Part shown: positions 1-64,000 of the stretch, piece by piece | How the letters are laid out: every line of letters begins with the position of its first letter | Numbering within the stretch: position 1 is the first letter of the stretch | Notes under the pieces: model-generated | The model's database searches: none | The model's input: only the letters and a program-made list of their open reading frames with translations | What the model was told of the DNA's origin: nothing | Made by a program: the position numbers and the translations under genes | NCBI GenBank assembly: GCA_023014335.1 | Contig: JAECYW010000022.1 | Coordinates: forward strand, 372,001-436,000 | DNA from: Galerina marginata | Taxonomy: Eukaryota; Basidiomycota; Agaricomycetes; Agaricales; Galerinaceae | Length of the DNA: 64,000 nucleotides | Reading direction: 5' to 3'

Positions 1-391
1 TGTTCCAAATTTATCCCGCTCCACGTGCTCGGCACCATTCGGCAATCCGGTTATGGTTTTCCCCAAGGTCGTCGGCTGGCTGGAATCGCTCTCAACACCT
101 ATTCAGCACCTTGTGTTCCTCCTTTTCACGAACTTGAAGCTAAGACCCATGTATGTTATTGGAATTCTCGGAAGGATGCCGTCCTTGAACAAAATTTCAA
201 GCTCTTTGTTGCCCCTTGTTCCTCCACGGGTCTACAATCTGGGTGGACTCGGAGACTGGAAGGCAACCTGACAGAAAACTCACTGGACCTTCGGAAGCTG
301 GAGTGGGTTTCAACTTCCTTCAGAATTTGACAAACAACAGTGATACTGAAGTATGCCTTAACTTCGATCTTTAGACTATCCTGCTGGACTG
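1..391. other. No supported gene
   Basis: Only short overlapping open frames are present, and none resembles a protein family I recognise. The stretch may hold the end of an upstream gene cut by the window edge, or the 5' flank of the PrpF-like gene. Confidence 0.5.
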
Positions 392-1658
392 ATGTTACAG
401 CGGTTAGGCACAGCATCACTAGCAATTCCGCGCGCAGCGCAGAGAATTATTGCAAGAATGAGCTATGCAACAGATTCTTCAGATAGGGACTTACCCAACC
501 CACTTCCTGCAACGTTCTTGCGCGGCGGAACTTCCAAAGGAATTTTTTTGAACAAAGGCCGTACTTCCTTCAGATCCACTCTGAGTGGAATTCGATATTT
601 CTCCGAGTTATGGGCTCTCCATGATCCCGAGTATGGGAGGACAGCTTAATGGCATGGGAGGCGGCGTCTCCAGTCTCTCTAAAATAATGATAATAGCATC
701 TCCGACAGAGGAACAAATGGCCCAAGGTATTGATGTAGAATATACCTTCGCTCAAGTCGGCATTCGCGATACTAGCGTCGACTATTCGGGGAACTGCGGC
801 AATCTGTCCAGCATGATTGGAGTCTATGCGATTGATGAGGGGATTTGCAATCCTCGCCAGCAGGACGGACTCACTACCGTTCGATGTTTCAACACCAACA
901 CCCAAAAAATTATCGACACGACGTTCCCTGTCAACGAAGCAGGAACGCCGGTTCTCGATCTACCTCAGGCAACTGTTGCTGGCGTGCCAGGCAAAGCGTC
1001 AAAAATCGTTCTTGATTTTGTTAACCCAGGAGGGGCACGGACAGGAAAACTTCTTCCGTCAGGTAATCCGACGGACTTGCTTGACATCCCCCAACATCAC
1101 TTAAAGATCTCCCCGCGCAAAGTCAAAGCCTCTTTAGTTGACGCTACAAACCCAACCGTGTTTGTCGATTACGGCGAGTTGGATGGATTCCTACCAATGA
1201 AAGATTACATCAGATGCAAAAGCCCGGCTAGTGAAGACGTCGGTCTAGTGCTAGAAACCATACGTCAAGAAGGCGCAAAGGCAATGGGACTTGATCCTTC
1301 TGCCCAAGCACAGCCGAAGATCGCAATCCTCCGTGCGCCGCACACCACCGACGACGTATCACAAAACGTCAACATCGTAGCCCACGCACTTTCAATGGGG
1401 GTGCTTCACAAAGCCATCCCTATGACCGTCGGCCTTTGCTTGGGGGTGTCTTCCAGCATTGAAGGGACCATTGCCTGGAATATCATACGAGGCGCTTCTT
1501 CGGCCACTTCCATCAATCGTGACCCAGATCTCATCAGAATTCGCCATCCAGGTGGCTTGGTCGACGTTGGTGCGGAATTCGGAGACGATGGCGAGGTGAA
1601 AAGTGCGAAAGTTATACGAACTGGCAGGCGTTTAATGAAAGGAGCTGTGTGGCATTAA
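392..1658 (+). CDS. PrpF-family isomerase, probably mitochondrial; frame broken near the N-terminus
   Basis: The family isomerises double bonds of unsaturated tricarboxylic or dicarboxylic acids (2-methylaconitate isomerase PrpF, aconitate delta-isomerase, 4-oxalomesaconate tautomerase). Family blocks seen in order are ATFLRGGTSKGIF, a MGSPDP-type block, LNGMGGGVSSLSK, DYSGNCGNLSS, and a C-terminal RHPGGLVDVG. The N-terminus (MLQRLGTASLAIPRAAQR) is basic, lacks acidic residues and suits a mitochondrial presequence. From about 642 to the TAA at 1656-1658 one clean frame runs for some 339 codons. Upstream, the blocks are recovered only by switching frame four times between about 557 and 642, each consistent with one extra base. 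The precise substrate cannot be told from sequence. The neighbours are two other damaged catabolic genes. Family assignment is sure; whether the gene is functional is not. Confidence 0.85.
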
Positions 1659-2606
1659 ATTGTAAGTTTCAAATACAGGATATAATGTGACTGCTCCTTA
1701 GTTCATTTCGTAGTAGAGGTTATACCATGGATGATGAAGAAATACCGCCGTCTTATTTTTGGTCGGATATCTTCCATTGCCGTTAGGATCGCCGAAAACA
1801 GAACGTATTTCTAGAATGGTCTTTTGCTTCACTAGGTCCAAGCTTGACTCATATGCGTTCTATGTACCACCAACTGACGCTCGACGTGAGGGTTCGGTTC
1901 CTCCGTAGTAATCCGAGATTAAATCCTCGATCAACGTATTCGAGGTCGGGCAGGTACCCTACCTGGTAGACAGGATGGACCCTAAAATCATGCTGCAATT
2001 ACACAGCATGGTCATTATTTTATCTTCGGGGAATTGTCACCACAAGCGCTATCACAGAAAATAGGCAGAAAGACGCCAGGAAAATCAATGAAAATACGGA
2101 AAGACGGTTAAATTCTTGGACATGAAATTTTATGGTGAACGGCTGCTTGGGCTCAAGTCAAGGTAAAGTAGTAGCCTCCAGAAAAGGTGTCCAGATTCGC
2201 AAGAAGACTGCCGTGATCATCACCTGCGATCTTGTGCGTGATGGACAGTATAACTTTTATAGCGCCTTTACTCAACCGTCCCTTTCGCCCCCTGGAGAAA
2301 TCCCGGCTTTCAATATATGAGGTAGGTACCATCCACTTCGCGTCCTTCTTCGACTTCTTTCTGGACGATCAAGTAACGATGTATCTCCTTTATCTCCGTG
2401 CTCAAATAATCACGTGATGCAGGAGAAAACTCGGCCATAGATGCTGAGCGTGTCTTGGACTTCTACGTTTCTGTCCGCGTACAAATTTCGTCTGGGGCGC
2501 AAGAAAATAACTTGCTAAGCATGAGGATTCGCCAATGCTTAACCTGCATTCCGATCTCCTCTGAATCTCTTACCGAAACGGGGAATTATCGGACTCGCTG
2601 CTAGGT
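1659..2606. other. Intergenic region, no supported gene
   Basis: Short frames of 60 codons or so occur but show no family resemblance and no splice-consistent extension. The region separates the PrpF-like gene from the lactonase promoter. Confidence 0.5.
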
Positions 2607-2613
2607 TATATAA
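2607..2613 (+). promoter_or_regulatory. TATA box of the lactonase gene
   Basis: A TATATAA sits 66 nt upstream of the ATG at 2679, in the usual range for a fungal core promoter. It supports 2679 rather than the in-frame ATG at 2625 as the start, since 2625 lies only 12 nt beyond the box. Confidence 0.5.
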
Positions 2614-2678
2614 GGCGGGGAATATTGATATCAGACCACGTCGACCTCCGAATCTTGTCCATATACGCGTTATCCGGG

Positions 2679-3845
2679 ATGTCCTACCATATACTCGTTG
2701 CTTCATACAGCAACGATATCGTTACGCTCTCTTTCGACTCTCAGGCGGCGACCTTGGAAGTATCTTCCAGCCTCACTGTTGGACATCACCCCTCCTGGAT
2801 CACTTCGCATCCTGCACATCCGTCAGTTGTGTGGACCGGACTCGAGCAATCTGACGGCAAGACATTGTCGTTGTCTTATGACGCGAAAGGAAACTTAAAG
2901 CTGCTCTCCGAACTGCCTAGCGGTGGTCAAGACCCTTGTACACTGTTGGCTCAGAAGGACGAAATCCTAGTCGGAAATGTACGTGAAACTCAGCAGGGAT
3001 TGTATCAAATGCTAATTTTCATATTTTGCAGTATTCCTCGGGAACTATTGGGGTTCTTCCGATTTTCAAGGACTCCACCCAAAATACAACCGCCCCGACA
3101 GCAATTCAATTGAGCGGGACTGGCCCGAATAAGTCGCGACAAGAAAGCTCACATCCTCACCAAGTTATCGTCCACGAGGAATACCAAGAGCTCTTCGTAC
3201 CAGACTTGGGATCTGACTAGTGTTCGCAGACTCAAGAAGTCGGAAGGCGGATCTTGGAAGTTGATAGGTCATATCGGTTTCGAAGGTGGTGGTGGACCCC
3301 GCCATGTCGCGTTCTACAGTATGTCACTGGGATGGCTTTTTTGCTGACCGCTCTCATAATTGACCACTTCTCTAGATGGAGACCTATTCACTCTACTCGA
3401 ACTTACAAGCAAGGTTGTACGACATCGGCTCCCTCCCTTGCCAGCGCTTCCCAAGTTTGTCAAATCTACACCAACAATGTCGAAGCCCTTACCTTCGCCA
3501 AACGACATGTTAGCCGCCGAAATCCTCATCCCATCTCCGAACGCTTCATTCCCTACCCCTTATCTTTATCTCTCTAATCGCAATGATCCGTCCCCGGAGG
3601 GTGACATCATATCTATATTCTCAATCGAAAAGCCTGATAGTCTCGAGCTCGTGGCCGAGGTCAGAACCGGCCTCAAGCACCTTCGAGGTCTGGTGTTCGG
3701 TGGACCTGACGACAAATTCTTGATTGCGGGAGGCGCGAACGGTGGTGGAATAAAGGTTTTCGAACGGATCAACAACGGAACGTCTCTGAAAGTTGTCGCA
3801 TCGACCGATTCCGTTCAAGCGCCGACGGGATTTTTATGGCTTTAG
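2679..3845 (+). CDS. Beta-propeller lactonase/isomerase (6-phosphogluconolactonase-like family)
   Basis: The protein begins MSYHILVASYSNDIVTL and carries family blocks GHHPSW, HPHQVIVHEE, LFVPDLGSD, GGGPRHVAF, LFTLLELTSK and LYLSNRN, typical of the fungal seven-bladed propeller lactonases often annotated as isomerase YbhE-like. Exons are 2679-2978, 3032-3318 and 3376-3845, with introns of 53 and 57 nt. Exon 2 changes frame at about 3218: after GSD an in-frame TAG appears, and skipping one T restores SVRRLKKSEGG. That is one +1 insertion. Family members hydrolyse lactones or cyclise muconates; the substrate here is unknown. The protein would be about 351 residues if the frame were continuous. 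Confidence 0.8.
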
Positions 3846-4029
3846 TGGCGCTATATAGGTGTTTTGTATGTATACCTTGGGTCTTCTGCTTGTAAAGACT
3901 TGTATTTTTACGATGTAAAAAGATGGGTTGTATTGAAGAGTCCGCTAAATTCAGTTGCCTTAAGTCGGACTCCTCTGGTCAATGGGGAATATTTAACCGA
4001 TAACAGCATCCCTTCTCAACTGAAGTATT

Positions 4030-5530
4030 TCTTCCTGACTCAGGTCCAAATCTTCCGTTAAAACCTGTCAGTGTGAGGGCCCAGATCAGGCCCTGCCCAT
4101 GTCGGCTGACAGTCAACACCGTCAATGATAGGAAAACGCCCTTGCATCTTCACAGTCCATCCTTTTAAGGTCAACATTTCTTACAGCACCTCTTACCAAG
4201 AACTGCTCGTTACTGACGACTATATCTTTCACGGAAATCACTTGCCCGACAGGAACACTGGCCTTGTTCATGGCGTTAATTACCTCGTCTGCAGTCCTTC
4301 AGCTGGTCCCAGCAGTGACCGCCGTTTCTATTCCGTCCTTTCTTGCCACACGATCTTGGTTGTTCTAATACCGGTCACCGATTAAATCTGGATGGCCAAT
4401 TGCTGCCATAAATCGCTTATACATGGAGTCCCCATTGCCTCCAATCACAACATACTCGAGCTTAATTTGGGTTTGTGAATCAGGACGACATGGGTACGAA
4501 TTCGTAGGGACAATCCCCATGACTGACGACTCGGAGAGACCTCGTATCTTGGTGTGTCAGACGACCAGTTGATATCTCTCAACATTCGGAAACTTACATT
4601 CCCTTTCCTGTCACATTCAGGTATGATGCCTTCCATTAGGTTCAACATGCTGAATAAAAACTGTTGTTAAGCCAAATTGGATGCACCTTGCCACGATGCT
4701 GAGATCGACAGTCTTTCCTGTGACGCCCAGAACACCGTTGGAAGTGTCTCGCTGCCTTGAGAGAAGCGCGAGAACCTGAGTTTATCAGAGACGTTGCTCG
4801 ACTTGTCGTTCTGATAACGAAAATAAGATCAACCGTTCCGAATGCCGCATTTAGTCCAGCCACTGAGTCGCCCAATCTGATATTTGGTCGAACAGGAGCA
4901 CCCGACAGTCGGCCTGTTTAAAGGTCTAGATAGCCGTCGATATATCGAAACCCAGATTCGCCTTCACACAAAGAAGCATATCCTAAGCGTTGCAACCAAG
5001 GCCCGGTCTGTCCGTACCCACTCACGCGAGTAAAGATCAAAGATGGATTGTGAGAGCGCAAGTCAGCCGTCCCCAAAGACCACCCTTCTATTCTAGAGCT
5101 AGGCAGAGGATGTTCTATCTCAGAAAAGAATTAGAGGATATATAAATACTCACTTCCGGGTTGGTACTCTAATACGACTGGCTTTAAGGCGCTTCCTGAA
5201 AAGCCTAGCGTTGGGAAATCATTCTTGCGTCTTGACAATCCAATAAAAGCTGTTATACTCTTGCTCATCTGGTTTATGAAGGTCAATAACAGCTTTCTTC
5301 CAATGGTTCTGAACCATGGACTCGAAGCGGATTTCCAACAGAGGTTCGACGTTGATCACTTCGGCTCCAAATTGACTATTCTTGAAATCAGGAAATATGT
5401 TCGCATAGATTCAATATGTGAGTTTTACCCTAGTAACTGTCCGGCAATGGACCCGCAATGAGTTGTCGTAGATCAAAACCCGCACGCCTTGCAGTGAGTC
5501 GACCAGCTTTTCAATTTCGAGATGATAGCC
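4030..5530 (-). pseudogene. Decayed family III (CaiB/BaiF) CoA-transferase gene
   Basis: Reading the minus strand from 5530 downward, family III CoA-transferase blocks appear in order: LQGVRV, RQLIAGPLPGQLLG, QFGAEVINVEP, a TIGRKKAV-like block, DLHKPDEQ, RVSGYGQTGPW, GYASLCEGESGFRYIDGY, PVRPNIRLGDSVAGLNAAF, LNLMEGIIPECDRKGN, GIVPTNSYPCRPDS, YVVIGGNGDSMYKRFMAA, ADEVINAMNKASVPVGQ. These match formyl-CoA-transferase/SUGCT-type enzymes, which move CoA between carboxylic acids. The blocks lie in different frames, and in-frame stops follow GDRY and precede RTADEV, so no full protein can be made. At least three introns are still recognisable, including one after RKGN. It is convergent with the lactonase gene and appears to be a real relic. 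Confidence 0.82.
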
Positions 5531-5559
5531 TTCGGTTAAAATATAGAGGAGTAGCACAA

Positions 5560-7743
5560 ATCCCTAGGCATGAACTTATTTTTATATAAAGGGCAAAAAG
5601 AGAGAGAGCTGGCCAATTTACCAGGCAGGAAACTAGACTGGGGGTCGGACCGAAGCAAATTTGGACACTACGGGTGTCTAGAATTCGTGTCAGCGTATCA
5701 TTTCAACTTAGATGAGAAGCAGCGTCACCAAAAATTTAAGTAATTGGTGGTTAGACTTCTAGCCTTGGTGTTACTTTCGTATATCCTCGAGGTTTTCTGC
5801 AAGAGAGACTCAAGAAAGACTCAACATCGATGTCCGCGAGGTCGCCCTGGAATTTTAACATCACCAAACACTTAACTCCCGAAAAGAAAGCTTAGAAAGT
5901 TGTCTTACATCAAACCACCTCCATCGTACAGCGTTTTCCGACCATTCCTCGGTTTCCCAATCAACTGCGTCGCGTCGCGCTCTAATCGGATGGAAGCAAG
6001 CGTCCTGCAGCATCCTATTTCAAGCGGACACATGTTTAACGCATGCTCCGAGTTCCCAGACCGCAATTTTGGCATCTGGAACATTGCATGGCGAGATTGC
6101 TTTGCCGGAGCCCTAAAGGGACGAATTATCATAAGCCTTTTGTCGGTCTCCTGCTTTTCGGCCTCCAGACCGCGTCAAACGCTACCCCACTTTCCTATCG
6201 GCTGTGTGCAAAATTTGGCCAGACATCGCTTTCGCGACTTTTCAGATATGGAGTTCGGTCATCACCTCCCATTTCTCTCTGCCCAAGATCACTCAGCACG
6301 AAGTCCTAGCGAACTTCGAAGCATTGGCTAGGTCGCTTTACTGATTTTCCCCGTACATCGGCTTCGACCTGTCGAAATTTGTTGAATCCCTTAAAACCTT
6401 GGAAGGACGTAGCTCTTCCAACGGAGCCAATACTCTGTGGACCTGCACATCCAGCTTCATACTACCTAACACATGGCCACGCAACTGAAAGGTCTACTTT
6501 GGCTGACCGTTCTCTTGTGTTTGGAACCGTTACTCTACGATTTCGGTGGAAATCCTGTTTTCCTGCACCGCCTCATCTTTTCGCGGGCTCCACTACCGAT
6601 TTCACACTGGTCAAGAGCTAAAGTCAGCGACGGTGACGTCACTGTAGCTTTTCGCGCCGGTTGTCAATCTTATCAATAACCTCGCTCCGTTACTAAAATA
6701 CGCTTTTTTCTGGACGGAAACACTGTTTATGCGTCGGGCATCCCATGGCGAGGACGTGTACAAGTTCCTTAAACTTCCTAGATTTCGAAGCTTGATATCT
6801 GAAGTACGCCGGAACTTCACCTGGATATATCCTGCGACATTCGTGTCCTCTGCTAGAACAAACACCTCCGTGACGTCGCGGCCGCTATGTCGGATCGACA
6901 TTGTGGTGTTTCACGGTTCTGGGATAGGACTGTTACTTATATGGATTACATCGATCCTTCTGCACTATCCCTTCTCGGTGGCTTGCAGATAGGCTAGTAA
7001 CTAGCTGGAGGATGAGAGAGAGGAGGTCGAGAGCCTTCGTCGTCACCTGTTGGAGCAGGTCTAGCCAACAGAATGCAGAGGTTGCAACGAGTATCATTGA
7101 CAAACTTAGTCAAAGCTTCGCTTGGGGATTGGATACCTCCCCACTCATCGTATGGCGGAGACCGGTACATGGAGGATTGAGAGGAACCGTGTTTGACATG
7201 GCGATTGACTGCAAATACAGAAGGTCAATATATGAAAAGTGGTGACCGTTCTATAAATACATACTCCGGTGGTATAGTAAGTCATGCTTTTTACTCTTCT
7301 CCTCCCACTTTAATGGCTAATTTCTGCACACAGACCTCATGCTGATTGAACGATAAATGTTTCATTAGCTCGCAGCCCTTACAAACCATTTCGCGTTCGT
7401 GAGTTTTGAGAACATGAATATCCTAAAAGTGCGTGTATAGACGCCCAGCACTGCCTCTCAGATTCGGCCTCTGTGATCCATTCTAGCGAACTGTGCGGAC
7501 GTGCTTCATCACCTTGGAGAGCAAGAACAAAAAGACAGTTGTTTCGAATGGAGTGGGTTAAGGACAATAGCCACTGCTGACATTACTCTCCTTCTAGAGC
7601 GGGATTGTTTATAAGGAGAGGGGATGCATACCATTGGCCGTTTCTTCGTTCTTCTCAACATTCCTACCTCGCTTGTTATTCCGTCCGTTGTATTCATGTG
7701 CGTCGATTCCTTTATCTTCGTGGAGTGACGAATTGACAGGGAT
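5560..7743. other. No supported gene; many short frames
   Basis: Several open frames of 60-140 codons overlap on both strands between 5900 and 7250. Their translations are low in recognisable motifs and do not join into one model by plausible splicing. I tried adenylation-domain, PrpD and lipase templates without a convincing fit. The stretch may contain further decayed genes of the 0.4-5.5 kb group. Confidence 0.4.
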
Positions 7744-8396
7744 GTGCTTACAGATAGTACTAGCCATATATCATGCCCTTTCTATTTACAAGGAACAAGA
7801 CCAAGAATACTAGAGAGGGACTGTGCATCCGCTCAGGCGCCTCGTACCAGCGGTATCGTCAGCAATGCGACATCTCGAAGCAAGCAACGCAGACCTACCC
7901 GTCGACACAGCGAGCATCTCTCTCCAGCATCCGCAGCGTCTGTGTCGCAAAGCCTGAGCTCCTCTTCTTCCAGCTTTCCTCACATGAGCATGGGTATCGC
8001 GGAACATAGTGCTGGACGCAAACCAGTACACTGCGCTGCTCCAAGCGACTGCGATCCCTGACGCGGAGGGGAGTCAGGGTCAAGCAACGGAACAAACGTT
8101 GCCTCCGATCGCGGTTTCGGAGGCGCCACCTTGTACGCCGTTACCCCAGCCCTCTAGTTCAGTTATCGCGGAAGGCTCGCCTCGGGATGGGTCGGCAGAC
8201 GCGATCGTCGAGGGAATCACCTTACGATGCGATTTTGGCGTCGACTGTGAAAAAGACTCTTGATATTTCGGAGGATGGGAGATTACCGCTTCCAGAGACG
8301 CAAGCACCGCCTAATAGCCCTGCTGCAACGATGCATCGTGGGGAGTTTGGGTCGTTGGTTGGCGTGAGCATGACGATCATGGAGAGCAGGATATAG
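7744..8396 (+). other. Possible Ser-rich hypothetical gene, unproven
   Basis: Three overlapping plus-strand frames contain Ser- and Pro-rich stretches, for example SQSLSSSSSSF, and end near 8263 and 8396. No splice model joins them cleanly and no domain is visible. It could be a fast-evolving disordered protein or simply non-coding low-complexity DNA. Confidence 0.2.
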
Positions 8397-8399
8397 GAT

Positions 8400-9035
8400 C
8401 TAGGTCTTGTCTGATCTTCTGGTGCTCGTTTGAGTACTTTCTGTAACATACCTTCTTCTGTTGTAAATTGACTAATTGACTAATTGACTTGCCATCGCAC
8501 ACGGTTGCGGTTGCTACTAAAGATTCGCCGAAGTGATTACCCGCGCCGACGGTGCTACTTAATTTCCCCCGTTACTCAATTTAAGAATCCTGGGAACGAC
8601 GAGGAAAGAAATACCTAAGTACCCGATCTTCTGTCAATTTAGTCGTGTAAGGTCAAATCACCGACATGACAAGGCTTCAGCTGTGCAGGCTGTTTGTCCG
8701 CGTCGGGGAAAATAAATAATACGGTCACCAGGAACCTGCCAGGGGCGCTATTTTTTGGCGCATCACCGACGCTTTCCTGGCTTGTTATCTTTCATTTTTT
8801 TCTTTGAGAAGCCTCCCCACAGCTTCTCCGTCATTGGCGGAGGGCGAGGCATTGTCTGGATGAGGCAATGCATCATTGGCCTGTGCGTGGGAATGTTGAT
8901 AATAGGGCAACTTTCGTTTTGTTGTCTTTTGTGACGGTTCCCCTGTTCATCACCGTGACTAAATCGCCATACGGGCTGCCGAAAATCGCTGCGCACTGAC
9001 CACCGTGCTCGACACCGACGACAACGACGAGCACC
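8400..9035. other. Intergenic, 5' flank of the large gene
   Basis: No coding frame is supported. A short direct repeat of the unit attgactaatt occurs at about 8465-8490. The stretch should hold the promoter of the gene starting at 9036, but I see no clear TATA box. Confidence 0.4.
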
Positions 9036-12000
9036 ATGCAGCAGCCGTCCGGCTCGGTCTACGCAGTGCCAGTTTACAAGGGCAAGCTCGCCCACCGATC
9101 CTGGCCCCAGCTCCCTGAAGAGATCGTCAGGTCAGCAGTCAGCCGACTTTGCAGACGCCACACGCGATGAGCTCACTACTGACCCACATCTTTGCAGACT
9201 CATAACCACGCACTACCTCTGGGATCTGTCTGCTCGCAGCTATTGTCCCCAAACATGGGAGAACCGGAAGCAGTGGTATTCGAGGATGGTCTATAGCTGC
9301 ATACGCGACGCTCTCGATCTCGAAAAGTATATTATGGCTATATGTCCCGAGTGGCGAAAGGCTGGTGAGTGTCTGCGGGTCCTGGCTTTTCTCTCCTTTG
9401 TTCCTGGCGCGATTTGCGTCGTCTTTCGTTATCACTGCGATGCCACCTTAGGCGCGCGATTGCTGTGCAATTATCCTGATACCCATAACATTGCTGTGCT
9501 GCGCCGACTTCCTCTATTTTTTCATTTTTGCTGTATTCGATCTCTAGCGCCCATGTACTGTCCTTATCGTCATCACCATACCCTGTATTCGGCTGCAGGC
9601 ACGTCGCGTTCCACTACTCGGACTACCCACCCCACGTCGCGTCTTCTTGGCGCCACTCTTCCTGTCAATATTGCGTAACTGCACCAAACCAACCCCACCA
9701 CTCTATCATCCTTCTTTTTACTCCAACTGCCTCCGGAATCCAAGGATTCGCACAAACTCATTTTACTTTTTATTTCGTTGACAACCTTTATCTTTGTTTT
9801 TACTTTGAATAACTCTTCCCCGAACCACCATGCTCACCGTCATAATTTTTAGTGGAAACACATTTATTCTGGAATCAAGCTATCAACGTCCTCGACCCAC
9901 ACGACATTCTTCTCTTCCACATGGTCATCCATCCAAAACCCCAACTGAACGCATCTTCTAATGCACAACAAGCACCCATTTATTTAACTCACTACCAGCA
10001 TCTCCGCAATATACTAAATTCAACGTGTCTCGTCTGCCGCATCAACTACCCTCTATCAAATTCCGGCCTTGCCAGCGCGAAACGCGTTATCACAAATACC
10101 ATGCTGGGCACTGTCGCCATATGCCGAGAACACGACCGCCGTCGAACGGCTTTTTGTGGTCTCTGCCTCCGCGACTCACCTTTAGCCCACACCCAGGACA
10201 CGACATCCCGGGAGTACGAGATTACACAATCACTAGGCATACACGAGAACGAGGACGATGAAACATGGCCCAAGGTCGAATCTACATGCCGGAAGTGCCG
10301 TACTGAATGGCTCTGGCGAGCAGCCAGCCAGAATGAGCAAGACATTGAGGCGATCGGCGGCACGACCATGTCGAGTGCGGATTGGGAGACCAGGCAGAAT
10401 GTGGAGGGATTCATCGAGCTGGCCGAAGGTGCCATTCAGGATGTCATAACACTCGCTCGCGAGAAATACTGGCTACGGCATTGCACAAAATACCACAGCC
10501 TTGGGCAGCATCTATTAGCTGCGCACCGAACAGAACCTCGAACGGAAGCACAAGAAGAAGAGGAGGAAGACTCAGAGGAGGACAGGGAGCTCATGCTGAT
10601 GCGGGGTTCGGGCCAGGTTCGCGATCTGGCATTACAAGACTGGGCGCGAAAACGGATACTAGACGGGCATTGGTTCAGCCCTGCTGACGTTTGGTACAAC
10701 CATTCGATACCAGGACAGCCGACGGTGGTGCCCACCGTGCACCCTTGTCCGTGGTCCCGCGAATTGGAGGGAGTGGATCCTTCTGCTGAGGAGGAGCGGC
10801 ACCCTGTGCCTGCTATCGTTAGGGGCAAGATCCCGCCGTCGTTTGCGCTCTGTGAGCAGGCATATGTCACCCATATGAAGCAGATGCGAGAGATTCTGGG
10901 GCCGGCGCTGAAGAATATCGTGCGGAAGCTTGTCATGGAGTGCTCGATGATGACAGACAAGGGGTACGACGACCCCGCTCAAAAGGCAAGAAAGATGCAC
11001 ATCGAGGAGGTTGTCACAATTTTGCGAGAGGAAGAGGGTGTATGGTACGATGGGGTGGATTGGATAGAGAAGAAGCGAAATGAGGAGGAGGCGTTACGGA
11101 GACGGAGATCGGAAGCCGCTGAAGCTGCCTTGAGGAACGCTGTTACCCAAGACACGCGGCGTCGCAAGGAAGACGACTCGTCCTCAACAACGTCTTCAAG
11201 TAGTGGCAGTAACGAGAGCGTCAAGTCATCTGCCCACGGGTCATCAAATGCGACGAGTCCAGTTCTGTCAACCACAACATTGCAGACGACGCCGTCGCCG
11301 CCTCCTCTAAGCGAAGAGGGTTTGGCTGCACTGAAGGAGGAAGAAAACGCTGAGCGGCAGCGGATGTATGCTGCTGTTCCACGGACCATACCCGTCGATC
11401 CTGTTCGGTCGACTCCGCGGTTGCTGAGCAAGATACCTTACGTGCCGGTGACGACTGCACATATGCCTCACTACAGCATGGAAGCTCTCAAAGCTGTACG
11501 TGTTGGCCCTCTCTATTATGATCGGTCTGCCTAATTTTAATATTATTTAGGCATGGCGAGAAGCTTGCGCCCCGCTGTATCATTGCTGCTGTAGTATCTG
11601 CGAGCGGGCCAAGGTTGCAGATATCAACGCACGTGCAGCTTATGCTGCATCTATCGCGCCTACTGTTGTTCATTCCCAACCCGCACCACAAGCCACCCTC
11701 CGGACAACGATTTACCCCCAAACGGCAGTGCGCGGCGTCGATGCCAGCGAGATAGAGCTCAAAGAAATTCACGAGGTCGATCTGGACGGCGAGGGCGAGG
11801 AGGAAGTGGAATATGAAGACGACTCGGGTCTGGAGTACGACGAAGAGGAAGAGGAGGATGACGAGTATGATGGGTCCGACCGAGATTACCGCTATTCGGC
11901 CTCGCCGGAGCTCGAGGTTCAGCATGAGCGGGACATGCGACCGAGGAAACGTTCGTCTGACGAATTACTTGATGAGGACGTGGCGACAGACGACGATGGT

Positions 12001-12507
12001 GTGAGTATTAGCCACTCGCCATCCCTGAGGAGAATGGACCGTCGAGAACAAGAAGGCACGCCGCCCAAAAGGGCACGTATTGGGGATGACCGGGTGCTCT
12101 TGCGCACCATAGAAGACGATTACGACGGTGACCAGGACCAGGAGGACTCAACAGCCCACTTGCAGCCTGCCACGCAGCTGTCCGCTGGTCGTCATCGGAA
12201 GCGCAACAGCGAGGAGCTCGACGACGGCGAGCACCTCGCGGACCAGGCATCGAACAAGCGGGTGCGCGTGGACCGATCGACCGAACTCGTGGCCAGTCCG
12301 AGGAGCGTTTCTTCCTCTGGTTATGGCGATTCGGACGTGACCTACTCGCCTTCTCTTCTGGCCGAAGAGCTGCACCACGAAGGGGCTGGTGGGGAGGAGG
12401 AAGACAGACCATACCTTCCTCCGCGGGATGGTTCTGGTGGAAGGTTGAAGGGCATGCGGAAGGCCGATATGGATAAGCTAATCGCGTTGGAGGACGTGGA
12501 CGAGTAG
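9036..12507 (+). CDS. Large conserved-type hypothetical protein with F-box-like start, Cys pairs and acidic tail
   Basis: Four exons (9036-9130, 9198-9364, 9853-11495, 11551-12507) join in phase to 953 codons plus stop. Intron 2 is unusually long (488 nt); the others are 67 and 55 nt. The N-terminus has a short F-box-like block, WPQLPEEIVRLITTHYLWD. Cys/His clusters follow at about residues 146-149 (CLVC), 178-192 (CREH, CGLC) and 233-236 (CRKC), and again near 641-652 (CCCSIC), suggesting bound zinc. Residues from about 450 on are rich in Ser, Glu and Arg, and the last 260 residues are strongly acidic and likely disordered, with KKR-like basic patches that could be nuclear signals. No indel breaks 2.86 kb of coding sequence. 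No enzymatic motif is visible; a scaffold or nuclear role is only a guess. Confidence 0.85.
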
Positions 12508-15119
12508 GGCTTAGCACCGCCGGCCCCCTTGTGAGAGCAAAACGGCTGCCTTGTCTCTTCCTTCTTGCTTGGCGCGTTTCTCTTCTTCAAAATATGCATT
12601 CTATTTTTCATTCATCCTTTCGTCTTCTCTGTCTATCCTCTTTTTATTCTGATTATTTTTGTGTACCAATAAACTCCTTGTTATCGCATCCATCCATCCG
12701 TCATCCCAATCCCACACCGACTGCGTACTCACTCATCGCCGACTTTGTCTTCCTAACGAAAAATCCCGTCAATCGGTCCCATTCCCGTCCTTCTGTTCTC
12801 CTCCGTTCTTCTTTCCTGTTTTCTTCTATTCCCATATCCCCACCCCCACTATGCTCCATACATCTACCATTCCTCTTGAATTCTGTGGATTTTCTGACTT
12901 GATTTTTTTTTCTTTTTTACTTTCTTTTTTCCTTCCTTTATCTTTCCTTCCTCCTCATACACCTTTCCGGGGGGACTGGTTGACGCTCATCCTTATATAA
13001 CCCCTTCCTGTTTTCATCCAAAGCTCGGCGTCGGAATGTGTGAGTGTCGGTGTGTGCGGTCGCATCGGTCGGCCGCCCCACCTGCGGCCCTCGACAGATA
13101 TATCTTTCTTTCACACTGTACAGCATACTCGTATTATTCGTACTATTCTACCGCCCTCAAATGGCGTGTTCGAAGTTCCTGACTGTGCACTACCGCTTGT
13201 TTGTATCTCTCTGTGTATAGTAATTTTAAGTATAGAACATGCCAAGGACTTGCTTGACCACCTGGATCACAAGGAAGAAGTTCCCCATCCTTGGAGTGGA
13301 ATGTCTCTCGCGTCCTTTATACGGTAGGCTTTCTTTACAACAAACACTCATTATTAATATATAGTCCCGACAGTCCGTCCTCGTTGAACATAACGTTCGT
13401 CGACTTTTGGACATATCAGATTAATTTTTTTGGTTTATTATTATCACCTGATTGGGTTTTCTTCTGCTATCAAATTCTGCCGCGTAGGTTTCTCTCACTT
13501 CTTCATTCAATCGCTCTCAACCTACGGAATGGACGTCGAATTTCTCCCACCAATGCCCTATCACGACAGTGCAGAAAGCGCATGTACTTACTTAGGCCCT
13601 GCATTCCAACCAATCGGCTGTATCTCCATCGGCCTCGCGCTCTCGGTGTGATGAATCTCTGACGACGTCTGGCGGGCATGCTGTGGATTTTGTGGCTATG
13701 GGCTCCCAGTAAACCTATTACGCGTCCGCTTTGATACTCCATGGAGTGGCATATTGTTCACGTACTGTCGTGGCGCGGTAAATATTGAGAACGCGGGCCC
13801 ATCTACCATGCACGTACATTTTGATGCTTAAAGTTAGCGGGCCGTGCGCGACGGGAGAGGTCATCTTCCCAACAAAAGCGTCAAACTTGTGTGCTGTCGA
13901 ATCATCGGGTGTAACATTAACTCCACGGCAAACTATTCGAGGCGGGGACGAGATACCACAAAAGCATGGTATGTTTCTAATTCTCTCGTAAGATTTTGTT
14001 TAATTCTTATGCTTTACCTTGTTAAATATTGGTAGAACACATGCGGACGATTCAACCTGGGTACGGAAAATATTCCCCCCGAATGATCCGCCAGTCTGTT
14101 TATTTGCGACGTCGACGTTCTCACTTGGATGACCGACTGCGGAAGACTTCATCATAGACTGTGTAGCTTGAATGCTTACCGGAGTTGCTGTTCAGAAAAC
14201 GTGCAAGGTCTTGGTCAGCGAACCCGACTCTGTTTCCTCGGCCATTTATATAACCGACTCGATAAGCACCTTGATGTCTCTGGCGAGCGGCTTTTCAGGT
14301 AAAAACATCGTCATTCCCGACGTGATGTTGATTGCTCGGTTTTCCTCTTCTTTTTTTCGCAGGATGTAGCACGGATTCAGTTGTCTCCTTCGAAAGTAAT
14401 TATGCATAACTTGGCAGTCATTTTCTCTCAATCACTGCGTCTGTTGTAACCGCATGGTCGATTCGGCAACCTCGAGACATGTCTGTCAGAGTGATCTACG
14501 AATCGATTTGGATCATAACGAACGCACGGTTTTATCCAGACGACAGCAATATTCCTATTTACCGACGTCAACTCTATTCGGTCACAAGTGCTTGACAATG
14601 TTGACATGGGCTTTTGCAAAATTCGAAACACATGCCTGTTTACCACGGAATCTGGGTAAATTCCTGTCTATTTTAACCCCGTATTTCGAGGACGACCCTG
14701 AAATGGCGCTGACATTCTCTTTCTGGCATGACCGAAGATTTGGATCGAAACGAGTTGCTGTGCTATCTTTTGTTCTCGTCTCAGAAATGTGGTCTAGGTG
14801 AAAGAAAATCCAAATACGTCTCTTCAACTACTGTTCTCTGATTTTTTCTAATAGATAATGAAGTGAACAACTTCCGATCTTGTGGTACTTGATGGCGCGC
14901 TCGTGCCTGAAAGGCCAGCGACTTTCGTGTTGGATTGTAGCGAAGGGAGTTGGTGATGCTGCTTTTATGTCCGCTCCACTGAACCTCCGAGGCAATGTCA
15001 TTCCTAAACCAACAAGCCGGCACCAATACAGTGATGGTACGGCACGGGAACTGGCTTCACACTCAAATACCGATGAATAATATATTTAATTCGTCTCTCA
15101 ACTCTTCACTACCACTATC
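12508..15119. other. Intergenic region with a polypyrimidine tract, no supported gene
   Basis: Just downstream of the large gene the plus strand is strongly pyrimidine-rich, ending in long T/C runs at about 12897-12960; this is probably 3' UTR and terminator sequence. Between 13.4 and 14.85 kb there are frames of 60-115 codons on both strands, but none has recognisable motifs or a convincing splice model. Confidence 0.45.
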
Positions 15120-16404
15120 ATGACCGAAGCAAAACCTACTGCGAGTCCTATAGACAACATCCGTCGCGATAACAAGGATGGAGCGTACCACTGCCCGCAA
15201 TGTGACACCCCATTCACAAGGAGGTCAAACCTTCGAAGGCATTTCCAAATCCGTGAGTCTTAAGCGTCGCGTTTGCTCTGACCCTGCCTCTGACCCTGGC
15301 TGTAACTTGTTCGCCTATTTCCCCAGATATGCGAAGCGCGATTCAGAAATGCGAGAGCTGTGGTGAAGAGTTTTTGACAAGGTGAGACTCGCATCAGGGC
15401 GAAGGCTTTAGCCCTCCACTGACTAGTTGTGTTCATCGTAGAGAGGGATATCAAACTCATACACTGAGTTGCTATTCAAGCATGGCTTGGACTAACTCCA
15501 CGCAGAAGCCTTTCAAAATGATGCAAAGGTCGTTTGTCAAAGTCGACACTTCAAGCAACCCTGAATCCCTGGTCGCGCCTCCACGAATCGCGACTGGCAA
15601 CTTTGTCGACGGAAGCGCCTACGGGGCCGCGAATTTGTTCCCTAACTTCGACTCACCTGATGCATTGCTTTCCTGGGAACTACACTGCGTCTGACTTCGG
15701 CCAAGTCATGTCCCCCTTATCTTCATCGGGCTCGGTGGTCACTGCGAACTCGGGCTTGTCGTCGCCTTTTGATGGGAATTTTGGCAACCCATCCTCTCCT
15801 CCGAACACGTTTTCCCATCGTCGTCCCAGTACATCATCATCTTCAATTGTCAGTTACAGTTTATTTATACACGGGACATGAACTGATGCGATCCTTCGTT
15901 TAGAGTTCTTCATCAACGTCTTCGTCCCCGTATGTGAACGCGCTACGACACCCACATAGCTCTTGCTACGGCTGCTATTCATGCACTGGAGGGGGGCTAG
16001 GATAATTCATCGTGGCAAGGTGTTCCAGCCTCGCCACTACCATCGATGGAAGAACCCGTTTACACGCGGCGTCAGGTCAAGGACATGATAGATGTGGTCA
16101 GCGAGTGTTTAATCGAGACCATGGTAAATTTATCGATTTGCATCTCTGTCAAATATTCACCCTGTTTTAGGAGAATGTTTTAACCCGTCCGCAATCTGGT
16201 GGTATGCATCTAGGACTCTGCAAACGCAAATGGGCATTTGGTTCGTTCAATCAGGGACGACGGCTTCCGACAGACCGTTCCTTTCTGAAGCCATACCCCG
16301 AGTTTACTACAGAATCCACACAGGCGGCAATCCGAAGGTGTAGGACAACGATATTCGCGATGGGAAAAAGCTCTTCCTTTCGACAAGGAAATGTACAACA
16401 GTGA
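15120..16404 (+). CDS. C2H2 zinc-finger protein, likely transcription factor; one frameshift
   Basis: Exons 15120-15252 and 15327-15381 and the start of the third at 15442 encode two fingers: CPQCDTPFTRRSNLRRHFQIH (classical C2H2) and CESCGEEFLTREGYQTHTLSC (C2HC type). Both fingers are cut by introns. The rest is Ser/Pro-rich, with a later block EEPVYTRRQVKDMID and a C-terminus ending near 16404 after an intron at about 16124-16170. Near 15664 the frame must shift by one base to pass from NFDSPDA to FPGNYTASDFGQV; one extra T explains it. Splice choices at 15848-16012 are uncertain: using the second AG at the 15905 acceptor gives a continuous frame. It is presumably a nuclear DNA-binding regulator; targets are unknown. 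Confidence 0.7.
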
Positions 16405-17208
16405 ATTACTCGTTATTTTACATCCCACCAGAGACCGTAGTTAATTCCCAGTTCAAACCACATCCACGTGAAACTGGGCCTTACCGCGCCTACAAAGATG
16501 GCGGCTAAGTAAAAGCATAAATTATTAATAGACGGTTTAATGGATGTTGTATTTATTTTAACTTGGCGCCCGCTTACCCCATGTCCATCTCACGCAAAAT
16601 CATAATTTTCCAGAGGTCCTAGATGTCACCCTCGACTGATCAGAGCAGATCCTACACAAGTCAGTAATGTGATGTGACCCAGTGATCGTTTGTGGTGCTC
16701 AGGTGTGAAGTAATTGCGAAGCTGTCGGGCGCGATTCCCATGTTGGCATCGCCTACGAGAGTTACTGAACTGGTCTGAAGAAATAATCTCCGAGGTGCAG
16801 CCATTCAAGTTTGGTTGAGATACGAAAACCTAGAAAGAATTCCCCAGACCCTTCAACTGTTGTTGTTCGTCTTATTTATTTAGCGGCCACGGTTGAGAGT
16901 GATATCTCTGATCCTTCTATACCCTGATATGGCATCTTGAAAAGCCATAAACGACTTCCATAAACTAGCCGACTTATTCACTCGGGCTGGAGCTCTCTGA
17001 TGAGTTTTTCTCTCTGTGACTCCCTTAACCTAGTTGTTGTAAAGACACTCATAGTGATCTTCAAAGTATCAAAGAAAGGGCATGTATAGAGAGGTCTTTG
17101 GACACTCTTGGAGTGCCTCTTTTTGACTTCACGACATGTCGTAATACCCTCTAATGTGTTAACGTAAAGCTACCTTCAACACGTCCAGCTTCCGCACTTT
17201 GGGAATGT
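16405..17208. other. Intergenic region, no supported gene
   Basis: Convergent space between the zinc-finger gene (+) and the carboxylesterase (-). Only a 60-codon minus frame at 16626-16808 is present, without recognisable features. Confidence 0.5.
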
Positions 17209-19414
17209 CTACGAAGGAATGGCGTTTAATAGGCGCTTTTTACCAGAAGAAATAATTAGACTTGCTTGAGGGTAAATAGGTAATATTGTATTCCAGTAGG
17301 TGCATGAATTGTCTGCTATGAAATGGTCACCGGGATCAGCACCTGTAGTGTTCTTCCCCAATATCGCCAGTGTCGTCGTGTCTTCGGGATCATACACGTT
17401 CCAGCCAGGTACCTGGGGGCCTTGTCGAGGATCTGTAGGCGATTGTTTAGTGTTCATGATCAAGATCAAGGTGTCAACCAAGAATATAAAAAGCGACCTT
17501 TAATAAAGTTCGTCCAGGCGGTAACCATCAGGTCTGAAACCGCGATTTCCTCTGGCGTTGCGGGGATGAAGGGAGGAGAAAGTACGATTGTGCGCCATTG
17601 ACCCATGACAAACCGAATGTCGGCTCCATGGAAAGCGCCAACACGGACTCCTCGCGAGTTAAGGTTATTGGCCACGAGGTCGAAACGATAGCGCCATACT
17701 GGTAGTCTCAGCGCAGATGTTCGCAGACCTGCGAGGTTACTTGCGAGGCATAGCATGTGTGCAGTCTCGCCACATCCCAGCGGAGGCATTGTATGCAGGA
17801 CGGAAAGGCGTCAGACGGGACGGGATAGAGCTCTTCTAATTTAGAGAGTTTAGCAAAAGGGAAATTGAGATTATTGCTCTTGCTGTCAATATTGAAAGCA
17901 GGGTGAGGGCGGGAATTATTGGACAAGCAAATCGTATGCACACCTGTACTGAACGATGTCGGCGAGGTATGCCGTTGGCTCTCCCTCAACTATAAGGGTA
18001 CCTTCGTCCTTATTTGTTCCAATGAGCAATGGGACCTTTGCAGTATGGCCGGCTTTCGTTTGAGCGACATAACTGCAGAAAGTATTACAGGTCGGCAAAT
18101 AATTAGCATTCAACCTATTGACGCACTCTTTCCAGATGGTGACATTATCGGTCACCGGTTGGAACTGGGTTCCGGTCGCTAAAAGGACTTTCTGCAAATC
18201 GACCCCTGACTTGGTCCTCAGACAATCGAGTTGGCCTCGGCCTGTTGGACAGCTCATGTTTACCGAGATTTTTGAAATCTGGTCATTTAGTTGCCACATG
18301 GGCTGTGCCGCTTTTTGGTTAAACGAGGGAGTGAGCCATCTCACGAGGGGCAGATTTGAGCAAGTGAATGTAGTACTCACTATCGCTACTTTGCATGACG
18401 GCTCCCCAGATCAATGGATCATCGTGGTAGGCCGATAGATATAGATTGGTCATTTCTGTACATGCACAGCTGTCAGCTATCTAATGTCATCACGGTTAAA
18501 GAGCAGTCATTCATACCGGCGCCTACAGACTCGCCTTTGGAATGTGGATTAGACTAGCCTTAAAATGATAGGAGTGTGAGTACTTTACCTCCGAGTGTGA
18601 TTTTCTTCGGGTCTCCACCAAACTGTTTGACATTTTGGACAAGCCACTCCAGGGCTGCCCGGGTGTCAAGCAAGCCGAAATTTTGGGTTTCCCCCGCTTC
18701 CGCAATTTCTGCGGCATGCGGCCAGGCGAACAAGGATAGGCGATAGTTGTAGCTGGCGAATACAATGCCCTGGGTATGCAGTCGGTGATATAAGGACCAG
18801 GGTCACAAATGAAAGACAGTGCAGATCTACTGACCTTGGCCGCTAGGTAGGTACCGTCGATCTTAGGATCGGATGATGCGCCACTGTCGAATCCCCCGCC
18901 ACTGTAGAGATTAAAAACAAGCTACGAAGTGAACCTTTGGGGTTTACTCACTAGGAATACAGATAAACGGGAAGATTTTTCGCGTTTGTAGGTGCAATTA
19001 TGTTTATTAGAAGGCAGTCTTCACTCTGGATCGAGGTACCGTTGCCACCATCGGCTCTATTGTGAATATCAGGGAGGGCGAAGGGAAATAATTAAAAGAT
19101 AATACCCACCTTCCTTGGAGACACGCCGGGCCATAAGCTGTCGCATTGATTATATTATTCGAAGCCGACTTCACGGGGACAGGCGGTCTCCATCTATTCT
19201 CCCCGGATGTATCCTCTGCAAAGGGAACACCCAGCCATTTATTCAAAGCCACGGGTGTCGTTGTGGAGTCAACATATCCTTGCACCAATCCAGAAGTGGT
19301 GCGCACAATATTTCCCTGTCTAGGTTTTGATGCAACTGTCTGACCATCCACAATGCACCCGAGGGCAAATAGGACGATGGAAATGAAGAGCAGTCTTGTA
19401 CGAGCTTTCATCAC
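17209..19414 (-). CDS. Secreted type-B carboxylesterase/lipase, ten exons, two +1 frameshifts
   Basis: An alpha/beta-hydrolase of the carboxylesterase type-B family. A signal peptide covers about residues 1-24. The oxyanion block is YGGGF, the nucleophile elbow GESVGA (Ser about residue 222), and the catalytic His lies in GAFHGADI (about 439). Exons on the minus strand: 19414-19110, 19056-18952, 18901-18835, 18769-18589, 18534-18517, 18455-18381, 18310-18127, 18072-17944, 17882-17498, 17432-17209. Phases agree throughout, giving about 556 residues, the normal family length. Inside exon 9, family blocks need two one-base corrections: an extra base at about 17797 (before AYNASAGMW) and another at about 17769 (before ETAHMLC). 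The elbow Ser is carried by an 18-nt microexon. The natural substrate (lipid, steryl or acetyl ester) is not evident. Confidence 0.85.
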
Positions 19415-19781
19415 GTCGTAGAGAGTAGAAGGGGACCGGGAAGTATTCGCAGAGCCAGGTTATATTTCTGAATCTCAAGGCTGAAGGTAAGAGCTCGGCA
19501 AGAAGTCGGACTTCCCAGTCTTGGGGAGAAGCTTCATCCTGCAGGACCATATGAGCCTCGCCTTCTACTCCATCTTCCAGCGGTTAATTTAGACAAGAGT
19601 AATTGAAGATCGAAGGGTACCTTCATTGTTTTGGCCAATGTCACGATGGGTGGAAGGAAATGTGAAGCAACGGCCCAGAAGAAGGACGTTCTGTTTGGCG
19701 TTGCTATGCACGATCCTCAGTTTCCTCAAGATATCTGCTGGGACAGCAGTCCGTTCACGGGACGTTCTTGATGGGTACGCC
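19415..19781. other. 5' flank of the carboxylesterase; coding-like remnant
   Basis: Contains the divergent promoter side of the esterase. On the minus strand a frame from 19837 reads through a DQRAVLVFVDLAYP block that recurs at 40.2 kb (see the inverted flank segments). No complete gene is visible. Confidence 0.35.
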
Positions 19782-19813
19782 AAATCAACAAAAACAAGGA
19801 CAGCCCGCTGGTC
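19782..19813 (+). repeat. Left copy of inverted flank segment
   Basis: This 32-nt segment matches the reverse complement of 40186-40217 at 31 positions. Similarity of roughly 70 percent continues outward for about 40 nt, with differences falling in a coding-like pattern: on the opposite strand both copies read DQRAVLVFVDL followed by a similar but diverged peptide. Confidence 0.75.
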
Positions 19814-20049
19814 CAATCCGGTCAGCGCTGTCACCATGCCATCTTCCCAGAATCATATGACTGCCTGAGAAGGTGGTATTTATTATAATACCAGAGTGAG
19901 TCGGTTGGCGCTCACTGTTCTAACTAGGATGAGTGGAATATAACCATATTTATGAGGAGGGTAAAGGTGACCTTATACCAATGAACTAAGACCTGGCAAA
20001 TTTCAGATCATATCAGTGACTTAGGAATGGCAGTATGGAATACTAGTAC

Positions 20050-23000
20050 CATTTGACATCTAATTAGTCAGAGGCTTCCATTTCAAATAAATTTCTACAC
20101 CTGTAATGGGAGGGGGGATGGTTCCCTGCGAGCGGGGTTCTGGTACAAATCCCTGCAGAAAGGGTGGTTAGTTTCCGTTCCCCTCTAATTAAAATGGAAT
20201 TTCAACACTATTCGGCGTCAGTTTAGTTGAGCATATCTATTTAAATGGAGGGGAACGGTTTCCTGGCACGAAATTCTGCCAAGAGGGTGGTCAGTTTCCG
20301 TTCACTGCTATTTAAAATGGAATTTCAAGACTATTCAACGTGAATTTAGTCGATTCAACACTATCCGGCGTCAGTTTAGTTGAGCATATCTATTTAAATG
20401 GAGGGGAACGGTTTCCTGGCACGAAATTCTGCAAAGAGGGTAGTCAGTTTCCGTTCACTGCTCTTTAAAATGGAATTTCAAGACTATTCAACGTGAATTT
20501 AGTCGATTCAACACTATCCGGCGTCAGTTTAGTTGAGCATATCTATTTAAATGGAGGGGAACGGTTTCCTGACACGGAATTCTGCAAAGAGGGTGGCCAG
20601 TTTCCGTTCACTGCTCTTTAAAATGGAATTTCAAGACTATTCAACGTGAATTTAGTCGATTCAACACTATCCGGCGTCAGTTTAGTTGAGCATATCTATT
20701 TAAATGGAGGGGAACGGTTTCCTGGCACGGAATTCTGCAAAGAGGGTGGTCAGTTTCCGTTCACTGCTATTTAAAATGGAATTTCAAGACTATTCAACGT
20801 GAATTTAGTCGATTTAACACTATCCGGCGTCAGTTTAGTTGAGCATATCTATTTAAATGGAAGGGAACGGTTTCCTGGCACGAAATTCTGCAAAGAGGGT
20901 GGTCAGTTTCCGTTCCCCTCAATTGAAATGGAATTTTAACACTATCCGGTGTCAGTTTAGTTGAGCATATCTATTTAAATGGAGGGGAACGGTTTCCTGG
21001 CACGAAATTCTGCAAAGAGGGTGGTCAGTTTCCGTTTACTGCTATTTAAAATGGAATTTCAAGACTATTCAACGTGAATTTAGTTGATTCAACACTATCC
21101 GGTGTCAGTTTAGTTGAGCATATCTATTTAAATGGAAGGGAACGGTTTCCTGGCACGGAATTCTGCAAAGAGGGTGGTCAGTTTCCGTTCACTGCTATTT
21201 AAAATGGAATTTCAAGACTATTCAACGTGAATTTAGTCGATTTAACACTATCCGGCGTCAGTTTAGTTGAGCATATCTATTTAAATGGAGGGGAACGGTT
21301 TCCTGGCACGAAATTCTGCAAAGAGGGTGGTCAGTTTCCGTTTACTGCTATTTAAAATGGAATTTCAAGACTATTCAACGTGAATTTAGTTGATTCAACA
21401 CTATCCGGTGTCAGTTTAGTTGAGCATATCTATTTAAATGGAAGGGAACGGTTTCCTGGCACGAAATTCTGCAAAGAGGGTGGTCAGTTTCCGTTTACTG
21501 CTATTTAAAATGGAATTTCAAGACTATTCAACGTGAATTTAGTTGATTCAACACTATCCGGTGTCAGTTTAGTTGAGCATATCTATTTAAATGGAAGGGA
21601 ACGGTTTCCTGGCACGAAATTCTGCAAAGAGGGTGGTCAGTTTCCGTTCACTGCTATTTAAAATGGAATTTCAAGACTATTCAACATGAAGTTGGTAGAT
21701 TCAACACTATCTGGCGTCAGTTTAGTTGAGCATATCTATTTAAATGGAGGGGAACGGTTTCCTGGCACGAAATTCTGCCAAGAGGGTGGTCAGTTTCCGT
21801 TCCCCTCAATTAAAATGGAGTTTCAACACTATTCGGCGTCAGTTTAGTTGAGCATATCTATTTAAATGGAGGGGAACGGTTCCCTGGAACGAATTTCAGC
21901 AGAAACGGTGGTGAGACTCCATTCACCGCTAATTAAAATAGAACTTCAAGACTATTCAACGTGAGGTTAGTCGAATGTTACCATTTAAATGAGAGGAAAG
22001 GTTCCCTGGAACAAATTCTAACAGAAATGGTAGCCACTTCCGATTTACGATCTATTAATATAAAATTCTGTGACCATTCAATGCCAATTGGGTCGAGAAT
22101 TCCTATTTAATATGGTGGGGAACGGTTCCCTGCCACAAACTTCTGCAAAAAGGGTGGTCAGGTTCCGTTCACAGCTAATTAAAACAGAATTTCCAGATCC
22201 ATTCACCGTAAATTTAGTAGGGTTTTTCTATTTAAATGGGGGAATGGTTCCTTGGAACGAACTTTGGAAACAACGGTGGTCAGACTCTGTTCACTTCTAA
22301 ATGAAATGGGATTTCAAACCTATTTAATGTGGATTGAGTTGAGTATTGCCATTTAAATGAGAGGTAGTTCCATTTCAATTGAGGGCAATGGTTCCCTGGA
22401 CCGAATTCCGGAGCCAATGGTGCACAGATTCCATTGACCGCTAGTTGAAATAGAGTTTAAAGACCAATCACCGTAAATCTATCTAGTATTCCTATTTAAA
22501 TGAGGGGGATGGTTCCCTGGAACGAATTCCTGAAGCAACTGTGGACAGATTCCATTCACCGCTAATTTAAATAGACTTTAAAGACATGAATTTAGTGAGC
22601 ATTTCCATTTAAATCGAGAGGAACCGTTCCTTGACACGAATTGTTGCAGAAACGGTGGTCAGATTCCGTTCACCGCTGATTGAAATGGTATTTCAAGACT
22701 ATTCGGCATAAATTTAGTTGAGTATTTCTATTCTAAGACAGGGGAACGGTTCCTTGGCACTAATTTCTGCAGAGAGGGTGGTCAGTTTCCGTTCACCGCT
22801 AATTAAAATAGAATGTCAAGGCTATTCGGCGTGAATTTAGTCGAGTATATCTATTTAAATGGAGGGGAACAGTTCTCTGGCACGAATTTCTGCCAAGAGG
22901 GTGGTCAGTTTTCGTTCACCGCTGATTAAAATAGAATTTCAGGACCATTCACCATAGATTTACTGGAGGATTTCTATTTAAATAGAAGGGAACGGTTCCC

Positions 23001-23990
23001 TGGAACGAATTCAAGCAGAAACGGTGGTGAGACTTCATTAATTCATTCACCGCTAAAGAGAATAAAATTTCAAGACTATTCAACGTGAAGTTAGTCGAGT
23101 ATTTCTATTTAAATGAGGTGAATGGTTCTCTGGAAGCCGTGAATTGAGTGGAGTACTTCTATTTATATGGAGGGGAACGGTTCCCTGGCACGAAACGCTG
23201 CAGGAATGGTGGACAGTTTCCGTTCACCGCTAATTAAAATAGGATTCAAAAACTATTCAACCTGAATTCAGTCGAGAATTTCTAATTAAATGTGGGGAAT
23301 GGTTTTCACGATTTATTAAAATAGAATTTTAGGACCATTTAATACGACTGAGTCGAGCGTTTCTATTGAACTGAGGGACTAGTTCCCTGGAACGAATTCC
23401 AGCCGAAACGGTCGTCAATTTCTGTTCACTGATAATTGAAATGGAATGTCAAGTCTATTAAATGTGGATTTAGTCGACGATTTCCATTTAAATTGGAGGG
23501 AATGGTTCTCTGGAACGAACACTTCCAGAAACACACCTATTACACGTAAAAATAGTAAAATACTTCTATTCAGAGAACAGAAATGGTGCCCTACTACCTA
23601 TGGATAGAAATGTGGTAGCCAGGTTCCATTCACGGGCGCTTAAATTGGTATCTCAGTGCCATTATGTATGAAATTTGTGAGATATTTCTATTTCTGAGAA
23701 CTGAAACGGTAGCGAACTACTTATGGGTAAAGGATTGGTGGTCAGTTTCTGTTCACTATCGCTTAAAATGGTTTCTCAGTCTCATTACGCATGCAAATAG
23801 TAATAGCAAAGTATTGCTATTTCAAAGAACTGAAACGGTGACTGACTACTTGTGGGTAGAATAATGGTAGTCAGCTTCCGTTCACTGGCGCTTAAGGGGG
23901 TCCATTACATCTCAGAACCGTAAAACAGTTGCCCACTACTTATGGATAGACTATTGGTAGCCAGCTTCTGTTCACCAGCGCTTAAAAAGC
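20050..23990 (+). repeat. Left satellite array of the composite element
   Basis: A tandem array whose outer part (about 20.22-21.90 kb) is nearly homogeneous, with a 153-nt period in most units and 122 nt in two of them; the longer unit adds about 31 nt containing a partial second copy of the monomer. Each unit carries ATTTAAAT and a palindrome GGAACGGTTCC or a close variant. Toward the element interior the units diverge, and from about 23.56 kb a different subtype with ACTACTTATGG appears. Open frames within it are accidental. Confidence 0.9.
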
Positions 23991-24103
23991 ATAACATTTC
24001 GACCCTCCAAAATACGTAGACCGCTCGCAATTGACAAATACAAAAGGAAAAAGGGCTTAACGATCAGCGCTCAGCACCGCCGTTGAAGTGGGATACGAAA
24101 TTG

Positions 24104-26087
24104 TTAGTCCTTCTTCCTTCCCTTTCCCTTCTCCTTCTTCGTCTTTTTCTCAGACTCGTCGTCTCCCTCGTCGTCCCGGCGAACCATATATGCGCGAGCG
24201 AGGGTATACTTGTTTTCGGTGTGTGATTCGGCAGCGTCGTCGAGTTTATTCATGACGTTGAGCATCTTGGTAACTCGTTTCTTGAGCGCCGCCAATCGGT
24301 CCCTACGCACCTCCGGCACCTTGGAAAGGCGGGAGTAGAAGTCCTCCAGATAGATTCCCTGGTTCTGGAAAGCGGTAATAATAAATAAACGGATGCGAGG
24401 ATGCGGCAATCCGTTCATTAAGGGCTCGGTGATAATTTCACCATCAATCTCGCAAGTAACAGACCACGTTTTCCACCATATCAGCTCCCACAATGCACTC
24501 TCCAAAGTGCAGCCGCAGTGGAGTAAGCCCTCCTCTGGCTCCTTACCGTCTGACTTCTTCAGATTCATCATACGAGGGCCGGGGACACCAATGATCTTGA
24601 AGTCCTTCGTGCTGCCCTGCGCGTGGCCGTCGAAGGTACCGCCGCTTTTGTCCTTGCGCTGGTGGTAGAGGCAGGCAGAGTTTGAACGGTTCGAATTAAG
24701 AACAGCCTCTGCCAGCTCCATCGAAGCCGTCACCGCCTCAGGCAGGTAAGCCTGGTCAGTCTTTACCCGACCGAGTACCTCCTTGTTAAAGTCTTTTACA
24801 GCCCGAGTCCAGCCATATACCGGAAGAGCCTTGTGGAATTCGGCGATTGCCTTGTAGCCCTCCTCTGCAATTTCGTCAGAATAATATATTAGTCGGTCAG
24901 GCAGGCACGCGCACCGGTGAGCCTCTGTTGTTCATCTGTCGACAATTCCTCCCATTCTAGCCAACGTGTGTCAAGAACATTGTACAGACCGTGAAAGAGG
25001 GACACATACTCAATTTGGTATCGCCGCCTTCCTTAGCCTCTAGCCAACGTTGTCATGAACATTGTACAGACTGTGAAAGAGGGACACTTACTCTTGGGTT
25101 TCTTCTTTTGAGTAGCCGGTGGAGCAGTCGCTTCTTTCTCCGCGTCGTTGGTTCCGTTGGAATCGCCGCCTTCCTTAGCCTCTAGCCAACGTTGTCATGA
25201 ACATTGTACAGACTGTGAAAGAGGGACACTTACTCTTGGGTTTCTTCTTTTGAGTAACCGGTGGGGCAGTCGCTTCTTTCTCCGTGTCGTCGGTTCCGTT
25301 GGGATGTAACCCGGGAGCTGCCAGTCATTTGTTAGACACTTAGTTAAACAGTCAAAAAATCTATTTACCTTGAGACGTACCTTCATTACCCCCTGCGGCG
25401 TCCTGGTCAATTGACATCGCATCGCCTGCTGCAGCCGGCTGCTTCTCAGGCTCCGAGTTCCCGCCATCCTGGCTGTCTGGTTCATGATCGTCCCCTGCCG
25501 CAGCCGACTGGTTCTCAGGTTCCGAATTCTCGCCATCTTGGTCGTCTAGTAAAATATGTTTCAACCGCAAGTTTCGAAAGAAAAACTGGTTTTTACCTTG
25601 CGTCCTTGCCCTCTTATTGGCATGGGTGCCTTCGTCGGCTGGATCATCCAGGTTAGTTAGGTCTGATTCGACGGATAGCCCGCGTTTGCGCTAATGTAAA
25701 CCTTGAGTTTTCAGCAGGGTTTTAGTTAAGTTGAATTGTGGTCTGACCTGTGGTTCCCTCTTATCTCGGAGCGCTTCTAGATGCTTAACGCTAAGATCAT
25801 ATTCTTGCTGCGCGGCCGTTACTTTTTCATCGGCTGCTTTGGACACAGCTAGATAGTACGCAGTGAGGTGATTGGGATGCGTTTGAAAGAAATATTTGAC
25901 ATACCACGGCTAGGACGACTTCTCGCCTTCAACGCCTTGTAGGACTCTTGGGCTTCGTCCAAAGCAGCCTTACATTGGTCGCGCTTCGTTTCAGCAAGCG
26001 CAATTTCTGTAATAGCTGGATATGAGTAAGTGTACCATATTAAAGGGTCGGCATACCGCTACTGAGATGTTCGGCGGGAGATGACAT
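24104..26087 (-). CDS. Element-borne protein of unknown function, 502 residues, with duplicated exons
   Basis: Ten exons join in phase (26087-26057, 26015-25905, 25848-25748, 25690-25597, 25545-25381, 25317-25234, 25181-25092, 25039-25010, 24956-24915, 24864-24104). The start is MSSPAEHLSS. Residues about 10-80 form a charged helical region (ETKRDQCKAALDEAQ) that could be a coiled coil, followed by KKR-type basic and acidic low-complexity segments. Exons 6 and 7 both encode an EKEATAPP.TQKKKPK block, and together with exon 8 they derive from a tandemly repeated exon-intron unit. The C-terminal 250 residues are more globular (PVYGWTRAVKDFN, GCTLESALWELIWWKTW, IYLEDFYSRL) and end in a Lys-rich nuclear-type tail (KKTKKEKGKGRKKD). 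I do not recognise the family. It is convergent with the left array; a DNA-binding accessory role is an inference. Confidence 0.8.
24950..25260 (-). repeat. Tandem exon-intron duplication inside the 502-residue gene
   Basis: A unit of about 140-150 bp holding an intron and the exon following it is present twice almost unchanged and a third time in part. The introns at 25182-25233, 25040-25091 and 24957-25009 are near copies, each starting GTAAGTG or GTATGTG and ending GTTGGCTAG. Confidence 0.8.
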
Positions 26088-26732
26088 TGCCCAAAAAATC
26101 CAAAAAATCAGGCGGAGAGGATTGAAAGAGTTGGAAAATGATTACAGACGACCGTTCAAAGTGAAGGGAGGATAGATGGAACTGTTCACCATCGCATCCC
26201 TTTCCTCTTTACTATTTCCAATCGGGTTTCGTCGGCGGCCTAGATACCGAAACCCAAGTCCAGGAATCATACAATACGCGTGGTCACATTGGCGTCAGCG
26301 CCTAAGATCAAATTCTCGATGGAGATATCAAGGATTCTCTATCAAACCTCTCACCATCGACAGAAGACAGTCGAGACAAGCCCTTTGAGAAAGTAAAATA
26401 CTGAGCCAACTATTCAACCCCTCACTATTGCCTGATTCGATTCTTTGCCAAAGAAAAGATGCACCAATGCGCTGCTATTGTGCACGTTTACTGTTACCAA
26501 GTCGGTCGTCAGCTGCCCCTCAAGCACGTGCTACATCCGCGCTTATTCAAATTCCAAACGGAGATAATGAGTGATCATAAAGGTTTCAAGGTCCCACGGG
26601 TTTTCAAGCAAAACAACGCACTCCCCCAACACTCCATCTGCATTCTTCATTTTACCCAGAATTTTATCCTCGATCACTCGTATGTTTGTCATGAAATATT
26701 ACGACTATCTGTGCTTACTTTCACCTTTCTAG

Positions 26733-27537
26733 ATGTCCACTCAAGAAAACCCTCTGCCGCTCCCTGAGCGGGCCATAACCTGCCGCTACTGCTGCGCTCA
26801 GTGCGATACGACAATTCCATGGTCTGCGGAGTTCCGGTGCGCAGTGTGCTTTGGAGTGTTCTACTGTGTGCGTCATTTTTATCTCCTGTATATCCTCGTC
26901 CTCATGATTACCAAAGAGCCCGAGATGCGGCGCACTGGACACCGAAGTCCATCGTCCATTCTGCAACGCCCGCATGCGAACGATTCCCGATGGAGTTCAA
27001 GCCATGGATTGGTTGCTTACTTACGAAGCGCATGCTTTACGAATGGTCCTGAAGTTATTGGAGATGAAAATCGTCAGCCGCGGAATCACCATCACCCCGT
27101 CCAACCGATTACAGCTCTTCAAGAACGCCGCCCGTGAACACTGCGCGGTAATCACACTTGTAGAGAGAAACTGCCCACCAACCACCCCAAAGCATGCCCA
27201 AGTTCGCTTTAGAGCCCTGAAAATGGAGAATTTTGATGGGGCTTTTTTGCCAGGGAGCTTCGAGGCGCTGTTCCCATCCGACCTTCCAACGCGTGTTCCC
27301 TTCGTTATCTGCTTCCATCATCTCTCCAAATCCGGGGACGGGTTACAAATAATTTACTTGGTCCAGATCGATCTTCGGAACTTCCCGTCACCGATACCAT
27401 CCCTCAACGATCAGGCTCGAGATTTGTCTACCGAAATCGCTCGTCTTTCTGCCTTAAACCTTGAGGTACCGGAGATGGTCGGCTTGGGGCTCATGAACGA
27501 TGTCTACGAAATTTCAAGCTGGAGAAACGCGTTTTAG
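26733..27537 (+). CDS. MYND-type zinc-finger protein, element-borne
   Basis: Two exons (26733-26867, 26917-27537) give 251 residues. The N-terminal Cys/His spacing fits the MYND consensus: C21-x2-C24-x11-C36-x2-C39-x5-C45-x3-C49-x7-H57-x3-C61, with the intron falling right after C45. MYND fingers bind short proline-containing peptides in partner proteins and are common in chromatin regulators. The remaining 190 residues show no known domain, though HRPFCNARMRTIPDGVQAMDWL and a predicted mixed alpha/beta region are clear. It lies in a group of genes with disordered, proline-rich products that could be partners. It is probably a captured cargo gene or a standard gene of this element family. Confidence 0.8.
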
Positions 27538-28057
27538 TTATGTAGTTATCGCATTCGTTCTTGGGCCTCGTTTCCTGTAACAAGACTTCGCCGCGTAAAT
27601 ACTGTCGAATAAAAATTTCTTGAGCAACATGTGAATAGTTTAAGTGACTGTTAATCATTCCTTAAGGAACATGTGGATAGAATTTCCGTCCTACACCCGA
27701 CGGAACCCGACGAAACTCGCCTCCCCAAACTTCCGAAAAGAGTATACATAATGCTTGGGTCTTGGACTCTCGGGCATAGCTTAATCCGATTGAACTCTAA
27801 CTGAACCGGTACAATGGCATTTGATTACGCGTTTCTCTCTGACGCAGCACGGTTTTTAGATGGGAAGGTCTCTAGCTACCATAAATATTGTCAGCATAGG
27901 CTATAGTTAGAACAGAATCAAACTCGGCGAAACTTCCAGAAATGGTCATGGTGTACCAAAATAGTAATCCATTTACTCCAAATGAACCATTTGGTCGTCA
28001 AAAGGTCCACCTGATACTAAACACCTCTAATACCAATCTACATATCCAGACATGTCT
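27538..28057. other. Intergenic within element
   Basis: AT-rich, with no frame of note. It separates the MYND gene from the convergent acidic-protein gene, so both 3' ends should lie here. Confidence 0.5.
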
Positions 28058-28903
28058 TTACCAATCTACGTAGCCAGACTCGTCATTTTCCGATCGTACT
28101 TCGTCTGAATCTTCGTTTGAATTGTCGGAATCGAAAAGGGGATCGTGCAGTGGATGTCGGTGCTCGCGAACGCGTCCCCAGTCGGCCCTATTTGAACCGT
28201 AGGGCCATTCGAATATACTAGGCGGTCTATTCCATCCGCGAGCACGTAGTCTGGCTGTCACTCGCTGTTGCCTGATGTCATCCGGGTATTCGTCATCTGA
28301 ATCGTCCTCGAATACTTCTGGATCCTCGGCGAGTGGATTGAGCATTGCGTAATACTCTTCTTCTGTATCGTAGTCGTCATCGTCGCCTTCGATCTCGTCT
28401 TCCTGTGGGTACTGAGGTGAAAGGGGAAGCCTGGTCTGCTGCCGATAACGCGGTGGGATGCGAAGGGGAGGAGATGCAGGAGATGCTGCCAGGATTCTCC
28501 GGTGGAGTTCGCGAATGAGTCCTGGTAGGCCGTCGCAGTCCTCGTCAAGGCACCCAAATGGCCGGTAAATTATGAACCCGCCAGGCTCAACGGGCTCCCC
28601 TGTGAAAACTCGGGCTATGCGCCAGTGCGGTCGTTGCTGGGCGCAATAGACCATGTAACGGTTGCTGGAGCGACCCCCATACAGTCCCCTCTGGATACCT
28701 AAGCAAAATGCCAGCCCGGGATCCCTATATGGGTAGAGTAAGTCGTCTTCTATTTGACCTGCGAGGCATAGATATCTCTGGGACGCAAACAGTAAGCGAT
28801 GTTAAATTAAGCGCTCACTAGCATACAGACGCACCGGTATGTCATCATCAGTAAGGTATAGACAGACAAATACCTCCCTTGGATCAGTCGGAGGCGCAGC
28901 CAT
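28058..28903 (-). CDS. Acidic element-borne protein of unknown function, 261 residues
   Basis: Two exons (28903-28819, 28758-28058) join in phase from MAAPPTDPREVFVCLYL to the stop. The first half looks folded (DIPVRLYASQIEDDLLYPYRD, RYMVYCAQQRPHWRIARVF). The second half is very acidic and likely disordered, with runs such as EGDDDDYDTEEEYY and EDDSDDEYPDD, ending DESGYVDW. No enzymatic motif is visible. The acceptor at 28759 was chosen over two nearer AGs because only it keeps the frame. Its place inside the element, in the same orientation as its two minus-strand neighbours, suggests a role there; this is inference only. Confidence 0.75.
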
Positions 28904-29195
28904 TATGTCAGTATGCGCGTACGAAAGGGGCGGGTAACAGATCCTCTGGAAAAATTGTTGATTGATATTTAAGTTGCTTTACCTATCACCTGGGCTCGCC
29001 TCGGCCCGAACAATACTCTGATGTGAGCCGTCCCATTCTGTCTCCTTCAGCCCGAGAATCGGCCCCCGGCTAACCTCAATAATTGGCGCAAGATTTAATG
29101 TTTGCCGCATGCATTGTGAGAGTCCACCTCGAATATTTTTCTATTAGAATATTACAAATAGCCGGGGAAAGCACTGGAATTCTATCGACGTTGAC
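28904..29195. other. Intergenic within element
   Basis: Promoter side of the acidic-protein gene and 3' side of the Pro-Ser-Met repeat gene. No coding frame or clear signal seen. Confidence 0.4.
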
Positions 29196-29994
29196 TCAAC
29201 CCTCAAAATTGACGGGTTTCAAAGCCATAGCCACCGTGTGACTAGCATCAATATGGTCCAATACGAAAAGAGCTCCACCGATATCTGTCAATTTGTTCAA
29301 GACCTGTTGCCATAGCGTAAGATATCGATCTTGGTCTATCCTAGGAGCGAGCTTTGCAAGCAGCTCCCTTCCCCGTCTTACAAGCTCTATTCCTGCCTCG
29401 GTATGAGTCGCAATTTTCTCTGAAATTCCTGTTTTGCTGTAAGGGATTTGAGCGATCCAGCCATCGAAAAAATCGTAGGAATCATCGACAGATTTAAGCA
29501 GGGTGGAACAATGTTTAAACAAGCGAGTCGCTTGCGCAATGAAAATTTTACATTCCTCTTCCAGGACATCTGAGACACTTGTTTGAGCGACGTCGGGATT
29601 TGATACGCTGTTTTGCGGTGAGAAAGATGGCATGGGCGAGGGCGAGGGCATGGGCATGGGCGAGGGCGATGGCATAGGCGAGGACGAGGGCATAGGCGAG
29701 GGCGATGGCATAGGCGAGGGCGATGGCAAGTCGAAAGCTGGAAAGGAAGCAGTTGCCTCTTCCTTCCTGTAAACTAGCGGTTATATAAAACACGCTTCTG
29801 AAAGCTTTTCGTGCTACCTTTTTTTTCTCATCTCTCGCTTTCGCAAGGCGTTGGCTGCATTAACCTTCTTGCGATTTCTATGCTGAAAGTTGATTTAAAA
29901 GGCTTTTATTTGAACGACTGACTTACTTCTCGACATATCGCTGGGACTTCGTTTTTCCGTCTGGTCCAATCTTGGCTTTCTGGCGCTTTGCCAT
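29196..29994 (-). CDS. Element-borne protein with basic N-terminus and Pro-Ser-Met repeats, 232 residues
   Basis: Three exons (29994-29927, 29877-29818, 29766-29196) give 232 residues. The start MAKRQKAKIGPDGKTKSQRY and the following NRKKVNAANALRKREMRKKR are strongly basic, as in nuclear or DNA-binding tails. A minisatellite-coded PSPSPMP repeat follows at about residues 55-95, then a 130-residue mainly helical region (EEECKIFIAQATRLFKHCSTLL onward, IELVRRGRELLAKLAPRI). The function is not recognised. The repeat DNA (about 29636-29725) is built from a short GC-rich unit and probably varies in length between strains. Confidence 0.75.
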
Positions 29995-30850
29995 TTCAAA
30001 AGACAGAAACGGACGTGTAACAGATGGGACAGTGACACGGGTGAGGGTAAGTGGAGACAGATGGAATCAGTGTTCTCGATTGGGATAGGGATGCGACCAG
30101 GATGCGACCGGGATGCGACCCAGAGGGATGCGACCCGGATGCGACCTGAAAGACTTCAAAATATATTGCCAGAACTGCTTGCTGGAATATCAAAATATAT
30201 CTCAATGTTAAATTATTATCCTTGAAATGGTGGCTTTGTCGACGGAGCCAAAACATTGAATTTCTATCAAGCAAGAAGCATTTCGGTGATGACTATTGCA
30301 TATCCAACGTTCGGTGAGCCCAATTCGCTACGCTCGACCAATATTGCGGTCAAGTTGACCATAAAATAGGCTTGGTCTTCAAAATTATATTGACAGAACT
30401 GCTTACTGGAATAGCAAAGGTATTTCAAGCATTAAGCACACAACTATGTTCCTGTGGAACAAAATGAAATTCTGATAGTCTCAGAAGTCAGCATTACGAG
30501 GAAGTTCAGAACGCGACTGAAGATAATTTACTTGTACGTCTGACTCTTTTTCTGCGACTCAGAATTTAAGTCGTCATACTATTATCGTTAAGTCAAACCA
30601 ATCGTTACGAGGAAGTCAATTCTAGGAACCTCCCCAGAACACGGCTGAAGACAATTTACTTGTTCAGACTCTTCTTCTGCGACTTAAAATTTAGGTCGTC
30701 AAACTATTATTATTAGGTCAAACAAAGCGTTACGTCGGGTGCCAATTCTCATTGAAGTATATATACTACACTCCGAACATAAGGCGACACGGAATTCAAA
30801 AATAGGTGCTACGCCTTGAGGCAAAAAAGAAAATTATTGAAGTAGGCATA
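29995..30850. other. Repeat-bearing intergenic region within element
   Basis: No gene. It contains an 11-nt minisatellite (unit close to GGGATGCGACC, five copies at about 30086-30150). A diverged direct repeat lies at about 30160-30205 and 30378-30425 (shared core AGAACTGCTT), and a second diverged direct repeat of about 100 nt at about 30513-30605 and 30643-30735. Confidence 0.6.
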
Positions 30851-32290
30851 CTACTCTCCCAACTGAAGTCGATATCGAGCTATCAATACGTCTTTAGCAG
30901 CCAACTCAGCTTGTTGATCCAATAATTTCTTTTGAGCTTCTAACGACCTTACTTGCTCCCCACGCCTCTGTGCCTCCTGCGCTGCAAGTACGTCTTGCAG
31001 TTGTTTAGCCAACTCCTTAGCGTCGTTGTATTTGGCAGTTGTGAGCGCTTTGGTGAGCTTCTGGAACTGTTGGAGTATGGATGTTGTTTCTTCAATTGCG
31101 TCCTTACGAAGCTTTGAGGAGGAATAGGTAATGGCAGCTCCTGCGCTCGACAGCTGGGCACCAAAAATAATCCATGCGCCAGTCTCTTCTGCAATTCTTT
31201 CGCACTGATTTCATTAGAAAGTTGTCACCGTAAAGTATGGGAAACTTACACGAGTGACAATATTATCGACCTCTCTTTTGTACCGTTTACTAGCAGAATG
31301 GGCCTCTTGTATCGGCTGGCGCATGGGCTTTAGTCTTGCCACCTCTATAAGACAATTGAACAACAGGTAAACAAACGATTCATAACGTCAAACATTTCAA
31401 GGAAGCTTACGGTATTTTTGAGTCCCTTTCATGGCTCCTTCAACATATCCGTGCGGAGCGTTTCTAAGAGAAATACGAGCACGCTTCTTGGTTGGCGTGT
31501 CCTCATCTTCACTGTTCTCAAGATCCTTGTCGTGAGCTTGGGTAAAAGCCGTTGAGCCTGAAGGCTGGAAATCATCGGGCATCTGATTATGCAAGTCGTT
31601 TGAGGCAGGGAGAGGAGTAGAAGGAGGTAGGGGGCTAGATGCTGGGGCCGGACTAGAAGGTGGAATGGGGCTGCACGAAGGAAGTGGGCTGGGCGCCAAA
31701 ATTGGACTGAGATCCTGAGTAAGGGGAGGATTGGCCCGATTTTCTACTGGGTTGGGGTTAGAGACTGTGGCAACAGGCGACATCATTGAGAAATTCCAGC
31801 CAGACAGTTGGGATGACGGGTAGGTAGGTGATGGATACACGACCGGGAACCACTGCGAGAGTGCGTTACGAGGATCAACATATTGCGGAACTGCTTGATT
31901 AAAAGTTTGAGGGTTGGCAGGGAACCCTGAACTAGTCGACGGGACACTGACAACGGCCCCGGACGTCGGTGTAGCAGGAGCCTATGGGATGTACAGAACC
32001 ATTGACATGAATTCCGTGAGGAGAATTATGGGAAGAACGAACCAAGGGAGAAGAAACCTTGGGAGATACTTCAGTTATGGTAGGACTGAGTGTTACTGCT
32101 GGCATATCGACCTTTGAATGACCGTCAGGCTCAGGCAAGCAATGGTAACAATAGAACTTACCAAGTTTTTTTTCTTCCTTGAGGGCCTTGAGGGGCCATG
32201 AATCGGACACTCTGAAAGCAGAGGAAAGCTAGGACAGCGGCGGCACCGACGGCCTTTTTGCTTGCGTGGAGAATTCGACTTGGGTGCCAT
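30851..32290 (-). CDS. Element-borne proline-rich coiled-coil protein, 405 residues
   Basis: Five exons (32290-32162, 32111-32043, 31981-31411, 31344-31250, 31204-30851) join in phase. The N-terminus MAPKSNSPRKQKGRRCRRCP is basic with a CxxC and a further C-P-I-H-G, so a small metal site is possible. Residues about 70-240 are Pro/Ser-rich and disordered, with a KKRAR nuclear-type signal at about 235. The last 110 residues form a long charged helix (LQQFQKLTKALTTAKY, ELAKQLQDVLAAQEAQRR), probably a coiled coil that oligomerises. The second intron uses a GTTCGT donor, chosen because it alone keeps the frame. It is divergently arranged with the transposase gene, start to start, about 230 nt apart, so both may share a promoter region. 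Confidence 0.8.
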
Positions 32291-32522
32291 GATCAACAAA
32301 GCGGTGAGTCCGGGAAGGCCACGTTCAGAAATAAAATTATGTAAACAGACCAGCAATAACAATTCAAGATTTGCAACTATTGAGACCGTAATTTGGTAAA
32401 GTTCCACCATTTGTTTTATACGATTTAACCTATCAGGTGTCGGTATGGTTATAACTTACCGTTTTAGGACAATTGGACCGCCATTACCATTTCAAGTGGT
32501 GTTTGGTCAGGTTTAACAATCT
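32291..32522. promoter_or_regulatory. Bidirectional promoter region between coiled-coil and transposase genes
   Basis: A 232-nt AT-rich gap separates the divergent starts at 32290 (-) and 32523 (+). No canonical TATA box was picked out, but the head-to-head layout implies both genes are controlled from here. Confidence 0.5.
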
Positions 32523-35500
32523 ATGTTAACCCAAAGTGGAAACGCCTTGATCGCACAACTTGTCGCACAAACCATGGACTCCAACAACGACTTCAGACTT
32601 GCAGTACCCCCATCCGACGATGAAGACTGTCTCCAACTTTCAGCAGTAGAAGATAACGATTTAATCGTCCTTAGTCCTCAAAAGCGACAGCGCTTGTACC
32701 AACCAGGAAAGCGAACCAAACGTCGGACGACGTATCAGCTTGTTCCAGCCCCGACCTCTGGAAACTCTGAAGACAGCCCAGTTACGGTTCCAGATTTGGA
32801 GTTTGAAGGAGCAGGATCCTGGAATGACTCAGAACATTCTGGCCCTGGCATGAACGATAGCTTGCCCTTGGCCACGGCGGATGCAACTGCCAGTGATGTG
32901 CCAGAGGTGGGTAGCAGCCATGAATATGATGAATACGTGGACTGTGTTATGGCTGGAGCCGCTGGTTTCTTTCAGCTAGAAACAGACCTCTTTGTAGTCC
33001 AGGGCTGGGATACAAACAGGAGCGCAACAAAGGTGAGTCTAACCGTTAACAGAGTTCAACTGTCGCTGACACAGATTAGACGGCACAATGGTATCATTTA
33101 CAGAAAATTATCGTCGGCTGTGAACAATCGGTTGTGTGCTTCTGTCCACAGAATAAATTGTCCCAGCACTGTTTTCACGTCCGATTCCTTAACGACTACG
33201 GAGCCCAACAATTCCCCGACTCTACAGTTGGTCCTGAAAGTGAGTGTCCTGAGATTTTTAATTGATGCAAATCATCTGACTATCAGTTCACCAGAAAAAC
33301 ATCGACCCGTCATAATATTTTTGTGGGAGGCAGACGACTCCCTTTCAAGGCATGCATTTTCCGTCTCGGCAGATCAACGACGGGATAGCGTTAAAGCTCG
33401 CGTGGTGATACACCATGTAGGAAGCGAAAAAGGTGGTGGATCCTGGACATGCTCTAAGGACGGACGTGAAATGTGTGGCCATATCAACCGCGCAAAGAAT
33501 TACCTTCTGCAAGCAACAAACGGAGAGCCGGCTGGAACTCTGACCTCTGAATCGGACAAGGAGGAAGTACAAGGTGAATAATTTCTCCTCTTGCCAGATC
33601 TTATCTAAGTACGCTTCAGTACTGCCTGAAATTGCTCGAAGTCCCAGAGGCCAGTCTTGTATTTCACACCTACCCGTTCTACCTCCAATTTGGGCTGCTC
33701 TACCCCGGGATCAGGTCCTCTACGACAGACCTCCGGCCCTTCGGCGTCCTCCTAATGTAATCCAATTGGATTTGGATGCACGCTGTCTCTGCGATTCCCG
33801 TGTCAAGCTGGATGTCCAATCAATCCGTTTACCTTGCAAAGTGTATACCCTTGCTGAAGCTTTCAATTGTGAGATCGAGGTCCAAGTCTGCCCCGAGTCT
33901 TGCTCAAGAGGTGTTAGTAAACGCTACGTTGGGGCTGATGGAAGGTCAATCGGGCTTTTCAACTATAACAACAAAATTCTCTTTGCGCACGACCTGCTCG
34001 ACGACTACACAATGGCATATACCTCCTCTGAAACTCCATTTGTTGCTTGGGTTAGCGTCGTGGAACGCCGATATTTGACCTTCTCTGCGAATGCGTCATT
34101 CGTTAGTGAAGATATTTTCCGTAATGCTTGGTTCCTGTACGCCAGATTGCAAAACTATGAACATGATATGGAATGCCCTACTTGTGGTCCGGAGCCAGTC
34201 ACGGTCATTTTCGATGGAGTAACCCTGGCTTACGGAAAAAAGCATCTCACCTCGTCCCTTCAACCGCCTACCACAATTACTACTGCGTCCGTCCGTCAAC
34301 CCTCCAGATATGTGTATGGACAGGCATTTCTTGGCAATGAAATTCGGAAGTTAGTCAGGAAGGTCGTGACTGGACGCTCGCTTGTTCTTTCAGAGAAAGA
34401 ACAGAAGATCTCACAAGAATTAGGGTCCAGTGCTCCGGCAAATGATTCTGGGGAGGAAGAAGAGTTTGAGGACATTTCTAAACAATCAACTTCCTCTAGA
34501 TTGCGCACTATTCGCGAGGTAATTGATCGTATTGAAGCTATCCCATCAGCTCGCTCTGGTCTCCAGGAAATTTCTCCGTCCCTTGGAGAGCTGTTTGGAA
34601 AATACTGTGGTGTCGAACGACTAATGGCTCAGATAGCGACACCCCAAGAATATGTGGCTTTTTTTAAAGAGGTACGCTTTCTTTTTGCACTGACCGGCGT
34701 CACGCTTATTACATGTCTATCGTTAAGCTCAGTGCGCAAGAATCGGTCCTACAAATGATTCCTCTTCCTTCTTTGGCTGCATTAAATAAATTCATTCAAA
34801 ATCCGACGCCAGCCAATGCAACCCTCCTGCGGTGTATCCCGGCCTTGTTTAACATTGTCAGATACGAGGAGTCATGGGCATCTGACCGCTCAACAGGCTA
34901 CCCATCTGCAGTGTTAGATGTTTGCAAGTGGATGGCCAAAAGAGCCTTGGATGTCCTACAAGGATTGAGAACTCATAAACCACCGCCGTGCGATGAATCA
35001 ATAATCCAACAAACTCAAGACTGGCTAACAGTACGTCCAAATCCATCGTTGTTTCTGCACACTAATTGAAGCTCATCAGACTGGAAGCCTCTACAACATG
35101 CCTAAAATACGGCACCGCCCCGAATACCCTAACTTGAAGCACGACCAGAACGTCGATGGGGGCAAACAACGGGCAAAGTGCTCAAAATATTTTGCTGAGT
35201 ACGGCGAGAATCGCCTAACCGGAGGCATCATGGTGTGTTGGTGTACTCATAATGTTGCCTATGGGTTCCACTGTATCCCCAAGGGCGAAGGCAGGAACGA
35301 CGTCTTTTCTGCCTTGCTGACACACTGGAAGGTAGCTCCTAAATGGGTAGTCTACGACTTTGCTTGCGCATTGGCCCCGTACTGCATGACACGTGAAGCA
35401 GATTTCTTCAAGAACACTCGGTTCGGCATTGACGATTGCCATGCACTTGGGCATACAAAATGCGGCCCTTCTTGTTTCATTAAAACCTATGGCGATTTAG

Positions 35501-35679
35501 ACCCTCAAATCGCAAGAATTAACACAAGCGCGGCAGAATGCGGAAATGGAGGAATTAGCCGCATTCGAAAATCGGTTATATACATGCGAGAAGACAGAGC
35601 AATCATTTACACAAGGGTCTTTCTGGCGATATGGAACAGGCTGAAAATTCGAAGAATACTAAAGCAATCTGGTATTTAG
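32523..35679 (+). CDS. KDZ-type transposase with CxC cysteine clusters
   Basis: Six exons (32523-33032, 33080-33239, 33295-33566, 33610-34671, 34728-35030, 35080-35679) give about 968 residues; the ATG at 32574 is an alternative start. The N-terminus is disordered with KRTKRR. Next comes a cysteine region (VVCFCPQ, GSWTCSKDGREMCGHI), then a CxC5/CxC6-like region (LPPIWAALP, CPTCGPEPVTVIFDGV) of the kind tied to Kyakuja-Dileera-Zisupton transposases. The last exon has the core: TGGIMVCWCTH, GFHCIPKGEGRNDVF, VVYDFACALAPYCM, FGIDDCHALGHTKC and SAAECGNGGISRIRKS. Candidate acidic catalytic residues are Asp 862 (YDFAC), Asp 887/888 (IDDCH) and Glu 922 (AECGN). The 43-nt third intron is short, so that junction is less sure. 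The frame is intact, so the element may be recently active. Confidence 0.88.
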
Positions 35680-36020
35680 AACCGTCGATTCCTTTCCCAT
35701 ACGGATACAATTATCTAACAACCTGGATTTATTACTCAATTTTGTATTATACTTTCTATGTAGATCGTTGTACATACTCCAACTTCAAAGCAGATTGACA
35801 AGAAACATATCATACATTACGCACTCGAAACGATGAGCTCTATCGCACAAATTCAACAAATGTCCAATGACTTTCTACCAAGATCCAACTTCAATATAAC
35901 TCCATCCGTAATCCCTTCCACTCTACGAAAAGAAAACAGAAACTTCAAATGTTTAAGAACTCAAAATAATCGAATAAAAGCTATGAACATACCATGCGTA
36001 TTCCAGACGGCTTCCTCTGT
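35680..36020. other. Intergenic within element
   Basis: AT-rich 3' flank shared by the convergent transposase and small orphan genes. No coding frame with support. Confidence 0.5.
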
Positions 36021-36543
36021 TCAGTCCATAGCAATCAACCTGTCCAGGTAGTAGACCATCCCTTCCCGTACCCAAACAGAATCCTTGTTGTCCAACTCCC
36101 TATCTTGGTAGTCCGGCGTGTCGTCCGGATTCAAAGGGTGGAATAGGTGCATCCCCCCAAGGTAGTGGCCATCCCTTCGATGTAGTCGTCCAGTCCAATG
36201 ATAGCGGTCTTCGGTATGCGACGTGTGGAAATCAGAGCTGCATGCAGGTGAGCGAGATTCGAAAAGCTAATGAAAATGCTCACCTAATAACGACGAACGA
36301 ATCCTGTACCGCGTCCCAGCCATAGGCCTCAACCAATTCGGCCTTTAGAAATTTCATGGCTCGTTGAGCGATCCGTTCCATTGCGAGACGAGCCGCCCTA
36401 GTATTTGGATAGCATGTGTCGAGCCATGCAAGCGTGAATAACATTGGAGCGATGGAAGAGTTGGAAGACAGTGATAGTCGTAGTTGATGATGAGTGAGGT
36501 TGATGATGAGTGACGGATTAGACGAAAACGTTATTGGCTTCAA
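36021..36543 (-). CDS. Small element-borne orphan protein, 158 residues
   Basis: Two exons (36543-36284, 36237-36021) joined across a 46-nt intron give 158 residues. The first half contains a helical block (ARLAMERIAQRAMKFLKAEL) ending VEAYGWDAVQDSFVVI. The second is rich in His, Asp and aromatic residues (HWTGRLHRRDGHYLGGMH, DSVWVREGMVYYLDRL). No known domain is apparent. It is the gene nearest the right array, convergent with the transposase. It could be an accessory protein of the element. Confidence 0.65.
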
Positions 36544-36809
36544 CGGTTCAATAATTATCTCGCAATATTAATAATATAACCAATTTTGACACTTCAAAAC
36601 AATATCACCCTGTATTCACCTAAATCACCTAGTCATTCTAAAGTTACATTATAAGCGCCAAAAAACTGACGCTGGTATCTCTAAATATAGATCCAATAAA
36701 TGAAAAAACGTCAGAGCACGTGGACCGAGTTGTTACGGAACACTCCTTAGTTTGAGAGTCCGCACTGTACTGATCCGAAGGTCCGAGTCGCCCACAGAAG
36801 CTTCCGAAT

Positions 36810-39800
36810 GTCGACTAAACTTCTATTAATAGTCATGGAATTCCATTCTATTTAGCGGTGAACAGATCTAACAACAGTTTCTGGAAGAATTCGTGCCAGG
36901 GAACTATTTCCTTCCCACTCAAATGGAAATATTCAACTCAACTAACATTGAATGGTCTTGAGATTCCATTTCAATTAGCAGTGAACGGATTTTGGATACT
37001 ATATCAGCTGGAATTCGTTCTGGGGAACCATTCGCCTCCCATTGAATAGAAATGCTCGACTAGATTGATATTTAATAGTCGTAAAATTCCATTTTAATTA
37101 GCGGTGAACGGAATCTTACCACCATTTCTGGAGGAATTCGTCCTAGGGAACCATTGCCATCCCATTTAAATGGTGATACTCGACTCACCTTGTAAGGAAA
37201 CCATTGCCCTTGATATTTAAATAGTAATACTCGACTCAGCGTACTTTGAATGGCCTTGAAACTCCAAAATTCCATTTCAAGTAGCGGTGGACGGAATCTG
37301 ACTACCGTTTCTTCCGGAATTTGTACCAGGCAACCATTTCCTTCACCTCAATTTACACTAATGGCCTTGATATTCCGTTTCACTTAGCTGTGAACGGAAT
37401 TTGACAACTATCTTTGGAGGAATTCGTTCTGGGGAACCATTCCCTCCCATTTAAATAGAAAGACTCGACCAAATATCGAGCCAACGGTCTTGAAATTCCA
37501 ATTTAATTAGAGTGAACAGGATATGACCACCGTTTCTGGAAGAATTCGTGCCAGAAAACCATTCTCCTCTGATGTCAATAGAAATACTCAACTCAATTTA
37601 CATTGAATGGTGTTGAAATTCGGTTTCAATTAGCGATGAACGGAATTTGACAACCTTTCCCGGAGGAATTCGTTCTGGTGAACCATTCCCCTCCCATTTA
37701 AATAGAAAGACTCGACCAAATATCGAGCCAACGGTCTTGAAATTCCAATTTAATTAGAGTGAACAGGATATGACCACCGTTTCTGGAAGAATTCGTGCCA
37801 GAAAACCATTCTCCTCTGATGTCAATAGAAATACTCAACTCAATTTACATTGAATGGTGTTGAAATTCGGTTTCAATTAGCGATGAACGGAATATGACAA
37901 CCATTCCTGGAGGAATTCGTTCTGGGGAACCATTCCCCTCCCATTTAAATAGAAAGAGTCGACCAAATATCGAGCTAATGGTCTTGAAATTCTAATTTAA
38001 TTAGGGTGAACAGGATATGACCACCGTTTCTGGAAGAATTCGTGCCAGAAAACCATTCTCCTCTGATGTCAATAGAAATACTCAACTCAATTTACATTGA
38101 ATGGTGTTGAAATTCCGTTTCAATTAGCGATGAACGGAATTTGACAACTATCTTTGGAGGAATTCGTTCTGGGGAACCATTCCCTCCCATTTAAATAGAA
38201 AGACTCGACCAAATATCGAGCCAACGGTCTTGAAATTCCAATTTAATTAGAGTGAACAGGATATGACCACCGTTTCTGGAAGAATTCGTGCCAGAAAACC
38301 ATTCTCCTCTGATGTCAATAGAAATACTCAACTCAATTTACATTGAATGGTGTTGAAATTCCGTTTCAATTAGCGATGAACGGAATCTGACAACCATTCC
38401 TGGAGGAATTCGTTCTGGGGAACCATTCCCCTCCCATTTAAATAGAAAGAGTCGACCAAATATCGAGCTAATGGTCTTGAAATTCTAATTTAATTAGGGT
38501 GAACAGGATATGACCACCGTTTCTGGAAGAATTCGTGCCAGAAAACCATTCTCCTCTGATGTCAATAGAAATACTCCACTCAATTTACATTGAATGGTGT
38601 TGAAATTCCGTTTCAATTAGCGATGAACGGAATCTGACAACCATTCCTGGAGGAATTCGTTCTGGGGAACCATTCCCCTCCCATTTAAATAGAAAGAGTC
38701 GACCAAATATCGAGCTAATGGTCTTGAAATTCTAATTTAATTAGGTGAACAGGATATGACCACCGTTTCTGGAAGAATTCGTGCCAGAAAACCATTCTCC
38801 TCTGATGTCAATAGAAATACTCAACTCAATTTACATTGAATGGTGTTGAAATTCCGTTTCAATTAGCGATGAACGGAATTTGACAACCTTTCCCGGAGGA
38901 ATTCGTTCTGGTGAACCATTCCCCTCCCATTTAAATAGAAAGACTCGACCAAATATCGAGCCAACGGTCTTGAAATTCCAATTTTAATTAGAGTGAACAG
39001 AATCTGACCACCGTTTCCTTCCAGAATTCATCCTAGAGAACCGTTCCCCTCTGATGTGAATAGAAATACTCAACTTAATTTACACTGAATGGTCTTGAAG
39101 TTCCGTTTCACTTAGCGGTGAACAGAATTTGACAACCTTTCCCGGAGGAATTCGTTCTGGTGAACCATTCCCCTCCCATTTAAATAGAAAGACTCGACCA
39201 AATATCGAGCTAATGGTCTTGAAATTCTATTTTAATTAGGGTGAACAGAATCTGACCACCGTTTCCTTCCAGAATTCGTCCTAGGGAACCATTCCCTCTG
39301 ATGTAAATAGAAATACTCAACTTAATTTACACTGAATGGTCTTGAAGTTCCGTTTCACTTAGCGGTGAACAGAATTTGACAACCTTTCCCGGAGGATTTC
39401 GTTCTGGTGAACCATTCCCCTCCCATTTAAATAGAAAGGCTCGACAAAATATCGAGCTAACGGTCTTGAAATTCCAATTTAAATACGGTCAACAGAATCT
39501 GACCACCGTTTCTTCCAGACTTCGTATTAGGAAACCATTCCCCTCCCATGTGAATAGAAATACTCAACTTAATCTACATTGAATGGTCTTGAAATTCCGT
39601 TTACCTTAGCGGTGAACGGAACTTGACAACCATTTCCGGAGGACTTCGTTCCGGTGAACCATTCGCCTCGCATTCGAATAGAAAGGCTCCACTGAATTTC
39701 TATTTGATAGTCTTGAAATTCCATTCTATTCAGCCGTGAACAGAATCTATCCACCATTTCTGGAAGTATTCGTGCCAGGGAACTATTTCCTTCCCACTTA

Positions 39801-40110
39801 AATGGAAATACTCACCTCAATTTACATCGAACGGTCCTAAAATTCCGTTTCAATTAGCTTTGAACGGAATTTGACAACCACTTCCGGAAGAATTCGTTCC
39901 GGTGAACCATTCCCTCCCATTTATATAGCAAGACTTGACTAAATTTCTACTCAATATTCTTGAAATTCCAATTTAATTAAGGTGAACGGAATCTGACCAC
40001 TCTTTCTTCCAGAATTCGTCCCAGGGATCCATTCCCCTCCCATGTGAATAGAAATACTCAACTCAATTGACACTGAATGGTATTGGAATTGCATTCATCA
40101 ATTGTGAACA
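36810..40110 (-). repeat. Right satellite array of the composite element, inverted relative to the left array
   Basis: A tandem array of the same family as 20.05-23.99 kb but reverse-complemented. In the central part (about 37.4-38.95 kb) the period is close to 247 nt, made of two diverged half-units of about 123 nt. Each half-unit contains a GGGAACCATTCCC-type near-palindrome, CCATTTAAAT, and a GAATTCGT block. Units near both ends are more diverged. Confidence 0.9.
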
Positions 40111-40185
40111 GACTCCCGCTGCATGGGTGTCCCAGATCATGTGATGCTGTGAACTTGCCTCTGTGCGACAATGCTCACCTGCTGA

Positions 40186-40217
40186 GACCAGCGGGCTGTC
40201 CTTGTTTTTGTCGATTT
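40186..40217 (-). repeat. Right copy of inverted flank segment
   Basis: Reverse complement of the left 32-nt segment with one mismatch. It lies about 70 nt upstream of the CFEM gene start, so it could contribute to that gene's promoter or 5' UTR. Confidence 0.75.
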
Positions 40218-40288
40218 GTCGTTCCCACAAAGAACACCTGGTGACTCGACGCCTATCCGTATCTGCTTGACCTCCACCTCCTTCACCG

Positions 40289-41069
40289 TTGACCTCCATG
40301 TATCGCCATTTACCACTCTCTTTGCTCGTTTTATTGCAATTTTCACTGTCAGTATGGTCAGCAGCGTCTCTAGTGCCTCCGTCAACATTTCCAACGCTGT
40401 CTGCGACTTCCTCGGGCTCTTCGTCCTCGTCGTTGTCCGCAACATCCAGCGGCTCTACTAGTTTGAGCGCGTCTTCGTCTGCGAGCACAACTAGCAGTGC
40501 ACAATTTCCAAGTTTGAGTGGATATTCACCTTGTGGTGAGCACGGAACTTTGGTTGCAAAAGTGAGGAAATTGGCCGCTGATTATTTTTCTTGTTCGCCT
40601 GCGGAATATCACAGTTTCCAATTGTTTAGCCGACGCAATCTCGAGGGTTAACTGTTCGAGCGTCATTGACGTAAATTGTTTCTGCGTACAGTAAGTTCTT
40701 ACCTATTGTGATTTTTTCATGCAAACATCCAACCCACCTTGTTCTTTTCAAAGACCAAACTTTCCTGCAGAACTGTCCAGCTGCGTACTAGCCAATTGTC
40801 CTACGGAGATTGGGACTTCCGAAAACCTTGCACAGCAATTCTGCAACGTCGCATCCACCAGCGTGTCTCTGACATTCATATCTATTCCTACAACGTCCTC
40901 CTCCGGCTCGACCTCGTCGTCTTCATCGTCAACAAGCACCTCTTCCACAAGTGCCGCTACCTCGAAGAGTGCGGCGATTTTGAACACGGGTAGCCTTCAA
41001 CACGGGACCGTTGTTGCCCTCGGGATGAGCATGCTAGGGATTTTGCTCGGCGCATATGTCATACACTGA
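40289..41069 (+). CDS. CFEM-domain GPI-anchored cell-surface protein
   Basis: Three exons (40289-40535, 40615-40690, 40754-41069) give 212 residues; the ATG at 40298 is also possible. The order is a signal peptide (LPLSLLVLLQFSLSVWSA), a Ser/Thr-rich stretch, then a CFEM-type Cys pattern (YSPCVSNCLADAI, VNCSSVIDVNCFC, ELSSCVLANCP, LAQQFCNVAS), a second Ser-rich stalk, and a hydrophobic C-terminus (TVVALGMSMLGILLGAYVI) suited to GPI anchoring. CFEM proteins sit in the fungal wall or membrane and several bind haem or act at host surfaces; which role applies here is unknown. The introns cut the CFEM domain in phase. The gene is intact and starts immediately beside the composite element. Confidence 0.85.
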
Positions 41070-41430
41070 CTCGATCCCTGATTCCTTTGACTACTTTTTG
41101 GAGACCGCCATGCACGCCCTTCTTGACGTCGATTGGGAAGATATCCAGATATCCAGGTTGACCCTCACGGATCCGCTTTCACATTACAGACAATTATTCG
41201 ATCATCAGTATTTAAATAGGACCACACATCATACCCACTTGTATCCATCTCATTAATATTAATAAAATTTGTACAGTTTTCGTGATTCGTTTCAAACCTG
41301 CACTCGGATTCTATGAACAAATTGCGTTGACAACATCGGTTCCTCAAGGCCATATATTTTTTTCGTAGTGGTGATTAAATTATACATGATACAGTAGTGA
41401 CAAAAATCACAACGGGGCAAGACAAATAAA
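41070..41430. other. Intergenic, convergent 3' ends
   Basis: AT-rich spacer between the CFEM gene (+) and the membrane-protein gene (-). No gene seen. Confidence 0.5.
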
Positions 41431-42803
41431 TTAAGTCCAATTCAATTTGTCCGGGATGTTGACCATTCGCTCAGGAGCCCTCCAACCAGCTCCAAGCTGC
41501 CGCTTCAGCACGTCCATGACATCCAAAAGCCTCGTATCTTGACACCGCGTCTTGTCCACAGACCGCCACCACCCCCATAGCCTCCATCTTGTCGCATTTC
41601 GGATCCATAAATCCCGCATCGCCTCCTTCGTTGCACTGTCGGAGAGCCAGAACTGATAATAGTGCCATGCAGAGCCGCACTGTCCCAGGAAGCTGTCCTC
41701 AGGATTTGTACGGTGCAGGGCGAGGTGGGAGGGGGCGTCGGGGTCATTGTGCCATACAGTAATGAAGCGCTCGGGGAAGAGGAAGAACAGAGTATTGATG
41801 AGTGAGATGTCCTTTCCGATGAAGATCTCGAGGGACAGGTAGTGGTCGTGATAGGCGTAGAACGTTCGTGCAAACCAGTCGATAGCAGCTGGGGTGCCGC
41901 CGAAGAAAGAACCTAGTGAGTAAACTAGTGGTCAATAAAAGTGTTGGGGCGGATAATTGCGAAATAGAGCGCACCCTCGCTAAATTTGTTGTCGATGGGA
42001 CCCATGCTTTCAGACCAGAAGGACATAGTGGCATGGGGTGCATCAAACACCGGCACGAACACCAAGTCCTCCTTCGCCGTCCCAGTCAACTGGCTACCCT
42101 CCTCCCATACCTCTTGCAGCCTCCCAAACGAAGGCCAATCGCGATACTGATGTTCTGGATTCCGGAAGCTCGCTGCATCGTTCCAGAAAGCAAATTCATA
42201 ATTCTCCCCTTTCGCCTTCAAAGTGCGGATGGCGCTGTCGAGGAAGAATGCCTTGGAGTTGCGCACAGCGTAATTTTCCGTCATATTCGAGCGGCGGCCG
42301 CGCTCTCTGTCTTTCTTTTGTATACGCAGATAGAGCTCCTCTTTTCCCTTCAAGGGCGGGATCTCGAAAGGGGTGGTGTATGTGGTGTCGACTGTGATCA
42401 TCAACCCAGATTTTCGGAGTGTTTGGAATTGTGGGCCCATCTCGGGGGTAGTGTAGAGATAGACATCGGTAGTGACAGTAGTAAGGTAGTTTTTCAGCCA
42501 TTCATCATACTTCTCCTGCGGGTATTTCATCTTTGGCAAAGGAAATACCGCAGAAACCAACAGAATTCGGGACTTCGCCGCAGTAATTGGCTCAGGTTGC
42601 CCTGGCACATTGGCAAGGGTGTCGTCCGCCTTCTGGCCAGAAATGTCCCCGTCCACTTGTGTGATATCACCAGGCTGAGAGACGAAGAACGGGGTACCGC
42701 CATAGCGCATGTAGACGGTGGATGCGAGGATGTACATCAGCGTCAGCGCTCCAGCCAGCGCCAGCCTCGCTCTCAGCTTTGTCGGGAGGAAACGAATGCC
42801 CAT
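41431..42803 (-). CDS. Type II membrane protein, probable Golgi-type glycosyltransferase-like enzyme
   Basis: Two exons (42803-41975, 41912-41431) give 436 residues. A short basic cytosolic tail (MGIRFLPTKLRARLAL) precedes one membrane helix (about residues 14-30), then a lumenal domain starting near SRILLVSAVFPLPKMKYP. Features include FEFAFWNDAASFR-like and VWHNDPDAPSHL blocks, a SFFGG turn right after the splice site, and a C-terminal GWWRSVDKTRC. The topology and the NDPDAP-type acidic motif resemble Golgi glycosyltransferases of the HtrL/YibB-like kind, but I cannot name a family with certainty. The frame is fully open, without indels. Confidence 0.75.
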
Positions 42804-43035
42804 TTTAGGTATGGAATTGTGCTCAGCACTGAGCGCCGGGCTGAGGACGAGCTGGCAATCCTTTCCTTGTCGATGGTGGTGGTGGTTGTGAGAGAAAGAT
42901 ATTTATATTCGGCTAATGATGCGAAATACATATTTGGGAACTATTTAGGGGTTAGTTTATGTAAACAGTACTTTTTGTTTCTGACGGTCCTTGAGCAGCA
43001 TGTATAAGTCAAGACGTACGGATAAACAAGCTTAC

Positions 43036-43160
43036 GACCCGTCGCTACGCGCCGGGGTTCGCTTCGCTCACCCGGCTCTGCGCTACGGGTCTCCAGCTTG
43101 CCGGGGCTGCGCCCCTGGACCCCGCTCCGTCGGCGCTTCGCGCCTCCGTAGTGATTCTTT
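43036..43160. repeat. GC-rich fold-back block
   Basis: In an otherwise AT-rich stretch, 43036-43092 is a near-palindrome with arms beginning ACCCGT and ending ACGGGT. It is followed by smaller hairpins (GGGGCTGCGCCCC, GGCGCTTCGCGCC). Such GC palindromes with CGCTTCGCG cores are typical of GC clusters in fungal and algal organelle DNA, so an organelle-derived insertion is possible. Confidence 0.6.
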
Positions 43161-43209
43161 TAAAAATTCTGTACAAATTTTGTAGTGCGTAAATTGAATT
43201 TGAGTAGAC

Positions 43210-43278
43210 GAAAAAATGCATGACAGAAGCAGGCAGTCTCGCTTCGCTCGCCTACCTGCTTCTGCCTTGCATTTTTTC
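43210..43278. repeat. Fold-back element, copy 1
   Basis: A 69-nt hairpin with 27-nt arms matching at 24 positions around a loop of TCTCGCTTCGCTCGC. Arms start GAAAAAATGCA and include CAGAAGCAGG. Confidence 0.75.
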
Positions 43279-43323
43279 TATTTCTTATGGTAAGGTGGAA
43301 ACACAGAATAAAACTTCAGTCAA

Positions 43324-43394
43324 CGAAAAAATGAGAGACAGAAGCAGGCAGTCTCGCTTTGCTCGCCTACCTGTTTCTGCCTCTCATTTTTTCG
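43324..43394. repeat. Fold-back element, copy 2
   Basis: A 71-nt hairpin nearly identical to the one at 43210-43278. Arms of 28 nt match at 25 positions; the loop is TCTCGCTTTGCTCGC. Arm and loop changes suggest the two copies diverged after duplication or transposition. Confidence 0.75.
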
Positions 43395-43539
43395 TATTCA
43401 TAAGTATCTTTTGTGTATTCTTAGTCCCATAATGTAAACCTACACTATTATATGTTCCGTTCACTCATTTAAATGTGTGAATGGTTTTAATAAATGTATA
43501 TCATTCTAGAAATAGTATCTAATACATTAATATATAAAT

Positions 43540-44940
43540 AAGTGGGATGTGAGCAGTAGATGGGGTAGGACAGAGCGGGGGCAGCACAGTCCCAATGCTC
43601 AGTATCACTTCCTACATCGACAGGGTAGGCTGCACGCTGATGTGGGGTGCCGCAGACGACGTGGTGGGGTGGTGGTCTCAGGGCATGCTGGTGGTGGTAA
43701 TGGAGCCGCAGCGGTGCTGCAGACAATGTTGAGGTGGTGGCAGTGGCCGCCGCAACAATGTCGTGGTGTCGCAGTTGCCAACACCGGTGCGGTTGGTCAT
43801 CACACTGATGTGGAGGCCCTCTCATCATCTGGTGCTGTGCTCGCGTTCTCGTTTGCGTCTTCGTAACCCCCGACACCTGCACGGTGGGGGTACTGGGCGC
43901 AACGGCCGTCGTCGCTGACAGGGGGTGCGGTGTGCTGTCTCCTCATCTTCCCCACACCTGCGGTGAGTTCCCGCTGATATGGGGTACTGGGAGCACGACA
44001 GCCGTCGTCACAAATGGTGGGCATGGTTGTCGAGGCGCTGACCGGCGCAGTATACCCTTACACCAACACGGTTGATTTCCGTGTCGATGTCGGGTGTGCG
44101 CCGTCTCGTCACCCCGTTCCCCCACAGCTACGTGGTGGGCTCCTCGTTGATGTGGGGGTACTTGACGCGATGGCCGTCGCAGATGGTGGATGGGGCCGAG
44201 GTGACGTGACTCCGGAGTCGCTGAACGATGCCGCAAGGTGGTGCTGTGTGGGTTAGCTGTACGGGGGCGGTTGTTTTCGCTGCTCACCTGGTGGTTCCTC
44301 CTCGAAATCCCTCCGTTTGGCCCATTTCCAGCCTAAAACCCACATTGGAGGGGAGGGGCGTGGGCGAATGTGGGTCCTGAGGTGCTGGACGGTCGACGCT
44401 GGAATGGGGGGGTATCAGTTAGTTGCACAGCAGGGGGTTATGTTCTCGACGTACCTGGGTGTGGTTGTCGGAACGTGGCGCCAGAGCGGGGGCAACGCGG
44501 AGTGCCCAGGCGCTGTATGGTGCTGCAAGGTGGGTTAGTTGGACGGCGGCGGCTGTTTTTGTTACTCACCTGGTGATCCCCCCCTCCCCCCCGGAAATCC
44601 CTCCGTACCGGGTGTATTTACCCGTCGTCGCGTGTTCCTGCTAAGACGTGGCGGCGAATGCGGGTCCTAAGGTGCTGGCAGACACTGCAATGGGGGGGCG
44701 GTATCAGTTAGTTGTAGAGCGGGGAGGTTATTTTTCACGACGTACCTGGGTATGCTTGTCGTGACGTGGGCAACGCGGGGTGCTGAGGCGCTGTAAGGTG
44801 CTGCGAGGTGGGTTAGTTGGACGGTGGCAGTCGTTTTCGTGGCTCACCCGGTGATTCTCCCCCGAAAACCCTCATTTTGTCCCCGTTTCCGGCCCACATC
44901 CCTCATTGGAGAGGAGGGGCGCTCGGAAAGGTCGTGGGCG
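43540..44940. repeat. GC-rich diverged tandem repeats
   Basis: Two related repeat sets. In 43.86-44.25 kb, units of very roughly 115-200 nt share GGGTACT and GCCGTCGT cores. In 44.24-44.94 kb, three units of about 290 nt share GGTGGGTTAGTTGGACGG, CTCACCTGGTGAT and GTATCAGTTAGTTG. Open frames here follow the repeat unit and are not considered genes. Confidence 0.7.
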
Positions 44941-45447
44941 TCGATTGAGCCACGTCAGATGATGTTGGTGGGACGGCGGACGGACGGCGGACGTGCCACA
45001 AAGTGGTGGTGGTTGAAAGAAAGTGACGCGACGCGGAGACATCAACAAACCTCAAACTGTGGGAATTTCCTGGGAAGCCGGGCCCGGTTGGAGCGAAGAG
45101 AGGGCGGTTGGTTCAAACTCAGCTTATTACATAACATTATTAAGTAACATTCTTATGTCATCAAAAACCCGTCCTCTCTTAATATCTTTGATATTCACCA
45201 ATCCAGGTAACAGGTACTAGAAAAAACTTCTATGAATGCGCTTGGAATATTCAATGCACACCTTTCTACTGTTTTCTTGAGAGCATGGTCACGTGGCTAG
45301 TATCTTCATGAACGTTCAACTTTTCAAATTTCAACGCTCTCCTCAGACCACGAGAGGAGCCAGTTGTGAGTGAGTCTCCCATCAAAATAGCCAAGTCATA
45401 TTTCTTACTGATCACCTCTCAGCGTAGCAGCGATTACAAATTTCCTC
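44941..45447. other. 5' flank of the F-box-like gene
   Basis: No supported gene. The composition drops from GC-rich repeats to ordinary AT-richer sequence at about 45.12 kb. Confidence 0.4.
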
Positions 45448-46871
45448 ATGAGTCCCATTCCGTCAAGTTCTAAACCTTCTGACACGAACAACACCAGTGG
45501 TTATAAAAATGATTGCCAACTTATCAATTGCGGAAGGCTGCATGACTATGACCCCGCAGAATGCAAATTATCAGGAGGTCTACCGTGTCATGCGTGTTCA
45601 AGGCTCGCGGAACTCGATGCCGAAATATCCACCACTCATGCCCGTCTAGCAGCCCTCGCTCGTCAACGACTATCTTTGAAAACTGAAGTCAATGATATTC
45701 ACGATCCTATCTCCAACCGCCTTCCTCCAGAGCTTATTTCCAAGATTTTCTGCTTCTACGTTGCGGGTAACAAAGAAAGTTATCTGCCCGTGCCAGCCCC
45801 ACTTCTTCTGACATCCATCTGTCATACCTGGCGAGAGATGGCGTTATCTACACCAGACATGTGGACGTCGATCAACATTTATATCGGATCAGCCGTCGAT
45901 ATACTTCCTGCTTCTCGAATGGTGAAGGCATGGACAGCTCGCTCTGCGCAACTTCACTCACCATTAAAGTCGAATTTTCGGAGAATGTCGATCAGAGTAA
46001 AATGAATCGAGAGATGGCATCCCATCTATTCACTGAGGTCAAGGAAGTGTCTGTGCGTTGGTATCACTTAATACTGCACATTCACTCATGCTACTATGCA
46101 TCCCTCACTGATGATATCGAAAATGCACCTCTCCTCGAAGCTCTCCAACTCGACCCAGCCCCGGGGGATGAAGACTTGCAATCATTTGTTCTACTCAACT
46201 CTCCCCAACTTACCCACCTTGATGTCTCATACCACCTTCTCTCTCAGATTGATGTCCAATTTGACAACCTTGCATATTTTAAAGGTCACTTTTTCTTTGA
46301 AAAAGAGGTTTTAAAGCTTCTGTCCTCCGCCAATCGGTTGGTTGATTGCCGTATTTCTGACCTTGTCAGTGACACAATTCAGAAACCATTCGAAGGATTT
46401 CTGGTGCACCAACTCCTAAAGGAACTTGTGGTTGGTCCTGAAGGCGACACCTTTTCACCTGAGAAAGAAATTCTCTTTGACAAGATTTCGACGCCATCTT
46501 TAGAGAGCCTTTCCCTCGATTTCTCTTTGTCGGGTTCTCGTGGTTTGCCAACGGCATCTCTAGTTTCACTCTTTGCTCGTTCCCAATGTCAGCTCAAACA
46601 CGTCGGCCTATTAAATTATGACCATCATCTCCAAGGCCCTTATGATGATTTAATCGAACTGCTAGAAGGCATACCAACCCTCGAAAGCCTCTTGATAACG
46701 GCCTCAACAGAAAAATCAGATTTATTCTCAGACACACTCCTCCAACGTCTTACTCTGGCAGGTAGAATATTCTTGGCCAACGATATTCATACCTTTCCAC
46801 TCCAGCCTCAATTGAAAGTTACCTTCTTGGAACCGGATGTGTTTCCCTCAGCAGACAGGTTTCAATTCTAA
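45448..46871 (+). CDS. F-box/LRR-like protein with N-terminal Cys motif; one frameshift
   Basis: The N-terminal motif is C-x4-CGRLH-x3-D-x3-C then LPCHACSRLAELDAEI, followed by a coiled region and the F-box-like block DPISNRLPPELISKIFCFYV. A WREMALSTPDMWTSI block typical of Agaricomycete F-box proteins follows, then a leucine-rich C-terminal half. F-box proteins recruit substrates to SCF ubiquitin ligases; Agaricomycetes have large, fast-evolving families. The frame changes near 45953: AQL should continue as SLTIKVEF, which needs one more T in a short T run (a -1 deletion). Otherwise single-exon, about 474 residues. A paralogue lies at 58.3-60.1 kb in inverse orientation. Confidence 0.8.
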
Positions 46872-49081
46872 AAGGAGGATATTAATATGCAACCGATCTT
46901 CTGGATTCTCCAAGCGTGGAATTTGCATTTTTATAGTCCTTATTTCCATTCATTAGGCGCCGTGTATATATATATTAGACGTCGAGCCCAGTAAATTTAA
47001 ATGCCTGATAGATTGTCCACAGATAAAAGCCGAGCTCCAAGGATCGACGACCCAAGAATTAGGGCATGACTTACATACATACCCCCCTATACCTAACCAA
47101 CTTAAAGTCAGTAGGAATTTCTGGAGATTGGTGCTGTAAGTTGTGGGGATGGCACAGTATGTACTGGCCGTTTGATGACTACATACGGCTTTTCGGGCCT
47201 CCTTGATAATGCGCGGAGTTCAGGTGACTAAGTCACCTGTTCTGGCGGCAATTCAAATTGACTTTTGAATTTGAGCAACCGAGGTCCGAGTCCGACAACG
47301 AGCAAATCGACTCGAGCCCTTTCTTGCCTCCTCGCACTCATGCCTGCCTGAACGGTTCTACTTATAACAACAAACGACCAAAGTCATTTAAAGCCCTTCG
47401 CCCTGCTTGCACTCCATGTTCGATCTGCAGTTTGGACAACTCGACTTATTAGATCCTCTACCTCTTCGCATCCAATTCGTAGAATGAGACATATTACAGA
47501 TTCTCCTCCCAGATCTTATTGCCCAGCGACATGTGAAGACTATAGTCACTCCGGCCAGGTATGCCGTTTCCGGGACGAAATCGAAGCTCTTGAGGGTCAA
47601 TGACTGAAAGCCTGAAACAAACCTCGCGTCCTGGAAACGTTGACTGATGGCCACATGCAGGGGGCTTCATTCTCTTGGAAGCAAATATTCCTTGATTCCT
47701 CATGTTCTTGTCTTTGTCGAGGCGCGGCCATTCGTAAACTTCTTGGTTCGATCCTGAAAGGCATATGGTAAAGTATGACCGTCAGCCTCGACAAGATACA
47801 CGGAGATGTAACCCGCCTCTTAAAAAGATACAAACACTGGAAGCCTCTCTTCGCGATCGTCTATTTTGAGATACGGAACCAATCTGCTCATCTTTTGTCC
47901 TTGGCACCTCGAAGATTGCGTATAAAACAACCTCGCAAGCGTTGAGTCGCGTCGACCAAAAGGCAGTCCCTTTTTCAATGTCGAAAGAGGTCTGACGGGT
48001 TGCTTGACGAACCTCAATGAGAGCAAGGAAGAAAGTGATATATGCCCTACTTTCGGTACATGGATAATGGTCTTCGAGGGGTTGTCGAGGGGCTCTTAAT
48101 TTGACGACATCTCGCTTCATGCACGTTCGTAATACAGCCGGAATTACCTTGGTTTGCGCACTGTTTACGATCTCTTCTAGTCTCTTCTGACCGTTCACTT
48201 GATCATCACCTATTCCAGTCCACGGTCGGATGTACTTTCTGATCGGAAAAGTAGCCTGAGAGGCAGATGATGCTCAAGGTATGGGAGTATCTTATATTTT
48301 GATTCTCTATTATTTCCGACGACTATAATTATACCCAGGTGATCAAGTGCTCAAAGTGACGTCAATAGAAATGAAAGAGCCGTGTACAGTTCATTGTCAA
48401 AGTTCAACATTGCGACATCTTCGGGGCCGGAAATGGATCGTATTCACGGAGTGCAAAAATGGATAATCTCCAACTGCCTTTTCTATTTTTTCAAAGCCAA
48501 AATATGAACCCACATAAAATGTAGCCAACTCTCTCACTCCGTCAAGTGCCCGGGAAAACTTCTAGATGTATATGAGGTGTTCAGCAAAATGAGATCAGAC
48601 CTCATTTAACCAAGTACACGGGCCCCGGTCCTAGGCCTCCACCATACTGAAGCACCACCCATCCCAATCCCAATATATCTCGAAATGTGATGGAGCTATA
48701 GTAACTTCTCAGGTACTCGAGATACGGCTAATGGTTAAAGGGGTTGAGCAGGACTCCACGGAGACGTTTTGTAAGCATTTTTTAGATCTCAAGACAGGGA
48801 TCGAAGTATTCTAACTTGGTGTTTATTTCTTTAGAGCTGTTATATTAGCCTAAGACGTTAATTGACCGAGATTCCCTCATAGTTTACACTGTGTATGAAG
48901 GAAGCTTCGCAGCGCGGTTACATTTAAACTACCCCGCATCGGAGGCCATTCACCCACATGCTTCGGATGTTCATCCAATTTTGGGAATTGGGGATGGATC
49001 CTTGTCAACTAGAATTGACAACACGAGTACTGACTGGTGCTGTGATTGTATCAGTCTGGCATTCTCGCATTTAAACCAACT
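46872..49081. other. No supported gene; possible decayed minus-strand gene at 47.3-48.2 kb
   Basis: A 138-codon minus frame (48198-47782) with successive shorter frames down to 47388 reads like one protein broken by frame changes, but I recognise no family. The rest of the stretch holds nothing I can support apart from the promoter of the thaumatin-like gene at its right end. Confidence 0.3.
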
Positions 49082-49089
49082 TATATAAA
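49082..49089 (+). promoter_or_regulatory. TATA box of first thaumatin-like gene
   Basis: TATATAAA lies 79 nt before the ATG at 49168. The surrounding 130 nt resemble the promoter of the downstream paralogue, sharing GCATTCTC, CCAACTT and TTCAGCAGTCCT. Confidence 0.6.
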
Positions 49090-49167
49090 GTCAGTTTTTA
49101 GCACTCGTTTCAGCAGTCCTCAACCACTCGAGTAAATCTAATTCCGCTCAACCTAACTCAGCCCTTC

Positions 49168-50084
49168 ATGTTTTCATTCAAGTCACTCTCGATTTTCCTC
49201 GCTGCTGCCATCGTTGGAGCCAGCGCGGAGACCCACACCGTGCGGTTCGACAACAGGTGGGCCCCCCACTATGCTCTTTCATCGAGGACATGCTGACAAA
49301 ATATATTTAGGTGCGGTAGGGGTACGGTATGTAATAATCGTGGTCCGAGGCTACGGCGAGCCCTTACTAATTTTCCCCGAAGCCGACGCTTATTCAAGGC
49401 GGAAGAGTTCTTTCCACTGGTGGCGATTTCACCATCAACGGTCCACTCTTCGGTGCTATTGCGTATGTACGATACTTGGAACACAAGAATTCAATGATTT
49501 AACGATTATCCTAGATATTTGCAAACAGGCTAGTGGATGTCTGAATGCCCGTTAATCATAAGTAATAGCTAATCAAAAACTCGTGAACAGGAGGTTGCGG
49601 ATTCAATGGAGAGCATTGTACACTGATTGAAACGACTCTTGTTAATCCGACCAGCCCAGGAAGCGGATCCAGCAGCGACATTTCTCTTATCGCGCCGTAT
49701 GTGCCCACCTCTTCGCACTTTGCTCTGCAGGAACTCACATTTGGGTAACTTCTCAATAGGCACGCCTTTTCCGTGACTTCCGGTTTCGGGTACGTGGATC
49801 TTCATGCCGAATTTTTCAATAGATTGAGTCCATCGTTAGGTACTTTAACGGGTGCAATGGAGCCGGTGCCGACTGTAAGTTAAGCTTCGTGTAGGTTGTT
49901 ACACGGTAATTTGACTTAGATTTCAGGCACTAACGCCAACTGCCCCACCGCCTTCCGCAATCCTGGTGACACCCATGTCCAGGTTGCATGCCAAGCTAAT
50001 AACGTGAGCAACTCCTCTTGTTTTTGTCCCAGAGCCGACTGACACTCAATGCAGGTCAACCTGGTCATCACCTTCTGTTTATAA
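49168..50084 (+). CDS. Secreted thaumatin-like glycopeptide-family protein, copy 1
   Basis: Starts MFSFKSLSIFLAAAIVGASA, a signal peptide. The mature chain has HTVRFDNRCGRGT, LSTGGDFTINGPLFGAIAYL, CGFNGEHCTLIETTL, a SPGSGSSSDISLI stretch, FSVTSGFGYFNGCNGAGADC and a C-terminal ACQANNVNLVITFCL. This matches the small Cys-rich thaumatin-like (fungal glycopeptide) family, secreted or wall-associated, function poorly known. Eight or so short exons are joined by introns; one of them has a GC donor (GCTAGT) after LQT in place of GT. All junctions keep phase, and the stop is at 50082-50084. It is a tandem duplicate of the gene at 51.0 kb. Confidence 0.85.
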
Positions 50085-50961
50085 GTCAATCGAAGGCTTG
50101 ATGTTTAGGTCGCCCAAATCGAGTCAGTTTTCCTGTAAAATATCCAAAAGCCGAAATTAGTATCCCTGAAGTTGAACCAATTAGTCTGTTCAATCGCCAT
50201 GTACGGTACCTTACCGGATGCGGATTGGCACTTGTGGGTGCTTCCTTAATGAGGAAGGAGGACAAACATCACCTGATTTGTCTGTCACACACGAAAATCA
50301 CTGACGCCGCTAAAAATGACCTGCATCCGAGTCAGTGCAGAGGTTCGCTGAATGTATCACGCCCTGGAGTTTTCACGTCCCCGCTTCTTGGAACGGTGTC
50401 ACGTAGGCCTCCCTGCGACAACCACGGGTGTTCCGCCAACAGCAGTTCTAGTCCTGATGCTATATCACGGCTGTATTCGGCTCAGAAACTGAAATAAGTG
50501 ACACGGGAAAAGTACTCCAACACACAAAAAAAGCATCACCGTGTATCCCGATCATTGTATATAATTTAATTGTAGCTGCTTCTGATGGTACTCACGGTGA
50601 CAGACGGTGTGGACGAGACAACATTAAGGCACTCGCAAATCTGGGGCAGGACACCGATGAAGTCATGCGCGTTTAACATTTGTAACCTCGGGAACGAAGT
50701 ATAATGTCCATTGCCTCTTTTTCTTCTCTGCTAAGCCAGCGTAACAGATTAAAAACTCTGATGCATTGGCCGCCAGGGAAAAGAAGCATATTCTAGTTTG
50801 ATTGTAGTGTTTATATTTAATTTATTCCCCTTTGAAGACCCAAACCCCACATGCGCACTGAGGCTACTCCACAATTCTTGGAACGATCTTTGTCAACTCG
50901 AAAATGAGAATAGTTTCTGTGGATTATTTTCGTCTAGCATTCTCACATCTAAGCCAACTTG
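50085..50961. other. Spacer between tandem thaumatin-like genes
   Basis: No gene supported. The last 120 nt are similar to the promoter of the first copy, consistent with duplication of the gene together with its upstream control region. Confidence 0.5.
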
Positions 50962-50968
50962 TATAAAA
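50962..50968 (+). promoter_or_regulatory. TATA box of second thaumatin-like gene
   Basis: TATAAAA lies 57 nt before the presumed start at 51025, within the block conserved between the two paralogues. Confidence 0.6.
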
Positions 50969-51024
50969 GCAGAAAGGTTTTCAGCAATTTTCTTCAGCAG
51001 TCCTTAACTCGAAAACATTATACG

Positions 51025-51935
51025 ATGGTTTCAATCAAAGCACTGTCGGTTTTTCTTGCCACTACCATCGTCGGTGTCAGCGCAGAGACTCACACCGTGC
51101 ACTTTGACAATAGGTCCTGTCTCGATACACTCTTGGACTAGAGACTTACTGATGACTACTCCAGGTGTGGTGGGGGTACGGTATGTAATGTCGATGTCCC
51201 ATAAGTAAGGAAATACAATACCTTGACTTTTTGCAGCCCACGCTTATTCAAGGCGGAAATGTTCTCTCGACCGGTGGTGATTTTACCATTAACGGTCCAC
51301 TTTTTGGAGCTATTGCGTGAGTATAACCCACGAAGGCAGAAACTGCAATTATCTACTAATCTATTTGTCTTCAGATACTTGCAAACAGGCAGGTGGTTGC
51401 ATTCAAATAGTTTTGCATTCGACTTATCCCACACTGACAGGAGGTTGCGGGTTTAATGGCGAGGGCTGCACGCTTATCGAAACAACTCTTGTTAACCCGA
51501 CCAGTCCGGGAGGCGGGTCGAGCACCGACATATCTCTCATTCCACCGTTAGTGCCTTTCCCTGAAGCTATCACTCATTGAGGATTCAATCCTAAGTATAT
51601 TCTAGGCACTCATTTTCCGTGACGTCTGGGTTTGGGTATGTAGCCCTTTTGCTATCTATTTTATCAGAAAACTGGATTATTAACAGGTATTTCAACGGAT
51701 GCGATGGAGCCGGTGCTGACTGTAAGCTAATAATGTTCCTGTCAACACTTTTGGGATACAACTTAACTTGGAATGCAGGCACTAATGGTGCTTGTCCCAC
51801 CGCCTTCCACAACTCTGATGACAACTTTGTCCAGGTTGCATGCCAGGTCAACAACGTAAGAGCTCTCGCGGCTTTCCGTGCAGTAAAGTCTGACTCTCGG
51901 AATAGGTCAACCTTGCCATCACTTTCTGCTTATAG
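51025..51935 (+). CDS. Secreted thaumatin-like glycopeptide-family protein, copy 2
   Basis: Starts MVSIKALSVFLATTIVGVSA (signal peptide). The mature protein matches copy 1 almost block for block: HTVHFDNRCGGGT, LSTGGDFTINGPLFGAIAYL, CGFNGEGCTLIETTL, SPGGGSSTDISLI, FSVTSGFGYFNGCDGAGADC, ACQVNNVNLAITFCL. The intron positions are the same, including the GC-donor intron (GCAGGT) after LQT. It is intact and ends TTATAG at 51930-51935. The two copies differ mainly by conservative changes, pointing to a recent tandem duplication under purifying selection. Confidence 0.87.
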
Positions 51936-53218
51936 GTCAAGATTCAAAAATTCGGTGTCTCAGAAATCACTTTGGTAGTACATGAATCGAGTTAAAAATG
52001 TATATTCCGACGAAATGAAATCAAATAGTAGAATTGGCGCGATACACTTCTGAGTGGCATTTCTGGCTGCACGACACGGCCACTTTCTGTGGTCGCCGGA
52101 ACTAAATTTTCGGCAGGTTAGTAACGAGAATTGAATAGAATAGTACAGTAAGTTTCCGCGAACACAATGAATTTGCGTTGGACTTGCGTTGAATAATTTT
52201 ATGGCGAAGAGCGAGAGGGAGGATTGTAGAATTTATTTATCTGGCACCTTTGCTCATCTTGAGTTTAGTGTCGACCGAGGGTTCGGTGTCCGAGCAGGCG
52301 GCTATTTTTGGCTTTGATTGCCGATACATAGCCCTAACCCTATATGTACTTACTACTTACTTCCGGACGACGGACTCGGAACTCTTTCTTTTCTTTCCAA
52401 CTTCAAGTTCGACTTGCCGCAACAAGGGTTCGACTGCTGCCTATTGTTACGCGCTTCACATTGAATAGGGAGCCGTATTTTTATGTTAAGTCTCAAGAAA
52501 ACCAAGCAATCTTCTGACACGATTCATCGGTTTGCCAGCAACTAATGCACATTCTTTGATTCCATACTAAGTTATGAACAGATGACACCGCATGCTATGT
52601 GGGATTGCCATTGGACAACAAAGTGCATCCAAACCCGCCATACTTTTAGCCTGTTCTACTCTCAAGTTCTGACGTCGGACGTGTTCCCTGTGTCGATTAG
52701 TTGGATCTATTCCCTAAAGCACATTAACGGTCAATTTTCGGACCATACGAGGACAATCATTGGGAACTTGTGAAGCGGCCCGTCAGCCTTACCCGAAGCT
52801 CATATGCATTCAAAAAATAGGTTTTTTCTAGCCGTAGCCCTCCTCATCCAATTCTCCAAGACACATTCCACTGAAATCAATGCAGACTGTTGTGCGTCGT
52901 GTCTCGGGTCAAAAAAGCGCAAACCTCGATTTCTTGATTTGCTTTCACTGTCTTCCGCTTCCCCTCTCCGTTGCCTTTCCGTTCTTTTATCCGTCGCTTC
53001 CTAACCTCGAGCTCGGATGATTTTCGGTCGAAACAGGACCAATAATTGCGCGGGGTTACCAGCGACTGTTCGTCTGGTCAGTCAACGTGGTCGCCTGTAT
53101 GGCCACATGATGAGTGGTGTTGACTTTGGGCTGGTATTTTCTATTTTTCCCTATGTCGGCTTTATAAAGGTGAAAGAGAACTCTTGGATGCTACTTGTTA
53201 CCGTTTTCTTCTTCCAAC
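51936..53218. other. Intergenic, no supported gene
   Basis: Only short frames without motifs. A TTTATAAAG at about 53160-53168 may be the TATA box of the CE16 gene. Confidence 0.5.
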
Positions 53219-54875
53219 ATGCTTCGTTTTGCCTCCGTCGCGCTTGCTGTTGTCGTGCTGCTGCCCTACGCGTCGGCCCAGTCACCAGTCTGGGGTCAAT
53301 GTAAGCATCTTACTTAAGTCCAGTCTCTTTTAATTCAACATGTATCCACAAAGGCGGAGGTACTGGCTGGACAGGACCAACAACCTGTGCTTCTGGGTTA
53401 GTCCTTAAATTTCCCAATTTTTGAAACCGTGTTGATTCATTTTCTCCAGTTCTGCGTGCACATTCTCCAACCCGTGTATGTGACCTTGTCCTACCATGAA
53501 TGATAGACAATGTTAACTTAAAAACCTGATGTAGACTACAGTCAATGCCTTCCGTCATCAGCTACGACGACAGTCAAAACCACAACTACTCCCGCGAAGA
53601 CTACGACGACGACAAGCTCCACTCCCACCTCCACCAGTGCCACGAAGCCCAACTATTGGTTCGGTTTGTAAGCCTCTGCATTAATTGTGCACACCGACAC
53701 CAGTTTAATGATTCCCTTCAGCTGGTGATTCCTACTCCCAGACAGGCTTCGATATCACTAGCACATCTTCCCAACGTCGCCAATCCCATTGGGAACCCTC
53801 CTTTCCCAGGATACTCTGCGACTGGTGGAGCTAACTGGGTAGGGTACCTCACAGCGACTTACAATCGCTCCCTTTTGTTCACGTACAACTACGCTTACGG
53901 TGGTGCGACTATTGATGCGAGTCTCGTCACCCCATATGAGCCGACGGTCCTGAGCTTGACGGATCAAGTAAACGAGTTCTTGAACTCGGTTGCTAGCAAA
54001 CCTGCTTCGACTCCATGGACAAGCTGCCAACTCGTTGTTTTCTATCTGGATTGGTGTCAATGATATTGGGAACAGTTACGGAAGTGGAGGAGATCGTTCA
54101 GCGGCAAGTTATATTCCCTATTTGGAGATGGACAACGGTTTTGACATCTCCGATGATTGGTACAGTTTCTCTGACACGCTTTTGAACGCGTACTTCGCAC
54201 TGGTGCAAAAATTGGTATACACCAGCTCTCCATTTGTACCGTTGAAGCGTGTTCTGATACGCGATTTTGGTAGTACAATGCTGGTGCCAGGAACTTCCTG
54301 TTCGCGAATGTCCCACCCATTGATCGATCTCCCCTGGTATGACCTTCTAGATCAGCCAACGGGTGCTTGCGCCATTAACTGTCGTATGCAGATGCTTGCC
54401 CAGTCGACCTCGGCCCAAGCCCTTGAAAAATCCGTCATTGGGACCTTCAACTACTAAACTTCGCTGCAAAGATCAGCGCATTCCAGTCTGCCAATAGTGG
54501 AGTACGTACCACTGATATCGTCTCTGTTGGCTTCTACTCATTTCACCAATAGGTGAAGACGTTCCTTTGGGACTCCAACGCGCAATTCACTACTATTTTG
54601 AACTCGCCCCAAACCTACGGATTCCAAGATGCGACATCATTTGGATCTGCGTCGAACATGTTCTGGGGGTATGTTTCGCGTTTATCGTACGATCCGTCGG
54701 CTGATAGATTCTCTGCTTCTTTTTCCTCACAGTAACAATTATCACCCGAGCAGTGAGTCAATAACATTCTCACGACAGCGACCTCAGAGCTGATATAGAT
54801 TTCAAAATAGCCTATGCCAATAAATTCTTCGGGCAAACTATAGGCCAGACTGTTCTCGCAAACACGGTCTGGTGA
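53219..54875 (+). CDS. Secreted CBM1-linked CE16-type acetylesterase (GDSL hydrolase); several frameshifts
   Basis: Signal peptide MLRFASVALAVVVLLPYASA, then a CBM1 cellulose-binding module (WGQCGGTGWTGPTTCASGSACTFSN, split here at introns), a Thr-rich linker, and a GDSL esterase domain: GDSYSQTGF (nucleophile Ser), GGANWVGYL, YNYAYGGATID, IWIGVNDIG, and NNYHPSS near the C-terminus. Carbohydrate esterase family 16 enzymes remove acetyl groups from xylo-oligosaccharides. Family blocks switch frame at about 53723, 54025, 54340 and twice within 54449-54468, each consistent with one extra base. At the CBM1 end, the only in-frame acceptor gives NPQCLP and loses the usual YYS. The gene is therefore broken as written, by true decay or sequence error. 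Evidence for identity is strong; for function, weak. Confidence 0.8.
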
Positions 54876-55160
54876 AGAAGCTAGAGAAAGGGACCGTTTG
54901 AAAATGTACATTAGTGACAGATGCCACAAAATGAAATAACAATGCTATTTCTTGCTCATTCGTCCGCTATCAACAACGTTTGCCTTGCGCCAGCTTTCAG
55001 GTCGAATTGAAGTCAGTCATCATGGAGCAATGTCGCTTGACGGCTGCGCGGATGCGTCGATCAGGCTGGTTTATTTGGAATATCGTCATCCGCCTGCGCA
55101 TTTGCGACGCAGACTGGGCTAAGGTCCACGTCTCCTGTCAGCCCTCTCGACGCCAGAGCA

Positions 55161-55166
55161 TATAAA
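55161..55166 (+). promoter_or_regulatory. TATA box of the CBM1-only gene
   Basis: TATAAA lies 121 nt before the ATG at 55282 and fits a transcription start around 55190-55210. Confidence 0.5.
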
Positions 55167-55281
55167 CCCGCCCTCGCAGGGTCTTCTACTTCATCAACTC
55201 GTCCACGCATTTGCTAGTCAAATCGTCCCATATCCTCTCAACTCAGAAATAACCTTTTTACTACTCGCCACTTAACCAACC

Positions 55282-55713
55282 ATGACGTCTCCAACATTCA
55301 CCATACGGTTCTTCACCTTCGCCCTCGTCGCGCTGCTTCTCCGCGGTCACCTTGCGCGAGCGGACGACGATAGCATGGGCGATGGCGATGCCACGGGTCA
55401 AGGCTACGGCGGCAGCCCCGACCATCCCCCCCGTCCCGACTGGCCCAACAAGCCCAATCATCACGGTCCTACCCAGGTCCTTTGGGGTCAATGTACGTCA
55501 AGCTGATGTCTCTGTGCATCGCTTTTCACTGTGCTTATCATTTGTTTCCTTCGGCAGGTGGTGGTTATTACTACGACGGGACGACCAGGTGTCCTCCAGG
55601 CTCGTACTGCCGTTATTTCTCGGATTGTAAGTCGCTTCTCCACCACCTTTCCGGCCTGTTCTCATCCCCTCGCATTTTCAGGGTACGCGCAGTGCAACCC
55701 CAACAACAACTAA
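55282..55713 (+). CDS. Small secreted CBM1 protein without catalytic domain, 103 residues
   Basis: Three exons (55282-55492, 55558-55626, 55682-55713) join in phase. The order is a signal peptide (MTSPTFTIRFFTFALVALLL), an Asp/Gly/Pro-rich spacer, then a complete CBM1 at the C-terminus: LWGQCGGGYYYDGTTRC, PPGSYCRYFSD, WYAQCNPNNN. The four Cys and aromatic residues for cellulose binding are present. CBM1-only proteins occur in wood- and litter-decay fungi and may loosen or mark cellulose; an enzyme partner is not required by the sequence. The gene is intact, 400 nt downstream of the damaged CE16 gene and in the same direction. Confidence 0.85.
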
Positions 55714-56084
55714 CTTTCAAGTTCAAGACATCCTGGTTCGTAGATCGGATTGGGATGAGTTCGTTTGTCGGGGTGTGTGGATTGCATAGATGTATAAAGA
55801 CCCAGAAAACCCTTCCTTGAGCTTCATAATATATTTGACAGTCTCGGATGATATCGTCGGTGCTTGTTCACTTTGAAGCCTACATCAAACAAGGTATTGG
55901 TGAACCGATTCGAAGTTCGTTTTGCAGGAAAGTGATCGACCATCTATAATTATGAATAGCAATGTTATGACGAGCAGGTATTGATATCGGAAGTAGTATT
56001 ATAAATGAGCAAGGGAGTGTCATCGAGGTGTATGTATGTACCATATGATATGTCAAGTCTTGTCGGAGAACGCCTCTAGGTGGG
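55714..56084. other. Convergent 3' flanks, no gene
   Basis: AT-rich sequence between the CBM1-only gene and TIM50; only chance frames. Confidence 0.5.
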
Positions 56085-58012
56085 TTATGCCTTCTTGACG
56101 GAAGACGCTGACGGCTGACCAGACGAAGCAGCAACCACGCTACCTGGAGGCGCAGCGGATGTCCCAACAGGATTAGGAGCGCCAGGTGGGGTCTCAGATG
56201 GAGGCCGAGCCCTGAACTGCGCGTCCATAGCCTCCCAGAGCGACCCAGGCACTTGCGCGGCCATAGCCTGTTGATCTTGCTCCAGAAGACGTTCGAGCTC
56301 TTCGCGATTGTCTTTGATGTATTTCATCTCGTGCTGGTAAGCCTGCTGGGCCTCCTTCGCGTTTTCGTTCTAGGTATGTCGGTGGCACGGCGTTCTTCGG
56401 TTGAGAAGGCTAAACAGTCGCGTAAGTTAACAGATGTAGCAAGAGAGCGAAGCACTCTACCGCAGCTGCTAGACCAAAAACCGGCAGGAGTGAAATTCTT
56501 GAACCGGTAGGCTTGTCCTTATTTTTTGATTGCCATTCTGCGACGTGTTTCGCCTTCATTTCAGCCTCTATCTTGCCATACTCCACGGGGATATCCTTCC
56601 AGCGTAGGCTGTCAGAATAGGCCGCACATCGGCGGGTTTGTAGATTGCAATGGCTGAAAGGACGTTAGGTGCAACGGCGTACAGAAGAGATGAAGTCGCA
56701 TACACTCTAGGAAGGGAATAATGCCAATGAGGCCTTTGTCCTGAGGATTGCCCTTCCATTTTGGTAGGATGATAGTGTTTTCAGGATGCGTGGTGGCGTG
56801 TTCTGGATGGGTATCCAGCATAACCACTTTGGAAAGGTCACGGTTTAAGTACGACAGATCCTGCAGAGAAATGGTCAGAAGAAATAGATGAGACATTCAG
56901 ATTTGCAAACCTTGACAGTCTTGCCATCCAAGGTACGGGTAGCCTCATGAAAAGACGATAATTAATGTAGAATCCGTATCGGTCGAGTTTATCGATGATT
57001 GGTCCAGCAGTCTGAATATTGGTTGAGAGAGGAAAAAAAGGTGTGCGGAATTATAACCTACGTAGTATGGTTGAGTGGTAAAGATAACGACTTCGTAGAA
57101 TTGTGAGATGTAGCCAAGGAAATAATCCACGCCAGGTCTCTTTGCCGTCCGCCAGCCATGTTGGCGCTATTAACATAATAGAGTTATATATAAATATAGG
57201 ATTCCAAGGTGCTAGTAAGCTTACATCCCATGTCGAAGTGACTAGCAGGTCGTCGACAGAAAGTAGAAGTGTGTATGGCTTTTGGGTTGGGGGATGAGGT
57301 GGAGGAAGAAGTTCTGGCCAGGCGGGTTTGTTGAAATACTGGAAGGTGGCAGGCATTAAAAACGAGTATCAAAAAGAAATATAAATCCTTACATCGAATA
57401 GGCTAGTAAACCGCTCTTTCGTCCGAGCCAGACGCGTCGACGGAGCGTCCTCAATCCGCTGAGTGGTTCTCAGTAAGCAAATCCAAGGACTACACTTGAC
57501 AGACACACCAATTTCTTCACTTTTAGCTCGTCTTCCTCCCATTCTCGCCCCATGTAGACGGTACTTGCACCGAAGGCAAGCGCCAGCACTGCAAGTGAGA
57601 CTCTGCCCATAAATCGTCGTTTCCGTTCATTTGTTGACAAGGACCCCTTCGAAGACTTGGCTCCAGTCCTTTGGAACTCTTTTTCGAATTCAGGCGGTGA
57701 GAAATCGAGAGTCGGTACTCCAGACACTGGTGCAGGTTGTAGCGGCTCCGGCGTCGGCGTGAAACCATCGGGTTGAGTGCCATTGGTCTCAGGACTTGGC
57801 TCAGATGAAGTGGGCTTGACTTTTTTGTTGTTCGGCTGGCCAGAAGGGTTTTTGCGCAAAGAAACGCGCAGTTTGCACCAGAGTTCGACGAGGTATCGAC
57901 CTTGAGAGAATCGAAAACATGAGTCCCGCTGGAGAACAGGATTTCTGCCACAAGGAGCCAGATTTTTCGGCAAACGTTGTTCATGTTTGAACCGGGGGTT
58001 GTTGGCCTTCAC
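56085..58012 (-). CDS. TIM50: Mitochondrial import inner membrane translocase subunit TIM50; three indels
   Basis: TIM50 is the presequence-receiving subunit of the TIM23 complex. Matching blocks in order: an inner-membrane helix ([19 protein letters not shown]), [140 protein letters not shown] and a C-terminal helix [19 protein letters not shown]. At least six introns are evident. The frame breaks at about 56949 and 56598 (each one base short in a homopolymer) and about 56355 (one base extra). The N-terminal presequence is unclear, so the start at 58012 is provisional. Confidence 0.85.
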
Positions 58013-58322
58013 AGCCTGGCCCGGTCCGGGGATTCATGAATTTCAAGCAAACCATGGTCCCTCATGCAACACTCATGTTGGGGAAATGTTCTTTTTGAAA
58101 TATGTACCTGGTGAACTACTATCGCTTGTTCGCTGTTACAACTCAACTACTATACACCTACATAGGTTCCAGGTCAGTCAAATGAACTCAAATCAAGCTT
58201 AAAACTTTTTGAAATTAAATTCAATTGGAGTGCCGTAGGTACGGCGAATTTCGAAGTTTGGCCCCGGCGATACCTAGCCTTTTGAACAAAAGACGTACCT
58301 ACGGACCAAGATACAGGTGCTA
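58013..58322. other. Intergenic, TIM50 promoter side
   Basis: No gene. This short AT-rich spacer between TIM50 (5' end) and the F-box paralogue (3' end) should contain the TIM50 promoter; no TATA box is obvious. Confidence 0.4.
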
Positions 58323-60103
58323 TTATGACTGTACTGGAATGAGTATAACTTCATTGTTTAAACTTTGAGATAAATTTAAAGACTGATCAATCAAGTCAGA
58401 GCCTGTATTTTTATCCTGGATTCGCAAAGTGATTCCAGGGATGTCTCTAATGCGCCTTAGGCGAGATAGAGCGGCTGAGTCGTCGATATAGTCAAATAAA
58501 TCGTCGTGAGGAAGGAGTTCAAGTTCGACGAGGTGCAATGAACGTGATTGGTTAAATGTAAATGTAAGAGTTGATGCTCCTTCTGGGTCAACTCCAATTG
58601 ACGAGGGGACGCTGACGCCCTCATTCTCCGGTTTGAAAGCAGCCTCAAGAGTGTCAGCTAAACGACCCCAATTGAATGATCTCAGTCCTGAGAAGCTCAG
58701 AACCTGTAGCCGAGGGAGGAGTACATCAAGGTGAACGTCGGTTGATGGGATCAGGTTATCCTGAGCGAGGCGCTGAAGGAAAAGATCCGAAAAAATTTCA
58801 GCACCACCTCCTCGTAATGTTGAGAGAGTAACACTTTCGACGGTGGGGAGGCCTTCCAAAAGTTGAATTGTTTCTATCATTGGGCCAGTAAAGGCCGTCA
58901 TTATAATTTAATAGGGCAATGTGTTTGAGGCGACATCGAGAACGATTCAAAAAGACTAAGAGGTGTTCCACTGGTAAGGCACAATAAACCGAGGACGCGA
59001 AGTCAAAGGTAAATTTCTCCAAAGATGGTGTTAAAACTTCCTGCAGGAAGTTATCATATTGAGGGCCAAAGGCATTGCCCCTAGGACCAATGGAGAGTTC
59101 TTTCAGCGATTGATGCACAAGACCTCCTTCGGTTTGTGCCAAATCGATGTCGCCGACAACGTTGGAAAATTCACACCGAATCAGGGATTTTGCGGACGAG
59201 AGAAGGCGTATAATATCTTCACTAGAAAGCAAATCTCCTTTGAAGAAGGTTAGGTTATCGAACCGGACATGGACCCGAGAAATAGAAGTGCTTGACTGTC
59301 TCGAGATGTGTCAGGCGGGGAGTACCTGAAGCTGAAATATTGACAGTGGGTCGCTATTGGTCATTATTGGGTTGAGTTGAAGAAGTTCTAGGAGCGGTGC
59401 GCCGGTGAGACCGCCAATAAAAGCTTGATAGTAGTCCATCGGGATGCGTAGGCTTAAGCGGCGCCAACGAGAGAAATGGTTTCTAATCAGATTGACTAGC
59501 GGCAAAACACGCATTTGATCGAGGTCGTACTGGATGTTGTCGTCAAATTCAATGGTGACATCGAGGGAAAGCTGTCCGGAACGAGCTATCCATATCTCTG
59601 CCATTCGAGCATAGGGTGGTAAATCGAGAGAGTACTCAAGGAATACGTTAATTAGCGTCCACAACTCGGGACTTGACAACGCAACCTCTCGCCAGGCCCG
59701 ACAGACGGATGATAGAAGAAGGGGAGCGGACCAACGTCCTTCGTATATCGAGGTAGCGCTCCTTGGATATTTGAGGCCACTGGATATGCCTTCAACATAG
59801 AAGGTAAACACCTGCTGAAATAATCTCGGGAGGAAGGTGTCTAGAAATGGGATCATGATGATTATTGATCTCAGCGTGTAAAGCAATCTTTTTGCTGACG
59901 AGGTCGACCAATAGGTCATGGGTATGAGAAATTTCAGCATCCAGGTCTGCAAGTCTTGAACAAGTATTACAGGGCCGGCCGGCGGATACCTGGCAGTCTA
60001 CGCCAACGTAACCATGAAGCTTTCCGCAAGTGATATATTCACAACGGCTACAGTGCGATTCTGGTGGAACCTGAGGTGGTATCGATATGATCGGACAGCA
60101 CAT
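58323..60103 (-). pseudogene. F-box/LRR-like paralogue with multiple frame breaks
   Basis: Read on the minus strand, the protein begins MCCPIISIPPQVPPESHC and has the same N-terminal Cys motif as the 45.4-kb protein (CEYITCGKLHGY, RPCNTCSRLADLDAEI), then DPISRHLPPEIIS joined after a +1 shift (about 59816) to QVFTFYVEG. A WREVALSSPELWTLI block follows, then leucine-rich segments. Further frame changes are needed near 59330, 59290 and 58885. With four or more breaks it is likely a pseudogene, unless the assembly is faulty here. It lies inverted relative to its paralogue. Confidence 0.75.
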
Positions 60104-63100
60104 GGTGAAGTGAGCACTGTAGTTGATTCCGCGAGAGACGAAGGCGCAAGGATATGCTTGAAGAATGGGCCTATATTAGGCCTGTATGCAAGATACTCAC
60201 TTGTGTAACAAAATTGGGCACGCGTAGATGACTCACCGTGACTCAGACGAAGAGACTCGTCGGAGTCGAAGGTCCGGACTCCGCCAAAGCGCTAAGCCGA
60301 CCTTCCCACATCGAACGTGACACAGGCAATGCGAAATATTGTGGACTTTAACCAACAGGAACCAGCGCAGTTCAACTTGCTCTGACTCTCAGTTGATAAT
60401 TTACGGCAATTGGCCCAATTCTAGCTACGGTTTCCCTTTCTCAAAAGCGATCACACCTAGAAAGCCTCATGTGTCTCGCCTTTCGCATACTCTGGGTCTA
60501 GTAACCCCTCCCCCAGTCTAGAACCTTTTGGCACCTGTCCAACGGCGATCTAGGACTAAGAAAGCTCATGGCGCCACAACGGAGGATGACCCACAAACTT
60601 TTACCTGCTGCAGGAATTTAACTGTGGGCTGATGAATTTGTTAACCCCTTCGGACCCATCAGGCTCCAAGTCGGTTTTCGAAGGGAATGTGCGTCCTCGT
60701 TCACGGCCACTGGAGTCCTCGATTCATTTAAACAATGTATATCCGACAAATTCTCAGTAATTTATGCGCGGCTTCCTTTTCTTCCTTTTCCCAAACCTGG
60801 CGCTGCTGGCACAACTAAAATCCCCGAGGATTGACGGCGAGGCTGACTTTCCAATCTACATTGTACAAGGCGATTTCATAATTCGCCTCGAGTTGGAATT
60901 TTCTGCAGGACTTGTAGAAGAAGGTAAGTTGCTACGGACTTCCCTCGGTAAACCGCACACGACACTGCTGCAGGCTTGATTGTCTCCAGGAAAAACAATT
61001 AAAAGAGGAAATATCAAGGCATATCCAGTTCTTTGTACCTGACATACCAGATCTCCTCCTGTGTTCGCCGAATATCATCCCAAGGAAAACTAGCCACGCT
61101 GGCCGCCGGTTGCGACTCATGGCATGTAGCGGTTGCATTTCCCTCAAACTGCATTTTGGCGTCTTGGCTTTGTGCCCCACAACCGTTCAAGCGGCTTGCA
61201 TTTAACTTCCCTTTTTCAACGAGTGATTATATCTATTAAAAAACGCAAACTGATAAACATCAGTTCCAAATTCTGAGTGGGCCTTTTTCATTAACGGACT
61301 GACCCAAGCCGATGGCACTGTGAGGGCATTGCCCTAAGGCGTTCGCTAGATGGGACACCCCTTTTATTCTGTTGCTTACTTGGCTCTCATGCCTCGCCTC
61401 GAGACAACCACGTTTTAGTCGTTTTCCGTCGCTTTTCACCGTCGCAACCTTTATATCCCACTCCTTGATGGTTCGCCCTGCGGCGCCCCACACCCGATTC
61501 GGACGCGAATAGACGCTGATGCAACCCATGTCCTCCCTAAAAGTTTATGCTCAGTCTTTGTTATGCGCTTGTACGCCACATACATAGATCAAAAGACCAA
61601 CTAAGTTGGAGCCTGCACAGGATTTTGGGAGATGATTTGCTTTTCTGCATCAACTGGCCTCTTGGCGCTCCTGCATAATGAGCAGCTTCGAGCACTCCAC
61701 GGAATATTTCCTGCAACCCCAACAGTAGCCGAAAATTTTCGTAATTATACACAACCCGAAGGTTTGTCTATTCTTGTGAAACATAGCTCGCTACTTTCCA
61801 GATTCCTTCTCGCTATTTGTTGAAGTGACCAGGTTAAAAGCTCCCGGGAATTAACAATATTGTGAGGTTATTCCGTCACCGGATGTGTGAAAATAAAATC
61901 TGGACTAAATATTCTGACGTTCAAGGGTACAAAGATCGATAGGATTAGGAACACGCTCACATTGCCGTACAGCCGTATCTCCTCTCTGAGTAAACGAAAA
62001 TTTGGAACGGTCAGATACTTCATGCTATTTATATTAGCCCCTCAAAATCCTTCGAAAGTGTGGTTAAAGGTGAACTGCTAGGAAAAAAAAAACACGGGCC
62101 CTTATCATCTATTTCCAAATTACGTTTCGACGTAAAGAAATCGCATATCTGTTCCATCATCTCCTCGGTATTTGTTACGAAGACTGTTGAGGTGGGGAAA
62201 GAATAACGAGGATTGCGGGATGACGTGAGTGAATGATTACCGTCGGAACGCCTCGTCTGGATAATTATGCCTACATCTGGGCATTGCCCCGGTGTACAGA
62301 CAGAAGAACTTCGAAAAACAGTCGCGGAAGGGGATGAATTATCAGGAGCGGCCCGAGTGATAATGTCGACCATGGATTTTCCTGCTGGCAACAGGTACAG
62401 GTAGCCTAACACGGGGAAGTCAAAACTTCTCTGGACCTGTTATGCTAAGTCAGATAAAATAGAGAAAGAATCGATGTGCCAATAAATTCTTCGTTGCAGG
62501 ATCGAGGCAAGGCGGTTTTTATTGATCGTCAGGCTCAAGTTACTGTAGGATGGCGACCTTGGCTCACCTGCGTGAGATCGGTGTCTCGGTGTTTCGCGAC
62601 CTTGCAATCGTTGACAAAGGGATTCATGGGTTTGTCTGAATAATCGCACCAAGTGAACCCACGCCTACTTCGAGGTGGGGGTTCGGATAGATAGAAGTTT
62701 GCCTCTGAATGACGAATGCGTAGTAAGCACCTTGAGTTGGCTGGCATATTCGATGATGGTTAGTGGTGAGCGCAGCGCACTTGCTCGAGTGATCAATTCC
62801 TTGTACGCATTCCGCGGGAATTCACATATAGGCTATTTTGGCACACAGCGAACCGCGCTGGCAATTAATTATCAGCACTATCTTCTGAAAGCGCATGGGA
62901 CGAATTCACTGTTTGTGCTCCCGCGAACATAATCCTTCTTCAAATAGCATGGCGGAAATGTGGTAAATTTTCTGTGACACCTTGATTCAGAGACGGCCAA
63001 AGAAATGCAGGCAGTCTGGATCAGTCTGGATCTCACGTTAATTTCAAATATATGCACAGGAGTACCGCTTTATCTACCTCTTTAGTATTCGGGTCGTTGA

Positions 63101-64000
63101 AGTGAGGATGGCGGGGCTAGGGGTACTGCGATTAGAAAAGCCTCATGGCAAAATAAATCCTTTGGTTTTTCCCCAGCATCGCGATGTGAGTCCCTGCGAA
63201 TTAATGGACGCTCCTTATGTTTATGATAAGTTGGCGGCGTTCTGGGGTACATTCCAATCGAACGATAACGGGAGCTGTTCACTTCAATGATCCCGGCAAA
63301 GGAAAAAAAATAAAAATGTGGCAATACGGCATGAAGCATAGTCGACTTGCGATGTCTGATAAATTGATTTCGAATCTGTCCAGTCTTGAGAAAGTCTGTA
63401 GAACTTCAGTCTTTTCGTCACTATTGGTAGCATTTTGATTGTCCCACTTACCTCATCCTCACATATATCTGATTGAGGGAAATTACTCTCCAGAATCGCG
63501 CTGACAGATGCCAACGTCGTGAAGCTCACGACGTCCTAACCTTGTGAATCCATATTTCGCGGGCTATTGTCGGAAAGAATTCGACTGGAACGCATTGACG
63601 ACGCATGAGAACTAGTAGACAGAAAACCCAGTTCCAGTTAAGTTTAAAGTAGCTCTAGTTCGTTACCGAGAGCGCCACCGCGAAACAGGTCACCAAGATG
63701 GTCGAAGTCACGTACTAATTTGAAGCCCCAGTAATGTCAGTTACTCTTATTCGACCACAACGATTGTACCTCAGGTTTCCTCATGGCCGAAATATTGACC
63801 CTTTTGGAATGGTTACCCCCACACCTTTTGAACGGTGATCCCCAGAAAAAGCCTGGAAGCACGAGTTGACAAATACTCCAGAGGTTTGACAATCCGGCTT
63901 ATCTGCCCCTTTTTCCACTGCGGATTGCTCTTGCTCTTGCAGTGGGACCAATTTTCTGAACTCATCGAGAGGTTTTAGGCGAAGGAACAAGGTTGAAGGT
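60104..64000. other. No supported gene in this 3.9-kb stretch
   Basis: Open frames up to about 125 codons exist on both strands (for example 62029-62412 minus, 62675-62932 plus, 60764-60979 plus), but none shows recognisable domains or joins to others by convincing splice signals. A minus-strand peptide near 62.6-62.75 kb (SEPPPRSRRGFTWCDYSD) looks protein-like but stays unassigned. The stretch may hold decayed genes. Confidence 0.4.

Follow-up and report, generated by a model that had tools for sequence, protein, structure and literature searches.

A 20.5-kb block in this Galerina marginata DNA is almost certainly a mobile element. It is probably a complete, possibly autonomous DNA transposon of a CxC4-transposase lineage in the KDZ superfamily, with arms that may act as phased protein-binding arrays. 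Numbering is that of the whole stretch analysed (64,000 nt, the window). The copy in the window is termed C15 and a second copy on another contig C43. The large DNA transposon occupies 19740-40259 (20,520 bp) and has the following parts. Gene models were spliced by hand, and those for G2, G3 and G4 are incomplete.

19732-19739, no strand: left copy of the target-site duplication (TATCTGCT), adjoining the end of the C15/C43 homology and identical to 40260-40267
19740-19813, plus strand: left terminal inverted repeat, 74 nt, imperfect, inner 26 nt exact
20118-23990, plus strand: left arm, a satellite array with monomers of ~123 and 153 bp and a strongest period of 30.5 bp
24107-26087, minus strand: G1, a coiled-coil-like, acidic protein (9 exons by hand) whose C-terminal half is conserved and contains Cys/His
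26908-27534, plus strand: G2, a 209-codon open frame, weakly conserved (24-25%)
28061-28801, minus strand: G3, a 247-codon open frame, ~60% conserved in three relatives, model incomplete at the 5' end
29199-30066, minus strand: G4, a coding unit that changes fast (31-36%) and contains an 18-bp repeat, modelled without exon structure; the two copies differ by 18 bp, in frame, at one point
30851-32290, minus strand: G5, a protein of 382 aa (4 exons by hand), 79-84% conserved in its C-terminal part
32574-35679, plus strand: transposase of 984 aa, spliced by hand from 4 exons, with a CxC4 cluster followed by a DDE-like catalytic domain
36021-36444, minus strand: G7, a gene of ~125 codons, 2 exons
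36814-40090, minus strand: right arm, a satellite array with monomers of ~123/247 bp and a strongest period of 30.9 bp
40186-40259, minus strand: right terminal inverted repeat
40260-40267, no strand: right copy of the target-site duplication (TATCTGCT)

The ends of the element read GGGAC../CGGAT... A perfect 8-bp duplication, TATCTGCT, lies immediately outside both of them, at the outer edges where an earlier note on this DNA had proposed to look for one. That note placed the edges at 19782 and 40217; the true edges, 19740 and 40259, are 42 bp further out. The near-identical, inverted 32-nt segments that it saw flanking the arrays are present, with 26 of 32 nt exact (19788-19813, plus strand; 40186-40211, minus strand), but they are the inner part of the 74-nt imperfect terminal inverted repeat. 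A genome search with the terminal segment (up to 3 mismatches) returned 4 sites, and a control pattern returned none. The block had been called composite. It contains a single CxC4 match and a single pair of termini, and is thus one element with its own ends, not two insertion elements around cargo.

The second copy, C43, is 18,904 bp long. Over 15.9 kb it matches C15 at 99.7% identity; its flanks are different, and it carries an 8-bp duplication of its own. Two diverged relatives, in which the transposase gene is ~71% identical at the DNA level, each have one as well. Terminal inverted repeats with an 8-bp duplication are found in all four two-ended copies; a further relative, C40, has one end only. 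The related elements C39, C1 and C40 share the gene order of the window element, and six of its seven coding units have relatives there. The second copy and the two two-ended relatives, each with its own duplication, together with the common gene order, establish at the level of sequence comparison that the whole block moves as a single unit between its 74-nt terminal repeats, as that note had supposed. An empty allele, also proposed as a check, was not found in this assembly, where the joined flanks matched only the two interrupted flanks. Tandem arrays are prone to misassembly, so the arrays and unrelated genes could in principle have been joined by the assembler or by chance. We rejected this reading and give it scarcely any credence, since the same block recurs, with a duplication of its own, on another contig, and the two diverged relatives likewise have theirs.

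A Pfam scan identified the CxC4 cluster of the transposase as PF18717 (E 3.7e-44), and this cysteine cluster lies beside the transposase domain, as is characteristic of the KDZ superfamily. Its KDZ domain (PF18758) scores 20-21 bits, under the Pfam cut-off of 26.6. The CxC part of the earlier designation, a KDZ/CxC transposase, is borne out. Profile comparison with a classical KDZ of the same genome gave E 2.8e-4 over 95 columns, at a probability of only 41%. Among the homologues listed, 6 of 120 contain both PF18758 and PF18717. The transposase is likely a distant KDZ enzyme, with kinship at the superfamily level. Structure prediction places its fold nearest to DDE recombinases of the RNase-H-like type, with a conserved D/D/E triad for which we propose D532, D878 and E938 as the catalytic residues. 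It is very likely an RNase-H-like DDE enzyme that would carry out cut-and-paste of the element. Agaricales databases contain many CxC4 proteins, labelled hypothetical, 'HMG' or 'SWIM'. The Starships are also large, cargo-bearing fungal elements, but they belong to Pezizomycotina and use a tyrosine recombinase, a different enzyme class.

Several known systems share parts of this organization. Cryptococcus KDZ1-3 (PMC12810828) are ~9-11 kb long, with a CxC1 cluster and terminal repeats of 139-241 bp. Their transposase is likewise of the KDZ superfamily and has a CxC cluster, and they share with the window element terminal inverted repeats and duplications of 8 bp (4-8 bp in KDZ2/3), whereas the available text on them mentions neither satellite arms nor an accessory gene set. 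Zisupton and a Dileera-lineage element, likewise of the KDZ superfamily, also make 8-bp duplications, and some elements carry an extra gene, TET/JBP (Kojima 2025, PMC12730594); no TET/JBP match was found by Pfam in the scanned proteins here. The window element thus has the terminal inverted repeats and 8-bp duplication of the Zisupton/Dileera/Cryptococcus KDZ type. Kyakuja elements have 7-bp duplications, CA..TG ends and no terminal repeats (PMC12730594), and membership of that group is ruled out by the 8-bp duplication, the GGGAC../CGGAT.. ends and the 74-nt repeats. In the main text of Kojima 2025 (PMC12730594) the words 'CxC', 'subterminal' and 'satellite' do not occur. KDZ, Dileera and Kyakuja families have been described in another Agaricales mushroom, Marasmius oreades, with terminal repeat motifs and an element library reaching ~42 kb (PMC8290104, PMC9674265); an element similar to ours may already be in that library. 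The CxC5/CxC6 insert in Pleurotus MSH4 (PMC7641404; 6,792 bp) is likewise a mobile mushroom fragment with a CxC-cluster protein and several copies, but its authors found no KDZ-type transposon at the distance expected from such clusters. No element of the present structure was found in the openly accessible listings and passages on KDZ, CxC4, satellite transposon ends, transposase binding in subterminal repeats and large basidiomycete elements.

The seven genes reported earlier between the arrays correspond to seven coding units in our count. Are they host cargo carried along, or parts of the machine? G2 and G4 change fast, and G7 has no match in the C39, C1 and C40 relatives, all of which fits cargo. 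G7 is multi-copy elsewhere in the genome, where it follows the transposase in C8 and lies close to a CxC4 match in C42; counts from this genome DNA search are lower bounds, as it missed both the 99.7% copy and the window itself. Against cargo, G1, G3 and G5 are under purifying selection relative to C39, as is the transposase, and their order is kept in three relatives. Weaker relatives of G1 and G5 also occur in the distant C8 element stretch, with G5 in the opposite orientation. G1 is 58-60% identical in the three relatives. Its sole database match (63%) and the one database relative of G5 (80%) are both from Galerina marginata and are listed with contigs of equal length. Pfam and PDB sequence searches with G1 and G5 gave no convincing match. 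We regard the host-cargo explanation as unlikely. The substitution pattern shows that selection maintains the transposase along with G1, G3 and G5.

The two arrays of one repeat family lie in inverted orientation, as the earlier note had seen, with an inverted match at ~65-80% between the left and right arms. Its description of them as long inverted repeats holds for the window but not for every relative, as C39 has no inverted arm-to-arm match at E <= 1e-5. Satellites differ from relative to relative, but their main monomer lengths are all multiples of ~30.8 bp. Searches with both arms matched only C15 and C43 (very common words were skipped by the search), and we rejected an origin from a host satellite. 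The ~30.8-bp period, about three DNA turns, is strongest in all seven arms and in none of seven control stretches. Such a period could be a harmonic of tandem repetition, for which random arrays of equal monomer length served as control. Against these arrays the top-period test is weak alone (6-20% each), and a test of unit information is stronger (0/84). A spacing scan favoured 30-32 in six of seven arms and 40 in the left arm of the window. The fitted 31-bp unit differs between families, and we claim no binding motif from the fit. CxC4 matches occur at 22 places in the genome, 4 of them in armed elements. No recognised arm was seen at C8 (33 kb examined) or C42 (examined in part), nor any arm signal in 3.2-3.4-kb pieces at four further places (L038-L041), which are all that the survey covers of the other 16. 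Two C8 windows exceed the period threshold, and both coincide with a 126-bp repeat.

What might the arms do? We propose that these ~3-4-kb arrays hold putative protein-binding sites spaced ~30.8 bp, or three helical turns, apart. Bound proteins would then be aligned on one face of the DNA. Cooperative binding by the transposase or by G1/G5 could allow recognition and pairing of ends 20 kb apart, while the array sequence would turn over freely and the spacing and terminal repeats would be retained. We put the chance that the arms are phased binding-site arrays assembling a transposition complex at about even. A stronger form, in which such arms would make up a transposon end of a new type, is more tentative and somewhat short of an even chance. 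Here a long, helically phased scaffold would conserve spacing (~30.8 bp) and not sequence, each family would rewrite its motif along with fast-evolving DNA-binding proteins (the transposase N-terminus, G1), and a filament-like nucleoprotein complex, with G1, G3 and G5 as its dedicated accessory proteins, would synapse the 20-kb elements.

The arms may instead be passive, grown by slippage and unequal exchange, with the period a functionless relic of an ancestral repeat multiplied unit by unit. The main monomer lengths (123, 153, 247, 338 and 370 bp) are 4, 5, 8, 11 and 12 times ~30.8 bp, as slippage of a 31-bp founder predicts. Array length varies between the copies (C43 lacks ~1.5 kb of right-arm length and 153 bp of left-arm length relative to C15), some words are common to several families, suggesting common origin, and off-ruler lengths such as 328 bp are present. 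However, the spacing is found in both C15 and C39 despite saturated or nearly saturated synonymous sites, and a relic spacing should blur by indels. Arms are also present on both sides in each of the three two-ended families that we looked at. This passive origin, too, we rate a little below even. In those families the arms lie immediately inward of the terminal repeats, which argues against arms that act as chromatin or silencing devices (nucleosome phasing, a boundary, heterochromatin nucleation) in place of transposase sites. A period of 30.8 bp is also not a nucleosome repeat length. In favour of such a role, 26 of 27 substitutions between C15 and C43 are transitions, and 14 of the 26 fall at CpG, whereas CpG accounts for 21% of C positions. 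The pattern suggests that cytosines of the element are methylated, though it does not single out the arms, and we consider a chromatin role improbable.

For phased binding-site arrays the closest parallels are in Drosophila, where Galileo (P superfamily; PMC3688188) and the foldback element Tetris (PMC4079207) also have long terminal arms with internal tandem repeats. The arm repeats of Galileo hold several transposase-binding sites, the mechanism proposed here (PMC3688188). Unlike our element, Galileo uses a THAP/P-type transposase and Tetris is apparently non-autonomous, and the available text on both mentions no multi-gene block of this kind and no helical ruler (PMC3688188, PMC4079207). 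Membership of the Galileo/foldback group was rejected, as the transposase is CxC4/KDZ-like and Pfam scans gave no THAP match. A literature search on periodic subterminal repeats returned no paper.

One CxC4 protein can now be assigned to a complete element whose ends are known exactly from its copies, so that its role as a transposase becomes testable. If the arms do keep a three-turn spacing while their sequence changes, they are a natural experiment in how the ends of a large transposon are recognised and paired, and such spacing, if true, could explain the satellite arms of some transposons. Since the accessory genes are retained, large cut-and-paste elements of eukaryotes may depend on machinery made of several proteins.

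The 20-kb element holds a coding block spanning about 12.8 kb, with a satellite array on either side. In window coordinates the arrays are:

about 20118-23990, left satellite array, inverted relative to the right array
about 36814-40090, right satellite array, inverted relative to the left array

On its outer side each array has one copy of a 26-nt word, and the two copies are inverted to one another. The assembly (69.3 Mb in 43 contigs; the window is C15:372001-436000) was searched for this word at up to 3 mismatches. Of the four sites found, two are those of the window and the other two lie 18.8 kb from each other on contig C43; a reversed control pattern gave 0 sites in the same search. Between the two C43 sites lies a second copy of the element, 99.71% identical to that in the window over 15,901 aligned bp. 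When the two copies were aligned outward from the inner termini, homology ended at window 19740 and 40259. The 8 bases adjoining both edges are TATCTGCT in the window and, read in window orientation, AACATGAC on C43. The ends form a 74-nt terminal inverted repeat, exact in its inner part and imperfect farther out. The window element measures 20,520 bp versus 18,904 bp on C43, where the arms are shorter, the right by about 1.5 kb and the left by 153 bp.

Used as a DNA query, the coding block matched diverged relatives that keep its order on contigs C39, C1 and C40. The second copy and the complete relatives are:

C43:1070047-1088950, second copy, orientation opposite to the window element, 18,904 bp
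C39:3463997-3485183, complete relative, 21,187 bp, duplication CCAAAGTC
C1:4461774-4481699, complete relative, 19,926 bp, duplication CAAAAAAA

The termini of the C39 and C1 elements are 82-84% alike to those of the window element. A terminal-repeat search gave 9 ends: two each in C15, C43, C39 and C1, and one in C40, where homology to the window breaks off inside the transposase gene. In this C40 stretch (C40:364667-376500) the break is followed by an inverted repeat, 473 bp long and 97.7% identical, which may be another insertion. Perfect 8-bp duplications are present in four of four two-ended copies (C15, C43, C39 and C1). The earlier note had the block moving as one unit, and looked to further copies with the same gene order in the host genome and to a target-site duplication at the outer edges. 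Relatives with that order lie on C39, C1 and C40, the second copy lies on C43, and the duplication is a perfect 8 bp on both sides of the window element. The block does move as one unit, the C43 copy and the two complete relatives each having their own duplication. No empty site was found in the assembly searched.

The element is inserted between two divergent genes, named from their translations:

start 19411, minus strand, left neighbour, carboxylesterase-like gene
start 40298, plus strand, right neighbour, small secreted-looking protein

The right gene starts 30 bases past the second duplication, and the insertion may alter expression of both genes. The right host flank also contains duplicated stretches (43192-43402 and 44205-44862), one with a palindrome-like core, and GC reaches 61% at 44001-45000.

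Gene models for the transposase and the coding units G5, G1 and G7 were spliced by hand; for G2, G3 and G4 the models are plain open frames. In C39, C1 and C40 six of the coding units have matches, with order kept. In the comparison of the window with C39, synonymous sites are at or close to saturation (pS 0.64-0.82). Nonsynonymous differences (pN) in the transposase are 0.045 in exon 4, 0.141 in exon 2, 0.146 in exon 3 and 0.277 in the aligned part of exon 1. In the other units pN is 0.08 (G5 C-terminus), 0.242 (G1) and 0.241 (G3), and higher in G4 (0.41) and G2 (0.50). The transposase, G1, G3 and G5 are under purifying selection. The C39 cuts used in this test contain stops (3 in G2, 2 in G3, 12 in transposase exon 1), and we therefore do not claim intactness of all C39 frames. 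The C15 and C43 copies differ by 27 substitutions; in addition, G4 has an 18-bp difference that keeps the frame, and there is one of 1 bp upstream of the start of G7. Since 26 of the 27 substitutions are transitions, 14 of those 26 at CpG against a 21% background, cytosine methylation of the element is suggested.

Database searches gave a single match for the C-terminal part of G5 (80%) and a single one for the G1 core (63%), each in Galerina marginata; because hits had to share words of 5 residues, more remote relatives could have escaped the search. Neither protein had a convincing match in Pfam or PDB. Weaker relatives of G1 (28%) and G5 (40%, in opposite orientation) lie on C8, in the 33-kb stretch of a CxC4 element that is more distantly related. 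We infer accessory roles in transposition for both. The G7 stretch (window 35734-36800) recurs at 73-84% identity on C8, C41, C4, C42, C33, C18, C12, C40 and C26, in some cases with no CxC4 match nearby; G7 may be separately mobile or often captured.

CxC4 matches occur at 22 places in the genome. Four are in armed elements, and two others were examined and had no recognised arm; the arm check at four of the other 16 comprised short pieces only. The KDZ catalytic domain (PF18758) gave 135 match pieces genome-wide, counted exon by exon and so not equivalent to copies. Because several near-identical open KDZ matches stand in clusters (e.g. C40:2654185-2832370, C39:692625-1168913), a recent KDZ expansion is suggested.

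In a search that skips very common words, the window element's satellites had no matches outside the C15 and C43 copies. The arms of C39, C1 and C40 carry different satellites, mainly of 338-371 bp, and the C39 left arm an additional 666-bp repeat (338+328). Left and right arms had no inverted match at E <= 1e-5 in C39; in C1 there were weak ones (67-74%) and one at 81%. The arms share a spacing. Among the top autocorrelation lags of the individual arms are 30, 62, 92-93, 123, 153, 185, 246-247, 277-278, 338 and 369-371 bp, which approximate integer multiples of 30.8; the same lists hold lags off this ruler (e.g. 23, 37, 81, 158, 328, 351, 359). In a Fourier analysis over periods of 8 to 60 bp, the strongest signal lay at 30.3-30.9 in seven of seven arms from four elements, and in none of seven control stretches. 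Taken alone this test is moderate, since the top period of random tandem arrays with the same monomer length also fell within the band in 6-20% of each arm's trials, the band was picked after the data were seen, and the arms are related. When the 64-kb window was scanned in sliding steps, 14 of 126 positions exceeded a threshold of our choosing, every one overlapping the arms. In every one of the seven arms, a fitted 31-bp unit held more information than it did in any of the 12 random arrays. When spacings of 23-41 were scanned, 30-32 was highest in six arms and 40 in the window's left arm.

A spacing of 30.8 bp is about three DNA turns. The arms may act as phased binding arrays, giving specificity and synapsis to a 20-kb element that would move by DDE cut-and-paste. 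Taken as a whole, this explanation is probable: that the element is mobile is close to certain and the DDE mechanism very likely, and the odds for the arm function are about even. The nearest precedent found for such putative binding arms is Galileo, which has several transposase-binding sites within tandem repeats of its long terminal arms (PMC3688188). The present arms differ in that their spacing is conserved and their sequence changes.
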